Shown here piece after piece: positions 1 through 64,000 of a DNA stretch of 64,000 nt (position 1 is its first letter; every line of letters begins with the position of its first letter). The position numbers were made by a program, and so were the translations under genes. Origin of the DNA: Taenia hydatigena (taxonomy: Eukaryota > Platyhelminthes > Cestoda > Cyclophyllidea > Taeniidae); assembly GCA_036345935.2 (NCBI GenBank), contig JADWOT020000004.1:10806565-10870564 (forward strand), given 5' to 3'. The notes under the pieces are model-generated. The model was not told the origin of the DNA. It searched no databases and saw only the letters and a list, made by a program, of their open reading frames with translations.

Positions 1-613
1 AAGAGTATTCTAGCCTGTGTGCGTGCGTGTGTGTGGTTGTTTTAAGACAATGGAGAGGAAGCCTCAATCTCCAACCCACATGTAGCGATGAGAATGTGAA
101 ATGCCAATATTGGACATTATTATGATTGAGGAGTGTGGCCACATTTGCCGCAGCGTGCGGAGCCGCCAATGCAGTGAGGAGCATTGCTGATTTGTGAAAG
201 GGAAGCTAATCGGAGCACATCGCACGCCACATCACATAGACTTGCGTGCATTGCATTGCATTGCCATCACCACGTGTCCCAACGTGTTGCGGAGTAATAA
301 ATTTGCTTCCCCTGTCTTCCTCCTCCTCCTCCCCATCATCATCCTCGTGACTTGGTCGATGCAAGTTGACGCAGTGCAATTGCCTCAATTGAGGCCGCTA
401 ACCAACAGTGACGGAAGCGCTTGCAGCCCCTGCACGCGTTGTCGGTCGCGCAAACATAAGACGTCGAAACCAATCCAGATCACTTAAATGGTGCGAAACC
501 TGCCCAAGAATACCAACGCTTCATCCTCATTAAACACTACACCACCACCACCCCACCGCCTACACTCGCACATCGGCAAGAAACCTGTGTCCCCTTCCCA
601 AACGGGGACCGCT

Positions 614-619
614 TTTATT
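614..619 (-). promoter_or_regulatory. Poly(A) signal AATAAA, retained in duplicate
   Basis: On the minus strand this reads AATAAA, about 300 bases downstream of the terminal-exon remnant at 943-913. The partner arm has AATAAA at the equivalent place (58,868-58,873). It is likely the 3' end signal of the gene whose complete copy lies at 57.8-58.6 kb. Confidence 0.5.
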
Positions 620-794
620 GCTGGCGTGTGCGCAGCATTGACACTGGAAAGAGGAGGAGGAGGAGTGGAGAAGGGGTGGGAGAGGGAGGAGATGGAGGAG
701 GGCTAGAGGCGATATCGCGTCGATGGATGAGTAAGAGTGGGGATGAATCCAATTAGCACATGCACATGAAACGCAATGGGAGCTAAAGAGGGGC

Positions 795-811
795 AGAGAG
801 AGAGAGAGAGA
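795..811. repeat. GA dinucleotide microsatellite
   Basis: A short (GA)n run inside the IR1 left arm. The partner arm carries the matching CT run near 58,677-58,693, so the run was present before the duplication. Confidence 0.85.
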
Positions 812-912
812 CGAAGCCGTTGTTTTTGCTTCTGTGGACGGAAACCAAAGCGACAGAAGTGTAGAAAGGCCATGCCACTCTTGAAGCGTATCAGTAATTA
901 CCACCGTGCGTG

Positions 913-943
913 TTAAATGCACTGGACTTTGATTTTGTCAGAC
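913..943 (-). pseudogene. Orphaned terminal exon remnant of the 57.8-58.6 kb gene
   Basis: On the minus strand the acceptor TTACGCAG is followed at 943 by a sequence matching the terminal exon at 58,547-58,592. In the same phase it begins SDKIKVQCI and then hits TAA at 915-913, five codons before the stop used in the other copy (SGINKVQCIL and four more residues). The upstream coding exon present at 57.8-58.25 kb has no counterpart on this side, so this is a 3' fragment rather than a gene. Confidence 0.55.
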
Positions 944-1092
944 CTGCGTAAGGGGAAGATGAAAGAGAAGGGTCGACCTCATGAATGAATATGATCAAAG
1001 TTGTGCACTTGGTGTGAGGGCTACACTCGATGATTGGACATTGATGGGATGGTACACAGATGGAAGGATCGAGAAGCGGGAGTAGATGGATG

Positions 1093-2020
1093 AGTGCTCC
1101 TTACTTTGTGTTATGCAAAGGTGAGGAGGAGTTGGTTACGTGGGGATGTGACTGTCGCTGCGCCCACTGCATGTGGATTTACTGGCATGAATGAGACACA
1201 GCATTCTTGAAGTTGGGATGGGAAATACCGCGAATGAGACACCATGAAATCACAGAAGCTCTGTCATTTGCCGATTGGATGGTGGCAAGAGGTGAGAGGA
1301 AGGGGTGATCAAAGTGGTTTGCATGGTTTAAAGATCACTACTTGTCATTGTTTGCCAAATTAGACAACCATTTGTTCGCCAAATGCGAGGCCTATCATCA
1401 CCTTTCACACACTTCAAGGACGACATCATTATTCATTACTCTGGTCAATAACTACTGACTTACACGCTGCCATCTTCTCCTACGCTTTTGCTTTTACGGT
1501 CAAATGGGAAAATGAAATTGTGCAATAATTGGGGGCACAATTGTATCTTGCATTTGGGGTAAAAATGAATTGAAATGAGTCCTGTTTCTGCTACTAAGCA
1601 GTCGAGAAGTAAGGTGTAAATCATTTAACGATCACATGTGCCTCCTGCGGTGTGAATGAATTCCTTTTTATTTGTCACGTCAAAGCTAGGCATTAATGAA
1701 GAGGAAGAGGTGGGGCACAGGACTCGAACAAAAAGTCAGGCAACGTATCTTGAATCGGTTTACCCAACAGTGATAAGGATGCGTAAAATTAAGTATTCCA
1801 TAAATGCGCAATGTGCGTTCAAAAAGAATGAAACCGTGGTGTCACACATGTGTGACGCTGGCAGTTTTTGGCCTGCCTCAAGGTAAATAGTTTGAGTTAC
1901 ACTGTGGTTAGGAGAGTTTTTTACGTAAAGAGAAACAACACAGCAGTTAGAGTAATGAGTAGTAAAGAGATTGGTGAATGAAGTGTCTAGTAATAGATGA
2001 ATTGAGAGATGAGAAGGGAG
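1093..2020. other. No gene recognised
   Basis: Single-copy looking sequence between the two conserved segments of the IR1 left arm. It does not align by eye with the corresponding interval 57,560-58,400 of the right arm, which carries a coding exon. Short ORFs here (for example 1,656-1,886) have no splice context or duplicated partner. Confidence 0.5.
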
Positions 2021-2410
2021 TGCACCTGCAATGGAAGTAGAAATGAAGGAATGAGTAATAGTGAGAGAGAGAGGGGGGGGGCGAGGGAAGAAAAAGGGAG
2101 GTTGCGAGTGCGCAAATGAATGAATGAATGAATGAAGAGAAGAGAAGAGTGCAGTGGAGGTAGAATTAGTGCACATCAGCGAAAAGGCATTACTTAGAAT
2201 GAAGGGATAAAAGGATGAAAGAGGGAGAGAGGGAGTGTTGTTGGAGTAGTGGGGTGGGAGGTGAGGAGGGAAGAGGTCTACTAGCAGCGTATAAGTAGTT
2301 GAGAGGAGGGAGGCAAAGTAGTAGGTCTACTGGTAAGTTGTAAGTAGTGGCGCCTTAGGTGGTGGTGGTGGTGTTGGCTGATAGCGTATTAAGTAGTTGT
2401 GGTGATGGGT
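2021..2410. repeat. Inverted repeat IR1, left outer segment, purine-rich
   Basis: A purine-rich, GAATGAAT- and GGT-containing stretch. Roughly 2,250-2,380 is a clear reverse complement of 57,331-57,480; shared words include ACTACTTATA, GTAGACCT and the GCGCC/GGCGC flank. The rest matches more weakly, which could partly be shared low complexity. A 23-base relative of the ACTACTTATA..GTAGAC word also occurs near 56,180. Confidence 0.65.
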
Positions 2411-2893
2411 GGACGAGGGTGGTTGCGTGAATGGCGGGTGCGTGCGTGCGCGCTGAATGCTGATGGGAAGTTCTTAGCAAACTTTTTATGCAATCGTGGC
2501 TATCCTCTGTCAACTGAACTAAAGCATACTCAGAATCTTATTATGCTGTACCATTTGTCAAAAGTATTTTGTCACAGTCACAATTTTTAAATGGGGATTC
2601 AATTCAATCAACAGCAAACCGCAGCTTTTTGTTGGTTATTCGTAGCATTAGAAGCGATAAGAACAAATAAAATGTTTTTTAAAATTTTTAAAGCATTTGA
2701 AGCTCCGCTACAAGAATAGCAACAGTAACAGAATTAACATTTGTAATTGCTACTGCTGCCACTCTGAGAGAAGTAGAGGGTGAACGGGAATGGGGAGGGA
2801 AAGAGAGCAGGGAGCACGCCGAGAAAACTGCCGCCAAAACACAAAGCAGTGCAAGGATCAAGACCACATTCTTATGTGCTTTTACGAACTTAC

Positions 2894-2981
2894 CTCTGAT
2901 GCGGTAACAACTCCCACTACTTCCAGCATTGTCGACAACAGAGGGAGCTACGACTGCTCTCCTATTCTCACGTAAAGGCAT
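2894..2981 (-). CDS. Exon a of repeat-D gene, copy 1
   Basis: ATG at 2,981 opens MPLRENRRAVV and reads 29 codons plus one base to a GTAAGT donor after 2,894. The copy at 29,703-29,790 has the same length, phase and donor, starting MPLREKRRAHA. The ORF also runs past the donor without interruption, so splicing is inferred from donor conservation in three places (2,893; 4,252; 29,791). The product is not recognised and it may be a dispersed gene fragment. Confidence 0.4.
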
Positions 2982-3833
2982 ACTCTAGGTATTGCAAGAC
3001 TGAGAGCAGATAAATTTGCTGGCAATATTATTTGCGATGCCCGTTCCCTGCAAGATAAGATCCACTACTTCCACCTCCAATTCTAGAATTTTGAACCACA
3101 TTAATTACTTAAGCCTCGTTTGGTAAACTATTTCTTGCACTATCATGAGCGGTAGCTTATTCAAACTGTTGTAGCCTATTATTATGTGCCTTCCATTACC
3201 TCAGCTGAGCTGGTAAATGACTTTTGTTTTCCTTGCTAACCTTACTCTCATCAACGTAGAACAACACATTGAGAAGTGTCCTATCGACAGAGGAGTGGCT
3301 TCGATGCATCATGTGAGGAAAAGCTGGTGTAGCATCCAACTGTGCAGTTGTGTGTGGTAGCATTTGAGATGAACAAAGTTGGTCTGAGGAGGCAAAAGTG
3401 TGGGATCGCAGAGCAGGCCAAGTGCATCAGAGATCAGACAGCATAACTGATGAGAAGTAGCCCATCCCCAAGCCGACGATCCACTGTGATTTTACAAGCA
3501 CTCTCTAGTTTCTACCGCCCCCATAAGTGAAACCGTGTGCTAGTTCACAAAAATTATCACCTAGACCAGTTGAACCTGAGATGCGGAACCTTAAAAGAGG
3601 GCCAGTCTAGTTCTTGCGATTGAATGTCTGGCAACTTATTGCCAATGAGGCGACTGACAAAGGCTGGAAGTGTTTGGACCCTCTCTGTGTTGTCTAACAG
3701 CCACTAATCATTGTGACATATCGCTGCGGTGAAAAGACTTGCAAAGATGGATGATTGGATGGTTAGAATCGCAATGATGCTCATGTCTTCCAAGGAATAT
3801 TATTAACGAAAAATCGTCTCTCCCTAGTCCGCG

Positions 3834-4205
3834 TTAGGGATTTGCGATTTGGAACTGGTCACACGCAGCGATAAAAGTCACGTCAATTTTCACTGCACTT
3901 GTCACAATCCATACATGCGACTGTGCTGCTGTGTGAAGCCATCTGTGGTGATTGGCCCTTTTGTGGATGTGGTGGGAATTTGTTCCACCATGCCATTTCT
4001 GCGGTAGTGAGACCTGCATAAAGGCTTCTTTTACCACCACTGTGTCTGAGGAGATAAAGTTGAGGTGGCCGTGTCGCAAAGCACTTTGGGGTCTTAAGAC
4101 TGTGGAGCCGACATTGTTGAATCTAATAAATGCTGCTATTTTTGCTGGACAAGTCACAAAACCCAGACGATCTACGTGCGTTGCACATGTGACGCAAAAA
4201 CACAA
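3834..4205 (-). CDS. Exon b ORF of repeat-D gene, copy 1
   Basis: A 123-residue open frame on the minus strand whose core (from FVTCPAKIAA to the stop after DQFQIANP) is collinear, without indels, with 29,888-30,211. The conserved middle includes SSDTVVVKEAF and QKWHGGTNSHHIHKRANHH, rich in histidine. By eye about 11 residues differ between the copies while only about two codons differ silently, so purifying selection is not evident. No family is recognised. It could be a decayed gene piece carried by the repeat. Confidence 0.4.
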   Translation of the reverse strand: MCFCVTCATHVDRLGFVTCPAKIAAFIRFNNVGSTVLRPQSALRHGHLNFISSDTVVVKEAFMQVSLPQKWHGGTNSHHIHKRANHHRWLHTAAQSHVWIVTSAVKIDVTFIAACDQFQIANP

Positions 4206-4345
4206 AGTAGTGCAAGGATCAAGACCACATTCTTATGTGCTTTTACGAACTTACCACTGATGCGGAAACAACTTTCACTATTTCATCATTGTCGACAGCA
4301 AAGGGAGCTACGAGTGCTCTGCCGCTAACTTTCGCCCCCATTTCC

Positions 4346-5436
4346 AAAATGCTAAGACAACTTTAGCTGCAGAATGCGTCCAGTAATCACTGCACATGGC
4401 TCGGCAAGGTGGAGCCAATGAGTGGGTTTTCCGCTCAGCTGGCAGTTGGAAGGGATGGCAACTCCACTGCTGTCCGAAAGAGTGAACATTCTCTAACTCA
4501 TCGCCAAGATCAGCAACGATTCTATCGCTTTGGTCTCTAATATCAACGTTGCAATTTTAATCCAATCCTATTTACGTTCCAGATTTACTTGCAACTCGGA
4601 TGGTCGATTACCGCTGCTGAGTGCTGATAGTGGAAAGTAACTTAATTTTCAGCCTTCCTGTTATCTAAGTGCTTATGGCACTTACGAGTGCACAACAGCT
4701 AGCCACAACGTTAGTCTTGACGTGAAACCCTCCATGTTTACCCATCTCATGCGAAATGACATCTCTACTCATTATCTGCTTAAGGACCTTCTTCGCTCTT
4801 CGATGGAAAGTGACTTATGGATGCCATTGTGCCAATATTTCATTGAAACCAAGTTGGAGTGGTAACTCGTTCCAAAAGCACTGGATGCATTGTGGATCAA
4901 AACGTGTGGGAATCGTAAACTGTGCTGCATTCTATTCGCCCAATTCCGTATCACGCAGATTGGGCTGATTATGGAGTGGGAGCTAACAGCACTCACCCAT
5001 CAATATGCTCAACTTAGCACACCAGCATATTTGCTTGCGGCGCTGCAAACTCTCTGTTACCTCATTACACAGGCCTGGAAGTCCCCATAAACCAAGCTCT
5101 CATCCGCGTAGACACCACTTACCTTTTACCTGCTCCCTGTGCTTTGACGCATCGACGCGTACTGAACACGGAGGAGAGGCTTGTGATGTTTAAACCGAGC
5201 ACAAACTGGTAGGGTAAACTAAAGTGAGGAACGATATTGAGAATGAAGCGGGTTTCAGGGAGATATGATAGCGCATGGTGATTCGACATGTGGCAAAAGA
5301 CTTAGCAAAGCATTCACGAATATGCTTGCGCCATTGTAATTGAATCCTTCCCTATTTACAAGTGTGAAAGTCGACTCGTGACAGTTGTAGCATGGTCTAT
5401 GGTGGCGTTGTGTCTGTGGTCTGAGAAAGCAGCATT
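4346..5436. other. No gene recognised
   Basis: Only short overlapping ORFs (for example 4,756-4,968 and 4,890-5,090) with no conserved partner in the window, no splice context and no recognised motif. Confidence 0.45.
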
Positions 5437-5610
5437 CACTTGGGCTAGAATTTGGCCTAAGGACGCATTGCTTCTGTGTCTTCCCATTATGGCTCGTAAT
5501 CGGACATCATTGTGCATGATACTGAGAATTACCTTAGTTGTCTCAATTATTCGACCCTTGTGGCTACGATTCTTGTTTCTTTTTTACGAGCGAATCTACT
5601 CTGACGGAAG
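5437..5610. repeat. Short repeat, inverted relative to 21,350-21,490
   Basis: The words GCTAGAATTTGGCCTAAGGA, TTATGGCTCGTAATCGG and TTATTCGACCCTTGTG recur in the same order on the opposite strand at 21,490-21,350, with about 27 extra bases in this copy. It may derive from an exon, since one frame is open in both, but the frames are not conserved well enough to call coding. Confidence 0.6.
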
Positions 5611-5728
5611 CAATTTCCATTCATCAATTTCTTCATTTCTTTTCCAGCGCGGGCTATGATTCCACAACGAGAATATGCGCAATTCAGTCATCACAACGCA
5701 CGCCCTCCCAGCAACTTCCACCCACCTT

Positions 5729-7412
5729 CTGTTCAATGACTACAGAATGTCCCACTGTCCAATCCCTTAATCCATCTGCCGAATTTGGGAAGAATCTGGT
5801 GGGATGAAACATATTTTTACAGTGGTAGGAGTGGTATAGCACACAAATCAAGGATGGTTCATTTTACCCAAGGCAGATGGCGGTCATGCCTTTCGCATAG
5901 TTTCAATCTTGGGAACAAATCGCAAGGAGCAAGAGAATAAATTATTCCCATTGAATCACAAAACTCGTGCTTTTTCCCCATGGAATTGCAATTAATCGTG
6001 CGGGTGTTGTGCCATGCTAAATGTGGGGCGTGATTCTATCACTACCTCGAATAAATCTCTTTACTTAAATTGCCGTTGGCATATACAAGTAGGGAAGTCC
6101 AAACTAAATGTGAATAGCAACCGGAGATTGATCAAACTTGAAGTTAATGAGTCAATAATCTGACAATTGCAACGGTCCGACAACAGAATGCTTGACTTTT
6201 AACATCTGAAAAAGTCCAAATATTGTCATAGCTTCAAATGGTGGGGCATGACTTCCATAAGGAAAAGTATCCTTCCATTAAACAGTTGAGATTGAGAGCA
6301 ATGGTGAACAATTTAGTTGGTACTTAGGAAGAATGGCACCAATTGATGTTGATTTGGTTAGGAAGTAGACGATGAAAATGCCTCTTTGTTGGAACTCACA
6401 GAGCAGTCGACAGGAACGACAGCTCACCAATCAATCTACGTGGCTATGATCCTATTTCAGGCTGAATGGCTGTGAGGCAGGCCAATCTAGTGTTTACAAG
6501 GAAATGTCGCGTTGCTCACATGTTCACATCTGCCCGCTGCCAGAACAGCCGAAGACAAGGGCAAACAGCATCAACTTTGCGAAGAGTAAGTCTCAGTCTG
6601 CCTACCCTTCTTTCAACCACCCACTTTAAAAGGCATTTCGAGAGCTCCTTATTGGCAAGTGTTTTGTAGTTTAATCACGCGCACTGCTGGTTTCTTGACA
6701 GTAGCGATTGAATGCCACCAAGTTATGCGGCAGGGAGTGTGACGTGCGACTTGGTAAGGAATCCGACTGCAAAAACGAAAACAAGCCCGTCTTGATTAAA
6801 GCTTGATTTCAGCAATCACTCATTTAGCTCCGAACAAGGCGAGAGCCATTGGCAAATACAGCCCCACAGTGGCACAATATGGCCGAATTGGCACCTTCGG
6901 AAAGCTTTAGAAAGCACATTAATTCACTCGACACTTACACTAATTCCAGGCCCCATCTTTTGTGAAAGTTAACATGAAAGTCGCACGTGCTGATAATTTT
7001 AATCGTGTGGAAAGAGTACGCATTTGAATCAAGCGCCCACGCATTTGAGTCCATATTTCACCATTGACTGCATCGTAGCAAGAGCAGTATACGCCTCTGG
7101 TCTAGCCAAAGAAGGCGTTCAAGTCTGGGGATTTTAGCTATGTCAATGACAGACTCTCATGCTCGTGTCAAATGATTGCCCGTAAACCTGGTTTCTTCAA
7201 GCCATGCTTTGGCCTGCTCTTCTAATTTGGGTTGGTTGTCAGTCACCTCATTGGCAATAAGTTGTCAGACAATCAATCGCAAGGCCTAGACTGGCCCTCT
7301 TTTAAGGTTCCGCATCTCAAGTTCAACTGGTCTTGGTGAAAATTTTTGTGAACTGGCACACGGTTTCACTTACGAGAACAGTAGAAGCTAGAGAGTGCCT
7401 GTAAAATCACAC
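5729..7412. repeat. Direct repeat A, copy 1 (1.7 kb)
   Basis: Collinear with 27,551-29,229 over its whole length with scattered point changes. Shared landmarks are TGTTCAATGACTACAGAATG at the start, the GCAGGGAGTGTGACGTG block in the middle and CACACGGTTTCACTTACGAG near the end. A 125-base piece (equivalent to about 6,995-7,120) recurs a third time at 46,644-46,768. Both edges are abrupt. No long ORF is shared, and no terminal repeats or target duplications were found by eye. It behaves like a segmental duplicate or a decayed non-autonomous element. Confidence 0.85.
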
Positions 7413-7690
7413 TGGCCTTAAAACATGCGACGTGAGAGTGGGCTGGTCTGCGAGATCATCCCTGTGGAAGTGGGTGAGTGGGTGGGTAAGTGGGTGAGTG
7501 GGTGGGGAGGAGGACCGCTTGACCACACCTAACACGTGTGTGTGTGCTTCATTTGACCTCGTTGAGCTTGCGCGACGCGTGAGTTGCAGGGAGACCGACT
7601 GCATTGAGGTATGCGTGATAGTGCGTCGAATGGGTAGAAAGAGGTGAAGAAGAGGTGAGCGATAAATGGAGGCCAAGGAAGATAAGCAAA
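7413..7690. repeat. Direct repeat B, copy 1
   Basis: Starts with CCTTAAAACATG and is collinear with 62,160-62,437, including the GTGGGTGAGTGGGTGGG purine run and an ACACGTGTGTG tract. It directly abuts repeat A here, but abuts repeat C at 62.44 kb, so the two loci are different mosaics of the same modules. Open frames on the minus strand (7,407-7,916) reflect base composition. Confidence 0.8.
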
Positions 7691-9008
7691 AGAGGGTGAT
7701 GAATTTGGCCGAGTAATTTATGTGAACCAACTTGAATCTTCTACATGTTGAGCAAAAGATGATATTATTGTCTCTCGTGTTGCCCATCAGAACTGCTTGA
7801 ATGATAGCGACTACAAATGGAGCTGTCCAGGTGAGAACGGAATCGGAGTGTTTACAATTGCAGCAAGCATTGCAGTGCACACGAATACATGGTCGAAGTT
7901 GAGGGCAATGCAGCACTAACAGTCTCTATTGCTTCACAGGCTTTCGATAAAACTCGAAAGTATTCCATGGATGCGTGGTGTCTCCACCCCACTTCTAAAC
8001 AATCAACATTCCCTGCATAGTCGGAGGAAAATAAGGAATGAAGGAAGGCGCCTCTACTGGTTTCAACAGCAGCAATAGTTTGGTAGGACCAATGGTAGCA
8101 GCAATAACAATAATGGAAGTGTTCGTATTACTACTAGGAACAGCAGCAGCAGCAACATTAGCATTGGCGGCAATAGTACAAATGCGCCCCCTATCCACTG
8201 CAAATCCTTTCGTTCAACGACTCAGCTTGAAAAAGCCATTGCTCAATTAATCAAATTGAAAAGACTTTAGTTCACTTATCGGTAGTATGTTACTCCCCAC
8301 AGAGCGAATAATAATGTCACTCATGAAGGAAACCACAGTGCTTGCAATGAGAGGCCTCACGTATTGGCACGATTGTGTGAACTGGGTGCAACACCTTATG
8401 GCTGATATGGAGACTCATCTAAAGAACAGCCCTACCAATAAGGCAATGACTCAAAGTAGAAGCTACTCCTTCAAATGCACCATCTTAGGTCCAACGAGGA
8501 CTATTTTCACCATTTTCTCACCTGACCTTACGGCTACCAACCACCGTCTCGCATGTGTGACACATCTGGCCACTTCTACCTCCCTTCCTTCAGTCCCTCC
8601 TTTCTCTTTCCTTCTCTTCTTCGAAAAGCAGGCCTGCTGTCCCACCGGTGTGGTATGTGTTGGTTCTTTCCTTACCATTATCGAAATGCACATACTGGAT
8701 AGGCTGCATAAATCCCTTCAACACACACCCGCCTTCCCGTCACACGCAGCAACAGAAACCCACTACTAAAGTCATTTGAGTAACACTTTTATTCCACTCA
8801 CATTTCTAGCTCACTGGCATTGTGGGGCGACAGTACAGTCGCATCGTTGTGGGTGGTTGCTATCACTTCCATAAGCACATTCAACGCACCTACACCTCAC
8901 CTACGCCACAAAGCATCACATCGTTTCAGTCGTGCCCGCAATAGTTATCATGAAGCTATCGATTGAATCCATTGATCGTGTCACAAACTCAAGCAAACTG
9001 CCACAACA
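7691..9008 (+). other. Unassigned stretch with an Asn/Ser-rich frame and two weak ORFs
   Basis: From about 8,082 one plus frame reads an Asn/Ser-rich low-complexity stretch and then STTQLEKAIAQLIKL before stopping near 8,267, as in disordered linkers leading into a coiled coil. A separate frame at 8,287-8,769 starts MLLPTERIIMSLMKE and continues into pyrimidine-rich sequence. Neither has a duplicated partner or clear splice sites. They may be decayed exons. Confidence 0.25.
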
Positions 9009-9204
9009 ATGTTTACTAATCGGATGTATTTACAAGTGCTCTTCATCTTGGTCTACATTTCACTTAGGCTTTTCGGTCACATTGGTTTTTTCCGTTTGCG
9101 ATTTTTCTTTCTCGCGTGGACCCTCGTGGGCATGGCGCAAGCAGTGTCGGCGAGGAGAGGTAGGTGCTCGCCTTTACACACACCTCTACTAACCTCATTG
9201 TCAT

Positions 9205-9290
9205 GCAGGTTGCCAAAGATGCTAAAAGGCTGTCTTTCACAAAGCACTTCAGACAGATGTTCGTGTGGAAGAAGAGCAGGTGGAGGAGAT
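9205..9290 (+). repeat. Local inverted repeat, left copy
   Basis: After the acceptor TCATGCAG the segment GTTGCCAAAGATGC to GTGTGGAAG recurs on the opposite strand at 10,017-9,945. In the shared frame both read VAK(D/E)AK(R/K)LS, then TKH(F/L)R, then MF(V/M)WK. This is therefore a duplicated coding-like segment, lying 0.7 kb from its inverted partner. Confidence 0.65.
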
Positions 9291-9463
9291 GGAGAAGTCG
9301 ATTAGCGCATCTGATGCGAAGCTGGTGAGGTTCCAACAGATACTGCAATTCTTCGCCTCGCCTCCAAGTCATTCGATTTTGAGGCGGCAGCGGCAGCGGC
9401 AGCGGCAGCAGCAGCGACAGTCGGCGGAAACGGAAGGAGATACTGCTGCCGCAGACACGTCCT
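9209..9463 (+). CDS. Hypothetical Glu/Gln-rich exon
   Basis: Behind an AG acceptor at 9,207-9,208 two frames compete. One reads VAKDAKRLSFTKHF and stops after about 39 codons. The other (open from about 9,242 to TAG at 9,463) reads VEEEQVEEMEKSISASDAK, then a leucine/phenylalanine stretch and a Gln/Arg run encoded by CGGCAG repeats. The second looks like a short coiled coil with a low-complexity tail. The inverted partner at 10.0 kb conserves the first frame better. No family is recognised. Confidence 0.3.
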
Positions 9464-9942
9464 AGGATGTTATCGATCTTGCAGATGAGTACGATTGGAG
9501 GGAAGGAGGAGGAGTTGGTGGTGTAGATTGCGCAAAGGGCCTTTGTGCTGAAAGGAGGAGGAGAGGATGAGAAGACGGACGGAGACAAAGGGCCGTGGAT
9601 GGGCAGGAGGAGGAGGAGGAGGTGCCAGTGGGGCGAGAGCGTACATACGTAACTGCTCTCTCACAGCCTCCACACCTACCGAGTCACATTATGCCAACCT
9701 TGAATAATCAATGGGAAAAAAGTCTCCCTAATTTCTTTACCTCAGCGTACTCACCTAATCCTCAAATGAAGGCCTGACAATAATTTATCTTTGACAGGTG
9801 ATTGATGGATGAGCGTCAACGCCTTAGGCTTTATCTAGCGACTTCCACTATTCGTCGCAATCTGCCAAACGTCACATCCGATGGGACTGCTTGCGAGTTC
9901 CCTTTTGCCCACACTGCCCACCCTGCCCATTCTGTCCCACTT

Positions 9943-10025
9943 CCTCTGCTTCCACATGAACATTCGTCTGAGGTGCTTTGTGTCAGACAGCTTCTTGGCT
10001 TCTTTGGCAACCCGCATGTCACCTT
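9943..10025 (-). repeat. Local inverted repeat, right copy
   Basis: The minus strand reads VAKEAKKLSDTKHLRRMFMW in the frame shared with 9,209-9,280 and continues open to about 9,835. No acceptor as good as the left copy's CATGCAG is seen; the preceding bases are ATGCGG, so the AG is lost. Confidence 0.55.
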
Positions 10026-10029
10026 TCTT

Positions 10030-12340
10030 ATTTGTGTTCTTCTTCTTGTTTGTTCAAATACATCTCTTGTTCATTAGACGAACGCCTTATCTCACTGATC
10101 ACTTAGTAGGCAGCAGGATAGCGGTGATGCCACAGAATCTACCTTACATTTCGTTTCCAGACAACTCTCTCCCTCCACATCAAGTGTACCTGATGGGAAA
10201 CTGAAGCACATCTTTTATGTCATTCTTGATGAATAACGAGGAAGGAGCGATGGTTGATGGGATGAAAAGAGGCCCACTGCGGTCTATTTACGTCGACTTG
10301 ACTTCAATGCATCCAAGCAAATGATGAAGGAAGACGAGCAACTAGGTGATGGCACAAGAACTGACTTCTCTATAACAGGGTCACAAGTGGCGCAACTCCT
10401 TGCCTCCGCAACTAATTCACTGACTACTTGTTAACAACCCACCAACCAATATCACTTTCGATAGAAATTCCAACTGACACGATCCTTTCAAATTAATCAA
10501 GCAGTTGAACTCTATGGGTAGAAATTTCTCATTCTCCGACACCTCACTCAGTGAGTGTTTGCTGCCTTTGTGGTTGGCAATATATCGGCGTTCCCGTTCG
10601 TTTGCGGTCTGATTATGCCAAATTCACTTCGATGCATCCAAAACCACTAAAACTAACAAAAACGTACTAATTATTTACGAGATTCCCAACTTCTGACGGT
10701 AACTAAAGGCGAACTAATTCGAAACAAGCAGCACTCGCGCCGGCCGCGAACAAATCTAACCAATCAGATCAAAGTCTAATGGGTACAACAAACAAACTTT
10801 TGATTTTAATATGTTTTTGGTAATGCAACAATTGTCACAAACCTTAATAATTTTGTAATAAACAATAAATCTAGGTGTAAGCACACAAGTGAAACAAATT
10901 ACGAATTGCGCTCGAGTGAGAGATATGGCAATGAATATTAACGGTGCATGATGCATTGATGCTATATTAATAGGTGTAACAGCGCAAAGCAAATGTGGTT
11001 TGAGTGAAACCATTTTATTTATTGTGATGTTTAGTTAAAAAATTTTAACTGCCTTTTGACATGTATTTTGTTGGCATTACGTGGTGCATCAAGAAGTATT
11101 TTCGAATAACTTTGTAGCACTTTGTTTATTGTAGCTGGTCAAATACGCAAATGCGAAAGGCGTTAAATCCCAATGACCAACTATTTTCGGATTCATTTTC
11201 TGTCAAAAGTGCTTCTACTTAATAGGCTTAAGTAACGGTGTTTCTAACCATCTGTAGAAGTGGGAAATGCATTCACAATGCTTTTGTAAAGTGGTCCCTA
11301 TTTAAAGCCTCAATACCAGTTTGACTGCAAGATAGTAAGCCATTTGCTTTTTAACTGAGCAAAGAGATGGACTGATCACTGGAAATGGATATGTGCGGAG
11401 GCTGCCTGTGTTCTTGAAGGCGATTTTGAAGCGTCGGCACGTGTCGAAGCTAGCGCGGGTATTGATAGCTTCGGTGACATTTAGTGGTATGAAATGCTGT
11501 AGCTGAGTCTTAATAAACCAAGTGATACGTAAAAAGTCCATCATTCCCACTCTCTTTATGTGCCTCTGGCTATTGTATAACCAACTTTCGCAAAACATCG
11601 GAAATAGTATATCCTCTTAAAATGTTTGCAAATTCATCCGTGGCTGTTTGTTTGCAGAAAGTGCGAACGCGGATGCACGCCTAGTGCCTCAGACGGTGCA
11701 AGTAATTTTTCCTATCGACATCGCTAAATGAAATGACGGAGCTTTGGTACTTTAATAATCCAAGTCGTTAAATATTCATTCTTCATATTCTCCAATGGCA
11801 AAACCCTTTAATGTCTTTTTCGAAGAAACTAAGATCAACATTTGACATGCTTTTTCGTCGAAGCAATTCGCAACTTTGTTACATACTGGACCACCGCTTG
11901 CTGCAAGGTGCATGGACAACTGCTATATCATAATGTTGTGTACGCGTATCTCCCGAATCCCGTGGAGGGCAACAGACTGACAGGTAAATGCCTCTGGTGC
12001 CCGATGTAATGAGTTTAAAGTAGGCGTGGTCGGCGTGTGCGCGACTGATGGTTATGAAGCACGGGTATTAAGGACTGAGCATCCGTCAGGGTGATTTCAT
12101 TCATGCGCAGCTATGATAGCTCATTGGCCTTCATCATTAAGCCATTTTGAAGCTGCTGCGAATGATGCAGGTTCGTCGGAATTCAAGTCTGTCTAGGATC
12201 AGAGAAAGCCACCAGGATCCCATGCTCGAGGTGTCGAACATCTTTTTCCACACAGGTTTCTCAGTTACTTGCGCAACTCTCGGGTAATTGTTTACACTGA
12301 TGATGCTGTAAGAACTAAGCATTAGACGAAGCCTACGCGA
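10030..12340. other. No gene recognised
   Basis: AT-richer stretch with many stops in all frames. ORFs such as 10,756-11,013 (minus) and 11,302-11,598 (minus) are short, lack recognised motifs and have no partner elsewhere in the window. The dispersed word TTC(A/G)ATGCATCCAA recurs near 10,303 and 10,628 but is too short to interpret. Confidence 0.45.
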
Positions 12341-12344
12341 TGGC

Positions 12345-12570
12345 CTTCACATGGTTCCCTGATGATGCACACACATGTCCACAATCACACTTACACACAC
12401 ACACACCTACACCGCTTACCTTGATTACTTCTTTTCTCAACAGCTAAATGCATGCGACAAATGCTCGAAGTGCACACTTGTACTAAGCCTATCAATTGTT
12501 AGGCGATCAGTGGGACATTTTTGCATTTACCACCCGTCGTCCAGTATGGATTAACCTGGTCAGATGCCGA
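12345..12570 (+). repeat. Repeat F, copy 1 (inverted relative to 36.47-36.73 kb)
   Basis: Reads CCTTCACATGG, a CA-rich tract, ACACCTACACC, then the exon at 12,444 and CCTGGTCAGATGCCGAACAC. The reverse complement of 36,470-36,735 shows the same order. The second copy lies in the spacer of the GT31 palindrome. Confidence 0.8.
12444..12554 (+). CDS. Terminal exon encoding a conserved 36-residue Cys-containing tail, copy 1
   Basis: The acceptor TTCTCAACAG is followed by 36 codons, beginning LNACDKCSKCTLVLSLSIVR and ending HPSSSMD, then TAA at 12,552-12,554. The inverted copy at 36,607-36,497 has the same length, phase and stop, with two visible residue changes. Indel-free conservation of the frame, including an exact stop position, argues for a real or recently real exon. 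Upstream exons are not identified and the family is unknown. Confidence 0.5.
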   Translation, partial: LNACDKCSKCTLVLSLSIVRRSVGHFCIYHPSSSMD

Positions 12571-13479
12571 ACACTTTTAACTGCTTAAACCTCTTTTTAT
12601 CGGGATGTTCCGTTTGCCAAGAGAGAACTTGAACTACTACGAAATTCAAGGTAAAACACATTAGTAAAGTATTAAGCCCCAAACTAACAGCAAAAGCTTT
12701 GCTAATTTACTTCCACTCCAACGGTCTCTAAGTCAAACTTTTCCTCACGAACAGCACTAGCCTTTAAGAAACCCAAACCTAATCTAACTACAATTTTAAA
12801 GCAAAGTTTCGCATTTAACGACGCTTGTTTCACCAAGTATTGGTCTTGAGACATCGTCAGAAGCCTCGTTTTACTGTTGGAAAAAGAAAATGCCCTGAAC
12901 GCTTCTAATCAAAGCATCAATGCACCATAGACACACCCATGAATGAAGAACTCCTGTTTCGCAAAGGGACAACATCGTCGTCGTCATCATCAGCATCTGC
13001 ATCAACAAATGCAACCTGATTTCTTTGGCGTAGGTGCCAGGTATAAATGCGAATTCAGTAATGTAATTCAATCACTGCCTTTATGGTGTTGACTGAGAGA
13101 TGTGCAAGAAGTAATGATTTTTACATTTAGCTTTGAAAAGTACAAAATCTTTGCCAAAATTAGCCTTGGTAAGCCTCTTTGAAATGAGTTTTGTGTCGCT
13201 GTGTGCAAACCTCCGCTTAGCTGTGTTTTCAACTGAATGAAATGTGGTTGTTATCTTGGTCCTGTCTTAGGCCTAACTTCTTGAGTCAATCACCATCTAA
13301 CAACAAGTCAAAGGGCTGCAAAAGCGGAAGCATAAGAGACGTCGCCATGCAACTACTAGGAAGCAGATATGATGCGATAGTGTAGGCAAGGTGAGGTGGG
13401 ATAGGGAGGGCTGGGTCTGTGTATAGTTAAGGTAGCTAGAAGTACTGGTGCGGTTTTGCTGCTATTCATTGCAGATTCA
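12571..13479. other. No gene recognised
   Basis: Only a short minus-strand ORF (12,871-13,071) without a motif or partner. Confidence 0.4.
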
Positions 13480-13850
13480 TTCCATTCTGCAGGTGCTCAC
13501 AAGATGCTGCTGCTTATGTGCATTTCGATGTATGCATATGTGCTAGTTTACTTAGACTCCCAACTGCATCCAACCACCCTAAAACGCCAGTTACACCCAT
13601 AAAGATTTTCAATTTGCCCTCTTCATGAATCTAAACAGGGTGCGATAACGCTAAAATGTTCTTGCGAAATTCCATGCTAAATTGTCTGGTTCGTACATTA
13701 CTAATTTCATTTCCTTTAAAGTCACAGATTGCTGTGTATTCACATCCATCTAAGAATAATTTAAGATGAATAAGGGTTGAAATCTCGAGTCTTTATAAAT
13801 TTCAGGGGAGCTGTTCGCTGCATCATAATACGCACATTGGAATAGCAATT
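13480..13850 (+). repeat. Repeat G, copy 1 (direct relative to 37.38-37.77 kb)
   Basis: Shared in the same orientation with 37,380-37,770: GTGCATTTCGATGTATGCAT, CCCATAAAGA, GCGAAAT..AAATTGTCTG and AAATCTCGAGTC occur in the same order with many indels. It is an old repeat. Its second copy is again in the palindrome spacer, close to repeat F. Confidence 0.55.
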
Positions 13851-16316
13851 GAAGCAGGATCTGCAAGTGTGCTTCCCTTCCGTGTGCTAATACATTAGCG
13901 CAATACGGATAGATTACTCGAATTTGGTTAGCACGCCATCACAATGCATGGAGGACGACTGGAGTCTTTGGGGTACGCTTCATGCAAGCGGCAGGCGGAG
14001 GAGCTTTGCTGCTCTCGGCATCCAATCGGCGCGAGGTATTACAGATAATCGTCTCTTATGAAGTGTTTTATGTCCTGCATTAGGTTGGTAGCAGTGCCAC
14101 CGAAAGCACAAAATAAAAGGCCCTAGATTCCCAGGTTTTGTTCATCAGTGCGTGATCCACCCGTGAGATCAGTCATGGTCTCTTGGGCTGGTTCGGTGGT
14201 TTGCGTGGACCATCCGGTGTATCTCCAAGCAATAACTATGGCAGTCATTCAGAATGTGAGTTAGTTAATTTCCCTCAAAATGGTTGTTTATTTGGGTTGC
14301 TCACCGACATTCGTGGACATGGAAGCATTCCGCTAGTAGCCAAAGATTTGCTTCGGCTAAATCAAATTGTCAACATAAAAGCGGCTAACTAAGTGGAGTT
14401 GTGAAGATGAGACCTCATTAGGTACTGGCAGCGGTCGTATTGCATAATCAAAGACTGCATATGTAGGTAAATAAAGTGTAATCATGATTAGTATGTCATG
14501 ATGTTTGTGGTGGTGAAAGATGGTTAAAGAAGGAGAAACTATTGACTAAATCAAGGACAAATGAAATGATAAGTTAGAGAGATGGATGAGCGGATGGATG
14601 GAGACGGAATGGATAAATTGATGAGTTTGTTAATGATCTATGAGGGCCGTACGAATTATGACTGGGATCGCGAGGAAGGTAAATATCGTTATCTGTTTTG
14701 CTGTACTCAAATGTACGCAGATACCCACCCAAATGAACCGCCAAAACAGCACAGCGGTAATCTGATTAAGCACTTAGTGTGACGAAATTGAAGATCTCTA
14801 AAGGCATTAGAATCACGCAAATGACGCTTTATGGTGAAGATGACGTGATGTCAGTGAATCTTTTCCGCAGGGACGAGCCAAGTGGTCACGAACGAGACGT
14901 GGTCACTTCGACATGACGCACTGTGTCTCATTGGTGGCATCAGAACGAACTTATATCACTCACAGCTGAAAGTAAGGAAGCAATATCTACTTGTCCCTCT
15001 GCCGAACCTGCCTCGCAAGCTGGTCTGTCAGCGTCATTTTCAACTTCTCTTACATAACCACATCAGACATCTCTATGGCGTTAGTCTTGGTAATCAAGAG
15101 AACAATGAGTTCGGTAGCATTGAAAGATCCAGAACCGGGACCTTAACGCATTTGGCCTTGCAATGGACGTTGTGAATTCAACTGGCATCATGTACGTTCC
15201 TTCACGTAGCATGCGATCTATACTAAAGAGCACCCGTGTCTGACCTTAGTTGAATATGCTACTTCTTCTGGCATTGACTTCACCCACATCATCCACATGA
15301 GCAGCGTTGGTTTTGCAAGCACATATTCACTTACTTAATGATAGATTTGATGGAACGCTTGCAACGTGTTGCTACCACCTCTTCCACACTGATTCTAGCA
15401 CGCAGGTTCTTTTCATATCGTTTAGTCGGAATGTTGTGTAAGAACAACGCATATATAACATTCCATTGTTTGAGGATTAAAAACGCAGTAATCAAAGATG
15501 GGACCTCATGTTCATGCTTCTGCTTGAAATTCTATTCATCTACTTCTCGGCTATTTTATGCATGGACTAGCAATTTCCGCAAAGTCCTTAATGAAACGCC
15601 TACAGTGCTTTGCCATACTGAGAATACTGTGAGGCACCGTCTAATTTGTTTGTGCTGGCCAAGTTCCTGCTTGTTTCTTATTGTGTCCGGTGACCGCCAT
15701 CCCATCCGACGAGACTGCATGCCCCAAAGCAGACGAGAACGGCAGTTATTTGAGTATACTGTCTGTCCTGCGTCTCGCAGATGATTTAGCACCGATCTCA
15801 GATTGGCGCTGTGCTCTTGTATGTCTTTATTAAAGCCAAGGATGTCATCGGGTGGATTGTGCGGTGTTTTGCAAAAGTCTAATTAGCGCTGTCCGCATTG
15901 GACATTGGAAGGTACAGGGTCCAAATCCATTGTCTGGAATGCATAATACCTCTTTTGGCATCATGAAAGCTGTCTTCTCCCCATCTATTTCCACCACCTT
16001 TATATGTCAGTTTCCGGATTTAGAGTTCAGCGTATCAAAGCGCTTCGATGTGTGAAGGAATGATTAGGCAACGCCGAGGTTGGATGATACGGCGCTAACC
16101 AATGTGCTAACATGGAAGTGAGGCCAGTCTACTCCACCCCTTGGCGCGGATCATTTAAACCTCACCATCTCTGCAATGTGGTCAGTCTACCATAGCTTCA
16201 CTCGATGTCGGTAGGTCTCAGTGGCATCTACTTATTCCTTCTTACCTATTCATCTCTTTGTTCCTCTCTGTTCATTAGCCTGTTTATTTATTTTTCAAAC
16301 TCGCTTGACTATTTAG
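13851..16316. other. No gene recognised; one long unexplained ORF
   Basis: The longest frame is 15,338-15,784 (plus, 148 codons, starting MIDLMERLQRVA). It has no recognised domain, no duplicate and a competing minus frame, so it is not called as a gene. A second frame at 14,183-14,392 reads MGWFGGLRGPSG and is equally unsupported. Confidence 0.4.
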
Positions 16317-16583
16317 ATGCAGAAGACCCCACAACATGAAATCACAGATCTGCCTCCAGAACTGGGACTGAGAATAAACAAATGTCTCGAACTCCGCGAC
16401 TTGATAAATCTTTGCGTGTGTATTCCGAGTTGGAGGTGGATTCTATCGATGCCACTATTCCACGCTCCCCTGAATCAGATCATCAACCAATGGACCTGGC
16501 CAGACAAGCGTCTATGCCAGATGCTTTTGCCACAACCCTCACCTGACTCCTTTCGAAATGCTTTTGAAGCTATCCGATATTAG
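16317..16583 (+). CDS. F-box-like exon, related to the 60.7 kb gene
   Basis: After the acceptor ACTATTTAG the frame opens MQKTPQHEITDLPPELGL and runs 88 codons. EITDLPPELGLRINKCLELR matches the start of the F-box pattern (LPxEL, I..L, D). The frame aligns without gaps over most of its length with the 60.7 kb locus: ITxLPPEL, C..P.WR.I, LN..I..W.W.DK.LC, P.PS.D..R.A..A..Y. F-box proteins are substrate adaptors of SCF ubiquitin ligases that bind Skp1. Here the frame stops at TAG right where the other locus continues, so this may be a truncated gene or lack a downstream exon. Confidence 0.55.
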   Translation: MQKTPQHEITDLPPELGLRINKCLELRDLINLCVCIPSWRWILSMPLFHAPLNQIINQWTWPDKRLCQMLLPQPSPDSFRNAFEAIRY

Positions 16584-17345
16584 AGAGATTAAATGCACTC
16601 TTATTATTACTTCTTGTTTAGTCTTGCGACAAACCCGTATCATAGAACCGTATGCTTTCACAAGTTGCCAGATTGTGATAGCGAAGACACGTCAAGCTTG
16701 GAAGCGACTGCACAATGGTAACTAATCAGTAATCCATTTGCTAAAATCCCTTTGGTGAAGAAATTGCCCTTTTGCTTGCGTCTTCACCACATGGTACCAT
16801 CTCCCCATCCATATATTATTGGTAGTAAAAGAAAGAAAATTGAATTGGCAAGGCCACGTGCTGAATCTGGCTGCTGCAACTGTATAAGTTATGTCGTAGA
16901 TCCTTTGCGTTTTTGCAGGAATGAACTGACAGCTATCTTGGAAGAATTGAGCCTTATGAACTGTTGATTATTGTGGTCCTTGTGGATCGGAGAAGAGATA
17001 AGTCAAGTAATTGTGAGTGTCTCGTCAAGTTTCTGCAGAGTTGTGGAGGCCCCGATAGCTCTCCACTGGCTGCTGTGCCAACGGACTGGCGGCTGTGGTG
17101 CATTAACTATCACCGACGCAAATTAGTCGATCAATTCGCCGAACTGGTACAGTGGGGCTATTATGATGTTATCTCCAAAGGGCATGAGATTGATAGATTT
17201 GGCGGTCATGTGCGGACGAGGAGACGACGCAATTGATGCAATCACTTATGTGGTCAACAATTGTGCTATGCCTTGTCGTCTGGTAATTTCTTTGAATTGC
17301 TTTAGGAAATCTGTAAGTTCGCCAACTTGCCTGATCTTTGCGTAG
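16584..17345 (+). pseudogene. Possible downstream exons of the 16.3 kb F-box gene, frame-broken
   Basis: Coding-like pieces occur in changing frames. One is around 16,752-16,967 (FCRNELTAILEELSLMNC near its end). Another is 16,964-17,236 (VPTDWRLWCINYHRRKLVDQ, then FAELVQWGYYDV). A third is 17,163-17,290 (GMRLIDLAVMCGRGDDAIDA, then ITYVVNN). Their order and spacing suit one protein, but stops and frame changes separate them and no clean introns explain these. They do not visibly match the C-terminal part of the 60-61 kb gene. Confidence 0.3.
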
Positions 17346-19221
17346 GTCAACATGTTTGCTAAGTCATGAGAATTGGATTACTATCTGCACTCATCACTTC
17401 CGAATTAGTAATGCGGGCGGTTAGTTTGCGACGTTTGAAGCAAATTTGTGCTTAGTTGGGAGTAAAATGACCCAGTTGATATCGGCGCTTAACCACACTG
17501 CAGCTAGCATTTTGGCATGTATTTGAGAGGCTAATATTTTTGATAAGTTCATGGAGAGGAGACAAAAATTGAGTAGACACTGATTTTACAAGACCATATT
17601 CTGTGGTCCACCCTGTAGCGTCAATCAGGAATCTTAGATTCGATTACTACCATAAGTGAGAATGAGAGGTGGATATTTTTGAGACGAAATCGTACCGATG
17701 AGCGAAATCTGTACCTCAACTTTTAACTGGATAGGCACATATTTTGCAGGCGGACTAAGTTTAATGAGGCTTAGCCAGAAGGTGTTGGCATCTGCTACCT
17801 ATGAATTGATAAGTAGTTGGAGAAGAGGAGTCGTCGGAGCGTCCGTTAGTAGACGATTTTATGTGTTTGAATAAACGCGTTAAATATTCCTTATTTTACG
17901 TGCACACGGATAGAGAATTGTCATATTGCTGAGCACTGGCTAAATCAAAGGACTCAGAATCTAATCGTAGTAAACCTTCTTCTTCAGCACCAAATATCCA
18001 ATACGACATGGCGATGCAGAGACATGGTGGTGCCATTTACCCAGAGAATGTCCAACCGCATCTCATTAAGAACGGACTTATCTATTGTAAGCTCCTGTGA
18101 TGGGTGGTATATGAGAAAGGAGGGGCTTATCCAAGAATAAAGATGATGGTTGATAAAAAGGTGCATTCAATTTTTTCCAAAGCCATAGCAACACTACGTT
18201 TAGCAAGTAGGATGCAAGCAAATTGATGAAGGAATCACCGGAACGTGCTCCATTAAGCTTAAAATAACCGCGATTTGCATAAATTAGGCTGAGACAAATC
18301 CTACCCTTGCAGCTCGAGACGAGTTTAGAAGTGACAGATTTTGTGGTAGCGGCATGCTTGTGACCGTAAAAGGAGTAAGGAGGCAAATGTGTTGAGTGAT
18401 AGCATTCATGAGAATAGTTGGAAGAGGATACCTTGTGATGAAAAAAGAGGATTTGGCGACATTGGCCGCTGACTAGGATACTTTACTAACAAAAGTATGC
18501 GCTCGAAGCCAACGCAAAGCGAGGACACTGAGGGACACTTTGTTTACATCTGTTGCTGTCAGAAACCACTTGTACAACCTATCGGCTTGGAAACGAATAT
18601 GGCGCTAATAAGGTACTCGTAACCGCTTCAATAGGAATTATTACAGGTGCTCATCCTAAAATGAGGTTGACAACTTTGCCGGTTGCATTAATATAGCATG
18701 CCCACCTTGTGTACGCAACTTATAAATGTGGAAAATTAAGCGTTGCTCACTTTATGCGAAGGTCTTTTATTTCCTCGTTGCAGTTGCACCGTTCATTGTT
18801 ATTTGTTATAATTTATGCGGATATGGGTCCACACTCAGCAATCAAGAAGTTGGAGAAGCAGTGTCAGAAAGAAGGTACAGATGCAAGGATGAGTGATGGT
18901 GGGGCTGACTGACAGCCATACAATCGGAGAAGTAAAAAGTAGGGTTTGGAAAGAGGGCGAAAGAGAAGGAAGGAAACGATGAAGAAAGGCGTTGACGCTC
19001 ACATAACTAGCGCCAACTACTCTCCACTGTTCCCAATTAGCAGGCTGGGCATCAGCGTTGGTTGCACTGTCTGACAGCCAGACAGGATAACCTACTGTTC
19101 TTGACAGTCTGCAACACTTCTCGCTGTTTAGAGATAGAGGGATATAGCATGGAGAAGCGTGAGTTGAAGTGGTGAGGTTTGGAGCGACTCAGGTTATATT
19201 GGCTTAGCTCAGCGTAAGCAC
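17346..19221. other. No gene recognised
   Basis: Many stops in every frame. One tiny frame at 18,820-18,912 reads MGPHSAIKKLEKQCQKEG before a GTACAG, possibly an orphan exon piece. A 15-base word GAGCGTCAACGCCTT near 9,811 recurs inverted near 18,985. Confidence 0.4.
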
Positions 19222-19450
19222 TGTCTCTTTGCCCTTGCCTCCCTTCATTCTGCATCGAGCCGTAGTGAGCATGAGAGAAATGCTGTATTTCCTCTTACAC
19301 GTTGATTTGACCTCCCCCACGACTACTCAGCCTGCGACGCGATCACAAGCGCATCTGAATATCATTGGGGCGTCATTGCTTGCGACTGTTTTGCATCCCA
19401 CCAAGATGATACATTTTGCTTTACATGTTTCCCAATTAAAACCACATTGA
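19222..19450 (+). repeat. Direct repeat E, copy 1
   Basis: Collinear with 45,590-45,790: TTTGCCCTTGCCTC, GTGGTGAGCAT (here GTAGTGAGCAT), CTCAGCCTG(C/A)GACGCGAT, CATTTCCCAAT-like ends. The 45.6 kb copy is about 30 bases shorter in the middle. There is no conserved reading frame. Confidence 0.65.
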
Positions 19451-22200
19451 CTGATCTCAATCCACTCACGCAACCAGACCCCGGCTTTACTACCACCACT
19501 ACTACTACTACTCAAAGTGAAATTGTGAGCCATCGAGTTGGTAAAGCTCCACCTACCGAGCGCCGTTTCAGTAGTATCGATATCCTACCTCAAGATTCAA
19601 ACGCGAAATTGGCAGGGTGACGTGTGGAATGATGCGCTTTTCACTGTATGTGCCCTCCTCCACCTCCCATCCTGCCCTGCACACACAGCTGAGCACTTTA
19701 CACAAGGCAGAGCTGAATTCAACACTTTCCCCTTCAATCAACTTCTACACCATTTGTTTGTGCATACCCCACGATTTACCCATAGTCATGAGGCCACGCC
19801 ACAAAGTAATCCAGCAAGAGCCACTCCAGTCGCTGTGAATCTCTGCTGCCAGAGGTAACACCTACGCAAAATACGCATGAGTTTTGTCGAAATCACTATA
19901 GGCAAAAGAGAACACAATTAACTTACGCAATAAGGAAGAGGACATTTGCATTTCAGACACACAAGGAGTCGATCGCTCCTCTTTTCTTCTACAAGGTAAC
20001 AATGGGCAGCACGAGTCATCTGTGTGCCAAATTCTGCTCACTGCTTGTAACCACTAAGTTCCCTTGCGTCAACGAAGTGATCGCTTTATCGACAGGCACC
20101 CAGGGGTAGCAGCAGTGCCAGGATCATCGCCAGTAGTGCCCTTGTTAACAGATGCAACGGTATCTATTGTCATGCCCGATTAGAAAGGCTACTATTTGAT
20201 CCGCGCCAGTATGGGAGAAAATGAAGCAAAATTTAGGAAGAAGGTCAAGTTAGACATGCGTGACTCATCCATAATTTTGATAATCCCTACCTGTTTGGTG
20301 TAGGCTGTTTCTTCAAATATGAAGAGGAGGATTAGTAGAGGACATAGATAGGAAAATACATTACTAAGCTCCACGAATGGCCAAGAAGGCTAAAAGGTGG
20401 TTGCATCGTTTCCATTTAGACCACAACTTCTAATGTCAATGACATAAATTGCCATTTTATTGACATTGATTGCGATCACTCTAGTAACTGTTGATAAAGG
20501 TGAGGCCATCTTAATTCCCGTGAGACAGATTTCAGTGCAGCTCTCCTAATTTAATGTCATTTTCAGCACAATTCCAATACAATTTCGAATCTAATTGCGA
20601 TCTGAGGAAAGAGGTTGGAGTGGTATTACTAATTGTTTGACGGTGAAGTTCAAGCACTGTAACATTTATCTCCCCAACCACACGTACAATCCACTAATAT
20701 GCCAGATTAGATGAGAATATTCGCCTACGCGGTTCAGCATCCCTTCCACCATCCAATAATTTAGCACTTAGCGTATCTATTGATGATAAAGACACCCAAA
20801 ATTGCATCGACCTCCCAACCAAGCCATAAATATGCAACGACTACACAGTGGATCTATAAGTCAAGCGATTGGCGTAGACAAGTCTGCAACGATGTGCACA
20901 TCGTGTGTGCAAGACCACATCTAAGTCACTGTCAACTATTTTATATCACCCATTCGATGGGCTTTAGAGGACCACTGAGTGGCTGGCAGTGGACTTGAGG
21001 TGTTTATCTGGAGAATTCTGTGTGTGACACGCAGCCACATGCAAACAGCTAAGAGGGAATTGGCAGGTGCAACGCGGTTCCTGAGCTGTCACGAAAGTAT
21101 AGACTGCCACAACAACGGAGCACAGCAGTTCCTCAAGGCTTGTAGACATGAAGGGCCATTTGGCGCTGCCTCAGTATCCGTACCTATTTCAGCAGACCTT
21201 TAGAGCAATTCTAATGGTGGAGTGATTTTTGGGTGATTTATGGCTTTTGGAGTTCTTTTATTTTTATTCCTATTTGATTTGCCCCATTTCATCAGTTATA
21301 TTCTTAGTGTCGTTTCAACAAACTTCATAAGGCGTAGGCAGAAATTAAGGCTATTTCTTACTTGCTCGTAGAAAAAAGCAAGAATCGTAATCACAAGGGT
21401 CGAATAAGTGAGACCAGGATGCCCGATTACGAGCCATAATGGAAAGACACAGGAGCGATGCGTCCTTAGGCCAAATTCTAGCATCCCTTCCACCATTCAA
21501 TAATTTAGCTTACCTGAGGTGAAGACACTTCCAGTGGAAAAAAGTAGAAAGAAGGAGTGGAAAGTGATCACACGCTGCTTCAGCATTCGCTGCAACATCG
21601 GTCTGCAGCATCTGACAGTGACTGCGGGCTCTAAGCTGAAAGCATTCGTTGGGACCAATGTCAGTGAATATACCACACACAATGGCTAAGAACATTGACC
21701 CACATTGATGGATCTATTTAGCGGCGGCCTCAAATGACTGGCTTGCACGCAATATGGATCACTAGGGGTAGGCATAAGCTCCAGTTAAATTGACAATACA
21801 CGCACACAGTGCTTGCCATCACCACTGCAAACACACATCCTCATGCCCACCTGAGACAATAGAGATGGAGATTACAAGGTAGAAGCATGACAACGGGTAT
21901 TGGATAACAATCATCCAAAATGACTAGTGACAGGTCCATTAACCAATCTGAAACCGAGACAGCTTCAGCTTAGCCTAGCTATTCAAGACTCTAGCCTTAC
22001 CAGTGCGATGCTACTCACTAACGAATGGACAATATTCCGGCTTTTGTCTTCCCTCTCTGCAGTGTGTGAGCTTATCCTCTGGAATTGGATCACTGATGGC
22101 TAATAGTGGTGTGTTGCTGGGACCCAATTCCTGCTTTTTGTCCTCCAGTATCTTTTAAGTAAGTGTTGCTATTTCAGTGAAAAATCAAAAGTTGTAAACA
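19451..22200. other. No gene recognised; small repeats only
   Basis: Contains a 31-base direct repeat (CATCCCTTCCACCAT(C/T)CAAT type) at 20,740-20,770 and 21,481-21,511, and the inverted partner (21,350-21,490) of the 5.4 kb repeat. ORFs such as 19,538-19,858 overlap alternatives of equal length and carry no motif. Confidence 0.45.
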
Positions 22201-23665
22201 GAAGGTCTGTCGCTTGTCTTTTATGCTTTATCTCCTTTTGTTTCACCTAATTGAAATCATAATTAAACAACCTGTTCTCCACTCGGAGCTCTGTGTCTGT
22301 TTTCCAATTCTTCAAGCACTGCAGCCCTCGCGATTGTGCCAAAGTGTGCTACTTGATATGCTTTCTTTGCAGCCTTTTCCAGAGATCTTGAGAACGTCGA
22401 CATTAAGCACAGGAAGGGTAATCACATCAAAGGCAATGGCACCTTCAATAAGCTATTGGGCTTTGTTGTTGTTGCTGTTGTTTGCGTCGGAAGGAAATCG
22501 TGAAGAATGTGTAGAAGCATATGAAATAACTCTGTCGCACTGAGTAACAAAATTTTTCTCAAGGTGAATGCTTTGGTGAACCAGACTATTGAATGCGATG
22601 GTTGAGTGATTGAATGAGCAGTGTAGCTAATGCCAAGTAGGCCTTCCCCTGACCGGTGTGCAGACACGACTTTACAAGCACATTCAAACATTTATCACTC
22701 CCTGCAGCGTAACTGTGAAAGCTAAAGCCACTACCGAATGCCACTGCTCATACAGTAAAGTGTTATCTGTGGGCATTTGTGCAATACACTTGGCACTGAC
22801 TTACTGCAATCACTCGAATTTGTGTTTGAGGTGGAGTTGAAGCAGTAAAAGCTCTGGAGAACACTTGCTCAATGGTTGTGACAGAATGGGTGATTGAATG
22901 AGCACTTGACGTTGATGAAATGATAAATGACACACTCATGCACGATTTTCACTGCAATGCAAGTCTAGTTTTTATTTATAATGGTGCAATATTTGTGGCA
23001 ACTTGGCTACCTCTCTGTATCGCAATGATTTCTAATCCAGCATTTGGGTGAGACACTTGACGCTTTGGTTACGCTGCCTCACACTGAAAGACGTCTCCTC
23101 TAACTCCATGCTCTCCTCAGCATCATGGTATCTACTTTCCGATCTTCACAGGAATCTGGATAGTCGTGTTAAAAGCGTCATCAGACACCGTCATATGCTC
23201 TACAATGAACTAAATGGTGCCTGCAACATCTTACCCCGCAGTCACAAGTGCGCCGATTGGCTCACCCCTCTGAGCCTTTTCATTTTCATTTTATCGAAAA
23301 TCCACAGGGTCTAGTGGCATTGAGGCTAATGCACGATACTCTAGTCGTTTTGATAAGTAGGCCGAATTTGACGCGGCATGCCGGAATCGCAGAACTGTGG
23401 TGAGACATTGCTGATGGGGAGTTCCGTAGGAATCATCTGTTATAGACTTCCTTTGCTCATTTCCCGCGGCTTTTGGCAGCACGAGAAAGCAACATATCGG
23501 TCTCTACTTCTTCCCCTATCCGCTGATTCGAACCTTCCTTAGTTTGGCGTTTTCAATGGTGATGTGGTGAATGGGCATCGGCAAATCATGCAAAAGCTTA
23601 CAAACTGATATGTTACAATCTGGAACATTATGACCACTTGTGGCAGTTGCATTGCTAAATAAGCA
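22201..23665. other. No gene recognised
   Basis: ORFs 22,214-22,543 and 23,048-23,314 on the plus strand are hydrophobic or compositionally biased and unsupported by splice sites or partners. Confidence 0.4.
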
Positions 23666-23911
23666 CTAATCTATTGCCAGGTGGAAACCCCAACTCTTTC
23701 TATCGCCTGTGTCACACCACGCTACCACCCCATCTTCGCGTAAAAGCGGTGGGGGTAGTAACTCGGCTACTCCTTCCCTTTGTTCCGCAACCACAGTTGC
23801 TATCGAATCTTGTAGCTGTTCTTTCCACTGTTGGTGTAGACCAATGACTACCCAGGTACTGGGGACGACATCCCTGTGTGGGTGCCATTTCTCAATTTCC
23901 TCCACATCCAC
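23666..23911 (-). CDS. Hypothetical protein exon
   Basis: ATG at 23,911 gives 81 codons starting MDVEEIEKWHPHRDVVPSTW and containing WKEQLQDSIATVVAEQREGV, a short amphipathic helix-like stretch. Residue composition is protein-like, in contrast to the opposite-strand frame of Ser/Cys/Thr. No family is recognised and there is no second copy. Confidence 0.35.
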   Translation of the reverse strand: MDVEEIEKWHPHRDVVPSTWVVIGLHQQWKEQLQDSIATVVAEQREGVAELLPPPLLREDGVVAWCDTGDRKSWGFHLAID

Positions 23912-23996
23912 CCGTCTTCCCCATCCATTCGACTTCTATGAATGCTTTTATCTTCACACTTTCCCTGTCGTTTTCAGTCACCGTCGCCTCACTCGC

Positions 23997-24207
23997 ACTT
24001 TCTTGGTGTTGCATTGACGATTTGATGGACGAGTTGGTGAGAATGAAGGAGAAGGAATCCGCCAATTCAATCGGACTTGAGTCCACTTCCCTTCGAGACA
24101 TTTTGCATGTGCTGCGATTTCTGGCATTATTCGAAGGCTCTACACCGATTTGCTCCCGTGGGTGTATGAAATCCAGCAATGTGATATTTACCTCTACAAA
24201 ATTCTAG
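23997..24207 (+). CDS. Hypothetical leucine-rich exon
   Basis: The plus frame reads CIDDLMDELVRMKEKES, then TSLRDILHVLRFLALFEG and ends FTSTKF before TGA. Heptad-like leucines suggest a helical segment. It overlaps the 5' side of the opposite-strand ORF, so at most one is real in the overlap. No acceptor is certain, and the start given is where the protein-like stretch begins. Confidence 0.3.
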
Positions 24208-26453
24208 TGACTGTAGCTTTCGTATATCTAGTGACGCCTGCTCGTTGCAGTCCAGTACATTGACTAGGAATTATGTTGGCTTACTTAACTAGCGACCTCG
24301 AGTAGGGCAATGCAGATGTCATCCGCGTTTCATTCCGCTAGCATTGACTTTATTGTCTTGGTTGTTAAGAAAAGTGTCATGATTTAAGCCAGTTCTGCGT
24401 ACAATAGGCACAACTGTTTGGCGTTCTTGATCCCCATAGTCCTCCAGCGGTGTCGCCTCTTTTAGTACTGCATTTCCTTGTGTTGACGGTAATCAGTGTA
24501 GACGGTGGATCAGCTCCGATCCTGTGACAATGGACCGGAAAATGCACAAGGCTTATTATAGATTCGAATGCGTCGAAAAGTGATTGCGTTGGAGGCAATT
24601 CGGACTCGCGAACAAGAATGAGTGTTTGGGAAGCAAAGAGTATGGATGAGGGGGTGACTCACTTGATCTGCGAGTGCAGCGTGAAGGGGCACATTATGAT
24701 GATGTTGGGACTAATGGTCTGTTGGGCATGGGGTGTCGCAGGGCCAACACAGCTGCTGGCGCTTCATGGCCGCAAAATTGACCTTATGGGTGAATGGGTG
24801 GACACATGAGCGTTGCTTACAGATGCCACGATCGGATGCTGGGACAACCTTAGTTCCTGAGAATAGTTGAGCCGGAGAGCAGTGATCAGGTTATCCTTTG
24901 CAATTGCTCTAAGGGTAATTGGGAAGGGAATGGGAGCAAATCTTCCGAAGTGCCCCACAGCATTGATCAACAATAGGATCAATTGCATTGGCGTGTTTAG
25001 GGTGGGTAGTACTGCAGTCTAAGACAGGATCCGCTCTTGTGTCCGCTTTTATTCTCTCATCCACAGTGCTCAGCATTTAGCGTTTCGCCCAAAATGAAGT
25101 AAATGTGCATTATCACTGCACTAACAATTTCCTCTACTTCAGCTATGCGTTTAATCAGGCCTCCACGGTATTTGAGTTGAGAAAGTAAGGGCAAACAGGC
25201 AGTTTAATGGCGAGTCGAAGTCGAAGTCTAGTCTAATTTAGGCAGTGATAAATCGCCAAAGTCCACACCAAATTGCCCTAATTTTTTTCTGGATTTTTCA
25301 ACCTACAATGCGAATAATTAGCTTTAGGAGGATAAAATGAAAGTAAAGAGGAGAAGTTGCGCACTAGTTCTCACTTGAGAACATGTTTTCACAAAATAGG
25401 TGACTAAGAACACACGTCTGTGGCCTAATCTGTTCTAGTGTACTCTGTATCAGCGTCGAGTTCCAACTTTGACTTTTGCGTTCCTGCTTCTCGTCCAAAA
25501 GATGCATCATGCAAAATGTGATCGTCTCATTGACTTACAAACAAGATGGAAGCCACAGCTAACAAAGAACGTAAAGGCCGAGTCACCAGTAGTTGCAATT
25601 TAGTTTGGATTGATGTTTAATCCTTAGTTTACATCACAACTACTGCTCATAAATCACCATTATTTGTTCTTACTTTTGCACATTGTAATGTGTTATCGAT
25701 GCCTTGGTGAAATGCATGATCAAGGTGATTTCCAGTCGTAAAAACAATATTTAATTTGACATCGCCAATGTGCTCTGGAGGCCAGTGGTGGGAGGACAAT
25801 TTTAGCCCAGTGGAGGAGCAGCGTGGTCGCCTCTCGGAGGTCGACACATTCTCGTCACAGACTCCCCGACATTGTTACTCTATGTCTGTCCTCAGCACAC
25901 AAAAATGTCCAAAAGCAACTAGCCTCTTAATAGAAACGGAAATGGGAAGAAACATCAACAATGATTTCCTTATAAAATATAAGGTAATGTGCCTTTGGTT
26001 GAAGGCTTCAAATATTAACTTTCGATGGCGAATTCCCCTGACTTCATACAAGAGTCTCTAGTATCCAGTTTGCTTTGTAAACACAGCACAATTTGACGTC
26101 ACAGCAATCACTTGGCACGACAACGGGCTTTGCTCTCAAGAGAGGATCCTGGTCGCGCTTGATGCAAGTGGTCTTGATTTGCGTTTCACTCCTCCTCCCT
26201 TCATTTATTCTTGTCATCATCACCCTCCTGACTCCTTCACTGTTCACACCAATCCATGCAATTCACCACCAAACAAATTTTGACTATTTCGTTAACATTA
26301 TTGTATCACTACTTAGAAGGGGAATTGTTTGTTGACATGAAGCTACCACCACCACCACATCATTTAAATCTAGGCGCTTCTTCTCTACGGCCCACCGTTG
26401 CGCATAAATGCGCAGCAGGCTCTTTTGCATCTCTACTCTGACAATCTTTACAG
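24208..26453. other. No gene recognised
   Basis: Weak ORFs only: 24,618-24,809 (plus, MSVWEAKSMDEGV), 25,647-25,847 (minus, containing HIGDVKLNIVFTTGNHLDHA) and 26,093-26,335 (plus, hydrophobic, LMQVVLICVSLLLPSFILV). None has a partner or splice context strong enough to call. Confidence 0.35.
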
Positions 26454-26881
26454 AAGGTCACCAGCTGCAGTTGGTGAGGAGTATGTGGCTTACGATTGGC
26501 AGAATTGCACCGTATTTCGTCGAACTATTCATTGCCTTCATTGACATTAAGCAGGGTGACTTGGAAGGAGAAGATGAGGAGTGGATGAAAGTTGCTGAGG
26601 AAATCTGCGATAAGATGGTGGCTTTTGTTTTCCACTTTTCGCCGCAAAATTTATGTTGCCCTAACGCGTTGCACTCCCGTTGGTATATTAAGCTGAGAGG
26701 TGCGCCTTCTACGCTGCTGCTGGGTGCATCGACGTATCAGGTGGCAGCGGCTCATGACAGGTTTGCAGAGTGGAACTCGAAGGATTTGGAAACAGAGAAG
26801 CCGCAACAGTTCTCAGAACCCAAAGAGCGAGATACGGTGTGTCTGGCCAAAAATCATAATGTCAACAAGTTTACAGCTTAG
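26454..26881 (+). CDS. Hypothetical protein, 3' exon
   Basis: The acceptor AATCTTTACAG at 26,443-26,453 is followed by about 142 codons open to TAG at 26,881. The sequence begins GHQLQLVRSMWLTIGRIAPY, has an acidic stretch GDLEGEDEEWMKVAEEICDK and ends NHNVNKFTA. It is one of the longest protein-like frames in the window, and its mixed charged and hydrophobic composition is unlike the low-complexity ORFs. An AAG-initiated phase-1 junction is needed, so an upstream exon is missing. Family unknown. Confidence 0.45.
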
Positions 26882-27550
26882 CATTTCAAAGCAAAATTTC
26901 TTACACGATTCGACCGTCTTTTGAGTTGTGCTGACTATTTGCTAGCTCTTGAAGCTGTCACTGTTAATGCCATGCCTATTGTGTACAGCAAGGACTTACC
27001 TGCTATTGATGATAGAGTGTTGAAGACATTGACAATGGGGAGATGGTGGTCACTCTTCTAGTGGCTTATGCTATTGAGCAACGGTGGGGTCATTGGGGTT
27101 GTGTCATTCAGGGTTGTTGCACGCCTGCTTCAGATGCCATTGTTGGATATTAATTAAAATCAGCACTAAGTTGGTGCATTAAGCTGTTGTTTTTCTCCGA
27201 ATGCTGTTTGTTGTGCAGTTCAGCCTGAGTTCTTGTTCACAAATGAAGATGATTGTAGAATTTGTCGACTTCACTCTATAAAACATTACATGTGTGCGTG
27301 CTGGTGGTGCAGATCTCCTTAATCCAAATGGCTCAACAGTGCGCGGATATATTTTGGCCTTGTGATTTCTAGATGTAGAGTTGGAGATGGGTGAGCTGGT
27401 TGGGTAATCTCTTGGCGCAGATGCAGACGTAAAACTGATACTTGGCTAATGCTTTCAGAGACTGCGCTGGCGTAGCATTTTGCTATGCAATACTTCACAC
27501 TTTCGTGATTGGAATCAAAATTCTCTAAAACTCTTTAAATTCCATCGCCT
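26882..27550. other. No gene recognised
   Basis: Intergenic sequence between the 26.5 kb exon and repeat A copy 2. No ORF of note. Confidence 0.4.
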
Positions 27551-29229
27551 GTTCAATGACTACAGAATGTCCCACTGTCCAATTCCTTAATCCATCTGCC
27601 GAATTTGGGAAGAATCTGGTGGGATGAAGCATAATTTATAATGGTAGAGGTGGTATGGCACTCAAATCAAGGATGGTACATTTTACTCAAGGCAGATGAC
27701 GATGAAGCCTTTAGCATAGTTTTAATCTTGGAATAAATCGCAAGGAGCAAGAGAGAAAATTATTCCCAGTGAATCACAAACCTCGTGCTTTTTCCCCATA
27801 GAATTCCAATTAATCGTGCGGGTGTTGTGCCATGCTGAATATGGGGCGTGATTCTATCACTACGTGGGATAAATCTTGTTACTTAAATTGCCGTTGGCAT
27901 CTACATGTGGGGAAGTCCCAACTAAATGCGAGTAGCAACGAGAGATTGATCAAACTTGAAGTTAATGAGTCATTAATCTGACAATTGCAACGATCCGACA
28001 ACAGGGTGTTTGACTTTCAAACATCTGGAAAAGTCTAAATATTGTCTTAGCTTCGAATGGTGGGGCATGACTTCCATGAGGAAAATTATCCCTCCATTAA
28101 ACAGTTGCCATTGAGAGCAATGGTGAACAATTTATTTGGTGCTTAAGAAGAATGGCACTAATTGATGTCGATTTAGTTAGGAAGTGGACGATGAAAATGC
28201 CTCTTTGTTGGAACTCACAGTCGAAGGCAACAACAGCTCACCAATCAAACTATGTGGCTATGATCCTATTTCAGGCTGAATAGTTATGAGGCAGGCCAAT
28301 TTAGTGTTTACAAGGAAATGTCGCGTTGCTTACATGTTTACATCTGTCCACTGCCAGAATAGCTGAAGACAAGGGCAAACAGCATCAACTTTGCGAAGAG
28401 TAAGTCTCAGTCTGCCTACCCTTCTTTCAACCACCCACTTAAAAAGGCATTTCGAGAGCTCCTTATTGGCAAGTGTTTTGTAGTTTAATGACGCACACTG
28501 CTGGTTTCTTGGCAGTAGCGATTAAATGCCACCAAGTTATGCGGCAGGGAGTGTGACGTGCGACTTGGTAAGGAATCCGACTGCAAAAACGAAAACAGGC
28601 CCGTCTTGATTAAAGCATGATTTCAGCAATCACTCATTTAGCTCCGAACAAGGCGAGAACTATCGGCAAAGAGAGCCCCACAGTGGTACAATATGGCCGA
28701 ATTGGCACTTTCGGAAAGCTTTAGAAAACACATTAATTCACTCGACACTTACACTACTTCCAAGCCCCATCTTTTGTGAAAGTTAACATGAAAGTCGCAC
28801 GTGTTGATATTTTTAATCGTGTAGGAAGAGTTTGCGTTTGAATCAAGCGCCCACGCATTTGAGTCCATATTTCACCATTGACTGCATCGTAACAAGAGCA
28901 GTATACGCCTCTAGTCAAGCCAAAGAAGGCGTTCAAGTCTAAAGATTTTAGCTATGTCGGTGACAGGCTCTCATGCTCGTGTCAAATGATTGCCCGTAAA
29001 CCTGGTTTCTTCAAGCCATGCTTTGGCCCGCTCTTCTAACTTGAGTTGGTTGTCAGTCAACTCATTGGCAATAAGTTGTCAGACAATCAATCACAAGACC
29101 TAGACTGGCCCTCTTTTAGGACTCCGCATCTCAAGTTCGACTGATCTTAGTGAAAAATTCTGTGAACTAGCACACGGTTTCACTTACGAGAAGAGTAGAA
29201 GCTAGAGAGTGCTTGTAAAATCACAGTGG
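27551..29229. repeat. Direct repeat A, copy 2
   Basis: Matches 5,729-7,412 end to end with point differences. At its right edge the shared sequence AAAATCACAGTGG passes into CCGTCGGCTTGG, which is repeat D material. Copy 1 passes into repeat B at the same place. Confidence 0.85.
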
Positions 29230-29702
29230 ACCGTCGGCTTGGCGATGGGCTACTTCTCATCAGTTATGCTGTCTGATCTCTGACACTTTTGTCTCCTCAG
29301 GCCAACTTTGTTCATCTCAAATGCTACCGCACACAACTGTACAGGTGGATGCTACACCAGCTTTTCCTCACATGATACATCGAAGCCACTCCTTTGTCGA
29401 TAGGACACTTCTCCATGTGTTGTTCTACGTTGATGAGAGTAAGGCTAGCAAGAAAAACAGGAGTCATTTGTCAACGCAACTGAGGTAATGGAAAGCACAT
29501 AATAATAGGCTGCAATAGTTTGAATAAGCTACCGCTCCTGATAATGCGAGAAATAATTTACCAGACGAGGTTTAAGTAATTAACGTGGTTCAAAATACTA
29601 GAAATGGAGGTGGAAGTAGTGGATCTTGCCTTGCAGAAAATGGGCATCGCAAGCAATATTGCCAGCAAATTTATCTGCTCTCAGTCTTGCAATACCTAGA
29701 GC

Positions 29703-30211
29703 ATGCCTTTACGTGAGAAACGGAGAGCACACGCAGCTTTCTTCGTTGTCGACAATGCTGGAAGTAGTGAAAGTTGTTACTGCATCAGAGGTAAGTTCAT
29801 AAAAGCACATAAGAATGTGGTCTTGATCCTTGTACCGCCTTATGTTTTTTCGTCACATGTCAAACGCACGTAGATCGTCTGGGTTTCGTGACTTGTCCAG
29901 CAAAAATAGCAGCATTAATTGGATTCAACAATGTCTGCTCCACAGCCTTAAGACATCAAAGTGCTTTGCGACACGGCCACCTCAACCTTATCTCCTCAGA
30001 CACAGTGGTGGTAAAAGAAGCCTTTATGCAGGTCTCACTACCGCAGAAATGGCATGGTGGAACAAATTCCCACCACATCCACAAAAGGGCCAATCACCAC
30101 AGATGGCTTTACACAGCAGCACAGTCACATGTATGGATTGTGACAAATGCAGCGAAAATTGACGTGACTTTTGTCGCTGCGTGTGACCAGTTCCAAATCG
30201 CACATCCGTAA
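29703..30211 (+). CDS. Repeat-D gene, copy 2 (exons a and b)
   Basis: Exon a starts at ATG 29,703 (MPLREKRRAHAAFFVVDNAG) and ends after 88 bases at GTAAGT. Exon b is open to TAA at 30,211, its clear part starting MTCPAKIAALIGFNNVCS and ending DQFQIAHP. The intron acceptor between them is not obvious: the interval is only about 50-90 bases and lacks a strong pyrimidine-AG. The product is not recognised. It may be a gene carried by a repeat rather than a host gene. Confidence 0.4.
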
Positions 30212-30309
30212 CGCGGACTAGGGAGAGACGATTTTTCGTTAATAATATTCCTTGGAAGACATGAGCACCATTGCGATTCTAACCATCCAATCATCCATCT
30301 TCTTTGCAA
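30109..30309 (-). other. Minus-strand shadow of exon b
   Basis: A minus-strand frame overlaps exon b and its 3' flank. It is not conserved as a frame at 3.7-4.0 kb and is listed only to state that it is not treated as a gene. Confidence 0.3.
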
Positions 30310-30639
30310 GTCTTTTCACCGCAGCGATATGTCACAATGATTAGTGGCTGTTAGACAACACAGAGAGGGTCCAAACACTTCCAGCCTTTGTCCCGGTCAA
30401 TGTGTGAGAGCTGTTGTGTACTTTTCCTGTAAATCTGCCCTAACTTTTGTTCCTTTTTACTGCAAAATGCTGGTTTTGCAGTCACTGTTACGGTTCCAAT
30501 GAGGACTAGACGAGTCGATCACAATTTGTCTGATGTTAACAGTTCACTCGCTGCAAGTGGATTAAAATAAGTCTAAACCACTCGTTTCAGTGACATTAGC
30601 TTTAGCACGACCTGGTGTGATCAAGGGTGCACACCTTGC

Positions 30640-31205
30640 AGCATGCGATTTCCTCCAGATTCGAAGGCGTCAGCGTTTCCCTGTGCGTGGACTGATACCA
30701 ACATCAAGTTTGCTAAAGCATTAACGTCTGCTGATGTGTTACGTGTTATGTTTGTCCAAATCAACCAATTGCGATCTTTTTATATAACACCATTAATCCT
30801 TCTGCAAAGCACAACACGGATGACCTCGATTATTTAAATCCCACCCAACGATTCGCTGCTAAGCTCCACCTCACGTGCATGGTGGTAATTGCTTTTCTAA
30901 CTAAACCGCTGGTCTCCACGTTACCTTGGCTTTCAGCACATTGCCGCAGCTACCGTTGATACAGACACCATATGGATCTTTGTGTTGCCTGAGTGCAACA
31001 GTGGTTCCATGCACATCCCCAAACTTGACGCGAAATGCCTGTAAAGACTTCAAGACTCCATTTGGCAAGTTGTACTATCCGAGTCGCACATGCTCAGACA
31101 GGCACAGAACTGCCTTACGCTCTTTATCATCATTTTATGGCATTACGTTTTTACCGTGCTTAAGAACTAACCAAGATACACCGATAATCCACTGATGCGC
31201 AATTA
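30640..31205 (+). repeat. Direct repeat C, copy 1 (compact form)
   Basis: Two blocks, 30,640-30,880 and 30,888-31,205, match 62,438-62,645 and 63,678-64,000. In the second locus the blocks are separated by about 1.03 kb that contains coding-like exons; here they are joined near CATGGTGGTAATTG. Either this copy lost the middle exons or the other gained them. Confidence 0.8.
30937..31138 (+). pseudogene. Decayed 3' exon of the repeat-C gene
   Basis: The acceptor TTGGCTTTCAG is followed by HIAAATVDTDTIWIFVLPEC, in phase with the intact copy at 63,733. The frame is stopped by TAA at 31,042-31,044, where the other copy has CAA (63,838-63,840). Homology continues beyond the stop. Together with the missing middle exons this makes copy 1 a pseudogene. 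Confidence 0.6.
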
Positions 31206-31474
31206 TTTTGCTACAGAATTTCAGGCGGGACGTCCATTTGCATCACGCGTTATGAAGCCGACATAGAAGCTTACTGCCCTCATTGGCGTTTGTTGGATTG
31301 AAGCAGAAATCTTGCAAGCATTACTGCGACTACCACCATCAATGAAAGTTCAGGGGCAATCGAAATGCTACACAAACCAATTTACAGCAAGAACTTGTGA
31401 GAAAAATAAAGGGCTGGGTTACCGTGTAGTAGTTTCATGGAAACTCAATCGGGACACGTCTTCAAACAACCTTC

Positions 31475-31678
31475 ATGTGCCCACCCATTCACCCAGCTCA
31501 GCCTCAAAGGAAACCTTCATGTGTGCAAAATGCCTTAGGATACAAGCTAACCCCATCCCATACGGAGTACACATGGCAAGTGTGCATCATGGTAAGTCCC
31601 ACTCCCCTTTTCAAGGCGTGTATTGATGCACAAGCATTACTTAGCATTCAGGGACAACTCGATGACTTGTGTAATTGA
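31475..31678 (+). CDS. Hypothetical exon
   Basis: The plus frame contains NALGYKLTPSHTEYTWQVCI and ends ALLSIQGQLDDLCN before TGA. A second frame through the same bases ends at a possible donor, CATCATGGTAAGTCCC at about 31,588, so exon limits and frame are uncertain. Protein-like composition is the main support. Confidence 0.3.
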   Translation: MCPPIHPAQPQRKPSCVQNALGYKLTPSHTEYTWQVCIMVSPTPLFKACIDAQALLSIQGQLDDLCN

Positions 31679-31950
31679 GCAGGCAAATCAGGAGAATGAG
31701 TGCTTTCCATGCATCAATTTGCTGCACCACCAGTGCGCCTTTCGATGATTCACTCAACACTACCTCCATCAATTTAAGCATATCTTAGAATGTTTGTCAG
31801 CATGCTGTCTGGATTGATTGAGGATGGAGGTGTCGACTGGGAAGGTGCTCATACATCAAATGGGTAGGTAAATCTAAACATTGTCCTCATTACACTCGCA
31901 CCAGGGCGGCATCCAAGCACAAGCCTCCATACACAATCCTGCGTGCCAAT

Positions 31951-32190
31951 ATGCTCTCCCGGTGTGTTGATAAGGTATCTCAACTACCTCTAAATGCTGA
32001 AGCATGCGATGCACAATGTTTGGTGGATTGCAACTGGTTTGAGGAAGGCAATGACTTTGTCGTTGCTCCTGCCATGTCTTCTCAGAATATGAACTCCCAG
32101 TTAAACCAATTGCAGTCAAGCTGGATGGAAATCCGCAAGTTCAAATTGGAGTACACCCAGGCTAAAGAAGGAGGATGGAAATTAAGGTAA
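31951..32190 (+). other. ORF in outer left arm, not conserved in partner
   Basis: An 80-codon frame starting MLSRCVDKVSQLPLNAEACD. The aligned segment of the right arm (about 42,780-42,990) carries substitutions and indels that break it, so it is probably not coding, although it could be an exon lost from the other arm. Confidence 0.25.
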
Positions 32191-33741
32191 AATAATTATG
32201 TTTTAGGTAAAGTAAGTGGGAACAGAAACAAAAAAGCAAACTAAGGTGTAGTTGTTTGAGCAGGTTTTGCGAATTGAAATGATTGTACAGTAGATGCTAC
32301 GAGTGCTTGCTTGCTTGCTTGCAGTAGATAATTCCCAATCGCCCATTGAGATGCGTGCACTGACGGATTGTTCTAGCCTCTTGGAGGGCAAATTCTAGCG
32401 ATTTTATTTATTATATGCGGTATTCACAATCGCCTAGATGCGATATGCGGTGTGCACGGATGTGCACGTAGTGTGTGTCCAGTAGTGAGTGTGAACAATG
32501 AGGCCAACTAGCAATGGATGTGGGTTGTTGCGCATGTAAGTTCGTTTGCATTTGTACATCCACAATGATATGAATCACGCCTCAAGTTGGCCTTTTGCAC
32601 CAAAAACAAACGAATTCCGAACCACAAGTAACACGGCAAGATGACGTTGACTTCACCGAATGAAGCAGTCAGTTGAGCTCTTACTTTCAGCACATCCAGA
32701 TAGCTGCCAGCAGCACGCTGCTGCACATTACTTCAATTGGCATTGAAAAGCAGCGTTGCATAGACGAACCGCGCCGTTGTTACCGCCCATAGCAGCGAAC
32801 ACGAAACTGACGCTATGCCCACTGGTATGCAAACAATAGGCATGCATACATCTATTATGATTTCCAAAACTTAGATTTGTACCCCATATGCACATAATTA
32901 TGCATGATGCAAAAATACACTTCCGTATCAATGAAATCGTGCAAATATTTGATAAACACTTTCATGCACAAATCTGCCTTGAATTACTATCTTTAAAGGT
33001 AAACATCTTTCCTACAGATGCCTAATCAAGTCTGCATAAAACATTAATTTGTCTAACTCAAAGATTCATCTCTATCACTCGGTTGCACATAAATGCACAT
33101 TATTAATGCACGATGCATACCCAATGGCAATGCTCCTGCCACTCAACAAAACGCCCAAATTTATCTCATCACCCCGATTACAGGGGTGTGATTGCGCATC
33201 TGAAACACGAACTCGGGTTTGTTTAAAATTAGATGCGATTTTATACAAATACCTAAATTATTTCTTCGGGAAACACTTTGTTTGAGGATAGTCCCGTCAG
33301 CATGCTGCTTAATGGGATGCGTCGTAGGTTATTCAGCTCCTATCGACCTGTGCGTGCATTCTTGCTGATTTTGCAGATCTGATCTATGCACAATATCTCC
33401 CTTGCCTTAGGCAAGTCGGTCGCTTTAGTAAGGAAATGCAAGTACAAATGTGTTGCAGTGTGCTGCACACACTTGTGCAGTGTATGGTGTGTCTGGCAGT
33501 GGGTGAAGTGATGTGGGCGTGGATGTGAAGAGGCAGGCAAATGCGAATCAAATGCGTTTACGTGCACTCACCTGTTACATTGTCAGATGATGCTGTGAGG
33601 CAAGCACAGCCACTCCAGCCTCAAGCATTACTAGCACACTATCCTATCGTTATTGACCACATAGCGAAGTAGTTTCTGGTAAGACGCGCTCACATATGAA
33701 CCGTACGCAGTTGAATTAAGCACTGCATTGTGGCATGAAAC

Positions 33742-35326
33742 ATGAGAGCTCCTGCTCTTCCTTTCCATTCTACAAATCGAAAATCGGTGTTACACTTCAT
33801 TGTCATCTGCGCATCCATAAATTACCTTATCTACATTTATGCCATTCACTTCAAAACCACATCCTCCGAGAGGTGGGTAACTCAACCAAATCGCAACGGT
33901 ACTTACTGCGCATGGAACGATAGTATTTTTGCGAGCCCAAACGGCTACTATCGGCTGCGCCTGTGCTATACGAGCGTCTTCGACAAATCCAACCTACTAA
34001 ACACAACACCCACGATTGAAGAGTCGAAAATTCGAATAAACGGAAGCAGTAGACGCCTGAGATTTGAGGAGTTGGCAAGCATTCCGGATGCCGAGTGGTT
34101 ACCAAATTTTGATCCTAGCGTCTACCAGCTTTATCCTCAGTCGATTACCATGAGGGCTACACTGCAATCGCTCATTCATGACAAACCCATTTCTCACGTA
34201 CGCAGAAAGTCTACCATTGTTTATCATGACACCTTTTTCTTGTAAGTAGGCTAGCAGCCCTCCGTGTGGTAGTTAATATGTGTGGGTGCGTGTATGCATG
34301 AATATGCTTTTGCTCTTTCAATCATGACATCCCGTCCTCTACCGTCTTGCATGAAACAATATCTCAGGAATATTATTCTGTGACCTTGCATTCTTCTTTT
34401 AGTCTCCCCTTTACAATCCATGGATCCGATTTCTCCAAGTACCGTCTAGAGTATGCTCTCCTCTCATGCACCCACAAGCCACAGATGGGCTCGCCGGTGG
34501 ATTGTCTCGCCCTGACGTGGTGATTATCTACAAATCAGGGGTCTACAATTTTGAGGAGAGAAGTCAACTGCGCAAACTCTACCATCTCTACTACCCGGAT
34601 GTCAAGATTTACCTCATCTTCTCTATCGGCTTACCACGAACTTCGCTGGACAACGTATTTCAACGAGACGGATTCAATGTGACCCTTACTAACAGAGCAG
34701 GAAATAAACTGAAGGCATATTCACAGCATCCACAAAGGACAGCCGAAATGCTTTCCAGGGAAATGCACGAGTATGATGACCTACTTGTCGGTGACTACGA
34801 AGACTCCTACTATAATTTGACGCTGAAAATGTTCCACACATTCCAGTGGGCTGCTCGATTTTGTCGACTCTGCAAACCCATCTTCGTCTTTCTTGATGAC
34901 GACTATGCCGTCAATACAAATAAGTTAGTCACATTTGTACGCAGCCTAACACCGGAACTTCGAGAAAACCTGAACTACGGTTGCGAAGTGATGGTGAATC
35001 CTGTCTTTCGGCACACCAGTCCGTATCTGCAGTGGGCCTTCTCGAAGCGCGAAATTCCTTGGCCATTCCATACACCACAGTACTTGGGTATCTACAGTAT
35101 GTGGAGCTACCGTCATGTCCACGACTTGGCTCTGGCAATGCACTTCACTAAGCCCATGGCAATTGATGACACGTGGTTGGGGATGGTGCAGTACAAGCTG
35201 AATCTCACACCCAAGAGAATGGAAGGCATGTTCCGCGAGAGTTGGCCGATGCCCAAGCATGTCAACTGCTCCGATATCTTCTTTGCTCTTCTTAGCGAAT
35301 TTGAACAGCGCAAGTGCACATTGTAA
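33742..35326 (+). CDS. Beta-1,3-glycosyltransferase, GT31 family, left-arm copy
   Basis: GT31 enzymes are type II Golgi membrane proteins that add beta-1,3-linked Gal or GlcNAc from UDP-sugars. Exon 1 (33,742-34,241) encodes a short tail, a signal anchor at residues ~15-34 (VLHFIVICASINYLIYIYAI) and glycosylation sequons (NGTY, NDSI, NGSS). It ends TT|GTAAGT, phase 2. In exon 2 the frame reads VVIIYKSGVYNFEERSQLRK, DLLVGDYEDSYYNLTLK, the metal-binding DxD motif FLDDDYAVN, and DDTWLGM in place of the usual ED.YVG; it ends QRKCTL. If exon 2 starts at 34,403 the phase-matched frame (HGSDFSKYRLEYALLSC) stops at TGA 34,521-34,523. If it starts at the later acceptor TCTAG (34,450) the frame is open, about 458 residues. 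A brainiac-like or core-1-like function cannot be told apart. Sugar specificity is unknown. Confidence 0.8.
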
Positions 35327-36345
35327 AAGTAGTCCTACAAACTTGCTATGCTAAAATTAAATAAGCCTCTTGAGGCAAATGCTTATGCATTAAAAGCCGC
35401 ATGTTTGCACTCTCCACTAAGCAATGAAGCAGACCTAATTTCGAAATTCAACAGGAAGAGGTGAACACTTCCTGAACATCTCATCCTGATGCGAGGTATT
35501 TAGTGAACTTTGAACCAAATGTCTCTGTCACGTGTTTGCGGTGTAACCCCATAATCCTGTAATAGCAGCTCGAAGAACTGTTAGCATAGTTAAGAAGTTT
35601 GTTATGATTAGGGAAGCATTTCTGCCTTAATGAAGTTGCTCTGCTTCGACCGCCAGAGGCGTGACACGTTCTCTTGCCTCTAGGGTCTGGAATATGCCTT
35701 GTTCAGATAAATGTCGTCCTGAGAATATTCTTTCCGATTTCGGATCACAGATCTCATCACTTAAGCACTGTCACACCGTTGTTCAAGCTCTGCTTCATTT
35801 CTTTCTAATCGAACAGCCAAAAGTTTCATAGTTAGATATTGTGCTGTACAAAACTGTGAACCACATATATGCGTCGGAAGTGCAGAAATGGTGATAAGTT
35901 GTAACGCAGCGAATCTTTTCTATTGAGCAGTCAGCAATTTAGCTGTTGATGGTTCACTGCCAGATTTTGTGTGCCAAAGGGTGGACTCTATTTAACCTCA
36001 CTGTCGTGTTTTGCGCCAATTCCAACAGCTAGAGCTTCAATGAAGCGGCACACTGGCTTCATTCACAATACCTTCTCCATGCGTTTACAACCACACACCC
36101 ACTCGTTCACTCACTCCTCCATTAACACGGCTCTTTGGGCCATTGTCACACGCTCCTCCACACAATGATTAAGAGGTTGCAATAAAAATTACACCAAAAG
36201 TTTATGCATTCCTTAAGCCGGCACCAAGCTCGCTTTCTCTGTTTTCATCATTGCTATCTCCGTTGGCAGTACCCTGAGATACCTTTAAAGGTTCACTGCC
36301 ATTGCGAATAATAGCAGCCATGCAACAGTAAGGCAATCAGGCTGG
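35327..36345 (+). other. 3' flank of the left GT31 copy
   Basis: No gene. ATTAAA near 35,389 may act as a poly(A) signal. The open frame at 35,971-36,168 is identical to 39,007-38,810 only because the arms are nearly identical here, and it starts with GTG, so it is not taken as a protein. Confidence 0.5.
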
Positions 36346-36496
36346 TACTATTGTGAGGAAAAATTTGATGTAGAGGTAGTTGGTGTGGGTGTTGCTTTGC
36401 TTTTAATTTTGTAATGATTCAACCTTCATCTTGGCAAATGGAACGACTCGATTAAAAGTTGTTTAAGCAGTTTAAAGTGTTCGGCATCGGACCAGT

Positions 36497-37033
36497 TTAA
36501 TCCATACTGGACGTCGGGTGGTAAATGCAACAATGTCCCACTGATCGCCTAACAATTGATAGGCTTAGTACAAGTGTGCACTTCGAGCATTTGTCGCATG
36601 CATTTAGCTCTTGGGAAAAGAAGTTATCAATGCAAGTGGTGTAGGTGTGAGTGTGTGACTGGGTGCAATTGTGTGCATTTGGTACATCATTTAAAACCAT
36701 GTGAAAGTCATCGAGAGTGGGAGTCCAAAATGTAATCCACATTTTCCACTCACATTTTAGACAAGAAACTCTTATGCAAGAATGTAAAGTGCGTGTTTCA
36801 AATAATTGAGCGTTTAACGCCAAAAAGTCAGGTGAAGGTTGTAGTGCGGGCAACAGTTCATCGAAAAAGGAACATTTTAGCATAAATGCAAAAATAGACT
36901 TTAAATGAGCATGGGATCGCATCGCGATGTGTAGAGGCAGAACACACTGATGCCGTTGCTGCTGGCTGTCATCGAAGATGAAAGAACTTCTTCCTATCAA
37001 GGCAGAGGAAAAGTGATGAAACGAACCCCACAT
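36497..37033 (-). CDS. Hypothetical protein with conserved Cys-containing C-terminus
   Basis: A 178-codon uninterrupted minus frame, long for this window. Its last 36 codons (36,607-36,497), LNACDKCSKC to HPTSSMD, match the terminal exon at 12,444-12,554 in length, frame and stop. The bases before them are CCCAAGAG, compared with CTCAACAG at 12.4 kb, so a splice acceptor may still be used and the upstream part of the ORF may be intronic. The family is unknown. ATG usage at 37,033 is not established. Confidence 0.45.
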   Translation of the reverse strand: MWGSFHHFSSALIGRSSFIFDDSQQQRHQCVLPLHIAMRSHAHLKSIFAFMLKCSFFDELLPALQPSPDFLALNAQLFETRTLHSCIRVSCLKCEWKMWITFWTPTLDDFHMVLNDVPNAHNCTQSHTHTYTTCIDNFFSQELNACDKCSKCTLVLSLSIVRRSVGHCCIYHPTSSMD

Positions 37034-37096
37034 TTCAACAAGCTCTGAACTCTAATGCTAGTTGCAAGATAAGTTGCAGAACAAACACGGCTAATC

Positions 37097-37417
37097 TCAA
37101 GTCCTTACAAGATGGCAATTGCATCTGGCAATTGTACTTTTCAAAGGCTTTGCTGTTTCAGGTATGGCTTTGAATGAGTCACAAGTGCTGAACAAATCTA
37201 GATGGCAACGACCGACTGATGGGGTGATTTCGATGTGTGTTGTGAGAAGCTGTCGGGTTAGAGCCAAATATGAAGAGGTGACGAATACACACACACACGC
37301 ACACACAAGTTGGCTTAGGAGATGGGCTAATTTGATTTGACATCTCCGCTGCCTCCGGTTGGCTTTCTTTACTTTGTATCCTTTAGGAACTCGCAAAGTG
37401 CTGCTACTTATATGCAT
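37097..37417 (-). other. Unsupported minus ORF in the spacer
   Basis: 106 codons starting MHISSSTLRVPKGYKVKKAN, with a CA/GT-rich segment encoding a Cys/Val run. It overlaps a plus-strand ORF and has no clear partner at 12-14 kb. Kept as an observation only. Confidence 0.25.
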
Positions 37418-38637
37418 TTCGATTCATGCATATGCATTAGTTTACCTAGACCCATAAAGACTTCGCTTTGCCTGTTTTGTGGACCTGAACTAGATGCAAA
37501 ACGCTAGAATGCTCTTGTGACATTCTTTGCGAAATTGTCTGCTTCATGCACTACCGCATTTTCACCGCGGCATACATTTCCCAACGTGCTATACACCTAG
37601 GCGTTTTGCATTTATCCAAGCACAGCTTTTTATAAACAAGAGCTGGAAATCTCGAGTCCCTAAATTTCAGAGCGCTGTTGGAAGCGAAGTATTTAAGTCG
37701 ATTGTTTGCATCTTCACAGTGATGCACCGGAATAGGCTCATTGGAACGACAATCAAAGCATAAATTGTGAGTATGCTATTGCGAGATCACATCCTTGCCA
37801 CTTTTCTTGCCTTTCCTTCCCAAAAGCACTAGAAACATTTGTTTTCGAATGGCCTTGGGGCACTGAATGTAGCTGTTAATGATAATGGTTCTGTTGTAGT
37901 TTGTTGGTTTCTTACTTCGTCGTAATTAGAATGCCCATGTTGAGCTTTAATTTGACTAGTACTTTATTTCACCAGTCGTGATAATTATGGCAAGATGTTT
38001 TTTCATCTCTGTTAAATTTAATCTACTCTCAAGCGTTGATCCGTCTTCTGTAGACAGATTTATTTAAATACGTTCCAGTTCGAAAGGAACCCAGACATGC
38101 ACTATTGCTAAAAGAAATGGCACACGTTCCATTTAGTTGCCTGTTTTCTTCTCTTTTCGCACCAACACTTAGGTAGTTAAATAACCATTTAATTGGAAAA
38201 TCATGCGATTAGAGACTATTAACATTGTTGCTGAATACTTTTATTGCAGTTGCCTTCTTTACGCCTACAAGAGGTTACGCCTCGAAATTCTTCACGCGCC
38301 ATTCGCATCATTCTTGCTAAACGATGAGTGAGGGAAAAAACATGTATGATGACCGGTTTCTGCCTAAACTCCTGCTCTCCCTCAAAAGTCGATTCGTGCT
38401 AACTTGAAATAGTTAGTGGGACTCGCGTAACCACAGCGAAGTTAAATACAATAAGCGCTAAAACGCCACATTACCAGAATCACAGGCTTTAAGATTCCAT
38501 TTCCGATAAGGTTAGGTGGGCAAATTTTATAAGAGAGAATAGACTGGAAGATGAAATCGCAGCAGTCCCAAAAGATAAGCCCTATATTTGATCTTGAGTG
38601 GTCGCATTGAAGTGGGCAGTTCTATTTCCCTCTACTC

Positions 38638-41600
38638 CTAATTGCCTTACTGTTGCATGGCTGCTATTATTCGCAATGGCAGTGAACCTTTAAAGGTATC
38701 TCAGGGTACTGTCAACGGAGGCAGCAATGATGAAATCAGGGAAAGCGAGCTTGGTGCCGGCTTAAGGAATGCATAAACTTTTGGTGTAATTTTTATTGCA
38801 ACCTCTTAATCATTGTGTGGAGGAGCGTGTGACAATGGCCCAAAGAGCCGTGTTAATGGAGGAGTGAGTGAACGAGTGGGTGTGTGGTTGTAAACGCATG
38901 GAGAAGGTATTGTGAATGAAGCCAGTGTGCCGCTTCATTGAAGCTCTAGCTGTTGGAATTGGCGCAAAACACGACAGTGAGGTTAAATAGAGTCCACCCT
39001 TTGGCACACAAAATCTGGCAGTGAACCATCAACAGCTAAATTGCTGACTGCTCAATAGAAAAGATTCGCTGCGTTACAACTTATCACCATTTCTGCACTT
39101 CCGACGCATATATGTGGTTCACAGTTTTGTACAGCACAATATCTAACTATGAAACTTTTGGCTGTTCGATTAGAAAGAAATGAAGCAGAGCTTGAACAAC
39201 GGTGTGGCAGTGCTTAAGTGATGAGATCTGTGATCCGAAATCGGAAAGAATATTCTCAGGACGACATTTATCTGAACAAGGCATATTCCAGACCCTAAAG
39301 GCAAGAGAACGTGTCACGCCTCTGGCGGTCGAAGCAGAGCAACTTCATTAAGGCAGAAATGCTTCCCTAATCATAACAAACTTCTTAACTATACTAACAG
39401 TTCTTCGAGCTGCTATTACAGGATTATGGGGTTACACCGCAAACACGTGACAGAGACATTTGGTTCAAAGTTCACTAAATACCTCGCATCAGGATGAGAT
39501 GTTCAGGAAGTGTTCACCTCTTCCTGTTGAATTTCGAAATTAGGTCTGCTTCATTGCTTAGTTGAGAGTGTAAACATGCGGCTTTTAATGCATAAGCATT
39601 TGCCTCAAGAGGCTTATTTAATTTTAGCATAGCAAGTTTGTAGGACTACTTTTACAATGTGCACTTGCGCTGTTCAAATTCGCTAAGAAGAGCAAAGAAG
39701 ATATCGGAGCAGTTGACATGCTTGGGCATCGGCCAACTCTCGCGGAACATGCCTTCCATTCTCTTGGGTGTGAGATTCAGCTTGTACTGCACCATTCCCA
39801 ACCACGTGTCATCAATTGCCATGGGCTTAGTGAAGTGCATTGCCAGAGCCAAGTCGTGGACATGACGGTAGCTCCACATACTGTAGATACCCAAGTACTG
39901 TGGTGTATGGAATGGCCAAGGAATTTCGCGCTTCGAGAAGGCCCACTGCAGATACGGACTGGTGTGCCGAAAGACAGGATTCACCATCACTTCGCAACCG
40001 TAGTTCAGGTTTTCTCGAAGTTCCGGTGTTAGGCTGCGTACAAATGTGACTAACTTATTTGTATTGACGGCATAGTCGTCATCAAGAAAGACGAAGATGG
40101 GTTTGCAGAGTCGACAAAATCGAGCAGCCCACTGGAATGTGTGGAACATTTTCAGCGTCAAATTATAGTAGGAGTCTTCGTAGTCACCGACAAGTAGGTC
40201 AGCATACTCGTGCATTTCCCTGGAAAGCATTTCGGCTGTCCTTTGTGGATGCTGTGAATATGCCTTCAGTTTATTTCCTGCCCTGTTATTAAGGGTCACA
40301 TTGAATCCGTCTCATTGAAATACGTTGTCCAGCGAAGTTCGTGGTAAGCCGATAGAGAAGATGAGGTAAATCTTGACATCCGGGTAGTAGAGATGGTAGA
40401 GTTTGCGCAGTTGACTTCTCTCCTCAAAATTGTAGACCCCTGACTTGTAGACAATCACCACGTCAGGGCGAGACAATCCACCGGCGAGCCCATCTGTGGC
40501 TTGTGGGTGCGTGAGAGGAGAGCATACTCTAGAGGGTACTTGGAGAAATCGGATCCATGGATTGTAAAGGGGAGGCTAAAAGAAGAATGCAAGATCACAG
40601 AATAATGTTCCTGAGATATTGTTTCATGCAAGGCGGTAGAGGACGGGATGTCATGAGTGGAAGAGCAAAAGCATATTCATGCATTCACATACCCACACAT
40701 ATTAACTACCACACGGAGGGCTGCTAGCCCACTTACAAGAAAGTGGTGTCATGAAAAGCAATGGTAGACTTTCTGCGTACGTGAGAAATGGGTTTGTCAT
40801 TAATGAGCGATTGCAGTGTAGCCCTCATGGTAATCGACTGAGGATAAAGCTGGTAGACGCTAGGATCAAAATTTGGCAACCACTCGACATCCGGAATGCT
40901 TGCCAACTCCTCAAATCTCAGGCGTCTACTGCTTCCGTTTATTCGAATTTTCGACTCCTCAATCGTGGGTGTTGTGTTCAGTAGGTTGGATTTGTCGAAG
41001 ACGCTCGTATAGCACAGGCGCAGCCGATAGTAGCCGTTTGGGCTCGCAAAAATACTATCGTTCCATGCGCAGTAAGTACCGTTGCGATTTGGTTGAGTTA
41101 CCCACCTCTCGGAGGATGTGGTTTTGAAGTGAATGGCATAAATGTAGATAAGGTAATTTATGGATGCGCAGATGACAATGAAGTGTAACACCGATTTTCG
41201 ATTTGTAGAATGGAAAGGAAGAGCAGGAGCTCCCATGTTTCATGCTACAATGCAGTGCTTAATTCAACTGCGTGCAGTTCATATGTGGGCGCGTCTCACC
41301 AGAAATTACTTTGCTAAGTGGTCTAAAACGATAGGATAGTGTGCAAATGATGCTTGAGGCTGGGGTGGTTGTGCTTACCTCACAGTATCATCTGGCAATG
41401 TAACAGGTAAGTGCATTTGCCTGCCTCTTCACATCCACGCCCACATCACTTCACCCACTGTCTGACGCACCACACACTGCACAAGTGTGTACAACACACT
41501 GCAACACGGTTGTGCTTGCATTTCTTTACTAAATCGACTGGTTTGCCTATGGCAAGGGAGATACTGTGCATAAATCAGATCTGCAAAATCAGCAAGAATG

Positions 41601-43020
41601 CACGCACAGCTCGATAGGCGCTGAATAACCTACGACGCATCCCATTAAGCAGCATGCTGACAGGACTATCCTCAAACAAAGTGCTTCCCGAGGAAACAAT
41701 TTAGGTATTTGTATAAAATCGTATCTAATTTTAAACGAACCCGAATTCGGGTTTTAGATGCGCAATCACACCCATGTAATCGGGGTGATGGGATGAATTT
41801 TGGCATTTTGTTGAGTAACAGTAGCATTGCCATTGGGTATGCATCGTGCATTAATAATGTGCATTTATGTACAACCGAGTGATAGGGATGAATCCTTGAG
41901 TTAGACAAATTGATATTTTATGCAGACTTAATTAGGCATCTGTGGGAACGATGTTTACCTTTAACGATAATAATTCAAGGCAGATTTGTGCATGAAAGTG
42001 TGCATCAAATATTTGCACGCTTTCATTGATACGGAAGTGTATTTTTGTATCATGCATAAGTATGTGCATATGGGGGAACGGATCTATGTTTTGGAAATCA
42101 GAATACATGTATGCATGCCAGTGAGCATAGCGTCAGTTTAGTGTTCCCTGCTATGGGCGGTAACGATGACGCGGTTCTTCTATGCAGCGCTGCTTTTCAA
42201 TGCCAATTGAAGTAATGTGCAGCAGCGTGCTGCTGGCAGCCATCAGGATGGGCTGAAAGTAAGAGCTCAACTGACTACTTCATTCGGTGAAGTAGACGTC
42301 ATCTTGCCGTGTTAGTTGTGGTGCGGAATTCGCTTGTCCTTGGTGCAAAATGCCAAATTGAGGCGTAAATGGCTTCGTCAGCAGCATGGTTCATGGCATT
42401 GTGGATGTACAAATGCAAACCAACTCACATGCGCGACAACCTACATGCGTTGCTAGTTGGCCTCATTGTTCACACCCACCACCGGACACACACTACCTGC
42501 ACATCCGTGCAGACCGCATATCGCATCTAGGCTATTGTGAATACCGCATATAATAAATAAAATCGCAAGAATTTGTCCTCCAAGAGGCTAGAACAATCCA
42601 TTTCACCAGACAGTTTGGTGACCTAATGCAAGCAAACACTCGTAGAATCTACTGAACAATCATTCCAATTCGCAAAACCTACCCATACAACCACACCTTA
42701 CTTTGCCTGAATTTATTCTCACCTAGCTTTATCCATAATTATTTTTTCCTTATTACGATTCCTTCCCTCTGGTTCGATTTTACTCATGTTTTAACTGGTG
42801 AATCTGCAGCTAGCTTGACTCTAGTTGTTTTATCTCTGAGTTCGTATGCTGAGAAGATGTAGCAGGAGCATTGGCAAAATTAATGCATTTCTCAGAGCAG
42901 ATGCATTGTATCGAACAGTGCATTGCTTACTTTAGAATGTTAAGAAGTAGTCGAGATACCTTAGCAACACACCAGCTTGTGTATGGAGGCTTACGATTGG
43001 ACGCCAATGAAAAGTGGCAT
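38638..43020 (-). repeat. Palindrome IR2, right arm (~4.4 kb)
   Basis: Inverted partner of 31,905-36,345. The inner boundary is at ATTGCCTTACTGTTGCATGG (38,641) and the outer boundary is near CGATTGGACGCCAATG (about 42,995-43,010). Divergence rises outward. The right GT31 copy carries the same intron position and the same exon lengths (500 and 924 bases) as the left. Confidence 0.9.
39652..41236 (-). pseudogene. Beta-1,3-glycosyltransferase, GT31 family, right-arm copy with nonsense codon
   Basis: Mirror of the left copy: exon 1 41,236-40,737 (MGAPALPFHSTNRKS, same signal anchor), intron, exon 2 40,575-39,652. The codon at 40,314-40,312 is TGA where the left copy has CGA (34,664-34,666), in the middle of VFQRDGFNV. 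That is a C-to-T change at a CpG, and it removes everything after it, including the DxD motif. The remaining 215 codons downstream are open and differ from the left copy by only a few residues (for example EYADLL for EYDDLL). The splice-frame ambiguity of exon 2 is shared with the left copy. It is likely a very young pseudogene, unless the stop is an assembly or allelic variant. Confidence 0.8.
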
Positions 43021-45137
43021 TAGCGGTTGGGTGGCACCGGGTTTCAGTACCCATTGGGTGGAGATGGACCCACACGACTACCACCAGTTACTTTGACATT
43101 GTCACTGAATCGCAAATGAAAATTGTGATCTATTACGATTATCTATCTAGCCAAGGGCGCAAATATATCAATGCGTCAGAAGCTTCATGCATTAAAGCTT
43201 TGAGGATGTGAAGTCATTTAGGTGCGAATTTCCCTTAAATGCGCTGCTTCATTTGATACCGTTTAATGGCTGATGAATGACACGAGCATGGAGCACATGA
43301 CTTGAAGTTTATTTCGCAAGCTGTTAGCGTGCTTTTTCACTTTTGCTTTTGACATCTAGCAGAGCAGCCACTAATGGATTTGCGTTTTGTTCTTTGTTAG
43401 AGAGCAGCTTTCTTCCGTGGTGGTTAATAGAGGAGGTTGCTTGCAACAGGTTCGACCGCAAAAGTTGGGCTACGATGATTCACTCAACCGCGTGTTGACC
43501 TACCTGCCCACTTGAGTCCCCACAGGTCCCATTTCTGCCCCAGAATCTTGCCATTTGCCATATATTCAACGCACTTCATGCACCCCATCCAGCCTTTAGC
43601 GTACATGGAGGAAGATACAATGACCACAACGCAGATCATGATCCAAATTATACATTGCTATAAAAAAGCTAAGGACAACGGATCAAATGTCGTCTAAAAC
43701 TAGGAATTGTATAAAAATTAGCTAATTAACTGGATGTCATGGCAAATATGCTTGATGTAAGTTGCGTTAGAGCGCCTTAGCTGTACTATATCTAGCTTTG
43801 AAGTGTTACATTGTAGAAGACAGAGCAAGAAATTGCGCCTGATAAGACAAGGGTGTCAGATCGTAGGGCAAGTCAAGTCTCGCGTCTAAGAGTGGCAAGC
43901 CCACACTTGATGCGTACATGTGATGGAGTGGTGTGACTCCTACACAGTGTGACTGCTAAGAGCAGTGGAAGTGTGTTTGAAAACTAACATATGCAGGTAG
44001 GCATTGTTCTGACTGCATTCTGTTCGCCTTCTGGCGGACTCGGCATGCACTGCAATCCGACACTTTTGCTTTCTCGCACTAATTTCTGCATCGCTTTACC
44101 ACTAAACGCTGCACCAATTTCTGGTCGCAGAACGCATCAAAGCCACCCAATGAGATGGTCAGTCCAAGTGGCCTTTGATCACATTAGCCTCACGGACAGT
44201 TGAGGTTTAAAACTGGTGCAATTTTTAGGATACTGCTGTATTTCTTGTAATCCTCTCACTGGTGCTACCTGGATATGTTCTACTTCACAAGAGTGTCGAC
44301 TACAATGCTTCCGTACTGATTGGAGGCCTGGTGATTTACCGTTCAATTGCGTCAAAATGGATGGTGGCAGGTACATGCGACAATCGAAGTGGTTAAGCAA
44401 CCGTAATTGCAGTTGCAATGGTTTTGTATTCGCAAGCCGTATCTTCTGCTGCATCACTTTATTTGATAGGCGCCTTGCTACTGTTAGGAGATAGGTGAAA
44501 CAGGCACATATTTTGAACTACTAAAAGAAACAGAAGATGGAATCATGAGGTGCATGGATAATAGCACAAATGTAACCGTATATACGATTTTTGTTAAAAC
44601 CAACTCAACTTAAGTAGTAATGGGACAGACTTTTAAGCTAACCATGTTGGAAGACGTCTTTGTAACGAGTTGCTTTTGGCATGATATCTTAGTCATACTA
44701 AGCGAACCACAGGAACGATCGCTCCATCATACCACGTGCGGCTGTGAAGAGATGGTGCATTAGTCTACGACGGTGGGAGGGAATGCGTGGTGGTCTCACA
44801 GCTACTTCATTTCCTAATGACAGTCTTTTGCGGTTTCGCAATGTGTGGATCAAAGTAAAGGAAATGCATGATCCAGTTAGTGAGTGAGTAAACAAAGAGT
44901 AAGTCTGAGTATGGCCGCATAGCTTAGTTAACAAAGTTCCGCTGATCAAAATTTTCGCATAGAATAGAGGTCAGTTACATTTTGTGCTACATTCCTAAGG
45001 ATTGCTGGGATGCAAGTTTCCTCATAAAGGGGATATCCGGTTCCAAGCTATAGGCATGATGATCGGGCTGGAGCCGGTGACAGCATCATCAACTGCAGCA
45101 GCAAGATTTGTAGCTCGTCCAAGTGGTCCCACCCATT
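43021..45137. other. No gene recognised
   Basis: Short ORFs only (43,014-43,211; 43,512-43,697; 44,216-44,494 plus; 44,457-44,179 minus). The 44.2 kb pair overlaps on opposite strands with equal length, one Cys-rich and one Gln/Leu-rich, and neither has independent support. Confidence 0.4.
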
Positions 45138-45398
45138 TTAGCTAATATACCCTCCTTGCAATAATGGTTGCTTCGAATGGAAAAGATTTGGGGTACTAGA
45201 ATGGTCGTTGGGTAGAAACGCTAATCGCACTATCCTGATCCTTAGAGTTAAGTCTACTGCGGCACAATGTGTCCCTGTATCGACTAAGACAGAGTCCGCA
45301 TAGTTGTAGAATGAGCCAGAGTGTAAAACCTCCACAGCGCCTTGACATCTAAATGCCTTGTGTATTTTGGCACTTAGTTCGTTGGAAAATGTGCGCAC
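45138..45398 (-). CDS. Hypothetical protein exon
   Basis: ATG-less frame of 86 codons (the ORF start is GTG), minus strand, containing ELSAKIHKAFRCQGAVEVLH and LRIRIVRLAFLPNDHSS. Balanced composition suggests coding. There is no duplicate, no recognised family and no certain splice sites. Confidence 0.3.
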   Translation of the reverse strand: MRTFSNELSAKIHKAFRCQGAVEVLHSGSFYNYADSVLVDTGTHCAAVDLTLRIRIVRLAFLPNDHSSTPNLFHSKQPLLQGGYIS

Positions 45399-45589
45399 AG
45401 CCTTGCAGTGTGGTTAGCTGTTGCTGAAAAGAAAGGAGTGGCATTGGTGAATGAAGTGAGCTGGTTGTTAATGCGGCATTTTTCGAATTACCGTCTTGCG
45501 TGAATGAAGATAAACTGGGTAGGCGAATGAGTGAGTAAAAGAAGAGAAGGCAGGATCAACTTGCTCTTCTCGAAGTTGTTGCTACTAGC

Positions 45590-45790
45590 ACCGCCTGTTT
45601 GCCCTTGCCTCTTCTTTATCTGCACCGAGCTGTGGTGAGCATCGAATTGGCCTCCCTCACGACTAGTCAGCCTGAGACGCGATTATAAGCACATCGAAAC
45701 GTTGCTGAGACGTCATTACTTGCTGCTGCTTTGTGTCCTACTAAAGTAATGCATTTTCCCTACATATTTCCCAATCAAAACAACATCGTA
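45590..45790 (+). repeat. Direct repeat E, copy 2
   Basis: Partner of 19,222-19,450; see shared words there. About 30 bases shorter owing to internal deletions. Confidence 0.65.
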
Positions 45791-46643
45791 ATTGTGTGTG
45801 TTGAGCAATAATCGTTGGCCTACTGAAAGCAGTTGAGCTTAGCAGCGTTGTTGATCGTGTTGTTACGACCAGTGTCACAAGTGGGCGTTAATCAGAGCTG
45901 GCTAGTAGTGGTGGCGTCGCATCTGAGCATGCATTTTATCATTTTTATTGGTTTGAATTAAGAGTAGGCAAAGTGACCGCGTCTAACTTGGTGACATGTC
46001 GAGCAGTCACGAGTAGTGAAACCTCACCAATCCAACCATGAGTGGTTAATGTCCTGTAAATCGCCACATGTGACAAGAGATAGTAAAGCTGCATTACATT
46101 CCTCTCAAACCCACCATTCGTAGTCAAACATTGTGTGCATTGTCGCTAGCTTCACGGCGCATGGATTTCAGTGCATCGTGCTACATGATGAACACGCTTC
46201 AGTCATGAGAGCAAAACTATCTTTAAAGAGCTAAATTTTGACTCTTCAAATCGGTGGAAAATAGTAGAGGTGATTGGACAAATAATGCTCTTAGTTGTAC
46301 GTCCTTTGATAACACCACGCTTTGCAATCCATTCAATTCCAACGTCACTTCTTGGAGGAATTGATGATGAAAGAGGCCTTTCCTTATGCTCAAATGTAGA
46401 GCTTGCTTGATGAGGAACGTCCCAGAAAACAGATTTGTAATTGTGCAGCATCTGAACTTAAATATCCGCAGGCATCTACTTGGAGTTGTTGTTAATGTCT
46501 GTAATAAATGTGGCGCAGAGCAGTGAGACATCATTTTAATGCAGCAGAAGGTAGGCGCGGCAGCCCTACATAAAACGCTACAGCTTTTATATTCACTGAC
46601 AACAAATAACAAGAATTCACGGATGCATATATTGGTGTTCTTC
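45791..46643. other. No gene recognised
   Basis: The minus-strand ORF 46,645-46,223 (140 codons) overlaps a second minus ORF in another frame and has no partner or motif. Confidence 0.35.
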
Positions 46644-46768
46644 ATCGTGTAGGAAGAGTGTGCGTTGAACTTAAAAGCCCACCCATTTGAGTTTTAGATT
46701 TCACCACCAGCTGTATCTTAACATGAGCAGCATATGCATCTGGTCCAACCCAAAAAGCCGTTCAACGC
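46644..46768. repeat. Repeat A fragment, third copy
   Basis: ATCGTGTAGGAAGAGTGTGC through AAAGCCGTTCAA matches about 28,816-28,936 and 6,995-7,120 with substitutions. It ends 15 bases before the left edge of IR3, so it replaces whatever lay upstream of the coiled-coil gene in the other arm. Confidence 0.65.
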
Positions 46769-46782
46769 TAGGTCGGCGAGTA

Positions 46783-47575
46783 GCGTTGTTGGCGAAACTG
46801 TACCCAATCCATCTGACTCTCTTTTCTCCCATCACTCAGTACAACCTAATGCTGCGTTCCATGCTGCATGATCTGTCTCACCAAGGGGCGATGCTAAAGT
46901 CGCGTAAGGAGCAGTTAGAGGAGGTGAAGTCATCGACGTCAGAGAGGGAGAAGAAAGCGAAGGATGAAATTATTGAGGTCATGGAAGGAGCAGTGCTGCA
47001 GTTTTGTGCGGCGGCGAACACAGCTCTGAATGCTGCCATGGCGAAAGTGGAGAAGGCGAATGAGGCTAGCCACGAGAGCATAAGCAAACTCGTGCGAAAG
47101 ACCTTGGACCTGGATTCAGAAGCAAGCAAGATGCAAGATGTCTGCGCGTCGCTGAATGGGATTACAGTGAGTGGCAGTGACTGTTGTTGCATAGTGTGTT
47201 GAAAAGTCTTCCAACTGGTCCTTCCAATTCCTCTTCTTGCATCCTATCCTTTCTGCCTTCTCTATCTTACGCTTTATTTGTTCCTTCCCTGCTATAGCAT
47301 TTGTAAGAAGCACTGGCGAAACAAAAGTGGTTGGAATGGCTCCGTCGTGAAGTCACGCTTTTGGAGGCAGAGGAGATGATTGAACACCAAAGACCTACGT
47401 CCATCATTCAGATGCAGGTGTCTGATGGATTCACTAAAGTAAGTTATTAAACGTGCGAGTAAACTTTGACTCATTAAATCTAACCTACGAGTTTTGCCTT
47501 TCGCAATGGATCAAGAGATAGCGAAGCAACGATTCGACTGGGGAAACAAATCTATCAGTTTTAGTCAAAGCAAAG
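46783..47575 (+). repeat. Inverted repeat IR3, left arm
   Basis: Reverse complement of about 52,545-53,340, covering all three exons and both introns of the coiled-coil gene. Indels are few. Confidence 0.85.
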
Positions 47576-47808
47576 TATGTGTCCGGGTGTTCCAACTCTC
47601 TCCTTCGATCTTGCCCTCCCTCTCTCCTCCATCCCATGTTTCATTTGCACCTTCGCTGCCATAGCATTTACAGGAAGCATTGGCGAAACAAAAGTGGTTG
47701 GAATGACCCCGTCGTGAAGCCACGCTTTTAAAAGAGGAGGAAGTGGTGGCGGAAAATGAAAGATCTACGTCCATTACACAGATGCAGGTGTCTGATGGAT
47801 TTACCATG
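46849..47808 (+). pseudogene. Coiled-coil protein gene, plus-strand copy, splice-damaged
   Basis: Exon 1 (46,849-47,166) reads MLRSMLHDLSHQGAMLKSRK and 86 further helical residues to a GTGAGT donor. Exon 2 (47,307-47,438; LAKQKWLEWLRREVTLLEAE) should follow an AG, but the site is TTTGTAA where the minus copy has TTTGCAG. The nearest AG is one base later and would shift the frame. Exon 3 (from 47,527) reads RFDWGNKSISFSQSK and meets a GTATGT possible donor at 47,575. A second copy of exon 2 follows at 47,674-47,808 with a good acceptor (TTTACAG) but TGA at 47,704-47,706 in place of TGG. It is a decayed copy with an extra exon unit. Confidence 0.65.
47674..47808 (+). repeat. Tandem duplicate of coiled-coil exon 2
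   Basis: ALAKQKWLE, stop, PRREATLLKEEEVV and MQVSDGFTM align with exon 2 at 47,307-47,438; the flanking intron words (CATTT.CAGGAAGCA, GTAAGT.A.TAAAC) are shared too. One extra codon. The nonsense change is TGG to TGA. Confidence 0.7.
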
Positions 47809-48435
47809 GTAAGTAACTAAACACGCATGTAAACATTGGCGAGTGAACACCACTTGTGATGGAGTAGCGTTACTTCCACAATCCCTGCCTGGCTTCAACA
47901 TTAAAGACGAAGGGTATTTGACCGTACTGACGCGTCTTATTTGCATGTCAAGCGACTAAGCAAGAAACAAGGGAAGGAGACAAATGAGCGAACGGGACAC
48001 TAGAGATGTAGTGAATGCTGCATAAGGACAGAATATAACAGCACCAACGACATGACAGATGTCGCAATAGTAAAATTCGGAAAGAGCAGACACAAAAGAA
48101 ACAGTGATACAAAATCATAGGACTGGCGATGCGCAAAGCTGAAAAAATACCGCAAGTGTGACAATTTCCATTACAATTAAGAAGGGAGGACAGAAAAGTT
48201 TAGGAAAGTATAGAAGGAGAAAGCGTTAGGCAATGAACTAAAAAGCAGTTAAACAAAAGAAATTAATAGCCGCAAATAAAGGAGTTACATAATCTAGGCG
48301 ATAAGAAGTGGGTTCTGGCATCATCGCGGCACTCCATGACATGTGTCTGCGAGCGCAATCAGCTGTCCATTCGCATTACAGAAAAGGAGTGTATTCACCA
48401 AATTTTGCTAAAAGTAGGCATTATTTGGGTGCAAA
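47809..48435. other. No gene recognised
   Basis: Sequence downstream of the duplicated exon. No further exon of the coiled-coil gene was found. Confidence 0.35.
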
Positions 48436-48708
48436 ATGACTTCAAAAATGGCTAACAAAAAGGGCCTTAGCAAACACTTTGGACAACACGATAACGTCAC
48501 CAATGTGGGAGTGGAAGGAAACAATCACACAGCTACCATAGCATTCTCCACTGCAAATGCAGCCCAAATGACAGTGGCAGCACCTCCTCCTCCTCCGCTC
48601 TACCTTAAGGGTGCAGAGCTGCATGCCAACTTGCCTGAACGTTATGAATGCAAGTGTGCTCAGAATAGATCATTCACCTTCATTTCTCAGTTGTTCTATC
48701 TCTCGTAA
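48436..48708 (+). CDS. Hypothetical protein with a proline run
   Basis: ATG-initiated frame of 90 codons: MTSKMANKKGLSKHFGQHDN, a Thr/Ala-rich middle, PPPPPLYLKGAELHANLPER, and a Cys pair (CKC). Mildly protein-like. No partner or family. The opposite strand is also open but Cys/His-biased. Confidence 0.3.
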   Translation: MTSKMANKKGLSKHFGQHDNVTNVGVEGNNHTATIAFSTANAAQMTVAAPPPPPLYLKGAELHANLPERYECKCAQNRSFTFISQLFYLS

Positions 48709-49762
48709 TGTCGCAATGCCGTAAATCCCATGTATTTCACACACAAAAGCCGCATTTGGCGACGCTTCCTGATGTCTTATTGCGGTTCGTGGTGCGTGTT
48801 AGCGCTCTGATGGGCAAATCTTTAGAGTCTACAAGCGGAAGGTTGATAGTGCCGTCTGTTTCTCATCAATGACCATATTTTCGTGTTTGGCAGGATTGCT
48901 ATTCACAAAGGAGAAAACGGCATAACGTTGATGTGTACGTCCCTTCCATCAGTGAAGACGTCAATCAAGTGATCGCTTGACACTCTCTCCTCCCCATTGC
49001 CTTTGCACAACATGGATAGGTGTATGGCTGGACAACATGGAAGTTGGTGCAAACCGGTAAGGATGAACAGACGCAAGGCGTCACCTGCAAGAGACCATTT
49101 GGAGTCCGACTTTATTCACATGACTCTACTTTTAGGCCAGTGTGCTTATGACCATCCCATAAAATGGAGCCAGGGATGATTTAGGGGAATTGGGTTACCG
49201 AAAGAACCCTGCTTATTAGTTGCTTGAGACTACCGATTGAGCTGATTGCGGTGGGTGAAAGAGAGCTACTGTGTTGGCATGATAAAAAGCGCCCTGAAAG
49301 CCCAAACACCAACCCGGTCTTGCAGCAATTCGAAAGTTAGTAATGACTCAGACTCGGCTGATCTCATTGTGCCACGTATGAGGTGATAAACAGTACTGGC
49401 TTAAAAGACCATATTATTAAGGTCCACATTTGACTCAATTCTCATTATCAGAATCCGGACTCTACAGCCAAGGTAGGGTAACTGTGCTGAAAACACAATG
49501 CGTCCAGGTCGACTGGCGTAAAATTACGTGTAACAAAAGATGTGCTTACAACCGCATTACGAGCGCTGTTCTTTCCAATCATTCCACTCACTTCCAGTTT
49601 ATTTACCGCTCTCGTGGCAGGATTTGCAACATCTTCAAAAAATGCCCGTTTAGAAGACTAAATAGATCATTTTCTCATTATGATTTCATTGAATAGCCAA
49701 TTTATGGCATTTAGCTTATGTCGAGCATTATCCACGACTATAAATTCTGGCCATAGGATGTG
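48709..49762. other. No gene recognised
   Basis: ORFs 48,997-49,179 and 49,430-49,696 lack support. Confidence 0.35.
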
Positions 49763-50307
49763 TTAACTAGGATAGACTAAACGTTTGGCACAAGGTAAGC
49801 CAGTTTTCTCCCTCCATTCCACCTGTTCGACATCACTAAACAGAGCCATTTTAAAATCAACTTCGCTAAATGAATAGAACGTTACATTTGTTATGAATTT
49901 GATGTTTAAATGAGACTGCTCAATGTAGTGTTTGCGTTTTGAGTACTGAGCTTTCCAGCCCAATGGAATAAATTCAACGTAGTCATTAGCAAGATCGAAG
50001 GCATTTCTCCGTTTTCTTGCAGCAGAGACTACTGCGTTGCGTTTGATTGTGACCGAATTCGGTAGTTTTATGCGAATTTTTTGAAGTACTGACTCGCGAG
50101 TAATTATCATTTTTCGACGACAATGTTTGTGTAAGCGAAAAGTCTTTTGAGGTCAGTCGCGTATATGTGAACGTTGGCTGACTTGACACTTACGATGTGT
50201 TGACATCTATTGACGCTCTCAAACAGATCACATTCTATAAGAAAGTTACGCACCGTGTTACTACTATGTAAAAGGGACAAACTAACAAGGTTTCTAATCA
50301 TTCGCAA
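49763..50307 (-). CDS. Hypothetical protein in two overlapping frames
   Basis: A minus frame 50,307-50,107 ends NIVVEK at TGA, and a second frame starts at the overlapping ATGA (ATG at 50,110): MIITRESVLQKIRIKLPNSV, then RNAVVSAARKRRNAFDLAND, ending AKRLVYPS at 49,763. Both halves look protein-like and could be one gene with a single frameshift. A faint resemblance to the basic helical spacing of histone-fold proteins was considered but is too weak to name. Surroundings are AT-rich and single-copy. Confidence 0.35.
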
Positions 50308-51163
50308 TAAACTCTACAGGCTTTTAAAATTGGTGATTTTTCCATTCTCAAAATAAAAAGAAGTGCATGATTTCAGTAGCACCACCTGTTCTGCAATTTA
50401 TGATTACAGTGTTGGGGCACTTATCCCTACCAGAGTAAGCCTTACTCGCATCACTTGTCATCGTCGACTTACAACGGCACAGGTTGATTTGAAAAGCTGT
50501 TGCATCGACCCAAGTCATCCTCAGATAAATAAGTTGGCAAGGAAAACTTGTTGGGAATCGCGGTCAGAGGGAGCTAAAAGTAAGTGTTTCCACTCTACTA
50601 CTTGCAGCACTGCAAAAACTTAGATGGGTTTAAGGAAAAACTAGATAAGAGCAATTGCTAGCACTGCGAAAACTTACTAAAGCAAAAAGCGTGTTTTAGT
50701 TTATTGTATTTATAGTTCATGAAAGACAAGGCTTAATTAGAATGGTCCTCGTTTGCTTATTTAAAAGTCCCAAGCTTTAGTTTCAGCATCCTGCTCATAT
50801 AGAAATGTAAAGGATTTTAGCCATAAATTATTTAAAAACGACAAGAGCTCACTAGTGCTGCCGATGGCGCCTCAATTGTTTGAAAGAGAACAACGACTAT
50901 TTGATCACCATTCCAGCCCCATTAAATAATGACGGTTGTAATTGATGGCGCATAAAAGCTCCAAATATTGGTATTCAACACATTCAAAGAGAGTCTACAC
51001 ATAACAAAAAAATAAATCAGGTCAATCATAACGGATGTCACTTCATTTCTACAATTACAAAGGAAAGATATTTTACACTCACCAAAACACGGCACAGAGT
51101 ACAACAGTAACGATGGAATCGGCAAAAAGCAACAACTAAAGCACTCAAGTATACCAAACATAA
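50308..51163. other. No gene recognised
   Basis: AT-rich, stop-dense sequence. Confidence 0.4.
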
Positions 51164-51553
51164 ATGCTGAATAAGCAACACTTTATGTGTGTAAGTAGCA
51201 CCAGATTGGGTGAAGTAGGAAAGAACACAAAGACAGTGATGTGGTTTCCACTGGACCTCATCGAGTCTGTGGAATGGGAGAGAGAGACGGAAGAAGTAGT
51301 GAGAGGTGAAGGTGAGCAGTCAAGTGTGAGCGCACCTGCGTTTGTGACTTTCAGGCAGGCTGACACACAGCCGTGCACCCTTCAGCTGACGAGGAGGAGT
51401 CGCCACTGCCAATTGAGCCGCATTCGCTGTGGAGAATGTGACCACGGCTCTGTGCATTCCTTCGTCCACACTCGTCTCGGTGACTTCATCGAATCTCCTG
51501 AAGAGGTTTTGATCATCGCTTTGTGTGACGTTCTTTTTTTAGCCTTGTTTTGA
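51164..51553 (+). CDS. Hypothetical protein
   Basis: A 129-codon frame with VMWFPLDLIESVEWERETEE, a central SVSAPAFVTF and Cys/Arg-containing RHCQLSRIRCGECDHG, ending hydrophobic (LIIALCDVLFLALF). The internal GTAAGTAGC near 51,191 could be a donor. Composition is protein-like, but there is no homologue in the window and no recognised domain. Confidence 0.3.
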   Translation: MLNKQHFMCVSSTRLGEVGKNTKTVMWFPLDLIESVEWERETEEVVRGEGEQSSVSAPAFVTFRQADTQPCTLQLTRRSRHCQLSRIRCGECDHGSVHSFVHTRLGDFIESPEEVLIIALCDVLFLALF

Positions 51554-51589
51554 ATTAAGAATGAAGAGGTCTTTACAGCGACTAATCCT

Positions 51590-51890
51590 TACTCTAACTT
51601 TTAATATTTTTTAGATGTTCTCTGTTTATCGCTTAATCTCGAGTTTGCTGTTATTTTGTGTTTCCTTTTTGTATTTGTTTGGATCTTTTTTGATTTGCAT
51701 TTTTGCCAAGTTTATTTTTCTTATTTTTCTTTACACTTTGACTTTATTTTCCTGTTTTAGCACCTTTTTTTGTAATTTTGCTTGTCTTTTTCGTTATGGC
51801 TACTCCCCTCTGTCTATTATGTATGTTTGTTTCCTTTGGTATCACAAATTTTTGGTTTGTTTCCACGCTGACGTTATGCTTTTAGGCATG
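51590..51890. repeat. T-rich low-complexity tract
   Basis: Dominated by TTT, with a 92-codon Phe/Leu-rich ORF that simply reflects composition. Could be a pyrimidine-rich intron or a decayed poly(T) element. Confidence 0.5.
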
Positions 51891-52505
51891 TGAAAATGCA
51901 TCACCACTACATTGCACTTACCCTTTCTCTTCAATATTGCAGCTCGGCTGGGTTTTGGGAAGTAAAACTATTCCTTCGCAAGAGATGAGACCAAAGTCAC
52001 CCAGATTTTTGTGAATCTGAACAAATGCACACACATCAGATGAATTCTTACTTCACTAATGCGATCTATTTCCTCAACCGCGCAGGAAAAACACTTTCTG
52101 TATCAAATCCTGTTTTATGTTCCATTCACGACATTTGGTTCTCATTTTATTGCCATTGTCGCAATTCGATGGTCTCACTGCAGCTGAATCAAGGCCTAAA
52201 TAGCAGAAATCTGTCTAACATTTGTCCTCGCATTTCTGCTTGCCTTAATTTAATCTCGGCAATCGGCTACTCAAACTACCGAGTCAAAACTCTTCGGAAA
52301 ATTCAAGCCTCCTCGTAAAAGATGAAGGCATGAAACGCGCTTTTTCACCGTCTCTCCCCACTCCTTACTACTCCACTGACGGATAGTGAGTGTTTCATGG
52401 GATACCTAATTTTGGTGAACGCGTGGCTACCGTGAAGTGCAATGCCGAGTACTCCACAACCCATCAACTCAGCAGACGTCTCTCTTCGCAAAACCACAAT
52501 CTACT

Positions 52506-53272
52506 CTACTTTGGCATGTCGAAATTGACTTCGCCCCGTACGCCTACTTCACTTTGACTGAAACTGATAGATTTGTTTCCCCAGTCGAATCCTTGCTTCC
52601 CTATCACTCGATCCATTGCAAAAGGCAAAACTCGAAGGTTAGATTCAATGAGTCAACGTTTACTCACACGTTTGGTAACTTACTTTAGCGAATCCGTCAG
52701 ACACGTGCATCCGAATGATGGACGTAGGTCTTTGGTGTTCCATCATCACCTCTCCCTCCAAAAGCCTGACCTCACGACGGAGCCATTCCAACCACTTTTG
52801 TTTCACTAATGCTTCCTGCAAATGCTATAGCAGGAAAGGAACAAATAAAGCGTAAGATAAAAAGGCAGAAAGGATACGATGCAAGAGGAGGAATTGGAAG
52901 GATCAGTTGGAAGACTTTTCAACATAATATGCAACAACAGTCACTGCCACTCACTGTAATCCCATTCAGCGACGCGCAGACATCTTGCAACTTGCTTGCT
53001 TCTGAATCCAGGTCCAAGGTCTTTCGCACGAGTTTGCTTATGCTCTCGTGGCTAGCCTCATTCGCCCTCTCCACTTTCGTCATGGCAGCATTCAGGGCTG
53101 TGTTCGCCGCCGCACAAAACTGCAGCACTGCTCCTTCCATGACCTCAATAATTTCATCCTTCGCTTTCTTCTCCCTCTCTGACGTCGATGACTTCACTTC
53201 CTCTAACTGCTCCTTACGCGACTTTAGCATCGCCCCTTGGTGGGACAGATCATGCAGCTTGGAACGCAGCAT
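52506..53272 (-). CDS. Coiled-coil protein, intact three-exon copy
   Basis: Exon 1 53,272-52,955 (106 codons from ATG), exon 2 52,815-52,684 (44 codons), exon 3 52,595-52,506 (29 codons and TAG), all phase 0, with GTGAGT and GTAAGT donors and introns of 139 and 88 bases. The ~179-residue product starts MLRSKLHDLSHQGAMLKSRK and is strongly helical (EQLEEVKSSTSEREKKAKDE; ALNAAMTKVERANEASHES). It continues LVKQKWLEWLRREVRLLEGE and ends EVGVRGEVNFDMPK. The pattern resembles the coiled coil that follows B-boxes in TRIM proteins, but no RING or B-box is seen, so this is only a suggestion. The exon 3 acceptor (GGGAAG) is weak; the alternative GATAG one step upstream would give a different short tail. 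Confidence 0.65.
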
Positions 53273-53340
53273 TAGGTTGTACTGAGTGATGGGAGAAAAG
53301 AGAGCCAGATGCGTTGGGTACAGTTTTGCCAACAACGCTG
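52545..53340 (-). repeat. Inverted repeat IR3, right arm
   Basis: Partner of 46,783-47,575. The outer edge near 53,340 falls at CCATTCCGTAAAACATG, where the left arm instead continues into the repeat A fragment. Confidence 0.85.
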
Positions 53341-53591
53341 CTCCATTCCGTAAAACATGTGTCGACCACCTCGTCACATACAAGGTGCGAGAACAATGTC
53401 ATGCCACAAGAACTACTTTACTTTTACACGTCGCCAACAACTATCCGTTACAATGCCTTGAATTTGAAATCACAGCCATTGAGCCACATGGCATCTTCCT
53501 CACTAACCACATAGAACAGTCACGTGTAGCTCATATGCCAAAATACATGGGTACGAAGTCACCACACGGATTTGTCCACTCTAAACAATGA
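53286..53591 (+). other. Plus ORF overlapping the 5' flank of the coiled-coil gene
   Basis: A 101-codon frame with VANNYPLQCLEFEITAIEPH and GIFLTNHIEQSRVAHMPKYM, ending SKQ. Protein-like beyond the IR3 edge, but its first third lies in the IR3 arm on the opposite strand from the gene. Possible exon of a divergent gene; unproven. Confidence 0.3.
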
Positions 53592-53607
53592 ACAATGGAT
53601 CACTCCT

Positions 53608-54087
53608 TTATTTGCGTTTAACTGATGGGCAGACAAGTGCAACATCAAATGCATCTCCCACCTGATGCTTCAGGACATGCTCTTGTGCACTATCCTCCTC
53701 TTGATCCTCCTTCCGGTCCCGCTCGTGATTCTGCTCCCGACTGAGCTGCTCCACACCGATGTGTTTGGGACGCAGTTCGGCCACGTCAAGCGCCACATGA
53801 AAATGGATGCAGCATGCTGTCTCGACTGCGGTGTTTGGCAGCAGACGTGGTCGCGAACCGAAGGTAGGTTTGCATGACAAGCTATAGGGATCACTCATCC
53901 TTCGCGATATAATGGAAATGAAAATAGGATAAACTGAAATGCTGCACGGAAATATGTGCATTCTCATTAAGTTGGGTGATGTGGCCTTCAAATGCAGCAC
54001 ACACACATTTGGGTGCGAACACGATGCAAATTTTACCCTACTGCTGCTGGCACCGCTGAAAGGAGGCCTATACGAGAGGAAGCGCAT
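53608..54087 (-). CDS. Hypothetical protein, charged C-terminus
   Basis: A 159-codon minus frame. The last half is the most protein-like: CKPTFGSRPRLLPNTAVETA, RPKHIGVEQLSREQNHERDR, KEDQEEDSAQEHVLKHQ and a terminal VCPSVKRK. A possible exon start lies near 53,880. No family recognised. A competing plus ORF (53,665-53,877) covers part of it. Confidence 0.35.
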   Translation of the reverse strand: MRFLSYRPPFSGASSSRVKFASCSHPNVCVLHLKATSPNLMRMHIFPCSISVYPIFISIISRRMSDPYSLSCKPTFGSRPRLLPNTAVETACCIHFHVALDVAELRPKHIGVEQLSREQNHERDRKEDQEEDSAQEHVLKHQVGDAFDVALVCPSVKRK

Positions 54088-54139
54088 AAATCACTGCAAG
54101 CAGAAGCAGACACTGGGAAGAATTACCACGAATGAATGA

Positions 54140-55427
54140 AAACTACGTCCACAATCGTGTAGACGTTTTACATTCTACCTTACTCTGCTTTTAACTCCTC
54201 GGATTACTCAGATTTTATGATTCTTACTTCTACTTATCCTCATGGCTTCCCTTAAGCTGTGCTCTACCTCCTACACCTCCTCATGACCTTTTAGTTTGTT
54301 CAAAGGTTGGTTTTATCTAAACTTTAAGGTCAATTGTATCACTTTAAATTAGGTTACTGCTAACTTGAGCTTGTACCTCCTTGACTCCCATTCGATGTTA
54401 CTCATCGATGCTGCCCAAACTTGACTTTTACCTCTTAGTACCACAATAAAGTCATTTATTGCACAAATAACTCACGACTTTTCGCATACTCCACAAATGA
54501 GGTGAGTGCCAGTTGGGTCCATCGCTGCGCCACAATTTTCCCAGTTCAAGTGGCAGTGTGCTTTTTACGCTACAAATCCAAACCACAAAGCACTTTCGCC
54601 ACTTTCATGGTGCCATTCTTGTGGTGGAGTAGCCAATCTGGAAATGCGTTGTTGTAGTTCAGCCAATAGTGGTGCTTGAGTGATTAGAATTGGCATGCGT
54701 GATTCAAACCAAGCCTCTTCAAATGAGAAATACACTAGTCTGACTAAGCGCTAGAATTCTATCTTTTTCTCTCTCTGGTACTCAACACCATTAATTGATA
54801 TCTTGAGTGGAATAGGTTGCGTAGACAAGAGTGCCTTAGCTCTTTTGACAATTGCAGCACTCACTGATCGTGCATAGTGTGAAAAACCAGTAGATAAGCA
54901 GGTCGTGTGTCAGTAAGAGGAGAATATATGTCGCTTTTTTGCACCATTGTAAGCGTGGAAGCTGATACTCGCTTTCAGACTGCCTCACGCCTTTATTTGG
55001 CAGTAGTGTGACCTTCTGAATTCAATCTTCTTCTAATTACTGTACAAGCACACACGTTTTCCTTTCCTTTTTATTAATCACCTTTCTCACATTATCCCAT
55101 GCCTCGGAGCAAAACCAAGAGACGAGCGCCACATGGAAAGAGACGCGTTTCGGTTTGCGGACAAAGAAATGGATAGGCTGTATCGCTTGGCCACTAACCC
55201 TCTTTGGTAATTTTAATCACGTCTGGACGACTCTCAGTCCTGCCTTTGTTTAGGCTATCAGATACTGTGGTGACTTCTGTCACCTCGTTTGTGGTAGATT
55301 GGCACACCTCGCTGCAATAACGGAACGCAAAGTTTGGAGCGGCATAGCAATGACACAGTCAGGCATTACCCATCCTCTTCAAATGAGGGGAGCGTATCGC
55401 ACCCTCTGTCTCTCTCACTTCTGGCAG
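54140..55427. other. No gene recognised
   Basis: Intergenic. AATAAA at about 54,445 could terminate a transcript from the left. No ORF of note. Confidence 0.4.
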
Positions 55428-55522
55428 TAATCAAAGATGACTACATGGCAAACCCTACATTTAAGAAAAAGGTAGATTCAGATCTTGCAGCTGAAGTGAC
55501 GCGGAAATCGATGGTTTGCTAA
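55428..55522 (+). CDS. Possible terminal exon
   Basis: A pyrimidine-rich acceptor (CTCTCTCACTTCTGGCAG) is followed by IKDDYMANPTFKKKVDSDLA, then AEVTRKSMVC and TAA. The charged helical composition and good acceptor support an exon of about 31 codons. Upstream exons and family unknown. Confidence 0.4.
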
Positions 55523-56062
55523 TCCAGTCAGTAACCTTCAATCGTTAGCGTGTAAATATTGGAAAAAAGGAACCATCCACCGTTAAGCATGCAAAAAGTG
55601 ACAAGGAGTGACACGTTACCTAAATCAAATTGCGACCCCCGCATTTGTTCATTTGTTGCCTCCAGAGGCTGAATGGGCGCGCCCTACCTCCACTTGTCTC
55701 CCCGTCCACTGAAACTCCATTAAGTGTGTGCCCTTGATGGTTTTGAAGGTGGCAAACAACTGGGGGCTTACGACTCAAAGCCTACTGGAAGTAGCCTGCA
55801 TCTGCCTTTCAACTAACTTTTCACCCTACCTGCTTACCTGCTCATCCACGCCTAATCCTTTAGTGCATATCCTCCCTCTTCCTATTGTCCCAATCATCAC
55901 AACCCTTACCTTTCTCTACTTATTCCTTACACTGCCTCACAATCTCCTTCTCATTTACTCCAGTTCCCCTTTTTACACCCTCTTTCCTCTTTCCCCTACT
56001 CATTCGCTCCTAGTATTATCCATAATATCCCCTCCAATTTCCTCTCCTCCTCCTACGTCGTC

Positions 56063-56275
56063 TTGTTATCCCATAGCCCGCCCACCCATTCACCCACTCA
56101 TGCACCCGCTCCCACCGATGTATCCACTCCTACCACTACTGTTGCACCCATCCACCCAACCATCCCCATCACCGAAACTACTTATAGGCTGCTAGTAGAC
56201 GCCCCACCACCACCACCACCACCACCACCACCACCACCACCACCACATATCTCATATGCTGATTCGGATGGTTGA
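56063..56275 (+). CDS. Proline-rich protein tail
   Basis: Pro/Thr-rich frame (APAPTDVSTPTTTVAPIHPT), then a run of 14 prolines encoded by CAC/CCA repeats and HISYADSDG before TGA. The 3' end (56,259-56,330, including AATAAA) is shared with 61,710-61,778 downstream of the F-box gene, so this is probably the tail of another, now displaced copy of that gene. The upstream reading is uncertain; a CCATAG acceptor lies just before 56,080. Confidence 0.4.
   Translation: MLSHSPPTHSPTHAPAPTDVSTPTTTVAPIHPTIPITETTYRLLVDAPPPPPPPPPPPPPPHISYADSDG
56203..56247. repeat. (CAC)n trinucleotide repeat
   Basis: A pure CAC/CCA run of about 15 units within the proline-rich frame. Confidence 0.9.
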
Positions 56276-56282
56276 ATGGAGG

Positions 56283-56288
56283 AATAAA
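56283..56288 (+). promoter_or_regulatory. Poly(A) signal AATAAA
   Basis: In the 72-base segment shared with the 3' end of the 60-61.7 kb gene, where the equivalent signal is at 61,736-61,741. Confidence 0.5.
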
Positions 56289-56338
56289 GAAAGAGTCTTG
56301 TGAGACGAGTGGAGAGAGGATGTAATGATTATCCTCGC

Positions 56339-56806
56339 ATGTTTGGATTCAACTTCACTCTCGCCACTGGCAGTTTATTGGAAGGAAGCCCCTTCGTTAT
56401 GGCCCACAACTTTACACTAAATGGTTCCTGGGTTGAATATTACCCGACAAGAGGCAAATTTATGCCTAAAGTGCGCATTTTAAAAGAGGACTTTAATGAT
56501 TACCTCCGCCACCATGATTGTTTTATCTACATACTGGAAAGGGATTTTGACTTGATGGACAACCTCATTAGCTTTCTTGACATTATAAAACCGCATCAAG
56601 TACTAGTCATTGCAATTTTGACAGACGACGTGTATGATGCGGAAGAAGACATGCAGGTGCTCTCCGCTTTCGTGGACAGTATGGAGGACATTGAGAATAG
56701 TCCACTGGCCACCACGAGTGTAAACTTGTGCCTTCGTTGCTGCAAGTGCTTCGAACCCGACTACTGCAACACAATGGAGTTTTTGGGGTTCGCACGTGCA
56801 TCGTGA
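56339..56806 (+). pseudogene. Partial copy of the FBXO4-like gene (C-terminal half)
   Basis: From ATG at 56,339 reads MFGFNFTLATGSLLEGSPFV, then EDFNDYLRHHDCFIYILERD, IIKPHQVLVIAILTDDVYDA and CLRCCKCFEPDYCNTMEFLG, ending at TGA 56,804-56,806. Apart from the tail it is almost identical to 61,108-61,570 but keeps TGT (Cys) where that copy has TGA. It lacks the F-box half: the sequence jumps from a 3' UTR segment (to 56,330) straight into this exon. Near its end about 95 bases present at 61,564-61,655 are missing, and the frame then stops before the expanded CAC tract. Confidence 0.6.
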
Positions 56807-56810
56807 ACCA

Positions 56811-57065
56811 CCATCACTACTACTACTACTACCACCACCACCACCACAACCACAACCACCACCACCACCACCACCACCACCACCACCACCACCACCACCA
56901 CCACCACCACCACCACCACCACCACCACCACCACCACCACCACCACCACCACCACAACCACCACCACCACCACCACAACCACAACCACCACCACAACCAC
57001 AACCACCACCACCACCACCACAACCACAACCACCACCACCACCACCACCACCACCACTACTGCCA
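56811..57065. repeat. Expanded (CAC)n/(CAA) tract, about 250 bases
   Basis: CAC units interspersed with CAA. All six frames are open, giving runs of Pro, His, Thr on one strand and Gly, Val, Trp on the other; none is taken as a protein. It sits where the 61.6 kb copy has only a short proline-coding stretch, so it is a local expansion. Confidence 0.95.
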
Positions 57066-57129
57066 CCTCTATCACCACTCATAGAGCATTCTCTCCTTCT
57101 TTCTCCCTCTCTTCCTTCCTCTACCTTGC

Positions 57130-57545
57130 TGAATGCCTCTCTTTACTTTCATCGCATTCTTTTTCCCTTTTTTTCCTCCCACTCATTCATCATCCATGCT
57201 GTCTTTCAACAACCTACTCTCTTTCTCAACCTCTCATTCATTCATTCATTTCATCCATTTCATGCAATGCACACACACACACACACACACGCATCCAAAC
57301 ACAGGCTCCCTTTCTCTATCTTAGCAAACACCACCTAAACCAAGGCGGCACTACTTGCAACTTGCCAGTAGACCTGCTGCCTTCCTCCCTCCTCACAACT
57401 ACTTATGCACTGCTAGTACACTTCTTCCCACTCCTCCTCCTCCTCCTTTCTCACCTCTCTCCCACCTCCATTACTCGTGCAGCACTCCTCCTTTTCTCCT
57501 TTCATTTCAATAAATGTCACTCTATTCATTACTATATACTTTGCT
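57130..57545. repeat. Inverted repeat IR1, right outer segment
   Basis: Pyrimidine-rich partner of 2,021-2,410. The best-matching part is 57,331-57,480. Includes CATTCATT and CACACA runs. Confidence 0.65.
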
Positions 57546-57737
57546 TCTAACGCATTCATTCATTCTCACCTCCTTTCTTTCTTTCGTTATTTCTTCCCCT
57601 TCTCTACTTTTTCCTCATTCCATCATTTCTGCATTCTTTGCAAGCGTATGTTCTATCCCCTTCTTTCTACTGTTGTTTCCATTGACCATTAACTTACAGC
57701 AAAAGAGACCCTCAATTTCAGACGCAAAGTTAGGCTA

Positions 57738-57790
57738 TCCCTCTCCTCCTCCTCCTCCTCCTCCTCCTCCTCCTCCTTCTCCTCCTTCAT
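57738..57790. repeat. (CTC)n trinucleotide repeat
   Basis: About 12 CTC/TCC units directly upstream of the exon at 57.83 kb. In the exon frame it would encode serine. Confidence 0.9.
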
Positions 57791-57830
57791 TCGACGGCAA
57801 CGACACAGTACCGTAGCTCACTTTGGAGGT

Positions 57831-58592
57831 TTGGCATACATCACTAGATATTTCAACAAACCTACCAATTGTTTCCATACCCATTTTAAGTATTCGACGC
57901 CTTCCACCATTTCTAAACGGCCTCTTGTCTCTCACTTTCCTACTGCATTTCTTACGCTGCTGTTGCGCGAACGGTTGTACGTGAATGCACACTTACCATG
58001 TCCAATGAAGCCATGCTACCTCCCTCTTCCCTATAAGGGAAGGATGGGCAAGACAGACAGTGATGACTGTGGCGCAACTAATCAGGTTGGATTGTATTTG
58101 TACGCATTCATCTGTAGCAGCTGCAAGCCTGGCTGCGCAGAAGACTTCTTCTCTATCCCACATGCCATGTTAGTTAAGGCCACCACTGATAGGCGCTACT
58201 TCCTTAACGGACACGCTGCCGCTCGCATTGTCGCCTACATTGCCTTGTAAGTGATCCCCTGTCCCCTTTCACAATCCTTTTCTACCCATTCACCCACCCA
58301 CTTACCTGCCTAACTACCTTTTTCATATTCATTTCTGTTCATCCTGCAGCCATTCATTTATTCTACTTCTAAGATCCTTCGTTTCATTGCGAACCCATCC
58401 ATTTACTCCTGCTCCTCGATCCTTCCATCTGTGCACCGTCTCATCAATGCCCAATCATCGAACGTAGCCCTTACACACCAAATGCACAACTTTGTTCATA
58501 TTCATTCATGAGATCGACCCTTCTCTTTCATCTTCCCTTTACGCAGGTCTGGCATAAACAAAGTCCAGTGCATTTTACACGCACGGTGGTAA
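57831..58592 (+). CDS. Hypothetical Cys-containing protein, two 3' exons
   Basis: The exon open to 58,246 contains NAHLPCPMKPCYLPLPYKGR, a DDCGATNQVGLYLYAFICSS stretch, CKPGCAEDFF and FLNGHAAARIVAYIA. It ends TT|GTAAGT, phase 2. The terminal exon 58,547-58,592 starts after TTTACGCAG and, in matching phase, gives SGINKVQCIL plus four residues and TAA. AATAAA follows at 58,868. The phase match and protein-like composition support a real gene; the upstream start is unknown, since the frame is open through the CTC repeat. The pattern of cysteines does not match a domain I can name. Only the last exon is duplicated in the inverted arm at 0.9 kb. Confidence 0.55.
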
Positions 58593-59475
58593 CCACTGAT
58601 ACGCTTCAAGAGTGGCATGGCCTTTCTACACTTCTGTCGCTTTGGTTCCTGTCCACAGAAGCAAAAGCAACGGCTTCGTCTCTCTCTCTCTGCCCCTCTC
58701 TAGCTCCCCATTGCGTCTCACGTGCATGTGCTAATTGGATTCATCCCCACTCCTACTCATCCATCGACGCCGTATCGCCTCTAGCCCTCCTCCATCTCCT
58801 CCCTCTCCCACTTCTTCTCCACTCCTCCTCCTCCTCCTGCCAGTGTCAATGCTGCGCACACGCCAGCAATAAAAGCGGTCCCCGTTTAGGAAGGGGACAC
58901 GGGTTTCTTGCCAATGTGCGAGTGTAGGCGGTGGGATGGTGGTGGTGTAGAGTGTTTCATTAGGATGAAGAGTTGGTATTCTTGGTCAGGTTTTGCATTA
59001 TTTGGGTGATCTAGGTTGGTTGCGAAGTCTCATGTTTGCGCGACCGACAGCGCGTGCAGGGGCTGCGAACGCTTCCGTCACTGTTGGTTAGCGGCCTAAA
59101 TCGAGGCAATTGCACTGCGTCAACTTGCATTAATCAAGTCATGAGGGGGAGGAGGAGAAGGATGACAGAGAAAGCAAATTAATTGCCCCACAACACGTTG
59201 GAACACGTGATGATGGCAATGCAATGCAATGCACGCAAGCCTGTGTGATGTGGCGTGCGATGTGCTCCAATTAGCTTTCCTTTCTCACATCAGCAATGCT
59301 CCTCACTGCATTGGCGGCTCCGCACGCTGCGGCAAATGTGGCTACACTCCTCAATCATGATAATGCCCAATGTTGGCATTTCGCATTCTCATCGCTACAT
59401 GTGAGATGAAGATTGAGGCTTCCTTTCCATTGTCTAAAACCACCACACACACACACACAGGCTAGGGTACTATTG
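58400..59475. repeat. Inverted repeat IR1, right inner arm
   Basis: Partner of 1-1,092. The long ORF 58,508-58,927 and its mirror at 922-560 are both open but run through the terminal exon and 3' UTR in another frame with many amino-acid changes, so they are treated as non-coding. Confidence 0.85.
58868..58873 (+). promoter_or_regulatory. Poly(A) signal AATAAA
   Basis: Lies 276 bases after the stop of the 57.8-58.6 kb gene and is conserved in the inverted copy at 614-619. Confidence 0.5.
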
Positions 59476-59714
59476 TGCTTAACTGATCTATGGGCAGAAA
59501 ATTGGCGTCGACAATGCCACGTGGAGAGGCGGTTGAGATGAGATCTACGACATCGTCCTCCACACGGTGGCACCACGTTGTCACACAACTGGTGGAAGAG
59601 CACAATGTCCGCCAACTTCGTGGATGGTGTGAGGAGTGGGTGTGTGTTAGGCACTGTGTAAGCCGGTAAAGCAGCGCCTTCTTCTTCTTCTTCTTCTCCT
59701 GTCCTCAAAGCCAC
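59355..59714 (-). other. Minus ORF with a glutamate run, uncertain
   Basis: 119 codons with a GEEEEEEGAALPAYTV stretch encoded by GAA repeats, then basic Cys/His residues. It lies directly downstream of a donor in the neighbouring exon and its last third is IR1 repeat. Coding status doubtful. Confidence 0.25.
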
Positions 59715-59718
59715 TCAC

Positions 59719-59900
59719 CTCGTCCACACGAAGAGTTGCCAGTATTGGTGCTGTGCCATTGAGGCGTGCGGCTTCTCGAGGCACCACCTCACTGTCACAT
59801 CAACGCGCACTGCCCTGTCCACGCAATGTGGTCCGCCCTGTCCGCCTTTTAGCAAGACATTGGCATAATGCGATGAAGTGAACAACAAGAAAAGACACAA
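59719..59900 (-). CDS. Hypothetical exon with clear donor
   Basis: The minus frame reads HYANVLLKGGQGGPHCVDRA, VRVDVTVRWCLEKPHASMAQ and HQYWQLFVWT, and ends ACGAG|GTGAGT at 59,719. The strong donor and protein-like composition support an exon. It is divergent from the F-box gene that starts about 300 bases to the right. No family recognised. Confidence 0.4.
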
Positions 59901-59913
59901 ATCGACATTGAGT

Positions 59914-59934
59914 TGTGTGTGTGTGTGTGTGTGT
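59914..59934. repeat. (GT)n dinucleotide repeat
   Basis: About ten GT units. Confidence 0.9.
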
Positions 59935-60187
59935 CCTTTTCCATTCCACGAGCAGCAAGGCTACTCACTGGGCTAATATGGCCAACATTTTGCAACAAAC
60001 GCAGAGAAGGACCCGTGGACTTACAGCATGAGTGATTGAGTGAGTGAGTGAAGCAAGGGTAGACCACGCAAGTGCCATGGTTACTCGCATCGTGACTTTG
60101 ACTTGAGAAAGGCAGAAATGCTTTGCCATTAGATGAGGTGGGTGTCTACTGCTGCTACTGCGAAGTACCAAGTGGACAGCGTTGTGG

Positions 60188-61710
60188 ATGATGCCATTGT
60201 CGTTGCAAGCAATCACTGTGACGCGAGGACTGTGTGGTGTCCCACCACCTCCCACCTCCGCATTATTTATCGGTGGAAAGGCATTATTTAACAGACGTGA
60301 TGATGGCGTGACTGCCGAAGGGGTAGACGACCACGACCACGACAACGACCACGATTGGGACCACGACGACGTAACTACCAATGCGCTAACACGTCAGTGA
60401 GTTCAGCCAAATGACTGACCACGCCCTCGCTCTCCCCCTCCCTCCCTCCCTCCCTCCCTCCCTCCCTCCCTCCCTCTAACTGCAGCTCTATCAACCTCGA
60501 CGTCTGCGTCACGCAGTCATTCTACGCTTCCGACCTTCCCGATAATGCTGCGTTTCGGTTATCTCTACTCCCGCCACTTACCGACATTTCTTCCACACCA
60601 TCTTCATGTATCCTCACTTCACTTCAATACCCCTCACCTATAATTTTTCTCATGCCACTAACCAAGATGCACCTTCGTTGACATTTCGGCCGAGGATGAT
60701 GCTGCACATCGCAAAATCACCCAACTGCCACCTGAATTGGCACCACAAATATGCAACTTCCTGAATGTTCCCGACTTCATGAACGTGTGCAAGGCAATGC
60801 CGCATTGGAGGCGGATACCGCGAAGTCGTCGTTAGCGTGAGGCACTCAATCGCTACATCAGTGTGTGGAAGTGGGTAGACAAGAATCTGTGCTAAATGGT
60901 CTTTCCACGACCCTCGTCTGACACGTATCGAGACGCAGTTGCGGCAGTGCAGTATCACATGGAGGAGGTGGATTCACTCCAAGTAATCCTTACTAACGTG
61001 GTCGCCACCTTATCAAGCCGACAGTACATTGGTGTCTGCTACCTATTCCAGCAAATAAGTACACAGCCCTCGACATAGGTGAAAGAGCATTTTCGGATTC
61101 TCCTCGCATGTTTGGATTCAACTTCACTCTCGCCACTGGCAGTTTATTGGAAGGAAGCCCCTTCGTTATGGCCCACAACTTTACACTAAATGGTTCCTGG
61201 GTTGAATATTACCCGACAAGAGGCAAATTTATGCCTAAAGTGCGCATTTTAAAAGAGGACTTTAATGATTACCTCCGCCACCATGATTGATTTATCTACA
61301 TACTGGAAAGGGATTTTGACTTGATGGACAACCTCATTAGCTTTCTTGACATTATAAAACCGCATCAAGTACTAGTCATTGCAATTTTGACAGACGACGT
61401 GTATGATGCGGAAGAAGACATGCAGGTGCTCTCCGCTTTCGTGGACAGTATGGAGGACATTGAGAATAGTCCACTGGCCACCACGAGTGTAAACTTGTGC
61501 CTTCGTTGCTGCAAGTGCTTCGAACCCGACTACTGCAACACAATGGAGTTGTTGGAGTTTGCGTGCTACGATTTGAGCTTGAGGAGGAGCGCTGACAGTA
61601 CCACGTCGTCATCTACGTGGGAGCCACCAGACAGAGGAGATGAATTGCTCGTGCATCGTGAACCACCACCACCACCTCCGTCTCCACCTTCACCTTCACA
61701 TTTCGAATAG
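60188..61710 (+). pseudogene. F-box protein, FBXO4-like architecture, inactivated
   Basis: Exon 1 from ATG 60,188 has GVPPPPTSALFIGGKALFNR and an Asp/His-rich run (DDHDHDNDHDWDHDD), ending CA|GTGAGT at 60,396, phase 2. Exon 2 starts at 60,667 after AACCAAG in matching phase: CTFVDISAEDDAAHRKITQL, PPELAPQICNFLNVPDFMNV, CKAMPHWRR. The F-box core is LPPEL..QI..FL. Breaks: TAG 60,833-60,835, TAA 60,893-60,895, a one-base frame change near 61,076 and TGA 61,288-61,290. Then PRMFGFNFTLATGSLLEGSP, a strand-like VLVIAILTDD, Cys-rich CLRCCKCF and a proline tail to TAG 61,710. In human FBXO4 an F-box precedes an atypical small-GTPase-like domain with similar PRF.MFG and FIYV..LLVL signatures. The similarity is from memory and moderate. 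SCF substrate adaptor role inferred. Confidence 0.6.
60432..60476. repeat. (CCCT)n tetranucleotide repeat
   Basis: About eleven CCCT units, within intron 1 of the F-box gene model. Confidence 0.95.
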
Positions 61711-61735
61711 GCTGATTCGGATGGTTGAATGGAGG

Positions 61736-61741
61736 AATAAA
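61736..61741 (+). promoter_or_regulatory. Poly(A) signal AATAAA
   Basis: 26 bases after the terminal TAG of the F-box gene; duplicated at 56,283-56,288. Confidence 0.55.
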
Positions 61742-61778
61742 GAGTCTTGTGAGACGAGTGGAGAGAGGATGTAATGAT

Positions 61779-62159
61779 GGAGTGTACTTTCCTACTGCAT
61801 GGCAGAATGTGGCAGTGCAGGTTGGTTTGCGATGCAGAATGTTTGAGAGAGCAGGAGGGTGAAGTATTGGGAGTGGAAGAGGATGGCGTGTGATTGAGCA
61901 GGGACTGTAGTCTCAGCGGCTGACGTGGTTATGAGTTATGGAATGCGAAGGGGAAAGGCGATGTGAAAAGACAGTGATGGTGGCCCTGTGACGGGACGAA
62001 GTGAGTGGTACGTGTAGGTGGGTGGATGGATGAATGAGTGCGTTAGAGAATGCAGAAAAATAGCAGAATGCAGTGAGGCATACGCAGATGTTGGGAGGGA
62101 GACGCAGTCCATGTACATAAAATCATAACGTGTAGATTTATAGGAGTTTGGTAATGCTG
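61779..62159. other. No gene recognised
   Basis: Purine-rich flank between the F-box gene and repeat B. Minus ORF 62,262-61,936 is compositional. Confidence 0.4.
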
Positions 62160-62437
62160 GCGTTGTTGGCCTTAAAACATGAGACATGAGCGTGGGCTGG
62201 CCTGCGAAATCATCCCTGTGGAAGTGGGTGAGTGGGTGGGGAGGAGGACCGCGTGACCACACCTCACACGTGTGTGTGTGTGTGCTTGTGTGTCTGTGTC
62301 ATTTGACCTCGTTGAGCGTGCGCGATTCGTGAGTTGTAGGGAGACTGACTGCATTGAGGTATAGGTGATAGTGCGTCGAATGGATAGAATGAGGTGAAGA
62401 AGAGGCGAGCGGTAAATGGAGGCCAAGGAAGATAAGC
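62160..62437. repeat. Direct repeat B, copy 2
   Basis: Matches 7,413-7,690. Ends at GATAAGCAAA and passes straight into repeat C. Confidence 0.8.
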
Positions 62438-63933
62438 AAATGCGTGGGCTGATACCAACATCAAGTTTGCTGAAACATTAACGTCTTCCAATGTGTTATG
62501 TGTTATGTTTGCCCAAATCAACCAACTGCGATCTTTCTACATAGCACTATTAATCCTTCTGAAAAGCACAACACGGATGACCTCGATTATGTAAATCCGA
62601 CCCGACGATTCGTAGCTAAGCTCCACCTCACGTGTATAGTGCTAAGCCATCTTTAGGATTTTAGCTTCTATAACCGCATTACAATCCTTTATCGGAACAT
62701 CATTAAATACCTCAAGTTGCCTTTCGTCAGGTTGGTCCTGGCATTTGCGAACGACCTCCATAAGTCTGATTTTCTTTGTGCACGTGTTGTGCGACTCTAT
62801 GCATCGAAGTAAGACTTAACTCATTCCACACTAAAAGGCGATTTTTACCATTTTAGACTGATTTCTACAGGACTTGATGGCATTGCACACTCCATGCCCA
62901 TATCAGTCTGTGTACGAGTATCCCAAAATGCTTGGGTTAATTTTCAAGCCACACATCCAGTGAACACAGCATTTAGGCTAAACATCCTACATGGCGCCTT
63001 CGCCGAATACTCACAGAACATATGTACCCGTAGTGCATCTCGCGAAAAGATGGGTCTATTGTTTCGAATGTAAGAGCTTTTGCCACTAGCGTGAAGTACA
63101 CTTACAAATCATGTACGATTCACATTCACGATGCCATCACTTATTTTTCTCCGAACCACATGAGTGCAAGCCTAAGCGCAATTTCACTTGTGATGTTGGT
63201 GCTGCGCCCCTGTGCATATTATCCTCACACGTTTTGAGTAAGTTTCATAGACACGCCTGCCCATGCCAATTCTGCCTGCTGAAGTTAACATTAGGTCCCA
63301 ACAGCGCTTTCTTAAAGAAAAAGACGGCCTTATTTCAAAAGAGTCCTTGCAAAGAAAAAGGCGCTATTAGATGAGGTGCATGTGCCGCGCACGTTGAGTC
63401 ATATTAAATCATGTTAAATCTGCTGAACATCAAGATAATAAGCTTAAACAAGCAGTGCCTATGGCAGACAATGTGCTGGCGTTGTTCCATGCGATAGCAA
63501 GTTTAAATGCAAAGCATCAGTACGCCTTGTTTGCAATAAAGATAAACGGCTCAACACTTATGATGCTTTTTAACATTGATTTGTTCAGTTCAACCGACCC
63601 AGATACTTTCTCATTGGCCGCTTGTGAAGAAGTAGCAACTGTGAATTCGATTGCAGAAATTCGTGCTCTTGTAATTTGAGGTAATTACTTTTCCAACTGA
63701 ACCGCTGGTCTCCACGTTACCTTCGCTTTCAGCACGTTGCCGCTGCTACCGTTGATACAGACATCATGTGGATCTTTATATTGCCTGAATGCAACTGTGG
63801 TTCCATGCGCATCCCCAAACTTGACGCGAAATGCCTGCAAACCCTTCAAGACTCTATTTGGCAAGTTGTACTATCCGAGTCGCACACGCTCAGACAGGGA
63901 CGGAACCGCCTTCCGCTCTTTATCATCATTTAA
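62438..63933 (+). CDS. Repeat-C gene, long copy: hypothetical multi-exon protein
   Basis: Coding-like pieces in order. (1) 62,442-62,591: ADTNIKFAETLTSSNVL and AQINQLRSFYIALLILLKST, shared with 30.64 kb. (2) 62,871-63,069, after CTACAG: LDGIAHSMPISVCVRVSQNA, NTAFRLNILHGAFAEYSQN, ending AT|GTAAGA. (3) 63,251, after TTTCATAG in matching phase: HACPCQFCLLKLTLGPNS to GAIR. (4) 63,461-63,670: ADNVLALFHAIASLNAKHQY, INGSTLMMLFNIDLF, ending CTT|GTAATT. (5) 63,733-63,933, after CTTTCAG, phase 0: HVAAATVDTDIMWIFILPEC to LPLFIII and TAA. Several junctions are phase-consistent, but the joins between 1-2 and 3-4 are uncertain. No family recognised. Confidence 0.45.
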
Positions 63934-64000
63934 TGACATTACGTTTTTACCGTGCTTGGGAACAAACCAAGATACACCGGTAATCCACTGATGCGCAATT
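63678..64000 (+). repeat. Direct repeat C, copy 2, right block
   Basis: Matches 30,888-31,205 and runs to the window end, so the gene and repeat may extend further. Confidence 0.8.

Follow-up and report, generated by a model that had tools for sequence, protein, structure and literature searches.

Mosaic arms and a uniform core in a palindrome of predicted GT31 galactosyltransferase-like genes in the Taenia hydatigena genome

The window, by which we mean the whole stretch of 64,000 nucleotides that was analysed (C4:10,806,565-10,870,564 in its own 306-Mb assembly), carries a palindrome. Blastn of the window against itself returned one inverted pair, 31,961-36,341 with 42,973-38,637 (4,408 columns, 92.5% identity), and local alignment extends the homology between the arms out to 31,908 and 43,005, scoring 156 where none of 200 shuffles exceeded 16. 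Arm A therefore occupies approximately 31,908-36,341 and arm B approximately 38,637-43,005, with a spacer of 2,295 bp between them, so that the palindrome of the preliminary description, with arms of about 4.4 kb and a spacer of about 2.3 kb, is borne out by both alignments. The 198 bases at 35,971-36,168, which had seemed identical to 39,007-38,810, are exactly so at 198 of 198 positions, and belong to a longer identical run of 466 bases (35,772-36,237), where the maximum in 10,000 redistributions of the mismatches was 222. A search for tRNA and Rfam RNA content found none. Each arm contains a single two-exon gene whose GT-AG intron is 205 bp long, and genes A and B are convergent:

33,742-34,197, plus strand: gene A exon 1, 152 codons, placed by reading frame, GT donor and relatives
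34,198-34,402, plus strand: gene A intron (GT...AG), 6.3% from the gene B intron
34,403-35,326, plus strand: second exon of gene A, comprising 307 codons plus the stop, with the predicted GT31 catalytic domain and its DDD motif
39,652-40,575, minus strand: second exon of gene B, interrupted in frame by TGA at codon 240
40,576-40,780, minus strand: gene B intron
40,781-41,236, minus strand: gene B exon 1

The splice donor of gene A was placed at 34,198 by comparison with homologues. Copy A is open over 459 codons, and the TGA of copy B lies upstream of the DDD motif. Exon 2 of gene A matches Pfam PF01762 (Galactosyl_T) with 71.9 bits (E 7.7e-20) and the open part of gene B matches it with 72.8 bits, the curated cut-off being 23. 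A structure model of exon 2 (pLDDT 82.2, pTM 0.85) has 63 PDB matches at E <= 0.001, the best of which is human B3GNT2 (6wmo_B, 5.8e-16); human B3GALT5 (8zwp_B) also matches the model, with a TM of 0.67. On the strength of sequence and model, the genes are predicted to be beta-1,3-galactosyltransferase-like members of GT31, a family that includes both GalT and GlcNAcT. Judging from the family and from the portions of the literature that bear on it, this GT31 gene family probably serves to build glycans of the tapeworm surface. Searching proteins turned up 55 relatives, of which all the species-named ones are from tapeworms, and the closest to the window gene are from Taenia, Hydatigera and Echinococcus. 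In a tree of 25 proteins, in which several forks are open, three rows are less than half filled and the searched proteins are no census, the five copies from the T. hydatigena genome form one clade (99/95), which is placed beside single proteins of T. solium, T. asiatica, Hydatigera and E. granulosus. As far as the protein sequences go, this fits an amplification of the gene within the T. hydatigena lineage.

The palindrome is one of many related copies. Searching its own genome with the spacer gave at least 78 matches, 75 of them on C4 at 6.69-13.92 Mb and 3 on C434; these counts are lower bounds, because they are based on a spacer search in which 40 of 145 candidates were scored. The full spacer occurs in at least five places, four of which have two arms (the window and the loci at 12.66, 8.86 and 10.63 Mb), and at 6.69 Mb a complete arm is accompanied by 546 bp of the other. 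Among 20 fetched stretches were 14 single-gene units, two truncated units without the gene and, at 12.31 Mb, a single unit whose gene resembles the palindromic ones. In what follows, P denotes a palindromic arm, with its locus in Mb and A or B, S denotes a single unit and win the window. Some of the GT31 copies are broken and others are open: stops occur in 3 of 10 palindromic copies (winB at codon 240, P10.63B and P6.69B at codon 45) and in 6 of 12 single units in the alignment-based reading, which covered exon 2 alone for 7 of these 12 units and for P12.31s.

The single units share the order gene, 3' flank, inverted right spacer half, gap, left spacer half. On side B of the palindrome the junction to the spacer is as in the single units, on side A the sequence that separates the 3' flank from the left spacer half has been lost, and 83 bp at the palindrome centre are inverted relative to the single units. 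This comparison of unit order indicates that the palindrome consists of two units, presumably joined tail to tail. The features concerned are:

36,342-38,636, plus strand: spacer, with five full-length copies in the genome
37,291-37,373, plus strand: 83-bp piece inverted relative to single units, the putative tail-to-tail junction
38,637-39,651, minus strand: gene B 3' flank, forming the inner part of arm B, with the spacer junction as in single units

Region by region, divergence between the arms is 32.1% in the outermost part (31,961-32,370), 8.2% and 10.6% in the 5' flank, 1.3% in exon 1, 6.3% in the intron, 1.1% in exon 2, 0.55% in the 3' flank (35,327-36,237) and 5.8% in the innermost 104 bp (36,238-36,341). 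The minimum thus lies in exon 2 and the 3' flank and not at the centre. Over the inner 2.6 kb the arms are 98.5% identical, with mismatches that are heterogeneously placed (dispersion p 0.001, longest run p 0.016), and all but one of the seven gap events fall at 33,542 or farther out, the exception being at the inner edge of the alignment. A single rate of divergence is rejected (BIC 2060, compared with 1740 for a logistic gradient and 1708 for three steps), which agrees with the earlier expectation that identity would not be even along the arms. The outward rise in divergence that had been described is right as a trend, but it is step-like and, given the intron and the innermost 104 bp, not monotone; a smooth gradient fits less well than the three-step model. 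In our judgement, the gradient is to be read as three layers, each with a cause of its own.

The outer layer is a matter of which flank each arm carries. The features that define it, together with those of the inner layers, are as follows:

31,491-32,515, plus strand: outer flank of arm A, of single-unit (S) type by identity to single unit L031 and by diagnostic sites
32,371-33,741, plus strand: gene A 5' flank, about 8-9% from palindrome-type and from single-unit flanks
32,516-32,915, plus strand: interval with a putative recombination breakpoint of arm A, S-type outside and palindrome-type inside
34,697-36,237, plus strand: arm A core, putatively homogenised, covering the end of exon 2 plus the 3' flank and differing from arm B by 0.45%
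36,238-36,341, plus strand: arm A at its innermost, with 5.8% divergence from arm B
41,237-43,005, minus strand: gene B 5' flank, of palindrome-family type
42,599-46,882, no strand assigned: duplicated block running outward from arm B, 98.8% identical to the 6.69-Mb copy

Diagnostic sites were those fixed within nine palindromic arms and also within the single units, with a minimum of 6 P and 3 S rows. At these sites arm A has the S state in 37 of 38 cases in 32,202-32,515 and the P state in 17 of 17 from 32,916. Its outermost part is S-type at 95 of 100 sites and differs by 6-10% from three single units versus 31-33% from those six palindromic arms for which this part has data, and 31,491-32,370 shows 93.3% identity to L031. 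The corresponding part of arm B differs by 0-2.4% from the remaining five of these palindromic arms. The 5' flank of gene B is 0-5% from the five other palindrome-family arms with the longest flanks, with the exception of P12.66A in segment 5fl3 (9.5%), and beyond arm B the likeness to the 6.69-Mb copy continues for 4,284 bp, up to the end of the fetched DNA. With an S-type flank on arm A and a P-type flank on arm B, the steep outer step reflects a change of flank and not decay. In the middle layer of arm A, from the 5' flank to the intron, single units and palindromic arms are about equally distant.

Other arms are mosaics as well. P12.66A belongs to class 1 at 13 of 13 sites up to 33,443 and then to class 2 at 9 of 11 sites up to 33,704, which places the switch at 33,443-33,463, and P8.86B is S-like in exon 1 and the intron (1.5% to S9.22) with a core of P-type. 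Palindrome-type sequence begins in exon 2 in P8.86B and arm A, and upstream of exon 1 in P12.66B. Relative to the spacer, the two flank types are placed oppositely in the window and at 12.66 Mb, as would result from crossing over between inverted arms or, equally, from a misjoin in the identical core.

To compare the cores across the family, we used 10 palindromic arms and 12 single units. Divergence in the 3' flank averages 0.73% between palindromic arms (45 pairs), 6.91% between single units (66 pairs) and 8.69% between the two groups (120 pairs); the corresponding values for the right spacer half are 1.51%, 5.83% and 6.29%. The distance between P and S is thus similar in the 3' flank and the spacer (8.7 and 6.3%), and the palindromic cores are about ten-fold more uniform than the single units. 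Among palindromes the 3' flank is less divergent than the spacer half in 9 of 10 locus pairs, which are not independent of each other, the exception being the pair 10.63-6.69 (0.49 vs 0.00%). These results indicate that the palindromic cores are young or homogenised, the arms more so than the spacers, and the difference of 0.73% vs 8.69% in a non-coding flank indicates that the homogenisation is not due to protein selection alone. The PHI test among the 10 palindromic arms was not significant for the whole (p 0.57) or for the gene (p 0.89) and gave a weak signal in the 3' flank (p 0.03); with single units included, and among single units, it was clear, at 0 of 2,000 permutations. A test for GC-biased replacement in the arms counted 20 derived W-to-S changes vs 16 S-to-W.

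The two arms of the window are not each other's closest relatives. Gene B is 0.50% from P8.86A vs 1.83% from gene A, and between loci the genes of P12.66B and P10.63A differ by 0.06% and those of P10.63B and P6.69B by 0.00%. Among 105 possible pairings of arms, the true one ranks 11th in the core, 15th in the 3' flank and 105th, that is last, in the innermost part. Divergence within vs between palindromes is similar in all nine segments (in order, 7.14/6.36, 6.18/5.35, 1.70/1.69, 3.17/2.67, 2.04/2.00, 0.32/0.53, 0.69/0.74, 0.51/0.82 and 3.61/2.97%), and is somewhat lower within palindromes in the three core segments. Arms of one palindrome were therefore not found to be significantly closer to each other than to the arms of other palindromes (11 of 105), and any excess of likeness between partner arms in the core is at most weak.

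We consider it reasonably probable that the palindrome is a mosaic produced by recombination among dispersed copies of a GT31 unit, with a core homogenised across the family. The palindrome would be one copy within a dispersed, amplified family of GT31 galactosyltransferase units, made of two tail-to-tail units with a rearranged spacer between them. The outer step would stem from ectopic recombination, that is between loci, which may have left arm A with a single-unit flank out to about 32.5-32.9 kb and arm B with a palindrome-family flank. The inner step would mark a core, reaching from exon 2 through the whole 3' flank, that has been homogenised across palindromic copies, most likely by gene conversion or by the copying-in of palindromic cores between loci up to megabases apart, in tracts whose ends appear to differ between palindromes. 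The gene conversion of the preliminary description survives in part, since the inner part is homogenised and sister arms carry exchange tracts with differing ends, as conversion would leave, with the family as its likely partner; we infer the process from these patterns. Several points count against the mosaic reading: the PHI test gives little signal among palindromic arms, core distances are slightly lower within palindromes, core variation of about 0.5% gives low resolution, the arm alignment took in 12 of the 14 single units, 3 of them with their full 5' flank, and a recent common origin of the cores together with flank swaps would need less conversion.

A rather unlikely alternative is a fold-back duplication of one unit, giving a palindrome with identical arms, followed by recent spread of whole palindromes, whose outer flanks crossed over with single units, so that inner identity means recency and no conversion took place. 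The A-side and central junctions are common to all five spacer copies, with the window and one single unit as the basis of the closer comparison, core and spacer are both young among palindromes and the second arm of the 6.69-Mb copy is truncated, all of which suit such a history. The greater divergence of the spacer than of the 3' flank, seen in 9 of 10 pairs of palindromic loci, does not, nor do the internal exchange tract of P12.66A and the differing ends of the 5' exchanges, and no core site separates the arms of one side from those of the other.

The usual explanation for inverted gene pairs whose centres are identical is conversion from arm to arm, and repeated conversion between the arms of this palindrome, strongest centrally and fading outward, was the initial interpretation. 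We regard this as decidedly unlikely. The heterogeneous identity of the inner 2.6 kb, the slightly lower core distances within palindromes and an allele at 34,771 that is present in both window arms and absent from the other eight all speak for it, but the true pairing comes 11th of 105, the nearest relatives of the arms lie in other palindromes, the central 104 bp are 5.8% divergent and place true pairs last, and the outermost step is a different flank. The sex-chromosome setting that had been brought to mind finds no support either; tapeworms of the taeniid group are hermaphrodites.

We give still less credence to an assembly artefact in which reads from different family copies or haplotypes were misjoined. 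Runs of N occur in the fetched DNA of three of the four other spacer loci, near-identical cores make misjoins easy and the orientation of flank to spacer varies among copies; against this, there is no N anywhere in the window, the type switch of arm A falls where copies differ by about 8% and not in the identical core, and the mixed-flank arrangement recurs at 12.66 Mb, with a private deletion of 1.2 kb. Least credible of all is purifying selection on the gene as the sole cause of inner identity, for which the low exon divergence relative to the intron (1.1-1.3% vs 6.3%) and a mean pN/pS of 0.58 among nine arms speak, but which is contradicted by the non-coding 3' flank, the least divergent part of the arms and yet 6.9% divergent among single units, and by a pS of 2.3% vs 8-11% in the 5' flank.

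It is a tentative possibility that the palindromic arrangement itself drives concerted evolution, with cores exchanged over megabases and overwriting single units from the centre outward as donors, while single units drift. If so, the presence of both arrangements of one gene side by side on one contig would constitute a natural experiment. One gene occurs as palindromes and as single units within one 7-Mb region, where the rates of homogenisation of the two arrangements could be compared. Arms can also be set against their sister arms, and this comparison indicates that a centre-to-edge gradient can come from recombination with other loci, so that the gradient alone is no proof of conversion between arms.

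Among open-licence papers, we found none linking cestodes, palindromes and gene conversion, and related terms came without any mention of tapeworms. In the accessible portion of a study of galactosyltransferases (PMC5036155), the family is described as undergoing continuous duplications along tapeworm evolution, with neither palindromes nor gene conversion found there (the latter term has 0 occurrences); the closest relatives of the window gene, in Taenia, Hydatigera and Echinococcus, liken it to this expanded taeniid family. The homologous inverted-repeat gene pairs of Caenorhabditis, as presented in the relevant sections of PMC1803023, likewise have long inverted repeats carrying oppositely oriented homologous genes, alike at the centre and diverged at the outer gene ends (for example, 100% over the first 297 nt and 59.6% overall), as found here, although not monotonically, and they too have been duplicated as units. 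The pair detailed there is divergent, whereas the genes here are convergent and their identical part is 3', and here there are many dispersed copies and single units, with arms that are not closest to their partners. By the standard of sex-chromosome palindromes, the arms are not near-identical over their full length (92.5% overall, 98.5% in the inner 2.6 kb), nor is the partner arm the closest of all copies. Nevertheless, the layout of two arms around a spacer, with arms less divergent than the spacer between copies, resembles palindrome P6 of the human Y, as described in part of PMC3723533, where changes of orientation are attributed to rare inversions; the comparison extends to other sex-chromosome palindromes (PMC8981503). 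In P6, however, the arms differ by about 0.02% (PMC3723533), compared with 7.5% overall in the palindrome described here, whose exchange partners appear to include other loci.

Comparison of the window with itself shows another inverted pair besides the main palindrome (46,778-47,587 and 52,535-53,343, 93.7% identity). Both of its sides contain an open frame, roughly 160-175 amino acids long; a Pfam scan of the left frame only gave nothing above the cut-off. The same comparison shows a repeat in direct orientation (56,327-56,790 and 61,096-61,559, 99.1% identity) containing an open frame of 172 amino acids, for which a Pfam scan likewise returned nothing above the cut-off. An array of 84 copies of the triplet ACC occupies 56,807-57,057, and the GC skew of the stretch around it is -0.50. 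Three further repeat pairs lie within the window, with identities ranging from 87 to 94%:

10-1,095 and 58,393-59,465, repeat pair
5,729-7,415 and 27,549-29,229, repeat pair
2,836-4,324 and 29,050-30,392, repeat pair

Further copies of portions of these repeats adjoin five family units elsewhere in the genome (L019, L022, L027, L028 and L034). Two truncated units on the contig that carries the window, L036 (13.01 Mb) and L037 (11.65 Mb), each consist of the 3' flank and the right spacer half without the gene, and both adjoin DNA resembling 44,773-46,765 of the window.

Among the galactosyltransferase relatives compared, the Echinococcus granulosus proteins P0026 and P0027 (gene models ECG_08716 and ECG_08713) are near-identical and have the same internal skip in common; these two models may represent another duplicated galactosyltransferase pair, in Echinococcus.
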